Virus record (IMG/VR): IMGVR_UViG_3300041955_001195
Span: 1 to 49,211 of that record
From: a virus
DNA length: 49,211 nucleotides
Reading direction: 5' to 3' (one strand)
Position 1 is the stretch's first letter. Every line of letters begins with the position of its first letter. A program made the position numbers and the translations under genes. Below, piece after piece: positions 1 to 49,211 of this stretch. The notes below the pieces were generated by a model. That model was not told where the DNA came from. It was given only the letters and a program-made list of their open reading frames with translations, and did not search any database.

Positions 1-3000
1 ACAGTGGTTATTCAGGTATATCAGGTTACTCTGGATATAGTGGTTATTCTGGCATATCTGGTTATTCGGGTTACAGCGGAATATCAGGCGCCAGTGGCAT
101 AAGCGGATATTCAGGTTATAGCGGCATAAGTGGAACAAGTGGTATTTCTGGATACAGTGGTTACAGCGGAATTAGTGGATACTCTGGTTATTCTGGCATA
201 TCAGGCGCAAGCGGAATAAGTGGATATTCAGGCTATTCAGGAATTAGCGGAGCTTCTGGTTATTCTGGCTATTCAGGTATAAGTGGGGCTTCTGGTTATA
301 GCGGATACAGTGGCATTTCAGGTTATTCGGGCTATTCTGGCATTAGCGGAGTAAGCGGTATTAGCGGATATTCAGGTTACTCTGGCATCAGTGGGGCTTC
401 TGGCTATAGCGGTTATTCGGGTATTAGTGGAGCCAGCGGAATTAGTGGTTATTCAGGATATTCAGGCATTTCAGGTGCTTCTGGAATTTCAGGTTACTCT
501 GGTTATAGTGGAATATCTGGTACGTCAGGTTATTCAGGATACAGCGGCATAAGTGGCTATTCAGGATATTCAGGTATTTCAGGTTACAGTGGATATTCAG
601 GCGTTAGTGGAACATCTGGCTACAGCGGATACAGTGGTATTTCTGGTTATAGCGGCTATTCTGGTATTAGCGGCACGTCAGGCTATTCAGGATACTCTGG
701 AATTAGCGGATATTCTGGTTACAGTGGAATATCAGGCGCAAGCGGTATCAGTGGTTATTCAGGATATTCAGGTATTAGCGGGGCGTCTGGTTACAGCGGT
801 TACAGTGGTATATCAGGCTATTCTGGGTATTCAGGTATAAGTGGCGCCAGCGGTATTAGTGGTTACTCTGGGTATAGTGGAATTTCAGGTACATCAGGCT
901 ACAGTGGTTATAGCGGTATAAGTGGATATTCAGGCTATTCAGGCATAAGCGGTGCCAGTGGATATTCAGGTTACAGCGGAATTTCTGGTATGTCTGGTTA
1001 CAGCGGCTACTCTGGTATTAGTGGAACAAGCGGATATTCAGGGTATTCAGGCATATCAGGCGCCAGCGGGTATAGTGGATATTCAGGGATAAGCGGTACG
1101 TCTGGCTATTCTGGCTACAGTGGAATTTCTGGCACGTCTGGTTATAGTGGCTATTCAGGAATTTCTGGTACGTCAGGTTACAGCGGATACTCTGGCAAAT
1201 CAGGTTATAGTGGCTATAGCGGTATTTCAGGTTATTCAGGTTATAGTGGCAATTCTACATCAGGTTATTCTGGTTATTCAGGAATAAGCGGAACCAGCGG
1301 ATATTCTGGTTATTCTGGAATATCTGGTACATCAGGTTACAGCGGCATTAGCGGAACATCTGGTTATTCAGGGTATTCAGGAATAAGTGGTTATAGCGGT
1401 TACAGCGGTATCAGCGGAGCTTCTGGCTACAGTGGATATAGTGGTATATCGGGTGCCAGTGGTTATTCGGGTTATAGCGGCATATCAGGTTATAGCGGTT
1501 ATTCAGGTATTTCAGGCGCAAGCGGATTATCGGGTTACTCTGGCTACAGTGGTATTTCAGGAGCCAGTGGTTATAGTGGGTATATCGGCATAAGTGGCGC
1601 TTCTGGCATATCTGGCTATAGTGGATACTCTGGTATTTCAGGTTATTCGGGATATTCTGGAATTTCAGGCATAAGCGGTATGTCAGGTTATAGCGGATAT
1701 AGTGGTATTTCAGGAGTATCTGGCTATAGCGGATATAGTGGCATTTCAGGTACCAGTGGTGTAAGCGGTTACTCTGGTTATTCAGGTATAAGTGGCTATT
1801 CGGGTTATTCTGGAATTAGCGGAGCAAGTGGCATTAGTGGATATTCTGGTTACTCTGGTGTTGCTGGAACATCAGGTTATAGTGGATATAGCGGTATTTC
1901 TGGCGCAAGCGGTATATCAGGTTACAGCGGATATAGTGGCATAAGTGGGTATTCAGGGTATTCAGGCATAAGTGGCGCTTCTGGAATTTCTGGCTATTCT
2001 GGCTACAGCGGAATTTCTGGTTATTCAGGATATTCAGGTATAAGCGGATATTCTGGCTATTCAGGAATAAGCGGAGCATTAGGTATTTCTGGCTACAGCG
2101 GATATAGTGGAATTTCTGGTACTTCTGGATATTCAGGATATTCTGGAATTAGTGGAACAAGTGGCTATTCAGGATATTCAGGAATAAGTGGTATTTCTGG
2201 TTACTCTGGTTATTCAGGAACAAGTGGCTACTCTGGCTACTCTGGTATTAGCGGTTATTCTGGTTATAGCGGATATTCTGGCGTTAGCGGAACATCAGGT
2301 TATAGTGGTTATTCAGGAATTAACGGCGCTTCTGGCATTTCAGGGTATAGTGGATATTCAGGTATCAGCGGAACAAGCGGATACTCTGGTTATTCAGGAT
2401 TAAGTGGAACGTCAGGTTATAGCGGATATTCAGGCATTTCAGGAATAAGCGGTTATTCAGGTTATAGCGGTATTTTTGGAACATCAGGATACAGCGGATA
2501 TTCTGGGTATTCAGGAATTAGCGGAACAAGTGGCTATTCAGGATATTCAGGCATAAGTGGATACTCTGGCATTAGTGGAGCATCAGGTTACAGTGGATAC
2601 TCTGGAATTAGTGGTTATTCAGGATATTCAGGTAATAGCACATCAGGCTATTCAGGATACTCTGGAATTAGCGGAGCAAGCGGCATAAGTGGATATTCTG
2701 GTTACAGTGGAATATCAGGCGCAAGCGGATATAGCGGATATTCTGGAATAAGTGGAACAAGTGGCTATTCAGGATATTCAGGAATTTCTGGCTACAGTGG
2801 TTATTCTGGCGCAAGTGGTATAAGTAGCTATTCTGGTTATTCAGGTATTAGTGGTATTTCAGGCTATAGTGGTTATAGCGGTATTTCTGGCACATCAGGC
2901 TATAGCGGATATAGTGGAATTAGTGGAGCCACTGGAATTTCAGGTTACAGCGGGTATTCAGGTATTTCTGGAATATCAGGTTATAGTGGTTACAGTGGAA

Positions 3001-4748
3001 TTTCTGGAACAAGCGGCGTAAGTGGATATTCAGGTTATTCAGGTATAAGCGGAGCCAGTGGTTACAGCGGATATTCGGGTATTAGTGGCGCTTCTGGAAT
3101 ATCAGGATATAGTGGATATAGCGGAATATCAGGTTATTCAGGCTACAGCGGAATTAGCGGAGCTTCTGGTATTTCTGGCTACAGTGGATATAGTGGTATT
3201 TCAGGAACATCGGGTTATAGTGGTTACAGCGGTATTTCAGGTGCAACTGGCTATTCTGGTTATTCTGGAATTAGCGGATACTCTGGCTATAGTGGTATTT
3301 CTGGAACGTCTGGTTATTCGGGTTATAGCGGCATTTCTGGAATATCAGGATATAGTGGCTATTCAGGTATCAGTGGTACGTCTGGTTATTCTGGATATAG
3401 TGGCATTAGCGGAACTTCTGGTTATTCTGGATATAGCGGTATTTCTGGCGCATCTGGCTACAGTGGATATTCAGGAATTAGTGGGACTTCTGGTTATAGT
3501 GGCTATAGTGGCATTTCTGGTTATTCTGGTTATTCAGGTAATAGTACGTCAGGTTATTCTGGATATTCTGGAATCAGTGGATATAGCGGCTACAGCGGTA
3601 TTTCTGGATTCTCTGGTTATAGCGGATATTCAGGTATAAGCGGAGCAACGGGCACAGGTACATCAGGTTATTCTGGCTACAGTGGAGTTGGCACATCAAA
3701 TGTACAAAATGGTACAGCAGATGGACAAATACTTGCTTGGGTTTCTGCCGCTACTCAATGGCAACACGATACGGATATTTTATTTTCGAATGCGGCGGGA
3801 AATTATGCTAAATTTGATTATGACAGCGCTTATGGGCTTAAATGGAATATAACTAATAATGCGATTTCGTTATATGCCGCCGAAAGTGATATTATAAAAG
3901 GAGCATATTCAGGTGGATTTCTATATACTTATTTACCACAATTAACCACAAATGGATATGTTAAAACTGTAAGTGGTACTGGTCAATTATATGTTGATAC
4001 AAGCAGTAGTGCTTCTGGTTATAGTGGCTATAGTGGTATTTCTGGCGCAGCAGGCGGCGCAGGAAGTTCTGGTTATTCGGGTTATAGTGGAATATCAGGC
4101 TATTCAGGTTATTCAGGTATTTCAGGATATAGTGGTTATAGTGGCATTTCTGGCGCTACTGGAACGGGAACAAGCGGTTATTCGGGATACAGTGGTATTT
4201 CTGGCGCCGCAGGTGGCACAGGAAATTCTGGATATTCTGGCTATTCAGGTATCAGCGGGTATAGTGGATATTCGGGTATTTCAGGCGCAACTGGTACAGG
4301 AAGTTCTGGATATTCAGGCTATTCAGGCGCGGCAGGCAGCGCAGGAAGCTCTGGATATTCTGGTTATAGCGGTATTTCTGGTACTGCTGGCGGTGCTGGA
4401 AGTTCTGGTTATTCAGGTTATTCTGGGTTAAAATCTGAAAGAACGTATACGTGGTCAATAGGAAATCCTGGGTCGGGTACGGTTGTCGGCCCACGTGCCA
4501 ACGCAGCAGGCACTTCAACTCGAATCGATGCTTATTGCGTTGGTGGCACCAGTGTCGATTTTAACGTGTATACAGGTTCACTTGGAGCTGGTGCCGCAGT
4601 AATGGCATCTGATGGCTCTGCAACAACATCTGGCGCAAGTTATAGTTCATTTGTGACGAACGTAAGCGCGGGAGATTGGGTATATTTATATATTGGCGGC
4701 GTGTCTGGCGCAGTAACACAATTAGCCGTCACTTATCTTATTGTGTAA
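1..4748 (+). CDS. Giant Gly-X-Ser repeat (collagen-like) tail fibre protein, 5' end outside window
   Basis: The frame is open from base 3 to the TAA at 4746-4748, giving at least 1,581 codons, so the true start lies left of the window. An in-frame ATG at 990 sits inside the repeats and is not a start. About 1,230 codons are Gly-X-Ser triplets with X mostly Tyr, Ile, Ala, Thr or Val (unit like SGYSGYSGISG). A non-repetitive island lies at about 3691-4008, a second repeat block with Gly/Ala-rich breaks at 4010-4428, and a unique C-terminal domain starting LKSERTYTWSIG at 4429-4745. Gly-X-Y periodicity is known from phage fibres, but proline is absent, so a true triple helix is uncertain. The unique tail is probably a trimerisation or receptor-binding head. 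The next gene starts 3 bases downstream. Fibre role is inferred from composition and neighbour. Confidence 0.8.
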   Translation, partial: SGYSGISGYSGYSGYSGISGYSGYSGISGASGISGYSGYSGISGTSGISGYSGYSGISGYSGYSGISGASGISGYSGYSGISGASGYSGYSGISGASGYSGYSGISGYSGYSGISGVSGISGYSGYSGISGASGYSGYSGISGASGISGYSGYSGISGASGISGYSGYSGISGTSGYSGYSGISGYSGYSGISGYSGYSGVSGTSGYSGYSGISGYSGYSGISGTSGYSGYSGISGYSGYSGISGASGISGYSGYSGISGASGYSGYSGISGYSGYSGISGASGISGYSGYSGISGTSGYSGYSGISGYSGYSGISGASGYSGYSGISGMSGYSGYSGISGTSGYSGYSGISGASGYSGYSGISGTSGYSGYSGISGTSGYSGYSGISGTSGYSGYSGKSGYSGYSGISGYSGYSGNSTSGYSGYSGISGTSGYSGYSGISGTSGYSGISGTSGYSGYSGISGYSGYSGISGASGYSGYSGISGASGYSGYSGISGYSGYSGISGASGLSGYSGYSGISGASGYSGYIGISGASGISGYSGYSGISGYSGYSGISGISGMSGYSGYSGISGVSGYSGYSGISGTSGVSGYSGYSGISGYSGYSGISGASGISGYSGYSGVAGTSGYSGYSGISGASGISGYSGYSGISGYSGYSGISGASGISGYSGYSGISGYSGYSGISGYSGYSGISGALGISGYSGYSGISGTSGYSGYSGISGTSGYSGYSGISGISGYSGYSGTSGYSGYSGISGYSGYSGYSGVSGTSGYSGYSGINGASGISGYSGYSGISGTSGYSGYSGLSGTSGYSGYSGISGISGYSGYSGIFGTSGYSGYSGYSGISGTSGYSGYSGISGYSGISGASGYSGYSGISGYSGYSGNSTSGYSGYSGISGASGISGYSGYSGISGASGYSGYSGISGTSGYSGYSGISGYSGYSGASGISSYSGYSGISGISGYSGYSGISGTSGYSGYSGISGATGISGYSGYSGISGISGYSGYSGISGTSGVSGYSGYSGISGASGYSGYSGISGASGISGYSGYSGISGYSGYSGISGASGISGYSGYSGISGTSGYSGYSGISGATGYSGYSGISGYSGYSGISGTSGYSGYSGISGISGYSGYSGISGTSGYSGYSGISGTSGYSGYSGISGASGYSGYSGISGTSGYSGYSGISGYSGYSGNSTSGYSGYSGISGYSGYSGISGFSGYSGYSGISGATGTGTSGYSGYSGVGTSNVQNGTADGQILAWVSAATQWQHDTDILFSNAAGNYAKFDYDSAYGLKWNITNNAISLYAAESDIIKGAYSGGFLYTYLPQLTTNGYVKTVSGTGQLYVDTSSSASGYSGYSGISGAAGGAGSSGYSGYSGISGYSGYSGISGYSGYSGISGATGTGTSGYSGYSGISGAAGGTGNSGYSGYSGISGYSGYSGISGATGTGSSGYSGYSGAAGSAGSSGYSGYSGISGTAGGAGSSGYSGYSGLKSERTYTWSIGNPGSGTVVGPRANAAGTSTRIDAYCVGGTSVDFNVYTGSLGAGAAVMASDGSATTSGASYSSFVTNVSAGDWVYLYIGGVSGAVTQLAVTYLIV
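3..3690 (+). repeat. Degenerate in-frame triplet repeat array encoding Gly-X-Ser
   Basis: About 1,229 consecutive codons repeat a 9-codon or 12-codon theme (SGYSGYSGI with inserted SGA or SGT). The protein pattern is nearly perfect, but DNA copies differ because Ser alternates among TCA, TCT, TCG, AGT and AGC, Gly among GGT, GGC, GGA and GGG, and Tyr between TAT and TAC. Rare breaks are NSTSGYSG (for example near 1250, 2632 and 3540), VAGT near 1860, SGKSG near 1195 and IFGT near 2472. Such an array is prone to recombination and to assembly error, so its exact length should be treated with care. Confidence 0.95.
4010..4428 (+). repeat. Second Gly-X-Ser repeat block with Gly/Ala interruptions
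   Basis: The SGYSGYSG theme resumes after the non-repetitive island and is regularly broken by Gly/Ala segments such as GAAGGAGSSG and GATGTGTSG. It leads directly into the unique C-terminal domain of the fibre. The breaks may act as flexible hinges; that is inference. Confidence 0.9.
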
Positions 4749-4751
4749 TAT

Positions 4752-5441
4752 ATGGCAACTTTTTCACAAACTTGGACAAACCCAACAGGAAACCCACAAA
4801 ACATTACATTACCGTTTGGCGTAAGTAATTTAGTTATACAATGTTGGGGAGCTGGCGGCGGTGGCGCATCGATGAACAGCACAGGGTTCGGTGGCGGCGG
4901 CGGCGGTGGTGCTTTTGCTCAAACGAACAGCGCTTCTGTTGCTTTTGGTACCGTATATAGCGTTTATGTTGGCGTGGCTGGCGGGAAAAGTTTAAATGTT
5001 GGAAATACCTATGTACAACAAGGGAGTAATAATATTTGCCTTGCGGCTGGCGGTTTTACTCCTACGGCAAATAATTCAAGTGGGGCTGCTGGCGGTAACT
5101 CACTTCTCTGTATCGGCAATGTCACATACAGCGGCGGTAATGGTGGCAAAGGAAAAAGCCCAGATTCTGGCGGTGGTGGCGGTGGGGCTGGAACAGGAGC
5201 CAATGGCGGCGCTGGCGGTTCCCCAGCGGGCGGTAGCGGGGGCGCCAGTGGTGGCGGTAATGGTGGTAACGGACTCGCAGCGGGCAATGGAAGCCCTGGA
5301 AGTCCTTATGGCGGCGCTGGCGGCGGTTCTTCAAGCATTGGGCTTTCCACCGTGGGTGGTAACGGCGCAAATGGCGCGGTCACAATCAGCTACACCTATG
5401 AAACAAACATCGTACTTAATGTGGTGTCCACGAATTTTTAA
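4752..5441 (+). CDS. Glycine-rich tail fibre / adhesin-like protein
   Basis: 229 aa. The N-terminus (about residues 8-40) reads TWTNPTGNPQNITLPFGVSN followed by LVIQCWGAGGGG. This resembles the glycine-rich domain found in many phage tail proteins (pattern: aromatic-rich start, P-x-GV, V-x-CWGAGGGG). The rest is dominated by GG and GGGG runs separated by short strands (GNVTYSGGNGGKG, GAVTISYTYE), as in polyglycine sandwich adhesins such as the T2-type gp38. The start codon lies 3 bases after the stop of the repeat fibre, so the two are probably co-translated and the product may cap or assemble on the fibre tip. The last 4 bases overlap the end of the opposing gene. No signal peptide is seen. 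Receptor binding is inferred from family resemblance and position. Confidence 0.72.
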   Translation: MATFSQTWTNPTGNPQNITLPFGVSNLVIQCWGAGGGGASMNSTGFGGGGGGGAFAQTNSASVAFGTVYSVYVGVAGGKSLNVGNTYVQQGSNNICLAAGGFTPTANNSSGAAGGNSLLCIGNVTYSGGNGGKGKSPDSGGGGGGAGTGANGGAGGSPAGGSGGASGGGNGGNGLAAGNGSPGSPYGGAGGGSSSIGLSTVGGNGANGAVTISYTYETNIVLNVVSTNF

Positions 5442-6781
5442 TTGTGGACGCAGCGAACGGAAATAGCGTAAATTTTAGGGCTTGCCCCACGGAATACAGT
5501 GGCACTATAGTTATTTAGATCATAACTTAATGCATTACCAGCAAGAGAGGTTCTTGTGGAAGTCCAAAACACGGCGTCATTATAGATATTACTAAAGAAA
5601 CCCCCATTCCATCCACCGCTGGGTAATCCCGTGAACCCCAACGAATCCGTAGCCCCCGCATTCGGATATGCCCAATGCGCGAGCCCGCTTTCTTTCATAT
5701 ATCCGCCAAAAAATGGTATGCTATCTATGTCAATGGTATCACCGCCCTGCCACTTCATAAAAACTTCCCAATCGTGGTCGCAAGAAACGCGCCAACCCGA
5801 CGGGCAGATTCCCTGTACTGTATCGGTATTTCCCGTGGTATCGAACTGCAACGCTTCACCCCACACATAAAGCCCACCGTATACATCGCAATTGCTTGCC
5901 ACGTTGTTATAACAATATTTTGTATAACCTGTTTGCGTTGTGGGTGCCGTTATCTGGGTTCCTACATTTATATTTTCTGCCATCCAGATAATTGTGTCGT
6001 TTGATGTGGTATCCGAAGGGCTTTTTGATTTTGACGAATGTTTTACAATAGTAAGCGTGGCGTAGTTTCTACCGTCACGGTCTTGACATTGGACAAAATT
6101 AAACGCAACGGTTTTGCTTGTTGTCGGTGAATCCGTAAGCACGGCTTTATCCGATGTTGTTGATGTGGCTCTGTATTTTAAAATGTCGCCTTTCTTGTAA
6201 TTCAATGTTTTAATCGTTGTATCTTCAACAGCATAGCTTTCTTTAAGGCGGCTTGTAACGGGTGAGTAAGAAACGTATGAAATTTTAGGCTCGTTATTCT
6301 CCCCCGTACTTAAAAGCGTGGCGGCATAATTAAAGCCTTGACCTTTCACTTGTACAAGGTACATTCCCGTTCTCACGTCCGTAATACGAAAGCAATATTT
6401 CCCAGTGGAAACCGATGTGGTGGTTTGGCATATAAGTTTACCCAGTGCGTCAATAATATTAATGCTGATGGTTCCGTTTTCAGGCGCCATAAAACTCAAA
6501 ATTGATTGGCTTGTCAACGGATTAGGATAAATTGACAAACCCGCCGTTGCGTTTAATGATTTAATGCCCGTGATATACAGGCTATCACCAAGTAAAAGCA
6601 GCTTTTCGTTGTTTCCGTAAAGCATAATGGTGCCAGCGTGTCCAGAAACGGAATCTAGGTTGGTAACTTTAAGTGCGCTGATTGGTTTATTTCCAGTGAA
6701 ACTGATGTAGATTGAATCTTGCTGTGCCAACGCGAACGTTGAAACTATTAACAAGAAAAAAGACATAAAAAGTGTTTTCAT
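5438..6781 (-). CDS. Secreted FISUMP-domain protein with internal T9SS sorting-like domain
   Basis: 447 aa. Residues 1-19 are a clear signal peptide (MKTLFMSFFLLIVSTFALA). Residues about 82-156 match the Por secretion / type IX sorting domain: IYPNP, then a hydrophobic strand, DALGKL, and TGMYLVQV. Residues about 264-447 match the Fibrobacter succinogenes major paralogous (FISUMP) domain: IIWMAENINVGT, CPSGWRV, W-x-VF, FTGLPSGGW, FWTST and a C-terminal SVRCV, a C-type-lectin-like fold. The sorting-like domain is normally C-terminal in Bacteroidetes proteins; here it is N-terminal to FISUMP, so it may be only a beta-sandwich. The gene runs against its neighbours and has its own host-type promoter. 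It looks host-derived and could act at the cell surface (lysogenic conversion, superinfection exclusion) or on the virion. Its DNA seems more GC-rich by eye; I did not compute this. Confidence 0.8.
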   Translation of the reverse strand: MKTLFMSFFLLIVSTFALAQQDSIYISFTGNKPISALKVTNLDSVSGHAGTIMLYGNNEKLLLLGDSLYITGIKSLNATAGLSIYPNPLTSQSILSFMAPENGTISINIIDALGKLICQTTTSVSTGKYCFRITDVRTGMYLVQVKGQGFNYAATLLSTGENNEPKISYVSYSPVTSRLKESYAVEDTTIKTLNYKKGDILKYRATSTTSDKAVLTDSPTTSKTVAFNFVQCQDRDGRNYATLTIVKHSSKSKSPSDTTSNDTIIWMAENINVGTQITAPTTQTGYTKYCYNNVASNCDVYGGLYVWGEALQFDTTGNTDTVQGICPSGWRVSCDHDWEVFMKWQGGDTIDIDSIPFFGGYMKESGLAHWAYPNAGATDSLGFTGLPSGGWNGGFFSNIYNDAVFWTSTRTSLAGNALSYDLNNYSATVFRGASPKIYAISVRCVHN

Positions 6782-6806
6782 AAAGTTAAAGTTTTAAAAT
6801 ATGGCA

Positions 6807-6837
6807 CAAAGATACGAATAATTTTTGAATAATCCAA
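6807..6837 (-). promoter_or_regulatory. Bacteroidetes-type promoter for the FISUMP gene
   Basis: On the reverse strand TTG (6837-6835) is followed by a 20-base spacer and TATCTTTG (6814-6807). This fits the Bacteroidetes primary-sigma consensus TTTG-N19-21-TAnnTTTG. The FISUMP start codon lies 25 bases downstream. Confidence 0.8.
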
Positions 6838-6851
6838 ATTATTTTACGATT

Positions 6852-6884
6852 TTGTGTCTTTTTTTTAATATTTTCGTATCTTTA
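6852..6884 (+). promoter_or_regulatory. Probable host-type promoter for the polyprotein operon
   Basis: TTG at 6852-6854 and TATCTTTA at 6877-6884, with a 22-base spacer, longer than the 20 bases seen elsewhere in the window. It diverges from the FISUMP promoter. Because the start would fall near 6890, the upstream in-frame ATG at 6825 cannot be used and the ATG at 6900 is the likely start. Confidence 0.6.
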
Positions 6885-6899
6885 TGGAAATTCATTCAA

Positions 6900-9800
6900 A
6901 TGAAGTATTCCATTATCATTCCAACATATAACAATTGTGACAGATTACTTAAACCTTGCGTTGACAGCATTATAAAGTATACTAATTTAGATGACGCAGA
7001 AATTATTGTCGTGGCAAATGGGTGCACAGATAACACGCGTTTATATGTCGCTCAAATTTCTATTATTAATCCAAATATTAAATTGTTATGGTTTAATGAC
7101 GCCATTGGCTACACAAGGGCAACTAACGCAGGCATTGATGTAGCACAGGGAGAATACGTTATTTTTATGAATAATGATGTGACTCTACTCCCGCAGGAAA
7201 AAAATAAATGGCTTGATATGCTTCAATCGTTATGGGATTCAGAAAAAAATACTGGCGTGGTTGGGCTTTCCGAAGAAATAATGTATGGTAGAAAATTTGT
7301 TACTTTTTATTTTGCAATGACATCACAAGCTGTCATAAAAAAAATAGGCAAGCTGGACGAAGTGTTTATTACTGGCGGTGAAGATATTGATTTCTGCTTT
7401 AGAGCGCAACAGGCTGGTTATGAAATTGTATCCGAAAAAAAATTATATGACGAATCAGGTAATAGAAATCATATGACAAATTTCCCTATGAACCATATAG
7501 GTGAAGCAACCATATCAACTCTTCCAAAAATAACGGATAAGCATAACACATTGGGGCATAAAATATTGAACAATAAATACAATAGTACGAAATACGCTAT
7601 TATTATTCCTACATATAATCACTGCGACGACTTACTGAAACCCTGCATTGAAAGTATTATCGCCAATACTAATAAACCCAACAAAGAATCATTGTTTGAC
7701 CCGATTGTGGACGTACACGTGATTGTTGTTGCAAACGGTTGTATCGATAACACGGGTGAATATCTGACGTCATTGGCTCAACGTGATTTACCGTTTACAT
7801 TGCATAGTATCTGGGATAAAGAACCGTTAGGATACACCAAAGCAGTAAACAGGGGCATTCGTTTATCGATAGAACTGCAATCCGACTATACTATTTTGAT
7901 GAATAACGATGTGACTTTAATGGACTTTGCTAAAAATAATCAATGGCTTGAAATGCTAACCAAGCCGTTCACAAGTTCAAAAGTTGGAATGACGGGTACC
8001 AGTAAAATTATTGACGAAACAACAAGGCAACCGTTTATCATTTTTTATATGGCAATGATAAAAACGTCTATTTTCTCAAAAATAGATGTTTTAGACGAGG
8101 TTTTTAATCCAGGGTATGGAGAGGACATCGACTTTGCGATAAGGCTACAGAGGGCAGGATATGAGATTGTACGGGTACCTGGCGATGGTGTTGGGCATAC
8201 CTATACAGAATTCTTTCCACTGGTACACGGAGCCGAAAAAACTATGCACGATGAAAAATCAAACATTAAAGGTGTGTTTGGATTGTCTTGGAGTGAGATT
8301 ATTGCTCGAAATCAAGCTGTTCTGCGTGACAGATATGTTATAAACCCACAGCCTGATTTGCCAGAAGGCTGGTTTGATATTGAGGACATAAACGAAATGC
8401 GGGAAATGATAAATCAAATGCCAGATGGCGGCACAATGATTCAGCTTGGTGTGTGGGCGGGTCGTTCTGTGTTTTGCGCGGCAGATATTATTAAAAAAAA
8501 GAACATTAAAGTTATTGCTGTGGACACTTTTACAGGGTCTGATGGCGATGACTCGTATATTCTTGAAACGAGCGCCAGATTAAATATGGAAAAAATATTT
8601 CTGGAAAACGCAAAAGCATTTAAAATTGCCGATAATATTCAAACGCTTAAAATGACAACTACCGAAGCCGCAATTAAGGTGCCAGATAAAAGCGCTGATT
8701 TAATATTCATCGACGCCAATCATAATTACGAATTTGTAAAAGCCGATATCGCTAACTGGAAAAACAAAGTTAAAGACGGCGGTAAATTATCAGGACACGA
8801 TTTTTGGTTTATGGACGTACAAAAAGCTTTATTTGAGAATTTCCACCCAAAAGATATAGTAACGGTTCACGGTATTTGGCAACTACGAACAAAAACAGGT
8901 AAAATATACGATTGTTTTATGTTTTACAATGAACTGGATATTTTGGATATTCGTTTAAATGAGCTTTACGACGTTGTTGATAAATTTGTATTGGTAGAAG
9001 CGCGGTTTACCCATCAGGGAAATCCAAAACCGCTTTATTATGAAAAAAATAAAGAGCGGTACGCCAAATTTGCAGATAAAATCACGCATATCGTGGTGGA
9101 TGAAATGTGCGCAACAGACAGCCCGTATATAATAAATCAAAAAAACAAATTATATTTTGAAATCAACTACTGGGGGTTTATCCGCGAACGGTACCAACGT
9201 GACGCCATTGCCCAAGGTTTGGTTGACTGTAATGATAATGATACGATTATCATTTCTGACGTGGACGAAATTGTAAATCACGAAGCGATTAAACGTTACG
9301 ATATCTCAATGGGTCACTGCGCATTGGATATGCGGCTATTTTATTACAAATTGAACTGTGAAGGCAATACCAACTGGCACGCTGCGCACATAATGCCGTA
9401 TAAATTCATCAAAGACAAATATCCAAGTGATGTTCGTTATGATGACCAAGACACCAGCGCAACCATACCTAACGCTGGCTGGCATTTTAGTTATTTATCA
9501 TCTACGGTTGAAAATATTACAGATAAAATTAAATCATTTTCCGTGGAAGAATTGAATATTCCAAGTATTGTCGACGCTGAACACATTGCACAATCGGTGG
9601 AAAATGCCACAGATATTTTTAACAGGGGAATTCAATTCAAATACATCAAAATTGATGATACTTACCCCGCTTACGTTGTGAATAATAAAAACCAACTTAT
9701 CAAAAAGGGATTAATCAAATCAAATATGGCTGAAATAAATAAAACTAAATACAGCATAATTATTCCGACCACGGGAAATTATCTCAATAAATTGGACGTG

Positions 9801-12800
9801 TGTTTGAGTACGCTTATGGATGTCACGGATATGTCAAATGTTGAATTAATTATCGTGGCTAACGGCGTTACAAATGAAACAAAAGAATATTTGAGAGTAG
9901 TTGAACACCAAGACGATATTAATATAACAACTTTATACTCACCAGAACCATTGGGCTTTCCCAAGGCTATTAATATGGGAATAAAGCGTTCTACTGGTGA
10001 TTACGTGGTATTATTAAATGACGACGTGGTGTTTATCCCGCAGTCAAAAAATGAATGGCTCGATATAATGTCGGCGCCTTTTACTACGCCAGAAAATGTT
10101 GGCGTTACAGGACTAAAATTACTGGGGTCATCATTCAGCAAACAAGAATATTTAATGTTTTTTTGCGTGATGTTTCGTCGTAGTGTAATTGACGTAATCG
10201 GTTTATTAGATGAAAATTTTTCACCTGCATTTGTGGAAGATGAAGAATATTGTTTACGCGCAACGCAATTTGGTTACAAGATACAAGAAGTTGGCGCGCA
10301 AGTGTATCATAAATCATCTGCAACATTAAATAATTTCGAAGAAAAACGCCAGATTGTAAAAAGAAACAGATATTACCTGCTAAATAAATATTTTCCAAAC
10401 GATTTGGTTAATTTTATTGTGCCAACCTTCAATAGGCACGACGAACTGCGCCGTGCTCTTAATTCAATTGAAGCACAAACATACGATAAAATAAAAGTAT
10501 GGGTATGCGCTGACGGGCACGATGAAAAAGTGAAACAAATTGTTGAAGAGTTCAACGATAATTCGGAGCATAAAGTGTATATTTATCTGGCATTACCGCA
10601 GCACGAAGGTTTGCTCGGAAGCAAGCCGCGAATGATGGGTATTGACGCACTGGCGAATACGGGCGTCGTATGCTTTTTAGATGATGACAATACTATTCAA
10701 CCAACATACGTTGAAAAGCTGTTTAAAGCTATTCGTAGTGATGGCGGGTATCAAAAGCACGAAACATATGTTCCTGATTCGACAATTATTTCCTATTGCG
10801 TGATTAATCATAGTCACTCTAATAAACCGATTCCTATTCCTGGTCACGTACAGGGAATGTTCGAATATAGTAATATTGACACGCTGAATATTATGGTCAA
10901 TTGCCAAGTTGCCAAGCTATGCAAGGCGAAATGGCTGCACGTGGCGGGGCAGAAAATAACGCACGATATCGACTTTATTCAGGAATGTGCCAAAAAAGGG
11001 AAATCCGTGTTCGTAAATGAAATACTTGCCGACCATCATATGTCGTCGGACAAAGTAAACGGTAATAATGTGGAACCAGCTAACGCTGTTGCGTGGAATA
11101 ATTCATCGCGTATCACTATTGGGTATATCAAACACAATGAAGAAATGTTAAAAGCCAATTTGCAGCCCAGTATTGACGCGCTAACAAATAAGAATTATGA
11201 TGTAATAAGAACCGACGATAAATTATGCCCAGCAACAAATTATAATCATATTATTGAGCAGTCGCCAAACGATTATATTCTATTATTGCACGAAGATGTA
11301 ATTTTCAGTCCTAATTTTCTGGATAAAATTTGGGAAACCATTAAACTGTATCCTAATTTTGGTGTATTAGGTGTAGAAGGCGCAATCAATAGTGAAGATT
11401 TAGCAATTTTTATTCGTTATGAATGGGCTGTCGCCACAATATCGAAGATATTAACTACAATTGATTCAGCAGCAATTGTTATTAATAAAAAACACGGATT
11501 GAAATTTGATGATAAAATCTTTAACGAATATCACGCATACGTGGAAGATTATTGTATGCAAGCCAGAGCGTTAGGATTGGAGCGCCGTACTCTTTTAATT
11601 AACACATATCCTGCTCATTGGACTGGATATAAAGACCCTGCCAATTATTTCATACATAAAGCTCAAACCTGTAACACCGTTGGATATAATTGGGGCAATT
11701 TCGTGGAATGTTACGAGAAATTGCAAAAAAAATGGGCTAAAAAACACGGTAAAATCTATGATTGTTTCCAGTTCTACAATGAATTGGATATTCTGGATAT
11801 CCGTTTCAATACGTTATACGAACACGTGGATAAATTTGTCTTGGTGGAAGCCAGATTTACCCACCAAGGTAAAGAAAAACCGTTATATTTTGAAGAAAAT
11901 AAGGCGCGTTATACCCAGTTTTCAGATAAAATTGAGCATATCATACTGGATAAGATGATTCCGTGGGATGACCCATATATTTTAAAGCAAAAAAATAAAC
12001 AATATTTTGAACGGGGCGACCAGAATCTTATTCGTGAACGTTATCAACGGGATATGATGGTACGCGCGTGGACAAATTGCACTGACGATGATATTATCAT
12101 TATTTCTGACGTGGATGAAATTATTAACCCAGAAGCGCTTAAAAAATATGACATATCAATGGGTTATACCGCTTTCGTTCAAAGGCTATTCTACTACAAA
12201 TTAAATTGCGAGATATTTGTACCGTGGGATAAAGCACGTATTATGCCTTACAAATTCATTAAAGACAAATATCCAAGTGACGTACGTTTTGACCTTGATA
12301 ATGATGTTAAAAACAAAATTGAAAACGGGGGATGGCATTTCAGTTATCTTTATAATGACCCGACATTAGTGGCTGATAAAATTAAGAGTTTCTGCCACGC
12401 AGAATTTAATACGCCTGAAATTACCGATGTGAAACGTATTGAACAAATTATCGAACGCGGTGAAGATTTATACGGCAGGGGGCACACAATGCACTATGTG
12501 CCAATGGATGATAATTACCCAAAATATATTTTAGATCGTAAAGATTACTATTATCAAAAAGGTTTAATTAAACCCATCTATAATAATGATAATCTGAAAG
12601 CTTATGATAACTGGACATACGACGAAATTTTTGATAAAAATTTGTATGATATACAGCCAGTAGATATTCAAGGTAAAACTTTAATTGATATAGGCGCAAA
12701 TGTGGGAATGTTTGCGTTAAGATGCGCTGAACTTGGTATGAAACACGCACACTGTTTTGAACCACAAAGCGGCAACTACAAAAAGATGCTGGAACTGATT

Positions 12801-15734
12801 GCGGGGAAGCCAAATATAACGCCATATAAAATGGCTATTCTGGATGGGAGTGTAAAATCTGTTCATATGCGTAATGACGGTGTTTGTTCCGATATTTACG
12901 GCACCGATAAAGATGAAGAAGTGCCGTGTATGTCTTTAAATGATGTGATGAATCTGTTTGTACTGCCAAAATCCGACGTGGTACTTAAACTGGACTGTGA
13001 AGGGAGTGAATATGAAATTATTTATAATTCGCCAAAAGAATTAATTCAATCTTTTGAAACTATTTTTATTGAAATTCATAATGTTTTAAATCCTAAATAC
13101 GTTGGTAAAGCCAAAGAATTGGGTGCATATATTGAATCTCTTGGATTTGACAGGATTCCAGCTAAAATAGCTGCGGGTTACTGGACAAATGACGGCAAAA
13201 CATTTAATGAAGGCGATAATATGATTGCCAAATACAAGCGCAAAGCTTTTATTAAAGCTTTATCCGAATTTACCCAAGACGAAATACGTTTATTAGATGC
13301 GCCAACTTATGACGAAATTTATAAAGTCAATGTGTATGGTATGGACAAAGCGGAAATCAAAGATAGCATTGTTCTTGATATCGGAGCTAATCACGGGCTG
13401 TTCAGCCTGCGTGCGCTGGAAATGGGCGCAATAGAATGCTATGCTTTTGAGCCAGAAAAAGAAAATTATTCAGTAATGATGGGGTTAATTAAAAAACATC
13501 CTGCCATTAAACCGTTTAAAGTTGCTGTGTCCGACGGCGCTGTTTCAATGGTGCATATGTTTTCGGAAAATGTTACATCAAACATCTGGGGCGCCGAAAC
13601 AGGGGAAGCGGTTAAATGTATTTCATTGGTGGAAGCTGCGTCGTACGCCAATTTTGGCACGCATAAAAAAATATTGAAATTGGATTGTGAAGGGTCAGAG
13701 TATGAAATATTGATGCATTCTCCCGCGGACGTGGTGCAACAATTTGATATTATTTATCTGGAAATCCACGACAATATGAATCCTAATTTTAAAGGTCAGA
13801 CAGATAATTTGCTGAATTATATGAAATTCATTGGTTTCGACGTCACGCATCAAGGCCCGCAATGGGGCGGCTGGTTTCCAGACGGTACATTTGCGCCCGC
13901 GCCCATAAAAGTATTCAAATTGCAACGCGCGCGCACACCCGAACGTTTGCCCGACAGGAAACAAAGAATTTATGACTGTTTTATGTTCAACGATGAATTG
14001 GACGTGTTGGATATTAGATTTGCTGAACTGGGCAGTCTTGTAGATTATTTTGTGATTGTTGAGTCACATTTAACGCATTCTGGTAAGCCTAAACCGCTTT
14101 ATTTCAAAGACAACGAAACACGATATGCTAAATACGCAGATAAGATACGCCACATTGTGTTCGATGATATGCCGCAGACAGACAATGCTTGGCACAGGGA
14201 AAGTCATCAGCGCGACGCCTGTGCTCAAGGATTATATGACGCCAAGGATTATGATATTATTATATCTGGCGACGCTGATGAAATTCCAAAAAAAGAAGTT
14301 CTTGCCGCATATAACACAAAGCAAGGCGTAGTGGCGGTTGAAACCAAATATTATTTCTACTTTCTGAATTGTGAACGTCAGGATAAAGGTACCACACATC
14401 TGCGCCTACTTCCGTATTATATTCTAAAGCCATACACATTCTGTTATTTCAGGTATAAAGATTATCCGATGATTACGGACGGCGGGTGGCATTTCAGTTT
14501 TATCGGCGACGTAAAGCAGATAAAGAAAAAAATTGAAAGTTATGCTCATCAGGAATATAACACGCCACATTTTACCGATGAAACAAGGCTGGAAAAGATT
14601 ATAAATGAAGGCGGCGACATTTTAGAGAAAGGAATGATTTTCAAATTCATTGATATTAATGAAAAGTTTCCTAAATTTATCCAAGAAAACAAACAGAAGT
14701 TTATTGATAAAAAATATATTAAGCCTGTTATTAATAAAAAAGAAATTAATACAAATCGTTTGATTGAATTGAATCCTACCTTATTTAAAGAAATATTTGA
14801 ACTCAACCAATATTATCTGTTCGAAGAAGATGTGAAAGGTAAGATATTTGTGGACGTAGGCGCTAATTACGGCTACGTGGCTCTATTGGCAGACAAATTA
14901 GGCGCAAAAAAAATTCTTGCATTTGAACCTAATTCAAATAATTATAAAATACTTGAAGAGCTTACCGCGGGTTATGATAATATCATTACTTACAAACAGG
15001 CGGTGTATAATTCTGCGGATAAAATCAGGATAACCGATGCTGGCATTACATCCAATATATTTAAAACATCTGAAAAGGATGAAGAAATTCCAGCAATATC
15101 ATTAAGGCAGATAATTGATTTGATACCATCAAATGAGCCTGCGGTATTAAAACTGGACTGCGAAGGCGCCGAATTTGATATCATTTACAAAGCGCCAAAA
15201 GAACTTGTGCGGCGTTTCGATATATTGTACTTGGAAATTCATAATGATATGGCGCCAGAATACTTAAACGGAAGTGATAATTTGATAGCTTATTTGAGTA
15301 AAATAGGCTTCATATCTGAACGATTACCGTTCGTATCAGGAATTTGGACGGCAGATGGTGTATTTCACAAAACAAATAACACATTTTATAAAAGTAAAAG
15401 GGATATTTTAACTGAACAGCAATTACGGCTGCATCTGGACTGCGGTGCGGACGTCAAAGAAGGTTATTTAAACATTGATGTAAGCCATCCTAACGCCGAT
15501 ATGTGGTGTGATAAACTCCATTTACCGTTTCCAATCGCATCAGTAGATAAAATATGGGCGCATATACGAGATGATGAATTTTTCACTAATGAATTTTCTA
15601 AATTAAGAAACATTTGGTGGGAGCTATTAAAACCAGGCGGAACTTTAATGCTCACACCGCCACTGGACGGCACAAATATAATTCCCACAGGATATTTAAG
15701 CATAATAACACATAAACCAAAGATTCAAGAATGA
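6900..15734 (+). CDS. Giant multi-module glycosyltransferase/methyltransferase polyprotein
   Basis: 2,944 aa from the ATG at 6900, where the first GT2 motif starts at once (MKYSIIIPTYN). Modules by residue: GT2 1-229; GT2 230-480; class I methyltransferase (Methyltransf_24-like; IQLGVWAGRS, LIFIDANHNY) 482-667; GT17 668-945; GT2 951-1165; GT2 1169-1400 (FLDDDNT); GT2-like 1404-1615 (LLHEDVIF); GT17 1618-1895; FkbM methyltransferase about 1898-2115 (DIGANVGMF, KLDCEGSEYEI); FkbM about 2117-2353; GT17 2356-2620 (SGDADEIP); FkbM about 2622-2830; short Methyltransf_11-like about 2833-2944 (LHLDCG, LLKPGG). GT17 modules share IYDCF-x-F-x-x-ELD and (D/G)-x-DEI. Catalytic acidic motifs are mostly intact, so several modules may be active. 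The likely role is building a methylated glycan on virion protein, DNA or host surface. The last module looks shortened where an endonuclease gene follows. Confidence 0.85.
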   Translation: MKYSIIIPTYNNCDRLLKPCVDSIIKYTNLDDAEIIVVANGCTDNTRLYVAQISIINPNIKLLWFNDAIGYTRATNAGIDVAQGEYVIFMNNDVTLLPQEKNKWLDMLQSLWDSEKNTGVVGLSEEIMYGRKFVTFYFAMTSQAVIKKIGKLDEVFITGGEDIDFCFRAQQAGYEIVSEKKLYDESGNRNHMTNFPMNHIGEATISTLPKITDKHNTLGHKILNNKYNSTKYAIIIPTYNHCDDLLKPCIESIIANTNKPNKESLFDPIVDVHVIVVANGCIDNTGEYLTSLAQRDLPFTLHSIWDKEPLGYTKAVNRGIRLSIELQSDYTILMNNDVTLMDFAKNNQWLEMLTKPFTSSKVGMTGTSKIIDETTRQPFIIFYMAMIKTSIFSKIDVLDEVFNPGYGEDIDFAIRLQRAGYEIVRVPGDGVGHTYTEFFPLVHGAEKTMHDEKSNIKGVFGLSWSEIIARNQAVLRDRYVINPQPDLPEGWFDIEDINEMREMINQMPDGGTMIQLGVWAGRSVFCAADIIKKKNIKVIAVDTFTGSDGDDSYILETSARLNMEKIFLENAKAFKIADNIQTLKMTTTEAAIKVPDKSADLIFIDANHNYEFVKADIANWKNKVKDGGKLSGHDFWFMDVQKALFENFHPKDIVTVHGIWQLRTKTGKIYDCFMFYNELDILDIRLNELYDVVDKFVLVEARFTHQGNPKPLYYEKNKERYAKFADKITHIVVDEMCATDSPYIINQKNKLYFEINYWGFIRERYQRDAIAQGLVDCNDNDTIIISDVDEIVNHEAIKRYDISMGHCALDMRLFYYKLNCEGNTNWHAAHIMPYKFIKDKYPSDVRYDDQDTSATIPNAGWHFSYLSSTVENITDKIKSFSVEELNIPSIVDAEHIAQSVENATDIFNRGIQFKYIKIDDTYPAYVVNNKNQLIKKGLIKSNMAEINKTKYSIIIPTTGNYLNKLDVCLSTLMDVTDMSNVELIIVANGVTNETKEYLRVVEHQDDINITTLYSPEPLGFPKAINMGIKRSTGDYVVLLNDDVVFIPQSKNEWLDIMSAPFTTPENVGVTGLKLLGSSFSKQEYLMFFCVMFRRSVIDVIGLLDENFSPAFVEDEEYCLRATQFGYKIQEVGAQVYHKSSATLNNFEEKRQIVKRNRYYLLNKYFPNDLVNFIVPTFNRHDELRRALNSIEAQTYDKIKVWVCADGHDEKVKQIVEEFNDNSEHKVYIYLALPQHEGLLGSKPRMMGIDALANTGVVCFLDDDNTIQPTYVEKLFKAIRSDGGYQKHETYVPDSTIISYCVINHSHSNKPIPIPGHVQGMFEYSNIDTLNIMVNCQVAKLCKAKWLHVAGQKITHDIDFIQECAKKGKSVFVNEILADHHMSSDKVNGNNVEPANAVAWNNSSRITIGYIKHNEEMLKANLQPSIDALTNKNYDVIRTDDKLCPATNYNHIIEQSPNDYILLLHEDVIFSPNFLDKIWETIKLYPNFGVLGVEGAINSEDLAIFIRYEWAVATISKILTTIDSAAIVINKKHGLKFDDKIFNEYHAYVEDYCMQARALGLERRTLLINTYPAHWTGYKDPANYFIHKAQTCNTVGYNWGNFVECYEKLQKKWAKKHGKIYDCFQFYNELDILDIRFNTLYEHVDKFVLVEARFTHQGKEKPLYFEENKARYTQFSDKIEHIILDKMIPWDDPYILKQKNKQYFERGDQNLIRERYQRDMMVRAWTNCTDDDIIIISDVDEIINPEALKKYDISMGYTAFVQRLFYYKLNCEIFVPWDKARIMPYKFIKDKYPSDVRFDLDNDVKNKIENGGWHFSYLYNDPTLVADKIKSFCHAEFNTPEITDVKRIEQIIERGEDLYGRGHTMHYVPMDDNYPKYILDRKDYYYQKGLIKPIYNNDNLKAYDNWTYDEIFDKNLYDIQPVDIQGKTLIDIGANVGMFALRCAELGMKHAHCFEPQSGNYKKMLELIAGKPNITPYKMAILDGSVKSVHMRNDGVCSDIYGTDKDEEVPCMSLNDVMNLFVLPKSDVVLKLDCEGSEYEIIYNSPKELIQSFETIFIEIHNVLNPKYVGKAKELGAYIESLGFDRIPAKIAAGYWTNDGKTFNEGDNMIAKYKRKAFIKALSEFTQDEIRLLDAPTYDEIYKVNVYGMDKAEIKDSIVLDIGANHGLFSLRALEMGAIECYAFEPEKENYSVMMGLIKKHPAIKPFKVAVSDGAVSMVHMFSENVTSNIWGAETGEAVKCISLVEAASYANFGTHKKILKLDCEGSEYEILMHSPADVVQQFDIIYLEIHDNMNPNFKGQTDNLLNYMKFIGFDVTHQGPQWGGWFPDGTFAPAPIKVFKLQRARTPERLPDRKQRIYDCFMFNDELDVLDIRFAELGSLVDYFVIVESHLTHSGKPKPLYFKDNETRYAKYADKIRHIVFDDMPQTDNAWHRESHQRDACAQGLYDAKDYDIIISGDADEIPKKEVLAAYNTKQGVVAVETKYYFYFLNCERQDKGTTHLRLLPYYILKPYTFCYFRYKDYPMITDGGWHFSFIGDVKQIKKKIESYAHQEYNTPHFTDETRLEKIINEGGDILEKGMIFKFIDINEKFPKFIQENKQKFIDKKYIKPVINKKEINTNRLIELNPTLFKEIFELNQYYLFEEDVKGKIFVDVGANYGYVALLADKLGAKKILAFEPNSNNYKILEELTAGYDNIITYKQAVYNSADKIRITDAGITSNIFKTSEKDEEIPAISLRQIIDLIPSNEPAVLKLDCEGAEFDIIYKAPKELVRRFDILYLEIHNDMAPEYLNGSDNLIAYLSKIGFISERLPFVSGIWTADGVFHKTNNTFYKSKRDILTEQQLRLHLDCGADVKEGYLNIDVSHPNADMWCDKLHLPFPIASVDKIWAHIRDDEFFTNEFSKLRNIWWELLKPGGTLMLTPPLDGTNIIPTGYLSIITHKPKIQE

Positions 15735-16468
15735 AAAAAGTTTATTTTACCCGAATTTGTCCAAAATGCGGTAAAGATATATTTTATAAAACAAAAAGCG
15801 CATTAATCTATAGAACTAAAAAAAATTCTAATTGTAAAAATTGTATAAACGCGGGGCGAACACCTTGGAATAAAGGTATACATCATTCTAATGAAACCAA
15901 GCAAAAAATAAGCGAAGCCAATAAAAACCCTTCCGCGGAAACAAGACAAAAAATGAGTAAATCTCTAAAAGGAAAAACACCTTGGAACAAAGGTAAAAAG
16001 ATGGAAGAAGTGTTTGACGCCGAAAAAATTAAAGAAATAAAACAAAAAAACGCTTTAGCACATACAGGTAAAAATAATTATTTATTTGGTATGAAGCGTT
16101 CTACGGAAAGTAAATTGAAAATGCGTTTGTCGGCTATCAAAAGAATAAATAATAATATTAGCAACGGCGGTCAAATTCAACCCAGATATAATCCTGTCGC
16201 TTGTAATTATTTTAATCGTTTAATGGAACAAAATGGTGTACATATTCAACACGCGGAAAATGGTGGTGAATTTTTTATAAAAGAACTTGGATATTGGGTT
16301 GATGGGTATGATGCGGAAAATAATGTTGTTTATGAATTTGATGAAAGTCATCATTATAGCTCTAATGGCACGCTTAAAGAAAAAGACGCCATAAGGCAAC
16401 AAGAAATTGAAAATATTTTAAAATGTAAAATTATACGTATAAAAGAATCAAATTTAATTTTATTATGA
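15731..16468 (+). CDS. NUMOD3 homing endonuclease with Vsr-like (EDxHD-type) nuclease domain
   Basis: 245 aa. Residues 9-40 form a zinc ribbon (CPKCG ... CKNC). Residues about 42-125 hold repeated NUMOD3 DNA-binding motifs (TPWNKG, SNETKQKISEANK, AETRQKMSKSLKG, TPWNKG, NYLFGMKRSTES). The C-terminal part reads VVYEFDESHHY ... KEKDAIRQQEIENIL, typical of phage homing endonucleases of the PD-(D/E)xK / Vsr-like EDxHD class (I-Bth0305I group). The gene joins its neighbours by ATGA stop/start overlaps at both ends (15731 and 16465), so it is embedded in the glycosylation operon without interrupting expression. It is a selfish mobile gene; its insertion may have shortened the last methyltransferase module upstream. 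Confidence 0.8.
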   Translation: MKKVYFTRICPKCGKDIFYKTKSALIYRTKKNSNCKNCINAGRTPWNKGIHHSNETKQKISEANKNPSAETRQKMSKSLKGKTPWNKGKKMEEVFDAEKIKEIKQKNALAHTGKNNYLFGMKRSTESKLKMRLSAIKRINNNISNGGQIQPRYNPVACNYFNRLMEQNGVHIQHAENGGEFFIKELGYWVDGYDAENNVVYEFDESHHYSSNGTLKEKDAIRQQEIENILKCKIIRIKESNLILL

Positions 16469-17514
16469 ATCGGATTACGGCAACAGTTTCAACTCGCAAC
16501 AGGTATTTTACTACTCTACCGCTATGTTTGACGGCTATCGCAAACCAAACCAAGGTGCCCGATGAGTTAATTATTTATGATGACGGGGAACACCGCGATT
16601 TGCGGCAGGAACCAACCTATCAAAATATATTTTCTCATTTGAGCAAAAGAAAAATTGATTGGCGTGTGGAATGGGGAGCTGGTGAAGGTCAGGTGAAAAA
16701 TCACCAACGAGCGTTAACAGAAGCAAAACACGAATTAATATGGCGATTAGATGATGATAATGTTCCAGAAGCAAATGCGTTGGAAGTTTTATTCGGAGAA
16801 TTGGGAAAACAAACAGGCGCTATTGGCGGGTTAATATTAAATCCGCAAATAGACCTGCGTCCAAATAAGATGGCGTCGTCAAAAATCGAAGATATTTTTC
16901 TTGGAATTAACGAACAATGGTACCCACACGAAAAATCCAGCATTAAATCAGTTGACCATTTATACAGTTCATTTTTGTTTAGAAAAGAAGCCGCCCAGCA
17001 CGGATATAATACACAGCTTTCACGCGTCGGGCATAGGGAAGAAACCATTTTTACTTACGAAATGAAACGTAAGGGCTGGAATCTTGCCGTTACGCCGCAT
17101 TGTGTAACTTGGCATTACCACGCGCCCGCTGGCGGTATTCGCGATAATACAAATAATGATATGTGGAATCACGATGAAATCATATTTAAAGAATTATATA
17201 AAAACTGGGGCGTAAAACAAACTCAATATTGCCATATCGTGTTGAATAACGGACTTGGCGACCATTATATGTTCAAAACTTTAATGCCAGAAGTACTCGC
17301 AAAATATAAGGGGCATAAGATTTTACTGTCATCCTGCTTCCCTGAATTGTTCGAAGAATATGAAGGCGTACATCTGTTGACAATTGCTGACGCTATATTG
17401 TGTTACGCGGAATATATTAGTAATTTTGACGTCTACAAATGGATGGTTGATAATAATTGGAAGGGTCATTTAATTGACGCCTATAGAGCATTATATAAGT
17501 TAAATCAAACATAA
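16465..17514 (+). CDS. GT2 glycosyltransferase fused to N-terminal half of a GT9-like transferase
   Basis: 349 aa. Residues 1-225 are a GT-A fold family 2 enzyme: start ITATVSTRNRYFTTLPLCL, nucleotide-binding DELIIYDDG, acidic motif LIWRLDDDNVPE, and a late VTWHYHAP segment. Residues about 230-349 read as the beginning of a family 9 (heptosyltransferase-like) enzyme: HIVLNNGLGDHYMFKTLMPE followed by ILLSSCFPELF. The matching C-terminal GT9 half is the next gene, 3 bases downstream. The start overlaps the endonuclease stop in ATGA. The product probably adds sugars in the same pathway as the large polyprotein. Confidence 0.8.
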   Translation: MNRITATVSTRNRYFTTLPLCLTAIANQTKVPDELIIYDDGEHRDLRQEPTYQNIFSHLSKRKIDWRVEWGAGEGQVKNHQRALTEAKHELIWRLDDDNVPEANALEVLFGELGKQTGAIGGLILNPQIDLRPNKMASSKIEDIFLGINEQWYPHEKSSIKSVDHLYSSFLFRKEAAQHGYNTQLSRVGHREETIFTYEMKRKGWNLAVTPHCVTWHYHAPAGGIRDNTNNDMWNHDEIIFKELYKNWGVKQTQYCHIVLNNGLGDHYMFKTLMPEVLAKYKGHKILLSSCFPELFEEYEGVHLLTIADAILCYAEYISNFDVYKWMVDNNWKGHLIDAYRALYKLNQT

Positions 17515-17517
17515 ATT

Positions 17518-18027
17518 ATGAGTATAGTATTAATCAGTCCGTTCAGTAATATGATGAGAAACGGAGCTCAAAACGCGAAAAACTACCCATACTGGCAGGA
17601 ATTAATTGTAAAATTAAAAAAATTCGCCGAAATAAATGAAATCATTCAAATAGGAATAGGAAATGAATATCGTTTTGAAGGCGTTGTGCACAGATTTAAT
17701 CAACCATTAAAAGAAGTTGAAAAACTGGTGCGTAATGTCGACGTATGGATTTCTGTGGACAATTTTTTGCCACATTTATGCAACGCGCAAAAAGTGCCGA
17801 CCAGAGGTGTTGTCCTATTTAGTAGGTCAGACCCCGCCCATTTTGGCTATAAACACAACATCAATCTATTAAAAGATCGTAAGTATTTACGCCCAGACCA
17901 GTTTATTATTTGGGAACAATGCCCGTATGTGGAAGATGCTTATGTAGACACTCAAACTGTGATTAATGCCGTGTTCGATATCATAAAGCCGAAGCCGCCG
18001 ATGATGATTACTGGAACAACTCATTAA
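17518..18027 (+). CDS. C-terminal half of a GT9 (ADP-heptosyltransferase-like) glycosyltransferase
   Basis: 169 aa. It starts at the second Rossmann domain of family 9 enzymes: VLISPFSNMMRNG, then KNYPYWQELIVKL, a middle region ending LVRNVDVWISVDNFLPHLCN (the usual D-x-G-P-x-H-L-A-A region) and GVVLFSRSDPAHFGY. The N-terminal half of this fold is at the end of the preceding protein. The two halves may assemble into one split enzyme or descend from a fused gene cut by a stop and restart. The gene belongs to the island operon; a new promoter follows it. Confidence 0.72.
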   Translation: MSIVLISPFSNMMRNGAQNAKNYPYWQELIVKLKKFAEINEIIQIGIGNEYRFEGVVHRFNQPLKEVEKLVRNVDVWISVDNFLPHLCNAQKVPTRGVVLFSRSDPAHFGYKHNINLLKDRKYLRPDQFIIWEQCPYVEDAYVDTQTVINAVFDIIKPKPPMMITGTTH

Positions 18028-18032
18028 AATAT

Positions 18033-18063
18033 TTGGATTTGTCAAAATAATATCGTATATTTG
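18033..18063 (+). promoter_or_regulatory. Bacteroidetes-type promoter
   Basis: TTG at 18033-18035, exact 20-base spacer, TATATTTG at 18056-18063. A 22-base leader separates it from the ATG at 18086. One of the best matches in the window. Confidence 0.85.
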
Positions 18064-18085
18064 CACCCAAATTAAAACTGAAATT

Positions 18086-18247
18086 ATGAATCATAAAATT
18101 TGGAACGGCGGCACTAAAACAGACCCCAATCCTACAATTGCGCCTACGATAGCTCCAACTCAACCAGTTACGAAGCCAGGTAAAGAAAAGGATCCATCAA
18201 GAATCCCATATAAACGCCCAGAAGCCGACCCGCGCCCAAAGGCATAA
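18086..18247 (+). CDS. Small proline-rich protein, function unknown
   Basis: 53 aa, from ATG at 18086 to TAA at 18245-18247. It begins MNHKIWNGGTKTDPNPTIAP and continues with repeated Pro and Lys/Arg residues up to PEADPRPKA. It is basic, proline-rich, and has neither membrane segment nor cysteine. It sits just behind a near-consensus host-type promoter with a short A-rich leader, which makes it a real gene despite its size. The next gene follows 23 bases later. Early expression and a role on a host target are possible but not shown by the sequence. Confidence 0.65.
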   Translation: MNHKIWNGGTKTDPNPTIAPTIAPTQPVTKPGKEKDPSRIPYKRPEADPRPKA

Positions 18248-18270
18248 TATTCACATTTAATACAACAAGT

Positions 18271-19401
18271 ATGCCAGTAAACGTAAACTACGGCGATTTT
18301 GGCCCGATAATGAACGCATCCATTAAGACACAATTGCGTAATCGTCAACATTATTTAGCAGCCAATAATGCCTATCCAACATTGGCTGAACATCCTGTCA
18401 ATGGAAATTTTGAGCAACAGTGCGCCAAAAAGCGTTTTAATGACTTGGTTGATAAGTACAGGCACGCTATAGGCTCCGAAAATACGCCGCCACGTATTAC
18501 GATGATGACCATTATGCAGTCCATAACTATGCACTTGATGATGTCTGTGGCTGAAAGTTGTCAAATTGAAGCACCGCACCGTAAACAACTTGAAGATTTG
18601 GCTGTAGATATTGTACGCAAAGACTTCAATATTAAAGAGGGCGACGTAATTTTTGACGTTCATATTGTCGGATTTGGTAATGTAAGTTTTCCACCAGATT
18701 TGAAAAAAGAAAAGGAAGAGTTTGAAGCGCCGCCTACATTACATTACGACGCAAATGACGAAGTGCAGAAGCGCAGGTTCATCAATTCGTTGATTTCTGG
18801 CGCGTCCAAAAAAGGTCATTACATTTTCCACCTTGGCAAAGATGAACTGGATGCCATCAACCCAGAATTAATTCCTGTGTACCAGCTTTTAATGTCGTCC
18901 AATGACCTGATGTATTATATGATACCAGATTCATATGCGGGCACCGCTATGGATGATGACCAAACAAAAGCTGGGTTTGAAAAACTCAAATTCAATGCAG
19001 ACGGAATCCCTGTGATTACGGTTGAAGCTATTAATTTCCCCGCTTTATTGCACGAAATAATCAAAGCTATTATGGAGTTGATTGCTACGCTGGCGCTGCC
19101 TAACGATAAAAGACTACTGGAATACGTGTATGATGAAGCCGATTTTTTGCTGGCTGAAATGTGGTATTTAAGGCTGGGGCCAGTCTACTGGGAGCGCCTT
19201 CTTAATTGTTTTCCTGTTGCTTATCTTGATGTAAAATCGCAAATTTTAGGTAAGATTTTTGAACTACCAACCAATGATTTCAACGCTTTTATGCGCTCGG
19301 CGTTATCTGATTATGATACTGCAACAGCCATTTCTCAAATAACTACGTGGGGAAAACAGATTAAAGAAAATGTTCGTTCTTATAATCAGGCTCAATCCTG
19401 A
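18271..19401 (+). CDS. Conserved-looking phage protein of unknown function next to terminase
   Basis: 376 aa, starting MPVNVNYGDFGPIM. No domain recognised. The central part is rich in Met and charged helices (TMMTIMQSITMHLMMSVAES), followed by a mixed alpha/beta region and a C-terminal helical part ending SYNQAQS. No signal peptide or convincing transmembrane segment is present. It is probably co-transcribed with the small protein upstream from the 18033 promoter. Its last 10 bases overlap the end of the reverse-strand methyltransferase gene. Position just before the head module suggests a virion or packaging-related role, but this is only context. Confidence 0.7.
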   Translation: MPVNVNYGDFGPIMNASIKTQLRNRQHYLAANNAYPTLAEHPVNGNFEQQCAKKRFNDLVDKYRHAIGSENTPPRITMMTIMQSITMHLMMSVAESCQIEAPHRKQLEDLAVDIVRKDFNIKEGDVIFDVHIVGFGNVSFPPDLKKEKEEFEAPPTLHYDANDEVQKRRFINSLISGASKKGHYIFHLGKDELDAINPELIPVYQLLMSSNDLMYYMIPDSYAGTAMDDDQTKAGFEKLKFNADGIPVITVEAINFPALLHEIIKAIMELIATLALPNDKRLLEYVYDEADFLLAEMWYLRLGPVYWERLLNCFPVAYLDVKSQILGKIFELPTNDFNAFMRSALSDYDTATAISQITTWGKQIKENVRSYNQAQS

Positions 19402-20051
19402 TGAACGCCTGTAACAATATCTTCTGGCTTTTCTCTTAATTTCTTTTCAATTACCAGAATGCTGTCATAATAATGAACTGAATCTACGTGACGCGTAAAT
19501 TCTGTTACAGGTAAGTCAGGATTATCAGGAATATACGCATTTAATTGATCGATGAAATTTTTGGAATACTCAATAAACGTATCGGGGTTTTTATATCCGC
19601 CGCCCCATTGTTTCATATATGATGTGTGTAAATCTTCACAAAGGTATACACCACCATCAACTACGTGTGGGAATAATTCTTCAAATGTAATGATTTGCTG
19701 ATTCATCAAATGTCCACCGTCGTCGATTAAAATATCTATTTTTGGTAACTTTTGTGCAAGTAAGCGTAAAAAATTCCTATCTGATTGAGAGCCGATAATA
19801 ATTTCCACGTTGTCGGCTTTTACTTTGTTGGCACAGGCTGGGTTAATATCCAGTCCGTAAATTTTAGCTTTATCACCGAAATAGTTCTTCCACATAAGTA
19901 AGCTTCCACCTTCTAATACGCCTATTTCCAGCAGGGTGATATCTTTTCCGCGAAATTTGGAAAAATGCCGATCGTATATGTCAAAGTAATGGCTCCACTT
20001 ATAAATAATTGCGCCGTAATTGTTATAAAAATACTTCTCTAAATCATTCAT
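19392..20051 (-). CDS. Class I SAM-dependent methyltransferase (macrocin O-methyltransferase-like)
   Basis: 219 aa. A SAM-binding motif I reads ITLLEIGVLEGGSLLMW (about residues 38-54), motif II IYGLDINPAC, and a later IDILIDDGGHLMNQQIITFE and GGVYLCEDLHTSY. The DDGGH segment and EDLHTSY are typical of the TylF/CmcI-like O-methyltransferases that act on sugars and polyketides. It is on the opposite strand to its neighbours, with its own host-type promoter at 20071-20100. With the glycosyltransferase island next door, methylation of a sugar is the most plausible role. It is complete. Confidence 0.82.
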   Translation of the reverse strand: MNDLEKYFYNNYGAIIYKWSHYFDIYDRHFSKFRGKDITLLEIGVLEGGSLLMWKNYFGDKAKIYGLDINPACANKVKADNVEIIIGSQSDRNFLRLLAQKLPKIDILIDDGGHLMNQQIITFEELFPHVVDGGVYLCEDLHTSYMKQWGGGYKNPDTFIEYSKNFIDQLNAYIPDNPDLPVTEFTRHVDSVHYYDSILVIEKKLREKPEDIVTGVHQD

Positions 20052-20070
20052 ATCAGAGGGGTTTAGAGTT

Positions 20071-20100
20071 CAAATATAACCAATTACTTTTGAAAATCAA
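20071..20100 (-). promoter_or_regulatory. Bacteroidetes-type promoter for the methyltransferase gene
   Basis: On the reverse strand TTG (20100-20098), 19-base spacer, TATATTTG (20078-20071). It lies 19 bases before the start codon at 20051 and diverges from the terminase gene. Confidence 0.75.
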
Positions 20101-20111
20101 CAATATCGTAA

Positions 20112-20119
20112 TATTTATA
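20112..20119 (+). promoter_or_regulatory. Candidate phage late promoter element (TATTTATA) before terminase
   Basis: TATTTATA in the context GTAATATTTATAATAAAGAG, 30 bases before the terminase ATG at 20150, with AATAAGCAG further downstream. The same core and downstream pattern recur before several other structural genes. Assignment as a late promoter is inference from recurrence. Confidence 0.5.
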
Positions 20120-20149
20120 ATAAAGAGAATAAGCAGTTTAACCTTTTTT

Positions 20150-22009
20150 ATGAATACACGTGAAGAACTTGTCAAAGAATATGCGTATTGCGTTCGCAAT
20201 CCAATTCACGCTATAGAAAGTTATCTTCAAACCTTTGACTTGACGCATAATGGGTATGTTCCTTTTGTTTTATTTGACCAACAAAAGACGGCAATCCGTA
20301 ATTATGAATCTGAACGATACAACATTTTATTAAAATATCGTCAGGCTGGGGCGTCGTCTTTCAGTGCCGCATATTTCGCCTGCAAAGGCGCGTTTGCTGA
20401 CCCTGAACGTCCCGAAAAAATATTAATCGTTGCAAATAAGCTGGATACCGCAGTTGAATTTTTAACTAAAATTGTGGACTATCTAAAACAATTTCCTGAA
20501 TGGGTTCCTATTCGCGGAAAAGACGGCAAATTTGCGCGTGAATCTCAAAAATATATCAAATTAAAAAATAAAAGCGAATACAAAGCTGTTGCATCATCAC
20601 CCGATGCTCTTCGTGGTTTTACACCGACGTATATTGTACTGGATGAAGCGGCGTTTATCGAAGGGGGTTCGCCATTCTGGGCACAATGTTTGGCGTCTGT
20701 TTCTACTGGTGGAAAAGCCACATTGATTTCTACGCCTAACGGATTGGATGATATTTATTATGCTCAATATGAAGGCGCTATTGAACGTAACAATAACTTC
20801 AAAATTACAGAAATGAAGTGGTATCACGACCCACGATACAATCAAGATTTGAAGTTTGTGCGTACGCCAGATATCATCAAATGGATGCTTACGCCAGAAG
20901 AAGAACGTACCGAAGAAGTTATTCGTGTTTTGATGGACGGCGATGAACAAACACGTCACGATTACTGGCGTACATTAATTGAAATGGGTTATCGCCCGCA
21001 TTCTGGATGGTTTGAAAATACGTGCCGACAAATGAACTTTAACCGCCGTAATATTGCACAAGAAGTTGAATGTTCATTTTTAGGGTCTGGTGACAATGTT
21101 ATTGATATTGAAACCATTCTCCAACAGGAAAAAGAAAATTGCAAAGACCCGCTTAAAAAAGAATGGATGACGGATATGTGGATTTGGAAATATCCTGAAC
21201 CTGACCATCGATATGTTGCTGGACTTGACGTGAGCCGCGGCGATTCAGATGACTCAACTGGGTTGGTAATTCTGGATTATGACACGTGGGAAGAAGTTGC
21301 TGAATATCACGGCAAAATTCCGCCAGATTTAGCAGCCACGTTATTGCAAAAATACGGCATTCAATATCAAGCGTTCACTTGCATTGATATCACAGGTGGT
21401 ATGGGTATTGCCACTACGCGAAAGCTGGCTGAATTGAATTATCCTACTAAATTACTTTATTATGACGGCTTGTCGCCGATGGAATTATTTGGTGGGGCGC
21501 CAGAAGGCGCGCTGCCAGGAATTAATTTTTCTGCCAGAAACAATCGTGTTCAGATTGTACAGGCAATGGAAGAAGCGATTCGTGTAGGTAAATTTAAGAT
21601 TCGTTCTGTAAGATTGACGAATGAATTACGTAAATTCGTATATGTAAATGGAAAGCCTGACCATTTAAAAGGCGCTCACGATGATTTAATTATGGCGCTG
21701 GGTATGGCAATTTTTGCCGCCAATGTTTCATTTACCTTGCTACAGAAAAATAATGCGCAATTGGACGCTATGGCGAAAAGTTGGCGTAACTATGAAACAA
21801 CCAATCAGCCAATTTTGGAGCAGAATCCTGCGGCTATGAGTAATAACCAGCATAAAGAACATAGTTTACCGTTTATGCCTGAAACCAATCCGTATGCAGC
21901 AGGTATGGGTCGTCAGGCTTATGACCAGTATAAATGGTTATTCGGTGTGTCAGCAAAAGAGATTGAAGAATATAAAAAAACAGGGATAATTCCAGAAGGA
22001 TACAGATAA
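20150..22009 (+). CDS. terL: Terminase large subunit (T4 gp17-like packaging ATPase/nuclease)
   Basis: 619 aa from ATG at 20150 (MNTREELVKEY); an upstream in-frame ATG at 20009 lies inside the reverse-strand methyltransferase gene and its promoter region and is unlikely to be used. ATPase domain: Q-like motif LFDQQKTAIR (41-50), P-loop region LKYRQAGASS (61-70), Walker B YIVLDEAAF (161-169), coupling motif region TLISTPNG. RNase H-like nuclease domain: first Asp in AGLDVSRGDSDDSTGL (D360), CIDITGGMG, and a final acidic pair GAHDDLIMALGMA (about 511-512). Length is close to T4 gp17 (610 aa). The P-loop lacks the usual Lys (G-A-S-S instead of G-K-T/S). The protein translocates DNA into the prohead through the portal encoded downstream. 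Confidence 0.93.
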   Translation: MNTREELVKEYAYCVRNPIHAIESYLQTFDLTHNGYVPFVLFDQQKTAIRNYESERYNILLKYRQAGASSFSAAYFACKGAFADPERPEKILIVANKLDTAVEFLTKIVDYLKQFPEWVPIRGKDGKFARESQKYIKLKNKSEYKAVASSPDALRGFTPTYIVLDEAAFIEGGSPFWAQCLASVSTGGKATLISTPNGLDDIYYAQYEGAIERNNNFKITEMKWYHDPRYNQDLKFVRTPDIIKWMLTPEEERTEEVIRVLMDGDEQTRHDYWRTLIEMGYRPHSGWFENTCRQMNFNRRNIAQEVECSFLGSGDNVIDIETILQQEKENCKDPLKKEWMTDMWIWKYPEPDHRYVAGLDVSRGDSDDSTGLVILDYDTWEEVAEYHGKIPPDLAATLLQKYGIQYQAFTCIDITGGMGIATTRKLAELNYPTKLLYYDGLSPMELFGGAPEGALPGINFSARNNRVQIVQAMEEAIRVGKFKIRSVRLTNELRKFVYVNGKPDHLKGAHDDLIMALGMAIFAANVSFTLLQKNNAQLDAMAKSWRNYETTNQPILEQNPAAMSNNQHKEHSLPFMPETNPYAAGMGRQAYDQYKWLFGVSAKEIEEYKKTGIIPEGYR

Positions 22010-22015
22010 CCTAAC

Positions 22016-22023
22016 TATTTATT
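22016..22023 (+). promoter_or_regulatory. Candidate phage late promoter element (TATTTATT)
   Basis: Context CCTAACTATTTATTTTAAGA, just after the terminase stop and 28 bases before the GTG at 22052. AACTATTTAT is identical to the sites before the protease and scaffold genes. Confidence 0.45.
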
Positions 22024-22051
22024 TTAAGATAAAACTTCATACATTTAAGCT

Positions 22052-22312
22052 GTGACAAACATTAGGACAAACGTTAGAACCACGATTAGTACTTATTCTC
22101 AATCGAACATTGGTGGCGACCCTTATTTATGGCGACCATCGCCTGCCGATTATAGAAAAATACAGGAAGTTCCTTTGCAACAACTTGCCAGTGAACGAAC
22201 TTGTGACGGTGTAAATGATTTTGAAACAACATACGTATCAAAACGCATATGGGTGGTGCAAACAGGTGTATGGCTGGCGCCGTTGTATGTGCAATGTGAT
22301 TATGTATTATAA
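22052..22312 (+). CDS. Small protein of unknown function between terminase and portal
   Basis: 86 aa with a GTG start at 22052; there is no in-frame ATG. It starts MTNIRTNVRTTISTYSQSNI and has a C-terminal part rich in aromatic residues (RIWVVQTGVWLAPLYVQCDY). No domain recognised. It fits tightly between the terminase stop (22009) and the portal start (22332), is on the same strand, and has a candidate late promoter upstream. A minor virion component such as a connector or completion protein is possible but unproven. Confidence 0.6.
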   Translation: MTNIRTNVRTTISTYSQSNIGGDPYLWRPSPADYRKIQEVPLQQLASERTCDGVNDFETTYVSKRIWVVQTGVWLAPLYVQCDYVL

Positions 22313-22331
22313 TTGAATTTAAGCGATAGAA

Positions 22332-25300
22332 ATGGCTAACAATCAAACAAATTTGACCGTATGGCAACGTTTAAGCAGGACACTTAACGGCTCCGAAGCT
22401 GAACAAATGAAATACATTATCAACCGTGAGCTAATTAAAGATTTAGACCCACAGGCATACGAAAGAGAAAAACTTGAAGCCCAGCAAACATTGTATTTGC
22501 AGGGTATGTGGCGTAAGATTGATAATGAGCTTTACCAAAAAGCTGTATTTTATGAGCCTACGCGTATTGCCAGTTATTACGATTTCGAGGCGATGGAATT
22601 TTCAATTGCCTCAAAATCAATGATTTACACACTTGAAGGTTTTCAAACCATAGAGTCGCTTGCAGCTAAAGGTCGCGATTATGAATTCATCACGTATGCA
22701 TACGATCACAACAAAAAACAAGTGGTTCCAGCCTTGGCTCGTAATGCTCATTATACACGTGATGAAATGACTTATAAAATAATATTCGACGATGATACGT
22801 TTATCATTGCTACCTATGGTCATAGATTTTTGAAGCGCGATGGCGTTTATGCCAAAGTTGAAGATTTACACGTGGGTGATAGTATGATGCCCTTCTACCA
22901 AAAATCTTTTTTTAATAATCAAAACTATAATTGGATTTATACCTGTAATTCAAAAGTGGGTCACCACGGCTGGGTTCCAGAACATACTTTGGTCGCCGAA
23001 CATTTAATCAGACCATTGGAAGAAAATGAAGTTGTGCATCATTTGGATTTTAACGGAAAGAACAATCTGGTTGAAAATCTTAAAATATGGGATGAAAAAG
23101 AACATCAAGCGTTTCACGCTCGTCATAATAACGAAAAATTATGGGCGAATCCAGAATATAGGACTAAAATGCTTGAAGTTGGTAAACGAACAGATAATAA
23201 GCACCATTGGAATGGCGCGCGTATTGGTGTTAATAATCCTGCTTATTTTCATATACCGTGGGATAATATTGTTGAAGCGGCACAACTACATAAAACATTG
23301 TTCGGCACAGCAAAGGCTTTAAATATTTCGCACACTAAATTACAAAGAGAACTACAAAACAACGGATATAATGATTGGGTGACTTTTTTAGTTGCTTACG
23401 GAATAGAGAAAAGTAAATATTCCACAGCTATAGCCCAAAGCGAAAATAGAGTTATTAATCATAAAATTAAAGCAATTGAGCCTTTCGGTGTTGTTCCTGT
23501 TTACGATCTTACAGTTCCTGGTTACAAAAATTTTGCCACTGATACAATTTTTTCGCATAACACCCCAGAAATCGGCGCTGCGCTTGACCTGTATATGGAA
23601 GAATCCTGTACTGCCAATGAAAATGGAACCATTCTGCAAATTTATTCTGAAAGTAATCGTATCAAAAGCGCGCTCGAAGAATTATTTTTTGATGTGCTTG
23701 ATATCAGTTCCAACCTTCCGCCGTGGACGCGTAATATTTGCAAATATGGCGATAACTTTGTTTACTTAAAAGTTCTTCCGAAAAAGGGCGTTGTTGGCTG
23801 TAAACAACTACCGAATATTGAAATTACAAGGGTTGAGCCTGATTTCCAAAAAATTACCAGTTTGAATGACTTGAACAGGGAGCCAAACGTTAAATTTTTC
23901 TGGAAGAACAAAGATATGGAATTTAATACGTTCGAAATGGCGCACTTCCGTTTATTGGGCGACGATCGCCGCTTGCCCTATGGAACTTGCTTAAAATCAG
24001 ATAGTTACATAAATACAAACAAAGGATACAAAGAAATTAAAGATGTTCAAATTGGAGATATGGTTTTATCGTTTAATACCGCAGCGCAAGAAACAGAATA
24101 TTCTAAAGTATTGGACGTGGTTCGATCAGGCAAAAAACAAACATATAAAATATCAAGCAAACATTATTTCGTTGACGCATCCGAAGAACATAAAATAATG
24201 ATTTATGATAAAAAAAGTGGTGCATTCGATTATAAAAATGTGTTGGATTTAAAAATTAATGACTTATTAGTAACTAACACGTCGCATAACATCAATCAAG
24301 AGATTACTATTGATAAGACGTTACCAGATGATTATGAAAAATCACTAACTTACTCCAAAAATAATCATTATTGGGATAACATTGACTTGATTCCTGATGT
24401 AGTTACACCAGAATTTGCTGAATTATTTGGGTATTTGGTGGGCGACGGTTCGTTGGATAAAAATAGCGTTAGTATTGCCCAAGGTATTCACAAAGAAATT
24501 AATAAAAAATATGCGAGTTTACTCGAAAAGTTTAGCGGGCATCAAGTTACTACGCTGCCAGAAGAATTTGGCGAGAACGCTCGAAGCAATTCCAAATTAT
24601 TGGTTACAATATTGCAAAGAATGGGATTTACTGGTAATGCGCACACAAAAAGAATACCTTCTTGGGTATATACGTCGTCTATTGAAATTAAAGAGGCGTT
24701 TATAAACGGATTATTTCAAGCTGATGGTAGTATTTTTATAGATAAATGGAATTGCTGCCGATACCAATTAGAATTGTCTAATGAAATGCTTATAAAAGAC
24801 GTCAAAATTTTATTGCAAAGTTTAGGATATAAAACAGGAAAAATTTCCAAAAGGCAAAGAAAAGATGTTATAATTAACGGAATTAAAATTCAACACGCGT
24901 TACCGTCATACGGTGTTTATTATTACCTAAAGAAAAATAAACAAGCAAAAACCCACGATATTTCCAACAGGCTTACCGACCAGTTCATATTGGAGCCAAT
25001 AATTTCAATTGAAAAATCTGATTTTGCAGATACGTACGACATTTATGTAGAGCATCCAGAGCATAATTTCATTGCGAACAATATTGTAGTACACAATTCT
25101 ATGCTTGATAAAGCTCGTAGAATTTGGAAGCAGTTGGTTATGTCAGAAGATGCGATGTTAACGTATCGTATTTCCCGTGCCGCTGAACGTCGTGTTTATA
25201 AAGTATTCGTTGGCAATATGGACGATAAGGACGTTGACGCCTATATCGATAAGGTTGCAAATAATTTCCGTCGTTCACCTGTGGTTGATTCAGCCAATGC

Positions 25301-26324
25301 TAATATTGACCTGCGTTACAATATGATTTCAGTTGACCAAGATATTTTCGTGCCACTCCGTGACCCGACTTTACCTACGCCTATTGAGATTTTACCAGGC
25401 GCACAGAATCTGGACGCCATTGCCGATATAAAATACATTCAAAATAAACTTCTTACCGCTTTGCGTATTCCGCGTCCATTTATTGGGTTCGATGAAACGG
25501 CTGGCGAAGGCAAGAATTTAGCTATGATGGATGTGCGTTTTGCGCGTACTGTTTACCGTATTCAAAAAGCATTGATTCAGGAATTAAATAAAATCGCTAT
25601 CATTCATTTATACCTTAAAGGGTTTGAAGATGAACTGGGTAACTTTACACTGACGCTAACCAATCCGTCTACCCAGCAAGATTTGCTTAAAATCGAACGT
25701 TGGAGAGAAAAGGTGTTATTATACAGGGATGCTGTCACGGCTGCCGAAGGTGGCTTTGCAGCTATGTCTGCCACCAAAGCTAAAAAAGATATTTTGGATA
25801 TGTCTGATGACGAAATTAAACTGGATATTCAACGTCAAGCCGTTGAAATGGCTGCTGTTGAAGAAAAGAAAATGCTTGCCGAAACTATTAAGCAAACGGG
25901 CGTATTCAAAGACCTGTATGATATCTATAACATTGACCCAAGTAAGATGGTTCTACCTGGTCAGAATCAGCAGGGCGGCACTGGCGGTATCGGTGGTACT
26001 GGTGGTGCTGGCGGTATTGGCGGTGGCTTAATGAGTGAACCAACACCCCCAGGCGGAGAAGGCGGAGAGGGCGGCGAAGCTGGGAGCACATCGGGTTCAA
26101 CTGAAAATAACCCAGCAACCGAAGAACCAGAAGAACTTGCGCCAGAAGAAGCCACAAATGAGCCCCTTAAAGAACAATTCTTCCAGAATGAGGTAAATGT
26201 ACGTCTGGAAAGCAAACGTTTGTCACAACGCTTGGAAAAGCGAAATGCGACCATAAATGAGGAAGTGTATAAGATGATGACGGAGCTTGACACCTTGACG
26301 GACAAAAAAACCGACGATGATTAA
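22332..26324 (+). CDS. gp20: Portal protein (T4 gp20-like) precursor with two inteins
   Basis: 1,330-aa precursor. Extein parts are residues 1-90, 411-552 and 923-1330; after splicing a 640-aa portal would result (T4 gp20 is 524 aa). Rejoining gives EAMEF-TPEIGAALDLYMEE at the first junction and RLPYGT-SMLDKARRIWKQL at the second, both good matches to the gp20 family (PE-x-x-x-AL-D; PYG-x-S-x-L-x-x-A-x-x-x-WK). Further portal signatures are MLTYRISRAAERRVYKVFVGN (in two parts) and the clip/stem region IADIKYIQNKLLTALRIPRP. The C-terminus has a glycine-rich linker (about 25972-26037) and an acidic tail not expected in T4. The protein forms the dodecameric DNA gate of the head. Confidence 0.93.
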   Translation: MANNQTNLTVWQRLSRTLNGSEAEQMKYIINRELIKDLDPQAYEREKLEAQQTLYLQGMWRKIDNELYQKAVFYEPTRIASYYDFEAMEFSIASKSMIYTLEGFQTIESLAAKGRDYEFITYAYDHNKKQVVPALARNAHYTRDEMTYKIIFDDDTFIIATYGHRFLKRDGVYAKVEDLHVGDSMMPFYQKSFFNNQNYNWIYTCNSKVGHHGWVPEHTLVAEHLIRPLEENEVVHHLDFNGKNNLVENLKIWDEKEHQAFHARHNNEKLWANPEYRTKMLEVGKRTDNKHHWNGARIGVNNPAYFHIPWDNIVEAAQLHKTLFGTAKALNISHTKLQRELQNNGYNDWVTFLVAYGIEKSKYSTAIAQSENRVINHKIKAIEPFGVVPVYDLTVPGYKNFATDTIFSHNTPEIGAALDLYMEESCTANENGTILQIYSESNRIKSALEELFFDVLDISSNLPPWTRNICKYGDNFVYLKVLPKKGVVGCKQLPNIEITRVEPDFQKITSLNDLNREPNVKFFWKNKDMEFNTFEMAHFRLLGDDRRLPYGTCLKSDSYINTNKGYKEIKDVQIGDMVLSFNTAAQETEYSKVLDVVRSGKKQTYKISSKHYFVDASEEHKIMIYDKKSGAFDYKNVLDLKINDLLVTNTSHNINQEITIDKTLPDDYEKSLTYSKNNHYWDNIDLIPDVVTPEFAELFGYLVGDGSLDKNSVSIAQGIHKEINKKYASLLEKFSGHQVTTLPEEFGENARSNSKLLVTILQRMGFTGNAHTKRIPSWVYTSSIEIKEAFINGLFQADGSIFIDKWNCCRYQLELSNEMLIKDVKILLQSLGYKTGKISKRQRKDVIINGIKIQHALPSYGVYYYLKKNKQAKTHDISNRLTDQFILEPIISIEKSDFADTYDIYVEHPEHNFIANNIVVHNSMLDKARRIWKQLVMSEDAMLTYRISRAAERRVYKVFVGNMDDKDVDAYIDKVANNFRRSPVVDSANANIDLRYNMISVDQDIFVPLRDPTLPTPIEILPGAQNLDAIADIKYIQNKLLTALRIPRPFIGFDETAGEGKNLAMMDVRFARTVYRIQKALIQELNKIAIIHLYLKGFEDELGNFTLTLTNPSTQQDLLKIERWREKVLLYRDAVTAAEGGFAAMSATKAKKDILDMSDDEIKLDIQRQAVEMAAVEEKKMLAETIKQTGVFKDLYDIYNIDPSKMVLPGQNQQGGTGGIGGTGGAGGIGGGLMSEPTPPGGEGGEGGEAGSTSGSTENNPATEEPEELAPEEATNEPLKEQFFQNEVNVRLESKRLSQRLEKRNATINEEVYKMMTELDTLTDKKTDDD
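22602..23561 (+). mobile_element. Intein 1 in the portal, with HNH-type homing endonuclease
   Basis: Precursor residues 91-410 (320 aa). The N-terminal splicing block begins at Ser1 (SIASKSMIYTLEGFQTIESL) and aligns with the start of intein 2. The C-terminal block is VYDLTVPGYKNFATDTIFSH followed by Asn410, then Thr as +1 extein residue. Between them lies an HNH-like region: VPEHTLVAEHLIRPLEENE, then VVHHLDFNGKNNLVENLKIW. Ser at position 1 and Thr at +1 are permitted but less common than Cys. The boundary is supported by clean restoration of the portal sequence. Splicing activity is inferred. Confidence 0.88.
23988..25097 (+). mobile_element. Intein 2 in the portal, with LAGLIDADG homing endonuclease
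   Basis: Precursor residues 553-922 (370 aa). It starts with Cys1 (CLKSDSYINTNKGYKEIKDV, then QIGDMVLSFN) and ends DTYDIYVEHPEHNFIANNIV-VHN, with Ser as +1. Two dodecapeptide motifs are visible: LFGYLVGDGSLDKN and FINGLFQADGSIFID, each with the catalytic acidic residue. Block B is the region DASEEHKIMIY. All parts look intact, so both splicing and endonuclease activities are plausible. It is unrelated in endonuclease type to intein 1. Confidence 0.9.
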
Positions 26325-26344
26325 CTTTTTAGGTGTTAACTTGA

Positions 26345-26352
26345 TATTTATG
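26345..26352 (+). promoter_or_regulatory. Candidate phage late promoter element (TATTTATG)
   Basis: Context TTGATATTTATGAAAAATAA followed by GCAG, 27 bases before the ATG at 26380. The downstream AATAAGCAG is shared with the site before terminase. Confidence 0.45.
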
Positions 26353-26379
26353 AAAAATAAGCAGTAACACCTTACGATT

Positions 26380-27132
26380 ATGCCAAGTTTTGGATTATTA
26401 AAAGAGCAGGTTTTAACTCATCTTCAAGAGAAATATACCGACGACAAAAAGCTTTTTCAGGAAGGCTTAACCAAGTTCGTTAAAACATTAAAAAAATCAA
26501 AAGTTCTTACCGAACTATTTACCGAATATGATAAGCTACTCAAAGCTCATTATGATGATGAGTATTTCGCAAAAGAGTATCTGGAAGAAACCGTAAATTA
26601 TTTAAGAACTTTAAAATTAACAGCGCAAGACCTTGCCCTGTTAGAATCGTTAGAGCGAAGTAATTTAACGATAGATAAGATGGATCCATACGTTAGAGCT
26701 TTAGACACGTTGGTTTTTGCCAATCGAAAAAATATCAAAGAACGTTTGGAAGCCAAGCAATTGCTCACAAAAAAAATGGTTACTGAAAATCTGATTACAG
26801 CGCATATCGACCCAAGGTTTAAAGGCGTGTTTTTCGAAATACTGCAAAAAAAAGTAAAAAACAGATTGAGCCAGTTGAATGAGCAAGAATTATTGGCAAT
26901 AGAAGCATTCGCAGGACACGACGCGGAACAAATTTTGGCAAATTACATACGACTCATTGATGATAACGTGTCCGCCATTGAAGAACAAGTAACAAAGATT
27001 CCTGCAACAGACCCCACATATCCTAAACTACAACAAGTTAAAGATACGCTAATTGAAATGAAAAAAGAATCACAGCCATCGCTTGGTAATCTCGAAAGGT
27101 TATTGGTATTAAAAGAAGGTTTTAACCGTTAA
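26380..27132 (+). CDS. Helical protein of unknown function in the head module
   Basis: 250 aa, almost entirely helical and highly charged (MPSFGLLKEQVLTHLQEKYT at the start; KSKVLTELFTEYDKLLKAHY; LIEMKKESQPSLGNLERLLV near the end). No domain recognised and no membrane segment. The C-terminus LLVLKEGFNR contains an L-x-E site of the kind cut by T4-type prohead proteases. In T4 the small prohead core genes 67 and 68 lie between portal and protease, the same place as this gene, so a core/scaffold helper is a reasonable guess. It could instead be a head completion or portal-associated protein. Confidence 0.7.
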   Translation: MPSFGLLKEQVLTHLQEKYTDDKKLFQEGLTKFVKTLKKSKVLTELFTEYDKLLKAHYDDEYFAKEYLEETVNYLRTLKLTAQDLALLESLERSNLTIDKMDPYVRALDTLVFANRKNIKERLEAKQLLTKKMVTENLITAHIDPRFKGVFFEILQKKVKNRLSQLNEQELLAIEAFAGHDAEQILANYIRLIDDNVSAIEEQVTKIPATDPTYPKLQQVKDTLIEMKKESQPSLGNLERLLVLKEGFNR

Positions 27133-27142
27133 ATTTTGTTTT

Positions 27143-27778
27143 ATGGCTGATTGTTTACCACCGACAGGCGCCACCACTAACGGAAATGGCGCAATTGCAC
27201 AATTTAATGACGGCCCGCAGATTGAACACAAAAGATTAATTCTTGCGTGTATAATTATTGGACTTTGGGTGGTATTAGGCATACTTGGCGTGATGTTCAA
27301 AACTCATTTTTATGATTTATCCGTTTATTTTCTCACGTTAACAGGGTTTGCTGGTTCGTATATTATTAGTGAAACCAAACGACCAGCCGTTTCCACTACC
27401 ATATTTAAAAAAGGCACCAATTCAACACGCGAAGTTACTATTTACATTGTCGTTCTTTTATGGTTAGCCTTGGGTGTTTTGTGCATTGTTAAAGCATTGG
27501 ATTTATTAGAAGCGTCCGCATATTTCGGCGTATTATCTCCATACGTAATGACCTATCTTATTGGGGCGGCGTACAAACCAGATTTACCAATGTCAACCCG
27601 TCAAATGATGTATAACAATAATATACCTAATTATACCAATTCAGGCGGATTCTGGGGAACCTATCACCAGCCAGTAACAGGTACGTCAAATAATACGACT
27701 GCAACAGGCGACGTGAATACTGCTGCTAATCAAACACAACCAGCAAAACCCGCTGTTTTATCTGGCGACGATACGTAA
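27143..27778 (+). CDS. Four-helix integral membrane protein in the head module
   Basis: 211 aa. Four hydrophobic segments are visible at about residues 32-52 (LILACIIIGLWVVLGILGVM), 57-76, 98-118 (VTIYIVVLLWLALGVLCIV) and 124-144, in two helical hairpins separated by a basic loop. The tail (about 150-211) is Asn/Thr/Gly-rich and ends ITH-free, in KPAVLSGDDT. No signal peptide cleavage is obvious. Two similar hairpins suggest internal duplication. It could anchor prohead assembly to the membrane, as T4 gp40 and the portal initiator do, or act as a holin; the sequence does not decide. It lies 10 bases after the preceding gene and precedes a host-type promoter. Confidence 0.7.
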   Translation: MADCLPPTGATTNGNGAIAQFNDGPQIEHKRLILACIIIGLWVVLGILGVMFKTHFYDLSVYFLTLTGFAGSYIISETKRPAVSTTIFKKGTNSTREVTIYIVVLLWLALGVLCIVKALDLLEASAYFGVLSPYVMTYLIGAAYKPDLPMSTRQMMYNNNIPNYTNSGGFWGTYHQPVTGTSNNTTATGDVNTAANQTQPAKPAVLSGDDT

Positions 27779-27794
27779 ATAGTTTTGCTAAAAT

Positions 27795-27825
27795 TTGACT
27801 TTTTGAAATTTTTTTCGTATATTTG
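27795..27825 (+). promoter_or_regulatory. Bacteroidetes-type promoter inside the head module
   Basis: TTG at 27795-27797, exact 20-base spacer, TATATTTG at 27818-27825. It precedes the gene at 27862 and would give host-polymerase transcription of the AAA+ gene region. Confidence 0.82.
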
Positions 27826-27861
27826 CTGTGAACTCATAATACTGAATTGATATGATGACAT

Positions 27862-28293
27862 ATGCTAAAAAAATTAGGCAAGCAGGTGAAATTGCCGCCA
27901 GACCCAAAATTTACCGCCAAATACGGCACTATAAATGCTCTCAACCCGCAGAGTATTTTTGTGTCCATTCATTCTTGGGCAACGCCTAAACACAATTTTA
28001 GATTTCATAAGAAACTACGAACTTTATCGCAAACAGTAAAACGTGAAATTGATGATTCCATCAATTATAATGTTTTTTATAACAAATATATTGTTGATTT
28101 TGATTTAAGAGAGTCTGGTTTACAAAAAGATAAACAAAGTTTTTTGGCTATTGAAGTTACATTATACCCTAAAAATGTCATAAAATTTCCAAATGATATT
28201 TATGATAGTAATGTGACGAGTTTAATAAAAAAAATTATCGGAAGTGTTAAAAGCAACCGCAATTTTACATTTACGTCCAAAAAAGTAAAATAA
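27862..28293 (+). CDS. Unknown protein paired with AAA+ ATPase
   Basis: 143 aa, ATG at 27862 (MLKKLGKQVKLPPDPKFTAK). Two ATGs just upstream are in another frame. The protein is basic at both ends and has a central mixed alpha/beta region (NPQSIFVSIHSWATPKHNF, then FLAIEVTLYPKN). No known domain. It follows a near-consensus host-type promoter and its TAA overlaps the ATG of the ATPase gene by one base, so the two proteins are translationally coupled and may work together. DNA or RNA binding is possible given the charge, but there is no motif. Confidence 0.7.
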   Translation: MLKKLGKQVKLPPDPKFTAKYGTINALNPQSIFVSIHSWATPKHNFRFHKKLRTLSQTVKREIDDSINYNVFYNKYIVDFDLRESGLQKDKQSFLAIEVTLYPKNVIKFPNDIYDSNVTSLIKKIIGSVKSNRNFTFTSKKVK

Positions 28294-29252
28294 TGCAAGA
28301 CGAACCCATAGAGCAAAAAGAAACGCAATTATCTTTGGCTGAACCAGTGAATGAAGTGCCAAAAATTATCGAAGATGGCTTTGATAATAATGAAGATGTT
28401 AGCGCCGTCACGTCTTGGTACACTTTAAACGGACAAGATTATTTTTTGGCTTATACAACAATGCCGCATATTCCCAGTGGGCTGTATTCCATAACGTATA
28501 GTGAAGAATTCGGAATGGGCGTGAGCGCTATCGAATATGATGTGGATGACATTTACTTGCTCCCAGGAACACCATATACCCAAATTACTAATGATATGGC
28601 TGCTTTCTGGAATAATCTGGATAAATTCAGACAATATAAATTAAAACCGCATCGCGGTATTTTACTTTATGGAGAAACAGGCTGCGGCAAAACATCACTG
28701 ATTTATAAATTAATTGAAGATATCAAAGTATTTGACGGCATCGTAATTCAGTTAACCGATCCTCTGATGTGGATGCGCATTATTCCTATCGTACGCAGGC
28801 TTGAAGCCGACCGTCCTATTATTTGCTTCATTGAAGATTTGGATAAAGTACTGGCAAAATACGGCGAAGAATTATTTTTAACTTTTCTGGATGGTGTAAA
28901 TTCCGTAAGTAATATCGTGTACGTGGCAACCACCAATAATATTGCGCTAATTCCTGACAGGATAAAAAATAGACCTTCCAGATTTGACAAAAAATATGAA
29001 ATAACCAAACCTAACCCAGCCGCCAGACGCGAATATTTACGCCGTAAATTAACCAAGGCTCAAATTAAAAAATATAAGCTGGAACAAATGGTTGAAGATA
29101 CAAAAGACTTTACTATGGCGCATCTTCGAGAGTTTGTAGTGTCGGCATTTATTTTCAACAACGATTATCAGGAAGTTTTGGACAATCTTCGTTCAACGCA
29201 AATCGGCGTTTCTAAATTTTCGGGTTTTCAAACTACCAAGGCGGGTGATTAA
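28293..29252 (+). CDS. AAA+ ATPase (BCS1-like)
   Basis: 319 aa. Residues about 117-260 form an AAA+ core: Walker A GETGCGKTS (127-135), Walker B IICFIEDLDK, sensor 1 IVYVATTNN, arginine finger region RIKNRPSRFDKKYEI, and a helical lid (AAR-REYLRRKLTKAQIK). The N-terminal about 110 residues (acidic start, then FLAYTTMPHIPSGLYSI) are specific to this protein. The core resembles BCS1-type AAA ATPases, which remodel or translocate folded proteins. It lies between a membrane protein and the prohead protease, so it may assist head assembly or act earlier on host proteins; the host-type promoter at 27795 favours early or continuous expression. Confidence 0.82.
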   Translation: MQDEPIEQKETQLSLAEPVNEVPKIIEDGFDNNEDVSAVTSWYTLNGQDYFLAYTTMPHIPSGLYSITYSEEFGMGVSAIEYDVDDIYLLPGTPYTQITNDMAAFWNNLDKFRQYKLKPHRGILLYGETGCGKTSLIYKLIEDIKVFDGIVIQLTDPLMWMRIIPIVRRLEADRPIICFIEDLDKVLAKYGEELFLTFLDGVNSVSNIVYVATTNNIALIPDRIKNRPSRFDKKYEITKPNPAARREYLRRKLTKAQIKKYKLEQMVEDTKDFTMAHLREFVVSAFIFNNDYQEVLDNLRSTQIGVSKFSGFQTTKAGD

Positions 29253-29265
29253 TTTTCGTGCGTTG

Positions 29266-29292
29266 GCAACTATTTATAGAAAAAATAGTTGC
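29266..29292 (+). promoter_or_regulatory. Hairpin immediately before the protease start codon
   Basis: Perfect 10-bp inverted repeat GCAACTATTT (29266-29275) and AAATAGTTGC (29283-29292) with a 7-base loop, ending one base before the ATG at 29294. It overlaps a candidate late promoter core. It could form in DNA or mRNA and limit translation; function not known. Confidence 0.45.
29271..29278 (+). promoter_or_regulatory. Candidate phage late promoter element (TATTTATA) before protease
   Basis: Context GGCAACTATTTATAGAAAAA. AACTATTTATAGA is shared exactly with the site before the scaffold gene (33088-33100). It lies only 15 bases before the start codon, which would give a very short leader. Confidence 0.45.
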
Positions 29293-29293
29293 T

Positions 29294-30052
29294 ATGGAAT
29301 TTACCACCAACATTGAACACTTGAAAATTCTTACGGAAAATCAAGTCGGATTCGGCATTCTCGTAGAAAACGACGCTGGCAGCATTTCTCCGAATTTTGA
29401 ACTCAACGCAAACATTTTGCGCGAAATGAAAGAAGGTCTGGTGGATTATAGCCAGCCGATTATTGTTTACGCCACTCTTCAAAAATACGACGTGGAAAAT
29501 CGCAATGGTCGTGTCTATCCCGAAGATATTTTGCGCCGTGAAGTTACCAAATATCAGAAAGTTATTGATATGAATGCATCGTATCACGAACTTGACCATC
29601 CAGAAAGTTCGGTTGTTTCTCTAACCAAAGGCTCTCCGCACAGAGTGCTTGAAATGTTCTGGAAAGACAACGTATTAATCGGTAAACTTGAAATTCTTGT
29701 TTCCCGTGGTTACAGGGAACACGGCGGGTTATATTGCGGCGGTGATATGGTTGCGCATTATTTCAGTTACGGTATGACGCTGGGTATTTCTTCCCGTGGC
29801 GTTGGCACATTAAAAAAACAGAACAACCAAAAAATCGTACAGCCAGATTTCGAATTGATTTGTTTTGACGTAGTTTCTTCTCCATCAACACCTGGCTCAT
29901 ACATTTACAATAAACTGGAAGATTTTGCTAAATATGACGAAAAGCTTGTCAGGTCTATTCAGCAACAAGAACCGCAAAAAAGTTCACGTGAAATTCGTCA
30001 GGAAGATATGATGAACCGATTGACGTATTTTTTAAGCGGCAATAAAAAATAA
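29294..30052 (+). CDS. gp21: Prohead core protease (T4 gp21-like, S80 family)
   Basis: 252 aa from ATG at 29294 (MEFTTNIEHLKILTE); a GTG 36 bases upstream is less likely because it lies in the hairpin and candidate promoter. Family signatures in order: VENRNGRVYPEDILRREV (about 70-87), catalytic-region SYHELDHPE (His and the conserved D-H-P), IGKLEILVSR, GMTLGISSRGVGT (the conserved G-x-S-S-R-G with catalytic Ser), and ICFDVVSSPSTPG. This protease matures the prohead by cutting scaffold, capsid protein and core proteins, usually at (L/I)-x-E. Its own N-terminus contains LTE, a possible self-cleavage site. T4 gp21 is 212 aa. Confidence 0.93.
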   Translation: MEFTTNIEHLKILTENQVGFGILVENDAGSISPNFELNANILREMKEGLVDYSQPIIVYATLQKYDVENRNGRVYPEDILRREVTKYQKVIDMNASYHELDHPESSVVSLTKGSPHRVLEMFWKDNVLIGKLEILVSRGYREHGGLYCGGDMVAHYFSYGMTLGISSRGVGTLKKQNNQKIVQPDFELICFDVVSSPSTPGSYIYNKLEDFAKYDEKLVRSIQQQEPQKSSREIRQEDMMNRLTYFLSGNKK

Positions 30053-30062
30053 TATTCGTGTA

Positions 30063-30500
30063 ATGATAAAAGAAACTCCGCAAAATATTGTAGAAGAATT
30101 AAGTCGTATGCACGTGCTTAATGAAAGTATGGATATGAGCGCGCCTGTGATGATGCGTGAAGATAAGGCTACGAATAGAATGGATTCTGTAACCAAAAAA
30201 AATATTAATCGTGAATTGCACGAATTGATGAAACCAACATATTTTACAGAAATACCGTTAGACGGGATATTTGCAATATTAGAAAAGAACGGCGTTATTC
30301 CGCTACAAGAAGATGGTACTAAATGGAGTGGTATGCTTTTAGGCGACGACAGCCACACTTACATTGAACTTGGTATGAAAAGCAGTGAACAAGACGTTCA
30401 CGGTCTGCCAACATACACGCCAATTGTTAATACGTCGTTGGCTTTATCTTGGCATAAAATGAATAGCGGTAAATCAGAAGTACTTGCTTATCTTGGATAA
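30063..30500 (+). CDS. Unknown protein, possible head-packaged protein with N-terminal targeting motif
   Basis: 145 aa, start MIKETPQNIVEELSRMHVLN. The first about 22 residues resemble the N-termini of the next two proteins and contain LNE, a fit to the T4-type prohead protease site. The rest (residues about 50-145) is a compact mixed domain (TYFTEIPLDGIFAILEKNGV; SWHKMNSGKSEVLAYLG) without recognised family. It lies 10 bases after the protease gene. By analogy with T4 internal proteins, the N-terminal helix may direct it into the prohead. That role is inferred from motif recurrence and position. Confidence 0.65.
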   Translation: MIKETPQNIVEELSRMHVLNESMDMSAPVMMREDKATNRMDSVTKKNINRELHELMKPTYFTEIPLDGIFAILEKNGVIPLQEDGTKWSGMLLGDDSHTYIELGMKSSEQDVHGLPTYTPIVNTSLALSWHKMNSGKSEVLAYLG

Positions 30501-30521
30501 TAAATTTAAACTATTATTATA

Positions 30522-31082
30522 ATGAACAGAACCCTAACAGAAAATGTTGACAGACTGAAAGACCTGATGCAAATTAATGAAAGCATTGGCAGTTTTGCTA
30601 ATAATGCGATGAGTCTGGCTAAAAAGTTGCTCGATATTAAAAACCCAGAAGAAAAAAAAACAGAGGTACTCCATTATATCGAAAGTGGGAAAAACCCACA
30701 TATGTTAAGAGCATATCGTATGTATAAAGCCGAAAGTCCAATTAAAGGCGAAATGTATATTCAATTTTATGTGGAGCACCCTAATGGATTTACGCCTAAA
30801 TGGGATGGAACTAAATTCGTTCCGATGGGCACGCCACAGCCAATGGGCGAAGGTATAAATGAAGAGGATATCAGGACAACTTTCGGAAAGAATTGGGATG
30901 AGATTTTAAAACAATCTTCCAGCGCCAGGGAAAAAGCGGTTGCCATTGTTGAACAAGCAGAAAGCCAAACGCCCGCAAAAGACCCTGAAATGAAACTGGC
31001 TTTTTTGAAAGGCTACTTAACATCCGTAATAGCTGAATTGATTTACAAGTCAGAAAAATATGGGCAAAAAACTATTAAGTGA
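30522..31082 (+). CDS. Unknown protein, possible head-packaged protein with N-terminal targeting motif
   Basis: 186 aa. Residues 4-22 (TLTENVDRLKDLMQINES) match the motif of the following protein and include INE, a possible protease cut. The body has a small domain around KGEMYIQFYVEHPNGFTPKW and a helical C-terminus. No family recognised. The end of the gene overlaps the next start by 23 bases (31060-31082), suggesting coupled translation. The same strand and tight spacing place it in the head operon between protease and scaffold, where T4-like phages carry proteins injected with the DNA. Confidence 0.65.
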   Translation: MNRTLTENVDRLKDLMQINESIGSFANNAMSLAKKLLDIKNPEEKKTEVLHYIESGKNPHMLRAYRMYKAESPIKGEMYIQFYVEHPNGFTPKWDGTKFVPMGTPQPMGEGINEEDIRTTFGKNWDEILKQSSSAREKAVAIVEQAESQTPAKDPEMKLAFLKGYLTSVIAELIYKSEKYGQKTIK

Positions 31083-32904
31083 AGAAGTTAAAAGGCTTCG
31101 TGTATTGATGGAGTTGAATAATCTTGTAAATCAAGTATTATCAGAAGAGTATTTACACGAAATCACATCCAAAGACGCCAAAGCGCAATATTATCAAAAT
31201 ATTAACCCTGATTTATACGTTAAGATTGTAAATTTAGACCCAACCTATAATCCTGCTAATGACCGATTTGGCGGATACGATAAATGGCTATTAAAACCAG
31301 ATAACGTAAAAATCATACAAAAAACAAGAGAAGAAGATTTTTATAAAATCAAAGAAGATTTGGCGATATATGACCGACTCAAACGCAGCAATAAATTATC
31401 TCCCGAATATAAAGATATCAGTAAGATTAATTTAAAGCAATTAACTGATTTCATTTTTAATAATTATACCAGTCAAAGCGATTTTGACATTAATAGCATC
31501 ACAAGTCAGAAGCAAGAAGTCAAAAATATTAAAAAAGACGCCGAAAAATACACCGTTGGCGATTTTACAATTATCAACCCAAAAACCGAAGAAAGCGCTT
31601 GCTTTTATGGTAAGGGAACCAGATGGTGCACAGCCGCCGAATATGACAACAGGTTTGACACTTATAACAGCGACGGTAAATTATGGATTCTGATTGATAA
31701 AAACGACCCAACCGAAAAATTACAGTTTCATTTTGAAAGCGAACAATTTATGGACGCTAAAGATTATCCAATTAATATTGGTGAATTTTTTGACGAACAC
31801 AATGATGTTTATAATTTCTTCTTAAAGTTATATCCTAACATTAATTTTATGGTGGCAAAAAATATCGCGGAAAATGGTAACGAAGAAAATTTTTCGAATT
31901 ATTATTCCAATGATTTTGACAACGATCAAAAGGAAGAAATAATAACCACATTATTAAGTCGAGTGGGCGGTGGCGAGAGTGATTATGACTACGACACAAC
32001 AACTGCTGTGGATATGTTAGAGCAAATAAAATATGATTTTAAGTCTTACAAAAATGGCGGAAGTTATATGACGTCTAATGAATCACATTATCGCAACGCG
32101 TTGGAAGGCACGTTGAGATACGACTCCGAAAATAGCAAATATAACAATGATAGCTATTATTCTGTTTATTTAATTAGCATTTTTGGCGGGCTAACTGATG
32201 ACGATATGCAAATACTTTATGATGAATTGCACGCAGAAAATTTTAATATGATGATGGAAATTATAAAGTCATTTAATAATGGAAATCAGGTTTTGAACAA
32301 ATTTATTGACTACAATGACTTAAATGACGAATTTAAAATGGGCAATGAAATGCTGAAAGTTGTCATTCAATTACAAAACTCTTTTTCCGACTATCCTGTG
32401 TTAGAAAACAAATTAGTTAAAATTACCATTAACGACACGGATTACCAAAATCAAACATTTAATATTGACTTGGAGAATAAAAATAAGAACGGAAAAATAG
32501 TTAAAAAATTAAGCGGAAATATTGATTATAGAAACATATATAACTATTTGAATAATTACAGTTTATTCGAAAGTTTGCATAGAAGTAAATTGATAACCGA
32601 AGTAAAACGTTTGCGTAATTTAATGGAGCTTAACACTACCGAAGTGAAGGTACATTTCAGAGCTGGCGTGCCATTTAACAATATGTCAACAGGCGAGCAA
32701 AATGTTTTTGTTGGTAATGAAAGCGGCAAAATTTTATCTATGCCTAATACCCCAGAAGGTCAATTGCGCGTGTCATTGGATGATGGTCGTATGATAACAA
32801 CTACTGACGATGCTATAGATGAATTAAACAATGGATTAGATGACCCATCAAAAGAAGAATTTGTAAATAATAACGGCGGCGGCAGCGGAACATTTGTTTT
32901 TTAA
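31060..32904 (+). CDS. Two-part protein with GTRWCTAA-type domain and duplicated targeting motif
   Basis: 614 aa. The N-terminal motif KLLSEEVKRLRVLMELN (residues 4-20) contains the L-x-E site LME. Residues about 165-250 carry CFYGKGTRWCTAAEYDNRF and GKLWILIDKNDPTEKLQFHF, a Trp-Cys module I have seen in other large T4-like phage proteins but for which I know no established function. The middle is acidic and helical. At residues 510-525 the motif returns as KLITEVKRLRNLMELN, followed by a separate about 90-residue domain (VKVHFRAGVPFNNMSTGEQN) and a Gly/Asn-rich tail. The layout looks like two cargo genes fused in frame. If the protease cuts at both LME sites, two mature products would result. 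Confidence 0.75.
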   Translation: MGKKLLSEEVKRLRVLMELNNLVNQVLSEEYLHEITSKDAKAQYYQNINPDLYVKIVNLDPTYNPANDRFGGYDKWLLKPDNVKIIQKTREEDFYKIKEDLAIYDRLKRSNKLSPEYKDISKINLKQLTDFIFNNYTSQSDFDINSITSQKQEVKNIKKDAEKYTVGDFTIINPKTEESACFYGKGTRWCTAAEYDNRFDTYNSDGKLWILIDKNDPTEKLQFHFESEQFMDAKDYPINIGEFFDEHNDVYNFFLKLYPNINFMVAKNIAENGNEENFSNYYSNDFDNDQKEEIITTLLSRVGGGESDYDYDTTTAVDMLEQIKYDFKSYKNGGSYMTSNESHYRNALEGTLRYDSENSKYNNDSYYSVYLISIFGGLTDDDMQILYDELHAENFNMMMEIIKSFNNGNQVLNKFIDYNDLNDEFKMGNEMLKVVIQLQNSFSDYPVLENKLVKITINDTDYQNQTFNIDLENKNKNGKIVKKLSGNIDYRNIYNYLNNYSLFESLHRSKLITEVKRLRNLMELNTTEVKVHFRAGVPFNNMSTGEQNVFVGNESGKILSMPNTPEGQLRVSLDDGRMITTTDDAIDELNNGLDDPSKEEFVNNNGGGSGTFVF

Positions 32905-33009
32905 TGTTATGTTGCTTATTTAGCGCAATAAATCATTACTATAAACAATCACAAATAGTGAAAGTCATTGAATGATTAACTGTTAACCATCAAATTTTTT
33001 TATACTCTG

Positions 33010-33052
33010 AAACCCTTGGTAATCGTGCGTTTCCAAGGGTTCTTTATTTTTA
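33010..33052 (+). terminator. Intrinsic terminator
   Basis: Perfect 9-bp stem AACCCTTGG (33011-33019) and CCAAGGGTT (33033-33041), 13-base loop, followed by CTTTATTTTT. It ends the operon of protease and cargo genes before the scaffold gene. The rest of the 262-base space (32905-33166) holds a candidate late promoter and an AT-rich leader. Confidence 0.8.
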
Positions 33053-33089
33053 GAATCATTGTAAATATGTCTTTTCCCTAAAATCCAAC

Positions 33090-33097
33090 TATTTATA
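33090..33097 (+). promoter_or_regulatory. Candidate phage late promoter element (TATTTATA) before scaffold
   Basis: Context ATCCAACTATTTATAGACAA followed by AATACGC, 69 bases before the scaffold ATG and directly after a terminator, so a new transcript must start in this gap. This is the strongest contextual support for the motif. Confidence 0.55.
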
Positions 33098-33166
33098 GAC
33101 AAAATACGCTATGATATATCCGCAGTTTTAACGGCGGAAATAAGAATTTTAAAAAGACATACATAA

Positions 33167-34765
33167 ATGCCAAACGAAGCAAAAAAGACACAAAAAACAT
33201 TTCTCGAAGAAACATATGCAGAAATGGAATCGATTAACGAAGCGTTGAAAAATCACGCTGCAACTATTCTAAATGCCGATTTAAAGACTGAATTGCAGAG
33301 CGCTGTCGCACAAGCTCTCAATGAAGCCGATGACAAAGATAAAGATGATGAAAACGGCATAGACAAAAATCCCGAAGCAAGTAATGCCGAAGGTGGTGAT
33401 AAAATTACTGGCTCCGAAGAGCCGACCGTTCCAAGCAGTGATACTGACGACGTATCTGGTGAACCTAAAGATGACGTGCCTGAATTACCGACAGGCGATG
33501 CAAGTGCAATGGGCGCTGATGCAGAACCCCCAGTAGATGATGTAACCGCAGAACCTGAAATAGGCGCAGAGCCTGAAACAGATGACGTGGTAGATTTAAC
33601 TGGTGCATCCGACGACGAAGTTTTACAAGTATTCAAGAAAATGGGCCCAGAGGACGAAATCGAAGTGGTACAGACACCTGATGGCAACATCGAACTCAAA
33701 GTTGGTGGCGAAGAATATTACATCAAACAAAATGCGGGAGCACCGTCAGACGACCTACCCTCAACCGATGATGTAACAAAAGAACCGCCAGCATCAGAAG
33801 AAGAGCTTGTTGCAGAAGGTACCTATCAAGAAGAAGCAAACAGGGTTAAAGAAATGGGTAAAGACAAAGGTAACGTAGACGACAGTAGACGTAACGATGT
33901 TAAAACCCCAACAACGAAACCTGTTGCAACCGTTGGCGAATCCAGCACCATCACAGACAATGAGAAAGAAAACTCCGACAAAAGAACGGATGTTGCCAAT
34001 CCCAAAGAAATTGGTGTTGCCGAGGTAGGCAAAGGCGGCGAAACTGTTGACAAACACGTTACCGCTAATATGGAACACGGAAAATCTGACAAGAGAACTG
34101 ATGTTCCAAAGCCTGACGAAATTGGCGTCGCCGTCGTGAAAGCTGTACCAGGTAATATGTCGATGGAAGCATCGAATAAACCTAACTATGATCGTGGAAC
34201 TAAATCAACCCCAGAAATTCCTGTGGCTAAAGTTACTTCCAAAACCACTGTCGGTATCGCCGAAAGTGCTGCCCAGTTAAAAACAAAGCTGGACGAAAAC
34301 CACGACAAGTTGGTTTATACTCGTCAAAAGTACGCTGAATCAATCGCTGAAAACGCAAAGTTAAGGCAGCAAATCCAGCAGTTGAACGAAAGTGTGAACA
34401 CTTTTAAAACAGAAGAAGAAGGCTACAAAACAGCTATTACTACTCTGAAAGAACAATTCAACGAAGTTGCTGTATTTACTTCCAATTTAACTCACGCCGT
34501 AAAGCTTATGACTGAACACGCTACGACAAAGGAAGAAAAAAACCAGATTCTGACGCGTCTGGACGCCGCCAAAACTTTGACGGAATCCAAACAAATCTAT
34601 GAATCGTTAGCTGCATCATTTGGTAAACCGACCAAGAAAGCTGTTCAAATTGATGAACAAGTTAACAAAACGGTAACCAGTGGCGCATCTGCAATCAACG
34701 AATCTACCGCATACCAAAACCCAGAACTGGCGCGTATGCTGGATTTGATGAAAAAAATAAAATAA
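33167..34765 (+). CDS. gp22: Prohead scaffold / core protein (T4 gp22-like)
   Basis: 532 aa. Residues about 45-220 are strongly acidic and low in complexity (Asp, Glu, Pro, Thr), with a small domain DEIEVVQTPDGNIELKVGG. Residues about 260-330 contain two copies of a SDKRTDV-x-x-P-x-EIGVA repeat. Residues about 365-500 form a long coiled coil. The C-terminus ELARMLDLMKKIK is of the kind seen at the end of gp22-type scaffolds. INE and LNE sites suit the gp21-like protease. It sits just before the capsid gene, as gene 22 does in T4. It would fill the prohead and be degraded on maturation. Confidence 0.85.
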   Translation: MPNEAKKTQKTFLEETYAEMESINEALKNHAATILNADLKTELQSAVAQALNEADDKDKDDENGIDKNPEASNAEGGDKITGSEEPTVPSSDTDDVSGEPKDDVPELPTGDASAMGADAEPPVDDVTAEPEIGAEPETDDVVDLTGASDDEVLQVFKKMGPEDEIEVVQTPDGNIELKVGGEEYYIKQNAGAPSDDLPSTDDVTKEPPASEEELVAEGTYQEEANRVKEMGKDKGNVDDSRRNDVKTPTTKPVATVGESSTITDNEKENSDKRTDVANPKEIGVAEVGKGGETVDKHVTANMEHGKSDKRTDVPKPDEIGVAVVKAVPGNMSMEASNKPNYDRGTKSTPEIPVAKVTSKTTVGIAESAAQLKTKLDENHDKLVYTRQKYAESIAENAKLRQQIQQLNESVNTFKTEEEGYKTAITTLKEQFNEVAVFTSNLTHAVKLMTEHATTKEEKNQILTRLDAAKTLTESKQIYESLAASFGKPTKKAVQIDEQVNKTVTSGASAINESTAYQNPELARMLDLMKKIK

Positions 34766-34788
34766 TAAACAAGCTAAAAACTTAAAAA

Positions 34789-36426
34789 ATGAGTGCATTA
34801 CTTCAATCAGGCAAGGTTGGCAATACCTCAATCAATCAGATGAAACTTATCCGCGAAGAAGTTATTCGCAGATGGGATGGCTTGGGATTATTGGACGGTC
34901 TTGACGGACACCAAAAAGAAACTGTTGCACAGTTATTCGAAAATCAGGCTTCGTACTTGATTAACGAAGCTACCGCGTTAGGTAGTGAAGGATCCTTCGA
35001 AACAGTCGTTTTCCCAATCGTTCGTAGGGTTTTCTCAAAATTGTTAGCCAACGAAATTGTCAGCGTTCAAGCGCTGAACCTTCCAATTGGTAAGTTATTC
35101 TACTTCATTCCACGTATTACCGACACTTACTTCGATGTAAACCAAGCTGGTATCCTGGGACGTAGTGGTATGACCTACGATCAGAAGAACCTGTACGACG
35201 CCTTCTACGGCGACGACGGTATGTATGATAAATCCAAGGGTAAAGTCCTTGGGCTGGTAGCTGGTAGTGGCGACACAACCACGTTGTATCAGTACGCTGT
35301 TCCAATCACAAGCTACAGCGGTGGCACAAACCCATCATACCTCTATCCAGATGGTTACAAACCTATCTCTGGTAACCCGACGACAATCGGTACAGGAACT
35401 ACAGGCATCATAAAGGTTACTTTTGACCCGACAAAGTTCAACGTAACCAACTTTGAACACCAAGAAGAATTTTTGAGTGGTCTTGCTGTTACCTACGGTA
35501 CTGGCAATACTGCCCTTGACTTCCACCTTCCTGTTCAAAGATATGGCAATGCCATTATGAGCGCGGCAGGCGTTATCTACCTCGAAATTGTTAACAGCGA
35601 TGGAAATGCTGTGGTTGATATCCACAACATCAACGTAACTGCTAAAAATTACGAAGATCTTGAATTGCAAAGCGAAATGGGTGAAGTTTCGTTTGAGCTC
35701 ACATCAGTGACCGTTTCAGTTATCGAAAGAAAACTGCGTGCACAATGGAGCCCAGAACTTGCCCAGGACGTTTCAGCGTTCCATAACATTGACGCAGAAG
35801 CCGAACTGACCGCATTACTGTCAGAACAGGTTGCTGCCGAAATTGACAGGGAAATTCTCCGCGACCTTCGTAGAGGTGCCGCTTGGAGATTGAACTGGGA
35901 TTACAAAGGTATGACTTCTCGTTACGTTAACGTATCAGAAGGTTTCTATACCCAAAAAGACTGGAACCAGACTTTGATGACAGCCATCAACCAGGTTTCT
36001 GCTCAAATCCATAAGGCTACATTACGTGGTGGCGCTAACTGGGTTGTTTGTTCAGCCGAAATTTCCGCTATATTCGATGACCTTGAATATTTCCACGTAT
36101 CAAACGCCGCTCCTGAACAGGATAAATATAATATGGGAATAGAACGCGTTGGTACCCTGCAAGGCAGGTATCAGGTTTATCGCGACCCTTACTTCCCAGC
36201 CGATATGATCCTTATAGGACATAAGGGAACATCCATCCTCGACACAGGTTACATCTACGCACCGTACGTGCCAATGCAGCTTACGCCGACTATGTACAAC
36301 CCGTTCACATTTGCACCTGTCAAGGGTATAATGACAAGGTACGCGAAAAAATTGGTCAACAACAGGTACTATGGCACAATTCGTATTAAAAACGTTGTTA
36401 CCTTTGGTATCGAAGGACTTCGTTAA
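34789..36426 (+). CDS. gp23: Major capsid protein (T4 gp23-like)
   Basis: 545 aa (T4 gp23 is 521). Family features: ETVVFPIVRRVFSKLLANEI followed by VSVQALNLPIGKLFYFIPRI near residue 65-105, an insertion-type region at about 170-215, VIERKLRAQWSPELAQDVSA followed by FHNIDAEAELTALLSEQVAA, VCSAEISAIF, YRDPYFPADMILIGHKG, and the C-terminal GYIYAPYVPMQLTPTMYNPF and GIMTRYAKKLVNNRYYG. The N-terminus contains LIREE, a likely protease cut. It has a 23-base spacing from scaffold and ends before a strong terminator. Codons look optimised by eye (many C-ending), consistent with high expression. Confidence 0.95.
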   Translation: MSALLQSGKVGNTSINQMKLIREEVIRRWDGLGLLDGLDGHQKETVAQLFENQASYLINEATALGSEGSFETVVFPIVRRVFSKLLANEIVSVQALNLPIGKLFYFIPRITDTYFDVNQAGILGRSGMTYDQKNLYDAFYGDDGMYDKSKGKVLGLVAGSGDTTTLYQYAVPITSYSGGTNPSYLYPDGYKPISGNPTTIGTGTTGIIKVTFDPTKFNVTNFEHQEEFLSGLAVTYGTGNTALDFHLPVQRYGNAIMSAAGVIYLEIVNSDGNAVVDIHNINVTAKNYEDLELQSEMGEVSFELTSVTVSVIERKLRAQWSPELAQDVSAFHNIDAEAELTALLSEQVAAEIDREILRDLRRGAAWRLNWDYKGMTSRYVNVSEGFYTQKDWNQTLMTAINQVSAQIHKATLRGGANWVVCSAEISAIFDDLEYFHVSNAAPEQDKYNMGIERVGTLQGRYQVYRDPYFPADMILIGHKGTSILDTGYIYAPYVPMQLTPTMYNPFTFAPVKGIMTRYAKKLVNNRYYGTIRIKNVVTFGIEGLR

Positions 36427-36446
36427 TCCTATCCTACGGGAATACA

Positions 36447-36478
36447 AAAAGAGCGCCATAAGCGCTCTTTTTTTTTTG
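36447..36478 (+). terminator. Strong intrinsic terminator after the capsid gene
   Basis: 10-bp stem AAAAGAGCGC (36447-36456) and GCGCTCTTTT (36462-36471), 5-base loop, then a T run to 36478. It ends the head operon. Confidence 0.92.
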
Positions 36479-36506
36479 TAATAATATAATTTTTGGAACT
36501 AAAAAC

Positions 36507-36537
36507 TTGACTTTTCGAATATTTATTCGTATATTTG
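36507..36537 (+). promoter_or_regulatory. Bacteroidetes-type promoter for HNH endonuclease
   Basis: TTG at 36507-36509, exact 20-base spacer, TATATTTG at 36530-36537; start codon at 36553. The TTG within the -7 element is not a start codon. Confidence 0.85.
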
Positions 36538-36552
36538 CATAAAAATTATATT

Positions 36553-37344
36553 ATGAAAAAAACAGCTTTTAGTGAAGATGAAATAAAAACAATCATTCGC
36601 TTATATACCGATGATAAATTTGGTATGGCTAAAATTGGTAAATTGTACGACGTTAGTAAGTCAGCTATTCGTACTTTATTGCACGAACAAGGTATTCAAT
36701 TGGACACTCCAGGTCAAAGATTTCGCGGCGGTAAATCAGCCGCCGATAAACGATATGCGGAAAAACATAAGAATGAAATCGCTGAATACAACGCTAAATG
36801 GCAAAAAGAAAATCGTGACGCATTACGGGCGTACCATACTGAATGGCGGAATCAAAATAGACCTCACGTACGCAAATACGCCAGAGATAAATTTACCGAA
36901 AATTATCGAAACAATCCTATATTTAGATTAACTCATAATATGCGTTTTGCTGTATGGGCTGCGCTAAAAGAACGCGGCGGCAATAAACGGGGTTATCGTA
37001 CCTTCCAGATACTTCCGTACACTGTGGAGCAGCTTAAAGCGCATTTGGAGCCATTATTCCAGGCGGGTATGACGTGGGATAATTACGGCGAGTGGCACGT
37101 TGACCACAAAAAGCCGATATCGAGTTTTAATTTCAGTTCACACAAAGACCCCGATTTCCAGCAATGCTGGGCGTTGGATAATTTGCAGCCGCTGTGGGGT
37201 GAAGAAAATTGGTCTAAAGGCTCTAAAATTACAGAATTAGCGCAAGAAATGTTTGCTGGTACACAGCCAATGGCTGGAAAAGAGTTACAAATATTAAATC
37301 AAACTGCATCACGGTTAATTTCGGACAAACCAACCCGATTGTAA
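36553..37344 (+). CDS. Free-standing HNH homing endonuclease with N-terminal HTH
   Basis: 263 aa from ATG at 36553 (MKKTAFSEDEIKTIIRLYTD). Residues 6-45 form a resolvase-like helix-turn-helix (FGMAKIGKLYDVSKSAIRTL). Residues about 70-130 are basic. The HNH nuclease core is GEWHVDHKKPISSF, then QQCWALDNLQPLWGEENWSK, with the conserved D-H and N-L-Q-P-L-W patterns. It is inserted between the capsid terminator and the reverse-strand gene block with its own promoter, the usual arrangement of a homing endonuclease near conserved virion genes. The last 46 bases overlap the end of the opposing gene. Confidence 0.85.
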   Translation: MKKTAFSEDEIKTIIRLYTDDKFGMAKIGKLYDVSKSAIRTLLHEQGIQLDTPGQRFRGGKSAADKRYAEKHKNEIAEYNAKWQKENRDALRAYHTEWRNQNRPHVRKYARDKFTENYRNNPIFRLTHNMRFAVWAALKERGGNKRGYRTFQILPYTVEQLKAHLEPLFQAGMTWDNYGEWHVDHKKPISSFNFSSHKDPDFQQCWALDNLQPLWGEENWSKGSKITELAQEMFAGTQPMAGKELQILNQTASRLISDKPTRL

Positions 37345-37583
37345 ATCATCCCAAATATTTGCCGCGGCACGTGAGTAATCTGGCAGTATATTTGTTCCGC
37401 GTTAAAAATTAGTTCATCCAATCGTTCGTCTGAAATATCGGGCAGATGTTCTTTCACGTGGGCTCTCACGTCGTGCATTTGTTGAAGCCAGTTTTCACCC
37501 ACGCCAAAATAATTGCGGCTAAACGCCATTGCTTCATTCAATAACGTAATCTGGATATGGCTCGATAAATCTGCGAATATCAT
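37299..37583 (-). CDS. Small helical protein of unknown function
   Basis: 94 aa, MIFADLSSHIQITLLNEAMA at the start, helical with conserved-looking aromatic and histidine residues (NWLQQMHDVRAHVKEHLPDI). No domain known. Its ATG overlaps the stop of the upstream zinc-finger gene (ATGA), so it is part of the reverse-strand operon, and its 3' end overlaps the endonuclease gene by 46 bases tail to tail. Confidence 0.6.
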   Translation of the reverse strand: MIFADLSSHIQITLLNEAMAFSRNYFGVGENWLQQMHDVRAHVKEHLPDISDERLDELIFNAEQIYCQITHVPRQIFGMIYNRVGLSEINRDAV

Positions 37584-37801
37584 TTTTGGGTATGGGATAA
37601 ATTTCGTACTTCGCGACGCAGGGCTGCAACTTCTTGGCGAAGCTTTGATGTTTCACCGCAACGGCAATATTTTTTGCGTGGGTTATTATCCCATCTATCT
37701 TGTCGCACAGGCAGTCCGCAATAATCACACGTCCATTCCAAATTATTTAGGTCGTAAGGATTGTGATTATGATTCTTTTTCAGTCGTAGTGATTTGCTCA
37801 T
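37580..37801 (-). CDS. Small zinc-finger-like protein with coiled-coil tail
   Basis: 73 aa. Four cysteines in the pattern C-x2-C (WTCDYCGLP) and C-x-C (KKYCRCGE) suggest a small zinc-binding fold, followed by a charged helix (SKLRQEVAALRREVRNL). The start region overlaps the preceding gene by 35 bases, and the stop overlaps the next start in ATGA. A nucleic-acid or protein adaptor role is possible. Function unknown. Confidence 0.6.
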   Translation of the reverse strand: MSKSLRLKKNHNHNPYDLNNLEWTCDYCGLPVRQDRWDNNPRKKYCRCGETSKLRQEVAALRREVRNLSHTQK

Positions 37802-38222
37802 ATAAAATGTTTTCTAAATATTCACCTTTATTTAAAACAATTTGTTCACAGTACTTTTGTTCTTGTAGTTCGGTAATCCATTGACGCCAGGGCTTATTAA
37901 TCATTTTTATGAACTCAATCGGGCTACCTCTATCCAGAAATCTTTGACGATATTCTTTTTTTAACCCAAGATTAGGATAAACCAATTTTACGTTTATTCC
38001 CTGTGCGTATAATGTTTTTAGCACCACTGGGTCTGTACTGATAAAAATATAATCTACTCTTCCTATTTGTGATTTTATTTCTTTAATGTAGTTATCAGGA
38101 AAATCACCTGTTCGATATTTCCAACATTCAAATTCAATGCATTTTAAACCAAGTTGGTCGCATAAATAAGTTTTGCCCGTGCCACAAAATGCCGCGTATA
38201 TTTCTGTATTATATGCCGCCAT
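37767..38222 (-). CDS. P-loop NTPase / kinase-like protein
   Basis: 151 aa. Walker A-like AFCGTGKTYL (residues 11-20) near the N-terminus, an acidic segment CIEFECWKYR, the strand VDYIFISTDP and NVKLVYPNLGLKKEYRQRFL with a C-terminal helical part (KPWRQWITELQEQ). This order (short N-terminal P-loop, then FPDNYI, then a VYP segment and a Trp-containing helix) resembles a family of small phage and plasmid P-loop proteins with unknown substrate. A nucleotide kinase role is possible. It is in the reverse-strand operon of small, probably early genes. Confidence 0.7.
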   Translation of the reverse strand: MAAYNTEIYAAFCGTGKTYLCDQLGLKCIEFECWKYRTGDFPDNYIKEIKSQIGRVDYIFISTDPVVLKTLYAQGINVKLVYPNLGLKKEYRQRFLDRGSPIEFIKMINKPWRQWITELQEQKYCEQIVLNKGEYLENILYEQITTTEKES

Positions 38223-38233
38223 TTTATATTCAC

Positions 38234-38575
38234 TTATGAATTATTTATAGGTGTTATTGTTGTACGTATTAAATATTTGTTCCATATTTCTTTCGCGGTG
38301 TAGTCTTTGCGTTCAAAACGCCCCAGTGCTTTCAAAAATCCATCATTAAAATTCCATTCAATTGTCCAAACATCACCGTTTAGCCGATAAAAGCGCCAAT
38401 ACGATTCTGGACGCTTCCAGTCTATATTAAACGGAGCATAAAATCCGTTGCTTTTATGGTGGTCGATAAATCCGCTTTTGCACGGAAATCTTACGAACTC
38501 ATATCCAGCTTCGTATAATAATTTCGCCTGCGGTGCAAAAAGACAGTTGTTTTCTTTTAACTTTAAAAATTCCAT
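38234..38575 (-). CDS. Unknown small protein
   Basis: 113 aa, MEFLKLKENNCLFAPQAKLL at the start and rich in aromatic residues (SYWRFYRLNGDVWTIEWNFN). No domain recognised. It follows the paralogue pair by one base and precedes the P-loop gene by 11 bases, so it belongs to the same operon. Confidence 0.6.
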   Translation of the reverse strand: MEFLKLKENNCLFAPQAKLLYEAGYEFVRFPCKSGFIDHHKSNGFYAPFNIDWKRPESYWRFYRLNGDVWTIEWNFNDGFLKALGRFERKDYTAKEIWNKYLIRTTITPINNS

Positions 38576-38576
38576 A

Positions 38577-39095
38577 CTATGCTGATTCTAAACTAAATAT
38601 TGCTACTTTTCTATCGTCATCTGTGTGTGGTATGCCATACATATCGCTAATTTTATCAAATTTAATGGGGAAAGTGAATCCATAACGTTTATTAAATTCA
38701 TCACCAAGATCATAAAATTCACTGATTGGAAATGAAGTAAACATATAAAGAGGTTGTGAGTCAAATAAAGGTCTGAATGACGCATTGGCTTGAGCTGTGC
38801 GGTTTTCAAGTGATGAAATTTCTTCATCTGATAGCCCAATCATTATAATATACATAATAGCCAGAGCTGATGTGCGTTCATCATCTTCCAACATTTCAGG
38901 ACTATATTGATTAAAGTCCGCGATGTAATAATAAGTGCTGCCTTTGAACGCAAAAAAGGGGTGGAAATAATGTTTGTATGTCGGTCTGAATTTAAACATA
39001 GAGCCATTGATATAGCAAAATTCCATTGCTTTACTGTAAGATAAAATATTGTAATGGTCTGCCAGCATTTCTATGGCTTTACGAAGTGGCGTCAT
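38577..39095 (-). CDS. Unknown protein, paralogue of the upstream gene
   Basis: 172 aa. It aligns along its length with the gene at 39095-39601: HYNILSYSKAMEFCYIN here against DYNLLPYATAQAFCYIN there; YKHYFHPFFAFKGSTYYYI against YKKYFAPFKKWKNNTFYYI; SALAIMYIIMIGLSDEE against NSLAIIHIIVAGLSEVQ. No known domain. The start codon overlaps the stop of its paralogue, as expected for a tandem duplication that has diverged. Confidence 0.65.
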   Translation of the reverse strand: MTPLRKAIEMLADHYNILSYSKAMEFCYINGSMFKFRPTYKHYFHPFFAFKGSTYYYIADFNQYSPEMLEDDERTSALAIMYIIMIGLSDEEISSLENRTAQANASFRPLFDSQPLYMFTSFPISEFYDLGDEFNKRYGFTFPIKFDKISDMYGIPHTDDDRKVAIFSLESA

Positions 39096-39601
39096 TATAT
39101 GATTTTTAAAGTGAAAATTACAATATTATTAAAATGCCCATCAACGGAAACGCCATACGGTTCAAAAAGTTTTGGTGTAAGTGTCAGCGGAAAATTATTA
39201 TTGGACACTATTATTTCGCCAGTTTCCACGATTGCGTAATTATAATCTAATTTCAACGGCATTATATCAGAAATATCCAGTCCTACAATTTGGTCACATT
39301 GGACTTCGCTCAATCCAGCAACGATAATGTGAATGATTGCCAATGAATTAGTACCGCCAAATCCTGCTTCTCTCATTACTGAAATACTCATATACCGTTG
39401 CATTTCGCTTCCCAAATCACCGATATAATAAAACGTGTTATTCTTCCATTTTTTGAACGGCGCGAAATATTTTTTATACATTGGTAAATAGGCGGGAAGA
39501 AATGAATTAAGATTGATATAACAAAAAGCCTGTGCCGTAGCGTACGGCAGCAGGTTATAATCTTTCAATAATTCTACTTTATCTTTTATATCAACATTCA
39601 T
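39095..39601 (-). CDS. Unknown protein, paralogue of the downstream gene
   Basis: 168 aa, MNVDIKDKVELLKDYNLLPY at the start. It shares the FCYIN, YKKYF-x-PF, YYIGD and SLAI-x-x-I-x-x-GLS blocks with the next gene. A mixed alpha/beta fold with an SH3-like or beta-rich C-terminus is likely from the strand pattern, but no family is recognised. The start overlaps the end of the 79-aa gene upstream by 11 bases. Confidence 0.65.
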   Translation of the reverse strand: MNVDIKDKVELLKDYNLLPYATAQAFCYINLNSFLPAYLPMYKKYFAPFKKWKNNTFYYIGDLGSEMQRYMSISVMREAGFGGTNSLAIIHIIVAGLSEVQCDQIVGLDISDIMPLKLDYNYAIVETGEIIVSNNNFPLTLTPKLFEPYGVSVDGHFNNIVIFTLKII

Positions 39602-39830
39602 CTTCTGGTTCCAAATACTTGTCCATAACGTACGGTAAATCTTTGTTTATATCCGCGTATTCGTCCATTACACGAAAATTGTAGCCAAAGTAAGGCAATT
39701 TAGTATTATCGCCAAATTCTAAATCGGTTAAAATATTTTCAAGCTCATTATTAGTCGCGTTTAGCAAACGCGACATTACTGCTTCAATTGCCTGATTGCG
39801 GGTTAGCTGTATTGTTGATTTCCACCCCAT
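39591..39830 (-). CDS. Unknown small protein
   Basis: 79 aa, MGWKSTIQLTRNQAIEAVMS at the start, with NNELENILTDLEFGDNTKLP and YFGYNF. The layout (MGWK, helix with Arg/Ala-I, ELE-x-IL-x-x-L, GYN-F) is familiar from small proteins of other tailed phages, with no known function. Overlaps both neighbours. Confidence 0.6.
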   Translation of the reverse strand: MGWKSTIQLTRNQAIEAVMSRLLNATNNELENILTDLEFGDNTKLPYFGYNFRVMDEYADINKDLPYVMDKYLEPEDEC

Positions 39831-39999
39831 TATCTGTTTTTTCTAATTTTATTATTTTGCAATATTCTTCCCACGTTGGATACGAGTCTATTGGGTGATC
39901 TGCCATCAGAATAAGGCTTGCCACGTAGCAGCCACGGTTCATACCCGCGAAAAATGCATTATGAACATCGTCATAGGTTAATGGTTTTTTTTCGTTCAT
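39784..39999 (-). CDS. Unknown small protein
   Basis: 71 aa from ATG at 39999 (MNEKKPLTYDDVHNAFFAGM). A longer in-frame version reaching 40071 would begin inside the dNMP kinase gene, so the shorter start is chosen. It has a helical N-terminus and a conserved-looking PTWEEYCKIIKLEK segment. No domain known. Its last 47 bases overlap the start of the next gene. Confidence 0.55.
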   Translation of the reverse strand: MNEKKPLTYDDVHNAFFAGMNRGCYVASLILMADHPIDSYPTWEEYCKIIKLEKTDNGVEINNTANPQSGN

Positions 40000-40000
40000 A

Positions 40001-40624
40001 TTATATAAATAAATGGTTAAACACTTCATCCACCGTTTTATGTAAATCGTCAATGGTGCCCCTGTTGTCAATCAAGTAATCATACGGTATGGCGTCCATT
40101 TCAACTTCTGATGCGTGCATATCATTGTATACCTGATTGGGTCTGGTTACTTTGATAACGGTACCGCCAAGCGATTTGATAAGATCGGCTTCAAATGGAA
40201 ATCTGACGTCGGTAATGACAACTTGCATTTCAGGGTTTGCCGCTAATTGTTCTTCATACCACAAGGCGAAGCGATAAGCCCAGAACGTGCGTCCAATATC
40301 GGCTAATTCTGCTACGTGCTTTGGAAGTTCATACTGAAACAGTTCTGTGCCAAATATCTGAAAAATTTTACGCGGCGTAACGCCCCAGCGAGGGTCAACC
40401 ACTTCTTTCTGATTACCCCAGCATTGTTCTTTGGTGAAACCAAATGCGGCAATGCACGCATCTTTTATCGGGTCAGCAAACGCGTAACGGGTAAATCCGT
40501 ATTCGTCAATTAAGTGCTGTGCAATTGTGTCCTTCCCAGATTGCTTTTTTCCAATTACGCCAATGAGTCTGCCTGGCAATTGTGACGGGTCAACGACCTG
40601 TTGTTTAAGTTCTACGTTCTCCAT
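40001..40624 (-). CDS. Deoxynucleoside monophosphate kinase (T4 gp1-like)
   Basis: 207 aa. P-loop IGVIGKKQSGKDTIAQHL (about 21-38) with the GKKQSGKDT form typical of phage dNMP kinases, FTRYAFADPIKDACIAAFG, TPRKIFQIFGTELF, VVITDVRFPFEADLI (Walker B-like) and a C-terminal DYLIDNRGTIDDL. This enzyme phosphorylates dNMPs for phage DNA synthesis. It heads the reverse-strand operon with a consensus host-type promoter and is expected to be made early. Complete and without anomalies. Confidence 0.9.
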   Translation of the reverse strand: MENVELKQQVVDPSQLPGRLIGVIGKKQSGKDTIAQHLIDEYGFTRYAFADPIKDACIAAFGFTKEQCWGNQKEVVDPRWGVTPRKIFQIFGTELFQYELPKHVAELADIGRTFWAYRFALWYEEQLAANPEMQVVITDVRFPFEADLIKSLGGTVIKVTRPNQVYNDMHASEVEMDAIPYDYLIDNRGTIDDLHKTVDEVFNHLFI

Positions 40625-40640
40625 AGATTAGATTTTGCTG

Positions 40641-40671
40641 CAAATATAGACAACAAAAATTAAAAAACCAA
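40641..40671 (-). promoter_or_regulatory. Bacteroidetes-type promoter for the dNMP kinase operon
   Basis: Reverse strand TTG (40671-40669), exact 20-base spacer, TATATTTG (40648-40641); start codon 16 bases further on at 40624. Back to back with the promoter at 40679. Confidence 0.85.
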
Positions 40672-40678
40672 ATTTTAG

Positions 40679-40709
40679 TTGTCTTTTTCAAATATTTTTA
40701 GTACATTTA
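40679..40709 (+). promoter_or_regulatory. Bacteroidetes-type promoter, divergent partner
   Basis: TTG at 40679-40681, exact 20-base spacer, TACATTTA at 40702-40709; ATG at 40725. Its -33 element lies 7 bases from that of the dNMP kinase promoter, so the two may compete for polymerase. Confidence 0.75.
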
Positions 40710-40724
40710 AGGAAATTAATTATT

Positions 40725-41270
40725 ATGGGATTTGATTTATACGATAAAAACGGTAATATAATAACACAACATAATTTACAAGATAAAGGCTCTTGGTGCA
40801 TTCACGGGTTAAGTAAAGAAGAATCGTTTATCGAAAAATTCGGGCAGCATTTCGGAGTTTTAAAAAATCCAGCTAAATTAGTTGACAAATTCGCGCCAGA
40901 TTTATTTGACTGGCGTGATAACCGTTTAGCGGATTTGAAAACACAAAATACGCCATTTTTTACTTCTGGTAGGTATAATGTTGACCCACAACTTGCTGTG
41001 ACTTTTAATTTGAAAGACGTTAAAAGATACAGAAGTTTATATCCTGAAATAGACATTTATTTTTGGTTGGACTGGATTGCTGTAAGATGGGGGGATATTG
41101 AAGTTCAACCAATGGAAGCTGTATATTTTATCCCATTTCATATATTATTAAATGTTGTACAAACAGCCCCCATACATAGTTATTTACAACGAAAAACGGA
41201 CACAATGGGGAATGCTAAAGATAGCTACGTTTTAGACTTAAATGATTGTAGATTCACTCGAATTTTTTAA
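40725..41270 (+). CDS. Unknown protein, possible PD-(D/E)xK nuclease fold
   Basis: 181 aa. A KEESFIEKFG segment (Glu in helix) is followed by APDLFDWRDNRLADLKTQNT, in which ADLK resembles the D-x-K core of PD-(D/E)xK nucleases, then TFNLKDVKRYRSLYPEIDIY and FWLDWIAVRWGDIEV. Order and spacing suit a restriction-endonuclease-like fold, but this is by eye. It stands alone on the plus strand with its own host-type promoter, so it is probably early. It could degrade DNA, act against defence, or be a recombination enzyme. Its last 33 bases overlap the opposing gene. Confidence 0.65.
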   Translation: MGFDLYDKNGNIITQHNLQDKGSWCIHGLSKEESFIEKFGQHFGVLKNPAKLVDKFAPDLFDWRDNRLADLKTQNTPFFTSGRYNVDPQLAVTFNLKDVKRYRSLYPEIDIYFWLDWIAVRWGDIEVQPMEAVYFIPFHILLNVVQTAPIHSYLQRKTDTMGNAKDSYVLDLNDCRFTRIF

Positions 41271-41891
41271 CTGTTCTTCAATTAAGTCCAGCAACTGTGC
41301 CTTGGAAATAATTTTCATATCAGGCGCTTCGGTTACGTTGATAAATTCCTGAAAGGCTTTCATTAAGTCTTTGGCATCGACTTTTTCTTTGGTGAGCCCG
41401 TTGATTTGATGGAATTTTGCCTGATTATCAGGATTAACGCCATTAAAATTAAAAATAATATCATATTTCAAATGGTTATTTTTATCGTTCATATCGAAGT
41501 ATGATTTAACCGTTACTTCTTTATATGTCGCAGCAAACATTTTAACTTCATCTTTAAAATTCTTTTTCAACCATTTAGATCGATTGCTTAATGTGAGTTT
41601 TTCCAGATACACATAGCCAGCTTGAAATTCTTCTACCAATTTATGAATGTTATTTAATTTAATACTGAATACATTTGTATATGTTTTGTTATACAATAAA
41701 TTTTTGAAGGTGGGCACATCAGATACTTTTTTCGGAATTTTTTTCACTTCACTTTCTTTGGCAATAGCAAGTTCAATATGCTGAATAAGGTCGCCGTAGA
41801 AATTAAGCAGCTTCCCAGCAGTTTCGGTCTTAACTATCTGACGGTTAAAACGCGTGTAATCAAATTTAGGCGGGTCTATTAAGACTTTCAT
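41238..41891 (-). CDS. Unknown protein at the end of the baseplate-type operon
   Basis: 217 aa, MKVLIDPPKFDYTRFNRQIV at the start. Charged, mostly helical, with strands near VKSYFDMNDKNNHLKYDIIF. No domain recognised. The ATG overlaps the stop of the upstream gene (ATGA-type, 4 bases) and the end overlaps the plus-strand gene by 33 bases. Confidence 0.65.
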   Translation of the reverse strand: MKVLIDPPKFDYTRFNRQIVKTETAGKLLNFYGDLIQHIELAIAKESEVKKIPKKVSDVPTFKNLLYNKTYTNVFSIKLNNIHKLVEEFQAGYVYLEKLTLSNRSKWLKKNFKDEVKMFAATYKEVTVKSYFDMNDKNNHLKYDIIFNFNGVNPDNQAKFHQINGLTKEKVDAKDLMKAFQEFINVTEAPDMKIISKAQLLDLIEEQLKNSSESTII

Positions 41892-42523
41892 AACTTATAT
41901 AATTTTAACGCATTCATATGATTCAACCTTTGACTCCCATTTATCACCAATATACGCATCTTCCTGCCGCTTTTATCTCTCCAAATGAAATGTTTTTCTT
42001 GACTGCCTTCCCGTAATGGCTGCTGTCCTAATTTTACCACTTGGTCAACCTCTGGATTAATTGGGACTATAATTGATTTGCCGCCAACAACAAATTCAGC
42101 ACGAATTGTGCCAATGGCGTCCACGTGCAATACATTGCCAACAGTTTCAGGCGGTACATCATACCCTTCAACTGGTGACATAAGCTTTACTTGGTCACCT
42201 TTTACAACGTCAATGGGTGATTCTTTCATTACATTTTCCTGAATCTTTTTTAATTGACCTTCTGTAACCAAATATTTCCGACTTCGTTCTTCTTTTAAAT
42301 TATCGACGCGTTCAAACGGAATATTTTGGTCTTTAAGCCTTCCTAATTGTGTTGCATTAACCACTTCAATGTCGCCAACTTTTCGCGCGTTACGCATATG
42401 ACATAATTTTTCTAAATAAATTGCCAATTGCCTTTTTGCTGAATCTTCGTCCATCGGATAACCTATTTGCCCTTTTAGCCAAGTCGAAGGATATCCTGTG
42501 ATTTTAATTTTATACGTGTTCAT
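41888..42523 (-). CDS. Unknown protein with SH3/KOW-like domain
   Basis: 211 aa. Residues about 85-105 read SRKYLVTEGQLKKIQENVMK, a short helical segment also met as a recurring motif in other large phages. Residues about 110-165 look like a small beta-barrel: GDQVKLMSPVEGYDVPPETV, then GTIRAEFVVGGKSIIVP. The N-terminus contains a TY-KIKITGYPSTWLKGQIGYP region. Function unknown. It lies 2 bases after the structural protein gene and overlaps the next start. Confidence 0.65.
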   Translation of the reverse strand: MNTYKIKITGYPSTWLKGQIGYPMDEDSAKRQLAIYLEKLCHMRNARKVGDIEVVNATQLGRLKDQNIPFERVDNLKEERSRKYLVTEGQLKKIQENVMKESPIDVVKGDQVKLMSPVEGYDVPPETVGNVLHVDAIGTIRAEFVVGGKSIIVPINPEVDQVVKLGQQPLREGSQEKHFIWRDKSGRKMRILVINGSQRLNHMNALKLYKL

Positions 42524-42525
42524 AC

Positions 42526-43902
42526 TTATGCTTGATTTATCACGCTGAATCGCGTTTCTTCGTTATAGATATTTATTTCGTCGCGGCTCTCAATCTTAAT
42601 ATCAATAAAATACTGCTGCGGCACCAGCCACGTAGTATCCACGATAAAATAGTTGCTGTCATATGCGCGATTAACTGGCGTCCAATCTATCACGGTAATT
42701 TGGTTTACGCCTTGTTTTACGTACATTCGGTAATAAACATTGTCAATTGTTGCATTGTTGCTCACAGTATAAGGCTCCCGCAGGTTCACAAATATTTTGC
42801 GGCGTTCGCCCTGTTGCACCTGTTCTTCTCGTTTTATTCCGCTGATAGAAACACCATATTTGAGCGGTTCGTAAGTTAAGTTTCCAATTTGGTAATGATT
42901 GGAAGCTGGCAACGGCGTGATGTTCATTGTGATATTTGGCTGGGTAACCCCGTTAATTACAATATTTGACCACACATCGTGATACATCACTACGTCCGTA
43001 TATCCTGTTGACGGCAAAATTACTGATGCCGAATAGATACCTTTCGATATTTGTGTCACAGGGAAAATGGTTGTACCTATTGTACAAGTCGGTGGTACAT
43101 CCAGATTAAACATTTCCCCTCGTTCGGCGACATACAAAACCAGATTGCACGGTTGGTCAAGCACCACATATTTTCTGTCATCCTGTACCAAATCATTAAA
43201 TTCGGTTTCGATGAATGGTTCAAAGAATGTGTGCGTATGGCGGGTAAAAAACGCAACTATTTGGTTGGCGTCCATTGGGTCTGTTTCAAAACTGTTAGTG
43301 AATTTTAAGCAGAATCCGTTATATGTGCCGCCAGTCGTTGTACCACTGATAACTTGGTTAACAAAATCTGTGATATCCATTAATACATCTTCATTTCCGC
43401 GGTCAAAATGTTGAGTGGCAAGTGTTACTGTTGACCCCGTAGGAATGGCGCCAGGATAAATCCAGCTTTGCAGTGTTGTGCGGTGAAGCCAGTTGGCATA
43501 ACCTTCAACGTATGAATTTTCGTCGGTGCAAATAATTTCAGGTTCGAAATCATATCCGTTGCCTTCATCCCATAATTCATAAATTGGTTTAAGTTCTAAA
43601 TCGAATGACGTTGCGTGCTGTTTTGATGAAAATTGTAATTCATCACGATTATCTCTGTAGGGCAACACATCAAAATTCGATGTATTCTTCATTTTAAGCG
43701 TATGTCGAACGATAGTGGATGGATTTACCGTCCTGTCGTTTATCTGCGCTTTAAGGGCACTAAAATCGACGTAGAAGAGAAATCTGCTGATGTTTGTACC
43801 GTAGAAAATCTCCGTGACGGGATTTTGTCCCGTATTAATGTTTTCTTTCGAACCAGAAATGATTGTGGTGTTCTTATCGAAATATGTTCTAACTATGCTC
43901 AT
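42526..43902 (-). CDS. Virion structural protein, probable tail/baseplate component
   Basis: 458 aa from the ATG at 43902 (MSIVRTYFDKNTTIISGSKE). An in-frame ATG 36 bases upstream lies within the candidate late promoter and is rejected. The protein is rich in beta strands: TEIFYGTNISRFLFYVDFSA, FDLELKPIYELWDEGNGYDF, LQSWIYPGAIPTG, CLKFTNSFE, and repeated Ig-like strands in the C-terminal half (VMYHDVWSNIVING; RKIFVNLREPYTVSN). Similar all-beta proteins occur in baseplate and neck regions of T4-like Bacteroidetes phages, but I recognise no exact T4 counterpart. It leads an operon with two small genes. Confidence 0.7.
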   Translation of the reverse strand: MSIVRTYFDKNTTIISGSKENINTGQNPVTEIFYGTNISRFLFYVDFSALKAQINDRTVNPSTIVRHTLKMKNTSNFDVLPYRDNRDELQFSSKQHATSFDLELKPIYELWDEGNGYDFEPEIICTDENSYVEGYANWLHRTTLQSWIYPGAIPTGSTVTLATQHFDRGNEDVLMDITDFVNQVISGTTTGGTYNGFCLKFTNSFETDPMDANQIVAFFTRHTHTFFEPFIETEFNDLVQDDRKYVVLDQPCNLVLYVAERGEMFNLDVPPTCTIGTTIFPVTQISKGIYSASVILPSTGYTDVVMYHDVWSNIVINGVTQPNITMNITPLPASNHYQIGNLTYEPLKYGVSISGIKREEQVQQGERRKIFVNLREPYTVSNNATIDNVYYRMYVKQGVNQITVIDWTPVNRAYDSNYFIVDTTWLVPQQYFIDIKIESRDEINIYNEETRFSVINQA

Positions 43903-43914
43903 AACGCGTTTTCT

Positions 43915-43922
43915 TATAAATA
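43915..43922 (-). promoter_or_regulatory. Candidate phage late promoter element (TATTTATA on reverse strand)
   Basis: Reverse-strand context CTGAAATATTTATAAGAAAA followed by CGC, 12 bases before the start codon at 43902 and directly after the stop region of the next operon's upstream gene. Core and downstream A-rich and GC parts agree with the plus-strand sites. Confidence 0.45.
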
Positions 43923-43942
43923 TTTCAGAAATGAGCAATAAA

Positions 43943-45499
43943 TTAGTTTAGCCGCAGATATTGGTTTAAAATTAATGAACCACCAGTAAGATCATTGGCT
44001 ACAGGATTATTGAGCCCATATTTATCTTTGATATTTGATATCAATGTTGTGGCATTATCGGTTAATGTCGCGCCAGGATTAAACGGTAGCCCCGAATGGC
44101 TGTGTTGTTCAATTAAATCAAGCAAATCCATTATTAAATTAAGTAGTAAATCGCCTTTAACCATTGCTTGCGTATTTTTTTGCAACGTCAAATAAATATC
44201 ATCTTGCGTAAACCCATATTTACTGATACTATTTTGAAGCTGTATTGCCGCGTTCCAACTAAGCAAAAATAACTTATCCGCGCCGCTTATAATAACTGTT
44301 TCATTTGAGTCCAAATTATCTGTGGTTACATCTTCCGTAGTTTGGTCTATTTCTTTGGTCGGAGCCATTGAAGCTGGGTGCAAACCGATAGGCATTGCGC
44401 TTTCAATGGCAGCGGCTTCGGCAACACTTAAATCAGTGGTTATTGACGCCCGTACTTGGTATAAACGAAGATTATAAGTATTATCAAGCGCGGCGCCTGT
44501 TTCTGACGTTCTATTATCAATAATATTAATTATTTGCAGCGTATTAGTATTTTTAAATTTAAGTAACGGGTCTAACATATACCCGTTATCCATACTTTTT
44601 ATGAAGTTTGTTAAAAAAGATAAAATGTTGCCAGTTGTCGACGATTGCAATACAAATTGATATTCGGCTTGTGTCGGGTCAGGCAAATAATTAGCATATG
44701 CGCTATAATTTGCGCTATTTACTCCATCGGTTTTATAAATGTATATGATTGTTTGAATGTATAACGGGTTATCCGCTGTTTTTACAGATACAGTAGTGAG
44801 AAATTCCATTATATACGTAATAGGGACAATCGGCGTATTATCAATCGGTATTACGTTTGTAGTTAAATTTTTCTTAATAGGAAAAAATGACGCTTGGAAC
44901 AAAGCATTACGGTTATTCTTTATATTATCTACAAAATTCTGGTGTCCTGCTCGTAATATAACAGCGCCGTCAGGAAGCACGACTTCCGAATTATTACGCC
45001 CAGACAAAGCCACATCGTTCACATCTGGAATCAAACCAGTGTTTCGTAAATTATTTGGTTGTGGACAATATGTTGTTTTTTTAGTAAAAACACGACCCGT
45101 TTCAACGCTATCAAAAGTAAGGCGATCGTAGGTCGACACGTGCGGGCCGACGTACTCACGTTGTTGCGTCTGGTCGCCCATCACATAATAAATCACTTTT
45201 ACCGATTCTCCAATCTTGGGTATCACGTTTAAATGTTTAGGTAAAAAAGGCTCAACGACGTAGGGGTCTGGCGTGTGCCCGTTTGCTCCCAATTCCCACG
45301 CAATGTAACCAGTGTCTGGATTCTGATTTGCGTTGTCGGCGTCCAGTTTGTTTAAATAACTCTGTATATTTAATGCGGTGCGAGTGGGTGGAACAAAATC
45401 GTTATCTGTAATAACGCGAATACGCCCAGCGCCCCAAGGGTCATTATTATCCGCGCAAACCGCAAACGCTACGACTGTTTGGTTTTGTATTTGGTTCAT
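43943..45499 (-). CDS. Baseplate hub/spike-like protein with OB-fold (gp5-type N-terminus)
   Basis: 518 aa. The N-terminal part has the OB-fold pattern of gp5/VgrG-like baseplate proteins: DNNDPWGAGRIRVITDNDFV (about 18-37) and PKIGESVKVIYYVMGDQTQQ followed by REYVGP (about 93-118). The middle is variable and beta-rich. The end has an Asn/Asp-rich segment and a helical HSHSGLPFNPGATLTDNATT. No lysozyme domain is seen. It overlaps the 70-aa gene by 4 bases. A central baseplate position is inferred from the OB-fold and operon. Confidence 0.68.
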   Translation of the reverse strand: MNQIQNQTVVAFAVCADNNDPWGAGRIRVITDNDFVPPTRTALNIQSYLNKLDADNANQNPDTGYIAWELGANGHTPDPYVVEPFLPKHLNVIPKIGESVKVIYYVMGDQTQQREYVGPHVSTYDRLTFDSVETGRVFTKKTTYCPQPNNLRNTGLIPDVNDVALSGRNNSEVVLPDGAVILRAGHQNFVDNIKNNRNALFQASFFPIKKNLTTNVIPIDNTPIVPITYIMEFLTTVSVKTADNPLYIQTIIYIYKTDGVNSANYSAYANYLPDPTQAEYQFVLQSSTTGNILSFLTNFIKSMDNGYMLDPLLKFKNTNTLQIINIIDNRTSETGAALDNTYNLRLYQVRASITTDLSVAEAAAIESAMPIGLHPASMAPTKEIDQTTEDVTTDNLDSNETVIISGADKLFLLSWNAAIQLQNSISKYGFTQDDIYLTLQKNTQAMVKGDLLLNLIMDLLDLIEQHSHSGLPFNPGATLTDNATTLISNIKDKYGLNNPVANDLTGGSLILNQYLRLN

Positions 45500-45708
45500 T
45501 GTTTAGGTGTTTCAAATTTAAGCCTGCTTTGTAGTTCGGCATATACAGCATTATAAACCTTTTCAATTTCGCCCAAATTTGCGTTCAAAATCAAAATAGA
45601 TTCTTTAATCGCATTGAAATCTTTGAACAAATTAACAACAATTTTATTTAGTTCTTTGTTCGGTTTAGACTTGTACGTTTTTAATATGTTTTCTAATTCT
45701 GGGGTCAT
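45496..45708 (-). CDS. Small helical protein
   Basis: 70 aa, MTPELENILKTYKSKPNKEL at the start, forming one long amphipathic helix or coiled coil (AIKESILILNANLGEIEKVY). It lies 4 bases after the 645-aa virion gene and overlaps the OB-fold gene start (ATGA). Likely an assembly chaperone or minor tail component; no family recognised. Confidence 0.65.
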   Translation of the reverse strand: MTPELENILKTYKSKPNKELNKIVVNLFKDFNAIKESILILNANLGEIEKVYNAVYAELQSRLKFETPKQ

Positions 45709-45712
45709 AACT

Positions 45713-47650
45713 TTAACTTATTTGTCCATATCCAGTTGATACACCTGTTCCCGTAGTCATTACTTCAACCTTTGCATTTCGTACGGCGCCCATTGTGGCG
45801 CGTAAGGTTTCTTCGGCAATCATCATTCCATAGTTCGGCGACCCATCAGACAGAGTGGCACCCACTTCAACACCTTTACTTGCTAAACTTGATTTTAAAT
45901 TATTTACGGCAGAAACCTCGTTCATTCCTGGCTTCAAAATTCCCGTGGCATAAATCAAGGGGGCGGGCACGGGTGGCGACGGGCCGAAGTAGTTCAACGA
46001 CAACAACTGCGTGATAATATCCAGCATACTTGTACAACTTGAAGGCTGTAAACTTAATGGCTTTAATAAGCTCACTAAAAATTCAATAATGCTTAAATAA
46101 TTTTGTGCTTGTTGAGATAGGTAAGCCGAAGCCACATTTTTTAATATACCAACCAGTTCTTTAACTAAAATGCTAAACATATTGTTCATTATAGAATTCC
46201 ATATATCTGCGCCTATTTTAGAAATAATACCAGATAATTGATTTATTACGCTTTCAAGTGTAAATGCCGAAGTATTATTGCTTTCGCCTATTACGACTTC
46301 GGACGCTTTAAGTAAAAGCACCAGTTGCGGACTAATAATCAATGTGGTCAACGCAAACGGTATAGCTTTTATAATGCTAAGCTGAAATTCGGCTTGCATA
46401 TTTGGTAAATTATAAGAAATATCATTAGCACTTGGTGAGCCTTGTGTATTTCCAGCGTTTGCGTTGGTAGTAGCAAGGGCGTTATCGGACAAAACGTTAT
46501 TCAAAAATGCCGCGGTATTACTTATATCTGGAATAACGGCATTATTATCATAAATTGGCACCGTAGTTGTTTGGTTCGTAGTCGGGTCGGTGTATTGAGT
46601 AAAACTATCTTTCACGCTGTCGGCAAATAACGCGTCCATTTTAGAAAGGGTTGAGTCTGGGTCAATCGTAACTTCAAAATTCCCACACGTCGAAAAACGA
46701 ATCGTGCCGCTGGTAAGTAAATCCGCCGTGTCTTGAATACTTAACATTTCATCTGGGGTGAAGTCAAATAAATTGCCTGTATCTGGATTGTTCCCGTTAT
46801 TTTTTTTATCTTCTTGATTTTGTAAATAACTCATCGGAGAAACGTTGATTGGCACTGTAACTTGCTGCCCAGTATTAAGATTACTTTCGTTGCTGTTGTT
46901 TCCATTACTGGCTTGACAGAATCCGAATAATTTACTTAATACAGTTTGCAGCGTTGCATTTTGTTGTACCGACTCGGCGCTGCTGTTTGTTTTTATTGAA
47001 ACAATGCCAGTTAAAATATCAACCAATTCGGCAAGAAAATTAGGCATATTAAAAAAAGTTACGCCTTGCATATAATCTTCTGCCCAAGCCGACAGCTTTT
47101 GATTTGCGTATTCAGCGCCAAAATAAAATTGCATTTGATTTCCATTGTAATACGTTAAGGTGAATAAAGTTTTTCCATTTTTTGTGTATTGCACGGGGGA
47201 ATTTTGACTTGACGTCATTGCGCTATATATTAGGCAATTAAGACTGGTTGATGGATCATTACTATCGTACAGGTATTTGCCCTGCGGCGAGCTTGGGTTT
47301 GTTGATAGCATATTAGTCGGGTCTATTTCACTGACTTTAAAATAGAATCCTGTATGCCCCACGGTTAAATCCGTTGGAATAATAATATCAAATAAACAAA
47401 AAAACGTTTGAGTTATAATATTTAAAATCGTTGTATTGATGTTCATATTTCCATTAAGCTCGCCCAATGCGCTGCCAACAACAATGTTGTTTAAACCTTC
47501 CTGACCTGCTGTTTGCTTAATAAGTGTAAAAAGAAAATCAGTGATATCCATATTATCCATTGCTCTGGACGCTGGGCTTTCGTATGTCGCAATATTTTGC
47601 GTGCTTTGAACAGCTTGGAGTTTGTTAAATATGTCGCGTTGCTGACTCAT
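45713..47650 (-). CDS. Large virion structural protein, probable tail/baseplate component
   Basis: 645 aa, MSQQRDIFNKLQAVQSTQNI at the start. It mixes beta-rich parts (GKTLFTLTYYNGNQMQFYFG; FRFSTCGN-like strand SGTIRFSTCGNFEVTIDPDS) with hydrophobic helices (LILLLIISPQLVLLLKASEV-type region near 46300 and ILVKELVGILKNVASAYLSQ) that could be buried or membrane-active. The C-terminus EETLRATMGAVRNAKVEVMT resembles ends of baseplate proteins in large phages. No certain T4 counterpart. Its start overlaps the stop of the 130-aa gene by one base. Confidence 0.68.
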   Translation of the reverse strand: MSQQRDIFNKLQAVQSTQNIATYESPASRAMDNMDITDFLFTLIKQTAGQEGLNNIVVGSALGELNGNMNINTTILNIITQTFFCLFDIIIPTDLTVGHTGFYFKVSEIDPTNMLSTNPSSPQGKYLYDSNDPSTSLNCLIYSAMTSSQNSPVQYTKNGKTLFTLTYYNGNQMQFYFGAEYANQKLSAWAEDYMQGVTFFNMPNFLAELVDILTGIVSIKTNSSAESVQQNATLQTVLSKLFGFCQASNGNNSNESNLNTGQQVTVPINVSPMSYLQNQEDKKNNGNNPDTGNLFDFTPDEMLSIQDTADLLTSGTIRFSTCGNFEVTIDPDSTLSKMDALFADSVKDSFTQYTDPTTNQTTTVPIYDNNAVIPDISNTAAFLNNVLSDNALATTNANAGNTQGSPSANDISYNLPNMQAEFQLSIIKAIPFALTTLIISPQLVLLLKASEVVIGESNNTSAFTLESVINQLSGIISKIGADIWNSIMNNMFSILVKELVGILKNVASAYLSQQAQNYLSIIEFLVSLLKPLSLQPSSCTSMLDIITQLLSLNYFGPSPPVPAPLIYATGILKPGMNEVSAVNNLKSSLASKGVEVGATLSDGSPNYGMMIAEETLRATMGAVRNAKVEVMTTGTGVSTGYGQIS

Positions 47651-48042
47651 TAATGATATTGTACTTGTTTATCTTCTGCGACGGTTGCTGATGCTTGGAT
47701 GCCTTCTTTAAGGTCTTTATGAATCATTTCAACCATATCTTCATTCAATTGAAATTCTTTACCGCTTTCGTCGGCGTCTTTTATTTTGAATAAAATATCT
47801 GTCTGTATTTTCAACAGTTTCAATTTCTTCTCAATAGCGCCGTCAACGATTTTCAACAGTTCATTAGTGATTTTACCTACCATTGCAATATCGGTATTGG
47901 CATCCGTATCGCGCATAAATTTTTTGTAATTTTGTATTGCTTTGTTGCGTTCGTCAACTGATTCCATATATATTTCCTGCATCAAGTCAAGTGCGCTTTC
48001 TTTACTGAACCCAACTTTTTTGCGTGGTTTAACGTTAGACAT
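47650..48042 (-). CDS. Small helical charged protein, first gene of the baseplate-type operon
   Basis: 130 aa. MSNVKPRKKVGFSKESALDL at the start, then helices rich in Lys, Glu and Asp (NKAIQNYKKFMRDTDANTDI; KITNELLKIVDGAIEKKLKL). No domain recognised. The compact helical form and size would allow a small terminase-like or chaperone role, but there is no DNA-binding motif. A candidate late promoter lies 27 bases upstream, overlapping the end of the sigma gene. Confidence 0.65.
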   Translation of the reverse strand: MSNVKPRKKVGFSKESALDLMQEIYMESVDERNKAIQNYKKFMRDTDANTDIAMVGKITNELLKIVDGAIEKKLKLLKIQTDILFKIKDADESGKEFQLNEDMVEMIHKDLKEGIQASATVAEDKQVQYH

Positions 48043-48064
48043 AATTGTGAAAATTAATGGCTTA

Positions 48065-48085
48065 TTACCTATAAATATTAGGTAA
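48065..48085 (-). promoter_or_regulatory. Candidate late promoter in a perfect inverted repeat
   Basis: The reverse strand reads TAATATTTATAGGTAATAAG; the core TATTTATA occupies 48077-48070. The core lies within TTACCTA (48065-48071) and TAGGTAA (48079-48085), a perfect 7-bp inverted repeat with a 7-base loop. A similar arrangement occurs at the protease gene. It overlaps the last codons of the sigma gene. Confidence 0.5.
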
Positions 48086-48875
48086 TGTAATTATCTTTGA
48101 ACATATAGTACAAAGACTTAAAACGACGCATCGCATTTCGTATTTCTTTGGTGGTTAATCCCGTCATATTACGTAAATACAAGAGAATAAGATTTTTGTT
48201 GAATTTTGGCGTGCCAATGAAATTATTAAACAAAAGTGTCCAGTTTTTCAAAATTTCAACCAGTGATAATCCTATTTTTCGTTCATTTTCGGATAGTTTA
48301 TCATTTTCAAGCTCTTCATTAAGTTCGTTTACTAATTTATTAATGAAATGCGTCATATCAATATCGTCTTTATCGATGTGGACAATCATATCTGGTCGCT
48401 GCATTAATTCATTGACAACTTCTTCATAATCCAACGTACGCGTGGACTTTTTATAAGCTTTAATCATTTCGCCATAGAGGTAATTTCGGCATATTGTGCC
48501 GAAATAAGAAAATGATTTTTTTCCCATTGTGGGGTCGAACTTATCAAATTTTGTTATAAGAAATGACAACGCGTCTGCGTGTAAGTCCGTAAAATTATAA
48601 TCTTTTCTATATAGCCTGTATACTCGGATGATGCTTTCAACCATCTTATCAATAGGCTTTTTTAGTTCGAGATTATAAATATGCCGCTTATCTTGCTCCG
48701 TGGTGGCGGCAATAAACCGTAAAACGGCTTCTTCTTCTTTTGCTTCGTAATAACCTTTTTTATGAATTGGCAAAGTTATTACTGCAAGAGTTTCAGGTGT
48801 TCCAGCATTTCCGCTATATCCACTGAAACCATTACATCCTGAAACACCTGAATAGCCTGAATAACCGCTTATCAT
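48078..48875 (-). CDS. gp55: Late transcription sigma factor (T4 gp55-like) with N-terminal SGYSG repeat extension
   Basis: 265 aa (T4 gp55 is 185). Residues 75-150 match sigma region 2 of phage late sigma factors: IDKMVESIIRVYRLYRKDYN, DLHADALSFLITKFDKFDPT, KKSFSYFGTICRNYLYGEMI and KAYKKSTRTLDYEEV. The C-terminal part (about 215-265) is helical and basic (RNMTGLTTKEIRNAMRRFKS). Residues 3-24 are SGYSGYSGVSGCNGFSGYSG followed by NAG, the same repeat as in the fibre at the left of the window; I know of no gp55 homologue with such a start. The ATG overlaps the stop of the upstream gene in ATGA, and no other ATG precedes the sigma domain. The protein would redirect host RNA polymerase to late promoters. 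Confidence 0.82.
   Translation of the reverse strand: MISGYSGYSGVSGCNGFSGYSGNAGTPETLAVITLPIHKKGYYEAKEEEAVLRFIAATTEQDKRHIYNLELKKPIDKMVESIIRVYRLYRKDYNFTDLHADALSFLITKFDKFDPTMGKKSFSYFGTICRNYLYGEMIKAYKKSTRTLDYEEVVNELMQRPDMIVHIDKDDIDMTHFINKLVNELNEELENDKLSENERKIGLSLVEILKNWTLLFNNFIGTPKFNKNLILLYLRNMTGLTTKEIRNAMRRFKSLYYMFKDNYIT
48804..48869 (-). repeat. SGYSG repeat copy within the sigma factor gene
   Basis: 22 codons of the Gly-X-Ser theme with slight decay (GCNGFSG). It is the only copy outside the fibre gene in this window and is on the opposite strand. Confidence 0.9.
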
Positions 48876-49211
48876 TTTGTAGCATCTGTAGGTTGTGTTA
48901 TTTGTTCTGGTACGTATACCACTTCTCTGTCATCAATATAGTAATACTCTTTCTTTGCTTGTTCCATCCAGAAATCCACTTCTTCGGGAGTTAACTTATC
49001 GTCTGCGTGTTTATAATTCCAGAATAAAGAATTAGGGCGCATATTAATATGCTTGTATCCGATTTTCGGAATGACAAAAACAGGCAGCCCTTGGTCGCAG
49101 GCGCGCAATAGAAATTCCAAATTAAACGCCAGTTTAATTTTGGTTTTATATCCGCCAATACGCTTAAATTCCGCGGTTTTCATTATCATACCGTCAGGAT
49201 TGAAATTTGGA
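48872..49211 (-). CDS. GT2-type glycosyltransferase, C-terminal part only (5' end outside window)
   Basis: At least 113 codons. The frame is open to the right edge, reading PNFNPDG before the Met at 49189, so this Met is probably internal. The sequence NPDGMIMKTAEFKRIGGYKT followed by FNLEFLLRACDQGLPVFVIP and YKHINMRPNSLFWNY is the typical end of a GT-A family 2 enzyme (acceptor-side K-x-x-F-x-x-I-GG-Y, E-x-x-L/D-x-x-L/W, and a final His in a strand). It ends in ATGA overlap with the sigma gene, so a second glycosylation gene is linked to the late sigma operon. Confidence 0.72.
   Translation of the reverse strand, partial: PNFNPDGMIMKTAEFKRIGGYKTKIKLAFNLEFLLRACDQGLPVFVIPKIGYKHINMRPNSLFWNYKHADDKLTPEEVDFWMEQAKKEYYYIDDREVVYVPEQITQPTDATK

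Follow-up and report, generated by a model that had tools for sequence, protein, structure and literature searches.

A single open reading frame (ORF) in a virus genome fragment encodes a 2,944-aa chain of fused glycosyltransferase (GT) and methyltransferase (MT) modules, and the reading we favour, with moderate confidence, is that a T4-like phage of Bacteroidota uses the chain, as a soluble tethered multi-enzyme of the cytoplasm, to put methyl-capped glycans on its own Gly-X-Ser fibre or fibres. The window, the whole stretch of DNA analysed, is a linear IMG/VR virus record of 49.2 kb. The fusion of intact modules, the GT-A folds, the shuffling of modules among phages and the linkage of one GT2 subfamily to Gly-X-Ser fibres are established by observation.

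The ORF extends from an ATG at 6900 to a stop at 15734 on the + strand and stays open across 2,944 codons without an internal stop, compared with a longest open frame of 160 codons among 50 base shuffles of the same chain DNA. An in-frame TTG at 6825 could add 25 residues; the sister gene described below likewise begins at the equivalent ATG. GC content by codon position is similar all along the ORF (GC3 0.29–0.42). Pfam searches returned GT17 three times (302 bits), GT2, FkbM three times, Methyltransf_24 and GT2_5, all in one frame, and PHROGs and NCBIfam searches agreed with this module content. Iterated HMMs resolved 13 modules, so that the single frame of about 13 GT and MT modules proposed in the first-pass annotation was borne out. 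These comprise three GT2 modules of one phage subfamily, two other GT2-like modules, three GT17 modules, three FkbM modules, one Methyltransf_24 (MT24) module and one degenerate C-terminal class-I methyltransferase. The chain and its relevant neighbours are arranged as follows.

3–4748, + strand: fibre gene with collagen-like Gly-X-Ser repeats, incomplete at the window edge, proposed acceptor (repeat count, profile searches)
4752–5441, + strand: glycine-rich (Gly_rich_2) fibre-type protein between fibre and chain (profile searches)
6900–15734, + strand: whole multi-module glycosyltransferase/methyltransferase ORF, 2,944 aa, stop included (ORF, Pfam, HMMs)
6900–7583, + strand: module 1, GT2, GT-A fold, NND and EDID motifs (HMM, motifs, AlphaFold pLDDT 93.6, best PDB Z 20.0)
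7584–8366, + strand: module 2, GT2 (HMM, motifs)
8367–8864, + strand: module 3, Methyltransf_24, LGVWAGRS and FIDANH (Pfam, motifs)
8880–9734, + strand: module 4, GT17a, DVDE (profile match, motif, AlphaFold pLDDT 93.5)
9738–10394, + strand: module 5, GT2 (HMM, motifs)
10395–11099, + strand: module 6, GT2-like (GT2b), DDDN (Pfam, HMM, motifs)
11100–11714, + strand: module 7, GT2_5 type (PF13712), HEDV (Pfam, motifs)
11730–12569, + strand: module 8, GT17b, DVDE, recent duplicate of GT17a (profile match, tree)
12570–13229, + strand: module 9, FkbM methyltransferase a (Pfam, motifs)
13230–13934, + strand: module 10, FkbM methyltransferase b (Pfam, motifs)
13944–14744, + strand: module 11, GT17c, DADE, sister to a GT17 module of L004 (profile match, tree)
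14745–15434, + strand: module 12, FkbM methyltransferase c (Pfam, motifs)
15435–15731, + strand: module 13, degenerate shortened Methyltransf_11-like (MT11) domain (alignment with sister modules)
15731–16468, + strand: NUMOD3 homing endonuclease, separating the chain from the GT2 gene that follows (not present at the equivalent place in the sister)
16465–17514, + strand: free-standing GT2 gene, conserved cassette (homologue fused at the C-terminus of the L004 chain)
17518–18027, + strand: GT9-like gene, conserved cassette with the preceding GT2 gene (profile and sister comparison)

Diagnostic motifs are intact in 12 of the 13 modules, namely xxD and ED or equivalent in GT2, DxDE in GT17, D(I/V)GANxG and KLDCEG in FkbM, and LGVWAGRS/FIDANH in MT24. 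The first-pass annotation had described the motifs as mostly intact and would have been overturned by a loss of catalytic residues in most modules; only module 13 proved degenerate. In this module LDCG replaces LGCG, the xxHxxEH motif is gone and, relative to the modules of the sister phage, the C-terminal part is absent; it abuts the NUMOD3 homing endonuclease ORF, the insertion of which may have damaged it. The three GT17 modules each matched PF04724 with 97–117 bits against a cut-off of 26 (DVDE, DVDE and DADE), while PF00535 (GT2) scored 233 bits against 23.3. Three stretches matched the FkbM profiles PF05050 and TIGR01444 (112 bits, cut-off 22.7; 220 bits, cut-off 37.7), with DIGAN/DVGAN and KLDCEG present in all three.

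Structure prediction, which had been suggested as a check, was run on one GT17 module (module 4) and one GT2 module (module 1), and AlphaFold gave confident GT-A folds for both (pLDDT 93.5 and 93.6, respectively). The model of module 1 matched PDB entries with Z up to 20, including polypeptide GalNAc-transferases (Z 18.9, rmsd 2.5, 200 residues aligned), and O-antigen and heparosan enzymes matched about equally well, several GT2 enzymes reaching Z 17–20; the fold match alone names no acceptor. The GT17 model matched generic GT-A enzymes only (Z about 10–11), and these matches therefore do not indicate an acceptor; no GT17 sequence match was found in the PDB even at E ≤ 1. A search for transmembrane segments found no convincing one in the chain.

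The window also encodes a terminase, a T4-type portal, a prohead protease and a gp23-like major capsid protein (MCP), identifying a T4-like phage, and the chain sits between the fibre and the terminase/portal genes. The portal gene (22332–26324) contains two in-frame inserts at sites that are both empty in the sister phage: an HNH-bearing, HINT-like insert (about 22602–23561, ending FSHN/T) and a LAGLIDADG intein (about 23987–25097, ending VVHN/S); in the sister portal a third, different site is occupied by an insert (L285 454–1728). On the minus strand at 5438–6781 lies a gene for a phage protein with an apparent signal peptide, a mid-protein T9SS C-terminal sorting domain and a Fib_succ_major domain, placed behind a perfect Bacteroidota-type promoter at 6838–6807. 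Eight promoter-type sites of the form TTTG-N18-22-TANNTTTG were counted against 2.5 expected (0/100 shuffles), and Flavobacterium immuto phages are among the MCP relatives. Taken together, the T9SS/Fib_succ_major protein, the promoter-type sites and the MCP relatives suggest from sequence that the host belongs to Bacteroidota. A 4.6-kb contig binned as Mucilaginibacter, probably a phage contig, carries a GT2 gene and the same downstream GT2/GT9-like pair as the window (L294:258–2904) and gives a hint in the same direction.

Scans with GT17 and GT2 module alignments yielded 159 loci, whereas the whole chain as a single-protein query against viral contigs matched L004 alone. At least four fused modules occur in 16 distinct phage clusters (nucleotide clustering), and the window chain is the longest phage chain seen; the rarity claimed for such enzymes in the first-pass annotation is thus relative. 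Other long fused chains have 2,494 aa and 11 modules (L134/L138, on contigs of 370–494 kb), 2,393 aa and 10 modules (L004), 2,025 aa (L086) and 1,978 aa (L007), and many of 1,078–1,501 aa take the form GT2(3-4)-MT11-FkbM. The L004 chain is flanked by short genes of repeated WYLNGKLHRxDGPAxEY units (L004:194–610, 7844–8628).

A scan with the MCP alone found one sister phage, contig G001 (loci L285 and L290), the MCP of which is 89% identical to that of the window. At the same locus it encodes a 1,149-aa GT2-MT24-GT17-MT11-GT17 protein and a 406-aa GT2-MT11 protein, within flanks syntenic with those of the window (GT2 gene, 72% identical; GT9-like gene, 57%; terminase; portal), and it retains both a Gly-X-Ser fibre and a chain. 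Between the two, three consecutive large ORFs with RCC1-like WGxxxxGQLGDNS repeats are found (L290:1974–8602). In the window, the sister and L294 the flanking GT2 gene stands alone, whereas in L004 its homologue (48% identical) is the last module at the C-terminus of the chain, and a GT17 relative is a separate gene in Synechococcus phage S-B43, indicating that modules switch between free and fused states.

Module order and number differ among the window, the sister, L004, L134, L086 and L007, and the conserved module order of a collinear, PKS/NRPS-like assembly line was not found. The ordered sugar-and-methyl pathway of the first-pass annotation is therefore supported in its sugar-plus-methyl part, the natural reading of the modules, but not in its order, since relatives shuffle modules and the sister splits them over two genes. 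Module phylogeny, also proposed at that stage, likewise divided the claim of internal duplication: the GT17a/GT17b pair represents one clear duplication (support 1.0), but GT17c pairs with an L004 module (0.998), GT2-1 with an L086 module (0.998), and the FkbM modules are intermixed on the tree with L086 and L135 modules. An origin of the sister chain by crossing-over between paralogous window modules gained no support in a column-by-column test. A conserved initiator GT2 at one chain position was also rejected, as the tree showed no consistent position in the long chains; the first modules of short GT2-GT2-MT11 chains are close on the tree to single GT2s adjacent to fibres.

The window fibre, 2.2 kb upstream of the chain, has at least 1,581 aa and 450 GXY triplets in runs of at least eight, 428 with Ser in Y and 225 with Tyr in X. 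Among virus clusters found by GT2 alone, such a fibre ((GXY)≥8) lies within 10 kb in 26 of 37 (nucleotide clustering), so that a hydroxyl-bearing Gly-X-Y fibre with Ser in Y is encoded together with the enzymes, as expected for collagen-like glycosylation. The same linkage appeared under protein clustering, with a Gly-X-Y fibre ORF at ≤10 kb in 25 of 41 clusters; 24 of these 25 pairs share a strand, the fibre is upstream in 20, and 11 are separated by ≤54 bp. Controls gave far lower counts: 5/48 viral clusters found by GT17 (Fisher p = 1.2e-8 versus GT2-found) and 1/75 clusters of bacterial or archaeal GT2 relatives (p = 1e-15). The single bacterial exception, on a contig binned into a Nitrospirae MAG, is probably a phage contig (L295:4350–9965), in which tail-like genes surround a double GT2 gene (766 aa) and, 34 bp away, a (GYS)n fibre gene (1,095 aa). 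A further control with T4-like MCP loci (fibre at 2/80, GT module at 9/80) is weak alone and adds little, comprising only 7 independent nucleotide clusters (2/7, p = 0.08).

A reciprocal search with DNA of the GYSGYSGIS repeat found a GT in 25 of 120 stored pieces (median 8 kb), and many Gly-X-Ser fibres may accordingly lack one; all 25 are on the same strand and 15 lie within 140 bp. In linked fibres Ser or Thr occupies Y in ≥68% of triplets at 44 of 45 loci, X is aromatic, aliphatic or Thr, and Pro is almost absent. Such a fibre is present in 12 of the 16 clusters with at least four fused modules. Across 84,980 bacterial and archaeal genomes, hardly any close relatives of the chain GT2 occur, and phages are almost the only carriers of the subfamily.

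The genomic context thus strongly supports a virion protein as the acceptor, and specifically the Gly-X-Ser fibre. We infer the acceptor, the donor sugars, the initiating module, the order of action and a fibre-stabilising or masking role. In the proposed route, glycosylation of the repeat would begin at Ser/Thr with a GT2 module of the type also found alone beside fibre genes, and the glycan would then be extended by the remaining GT2-type and GT17 modules and capped at its hydroxyls by the FkbM and class-I methyltransferase modules; the downstream GT2 and GT9-like genes may belong to the same pathway. Fusion could hold the enzymes at fixed stoichiometry close to an acceptor that is long and repetitive, and could allow the glycan type to be swapped quickly via module exchange. 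Several points weigh against the fibre reading. The window fibre is not directly adjacent to the chain, a Gly-rich gene and an opposite-strand gene intervening, and GT17 modules by themselves are little linked to fibres (5/48). Moreover, the fibre region also houses host-range cargo of phages, so that linkage is not proof of an enzyme and its substrate.

Among the alternatives, the chain appears unlikely to act on a polysaccharide of the host surface (LPS or capsule), as it might in order to prevent superinfection. Such a role has precedents in pelagimyophage GTs of the tail-fibre hypervariable region, read as LPS modification (PMC7029224), and in jumbo-phage GT clusters classed as capsule modification (PMC7824862), and the best NCBIfam relatives of the chain are polysaccharide GTs, all below the cut-off. 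However, the chain has no convincing membrane segment, and the scanned neighbours include no flippase or Gtr cassette; as for O-antigen conversion of the Gtr type, no gtrA or membrane gtr family was present among them, the resemblance being confined to GtrB-like GT2 similarity. The GT2 subfamily is rare in bacterial genomes, and its Gly-X-Ser fibre linkage, which is specific and not shared by GT17-found loci, argues for an acceptor other than LPS or capsule. An equally doubtful alternative is that other virion proteins (capsid or other tail proteins) are glycosylated and the fibre is merely a neighbour. The position of the chain between fibre and terminase/portal genes fits this, as do the GT and O-methyltransferase genes of mycobacteriophage Corndog, flanked by portal and protease genes and proposed to act on the capsid (PMC4351075). 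In relatives, however, it is the Gly-X-Ser fibre gene that neighbours the GT, frequently 54 bp away or less, and T4-like MCP loci seldom have such a fibre (2/80) or a GT module (9/80).

Still less probable is modification of phage DNA with sugars and methyl groups on hypermodified bases. T4 has a deoxynucleotide monophosphate kinase gene and makes modified DNA, and such a gene (PF21448) is present in the window at 40001–40624; one GT2 module also has weak TAGT similarity in Pfam, but this match falls short of the cut-off and could be expected of any GT2. Pfam and PHROGs recognised no base-modifying gene such as one for a TET/JBP enzyme or a hydroxymethylase in the 49-kb fragment, many ORFs of which have no assignment, and DNA as acceptor has no support in the window. 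That assembly or gene calling joined separate genes into a false long ORF is very improbable. The record does derive from a short-read metagenome assembly with duplicated modules (GT17a and GT17b are 76% identical over 217 nt), yet all twelve junctions are in frame with no stop, codon statistics are even, and other contigs independently carry fused chains of 1,078–2,494 aa, contrary to the frameshift or assembly error that the first-pass annotation had named as its possible undoing.

Beyond the favoured reading of the chain as a fibre-glycosylating multi-enzyme, we tentatively suggest a broader possibility, which we hold less firmly: a widespread, unnamed phage system in which the serines of proline-free Gly-X-Ser fibres are glycosylated and methylated by a phage-specific GT2 together with extension modules, which join in differing orders to form chains with as many as 13 enzymes, module shuffling diversifying the glycan. 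The glycan might replace Pro/hydroxyproline as a stabiliser of the proline-free repeat, a role suggested by analogy because glycosylated Thr has a known stabilising effect in collagens, as cited in PMC3368898. E. coli prophage collagens have unusually high Pro and are unglycosylated when recombinant (PMC3368898). No description of phage GT/FkbM/collagen chains of this kind was found in the open-access literature. Phage GTs are usually assigned to DNA or host-surface modification; for this large phage-specific group the linkage suggests fibres of the virion itself as the acceptor. If correct, the chain would be among the longest GT/MT fusions known in a virus. It would make the synthesis of complex glycoproteins in bacteria accessible through one gene, and would raise the questions of whether a collagen-like fibre that lacks proline can be supported by O-glycosylation and by what means phages diversify the glycans on their surface.

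Several known systems share parts of this design. An Anaerolineae locus (L306:6155–14575) encodes a giant 2,807-aa methyltransferase and GT2 fusion (MT23-GT2x4-GT4-TPR), showing that giant GT fusions are not exclusively viral; unlike the chain, it is bacterial, lies in a sialic-acid-type operon, has a TPR tail and shows no GT17 or FkbM among its best 25 Pfam matches. K4 chondroitin polymerase and heparosan synthase 2, which rank among the top matches to the GT2 modules in sequence and fold, likewise carry two GT2/GT-A active sites per chain, but they make repeating free polysaccharides and have no methyltransferases. Synechococcus phage S-B43 (MN018232, L006) resembles the window in that its tail-fibre genes precede a series of glycan genes on the same strand, among them the GT17 relative and an O-methyltransferase, although these are about 14 separate genes, sugar epimerases included, rather than one fused chain. 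Corndog gp35–gp38 are also a phage GT and O-methyltransferase set in the virion gene region, found in infected cells (PMC4351075), but are separate small genes for which the capsid, not the fibre, is the proposed target.

For the acceptor, BclA of the Bacillus exosporium offers a functional analogy only: the tetrasaccharide on its collagen-like region has a methylated sugar at its end (PMC6222408) and, as would be the case here, the repeat is O-glycosylated on hydroxyl residues, but on Thr of a Pro-Thr-Gly repeat in a cellular protein and by separate enzymes. Nearest in design, by analogy, appear to be two PBCV-1 proteins, A064R, which has two rhamnosyltransferases and ends in an O-methyltransferase, each biochemically shown (PMC9614988), and A111/114R, with three GT domains (PMC9614988, PMC7826918). 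Both are soluble single viral polypeptides with several GT domains that build virion-protein glycans without the ER-Golgi, and the chain is likened to them by design, not by domain homology; they differ from its thirteen domains in having three, in belonging to a eukaryotic virus and in making the N-glycan of a capsid. The chain shares with A064R the union, in a single soluble viral protein, of several GT and MT domains whose motifs are intact.
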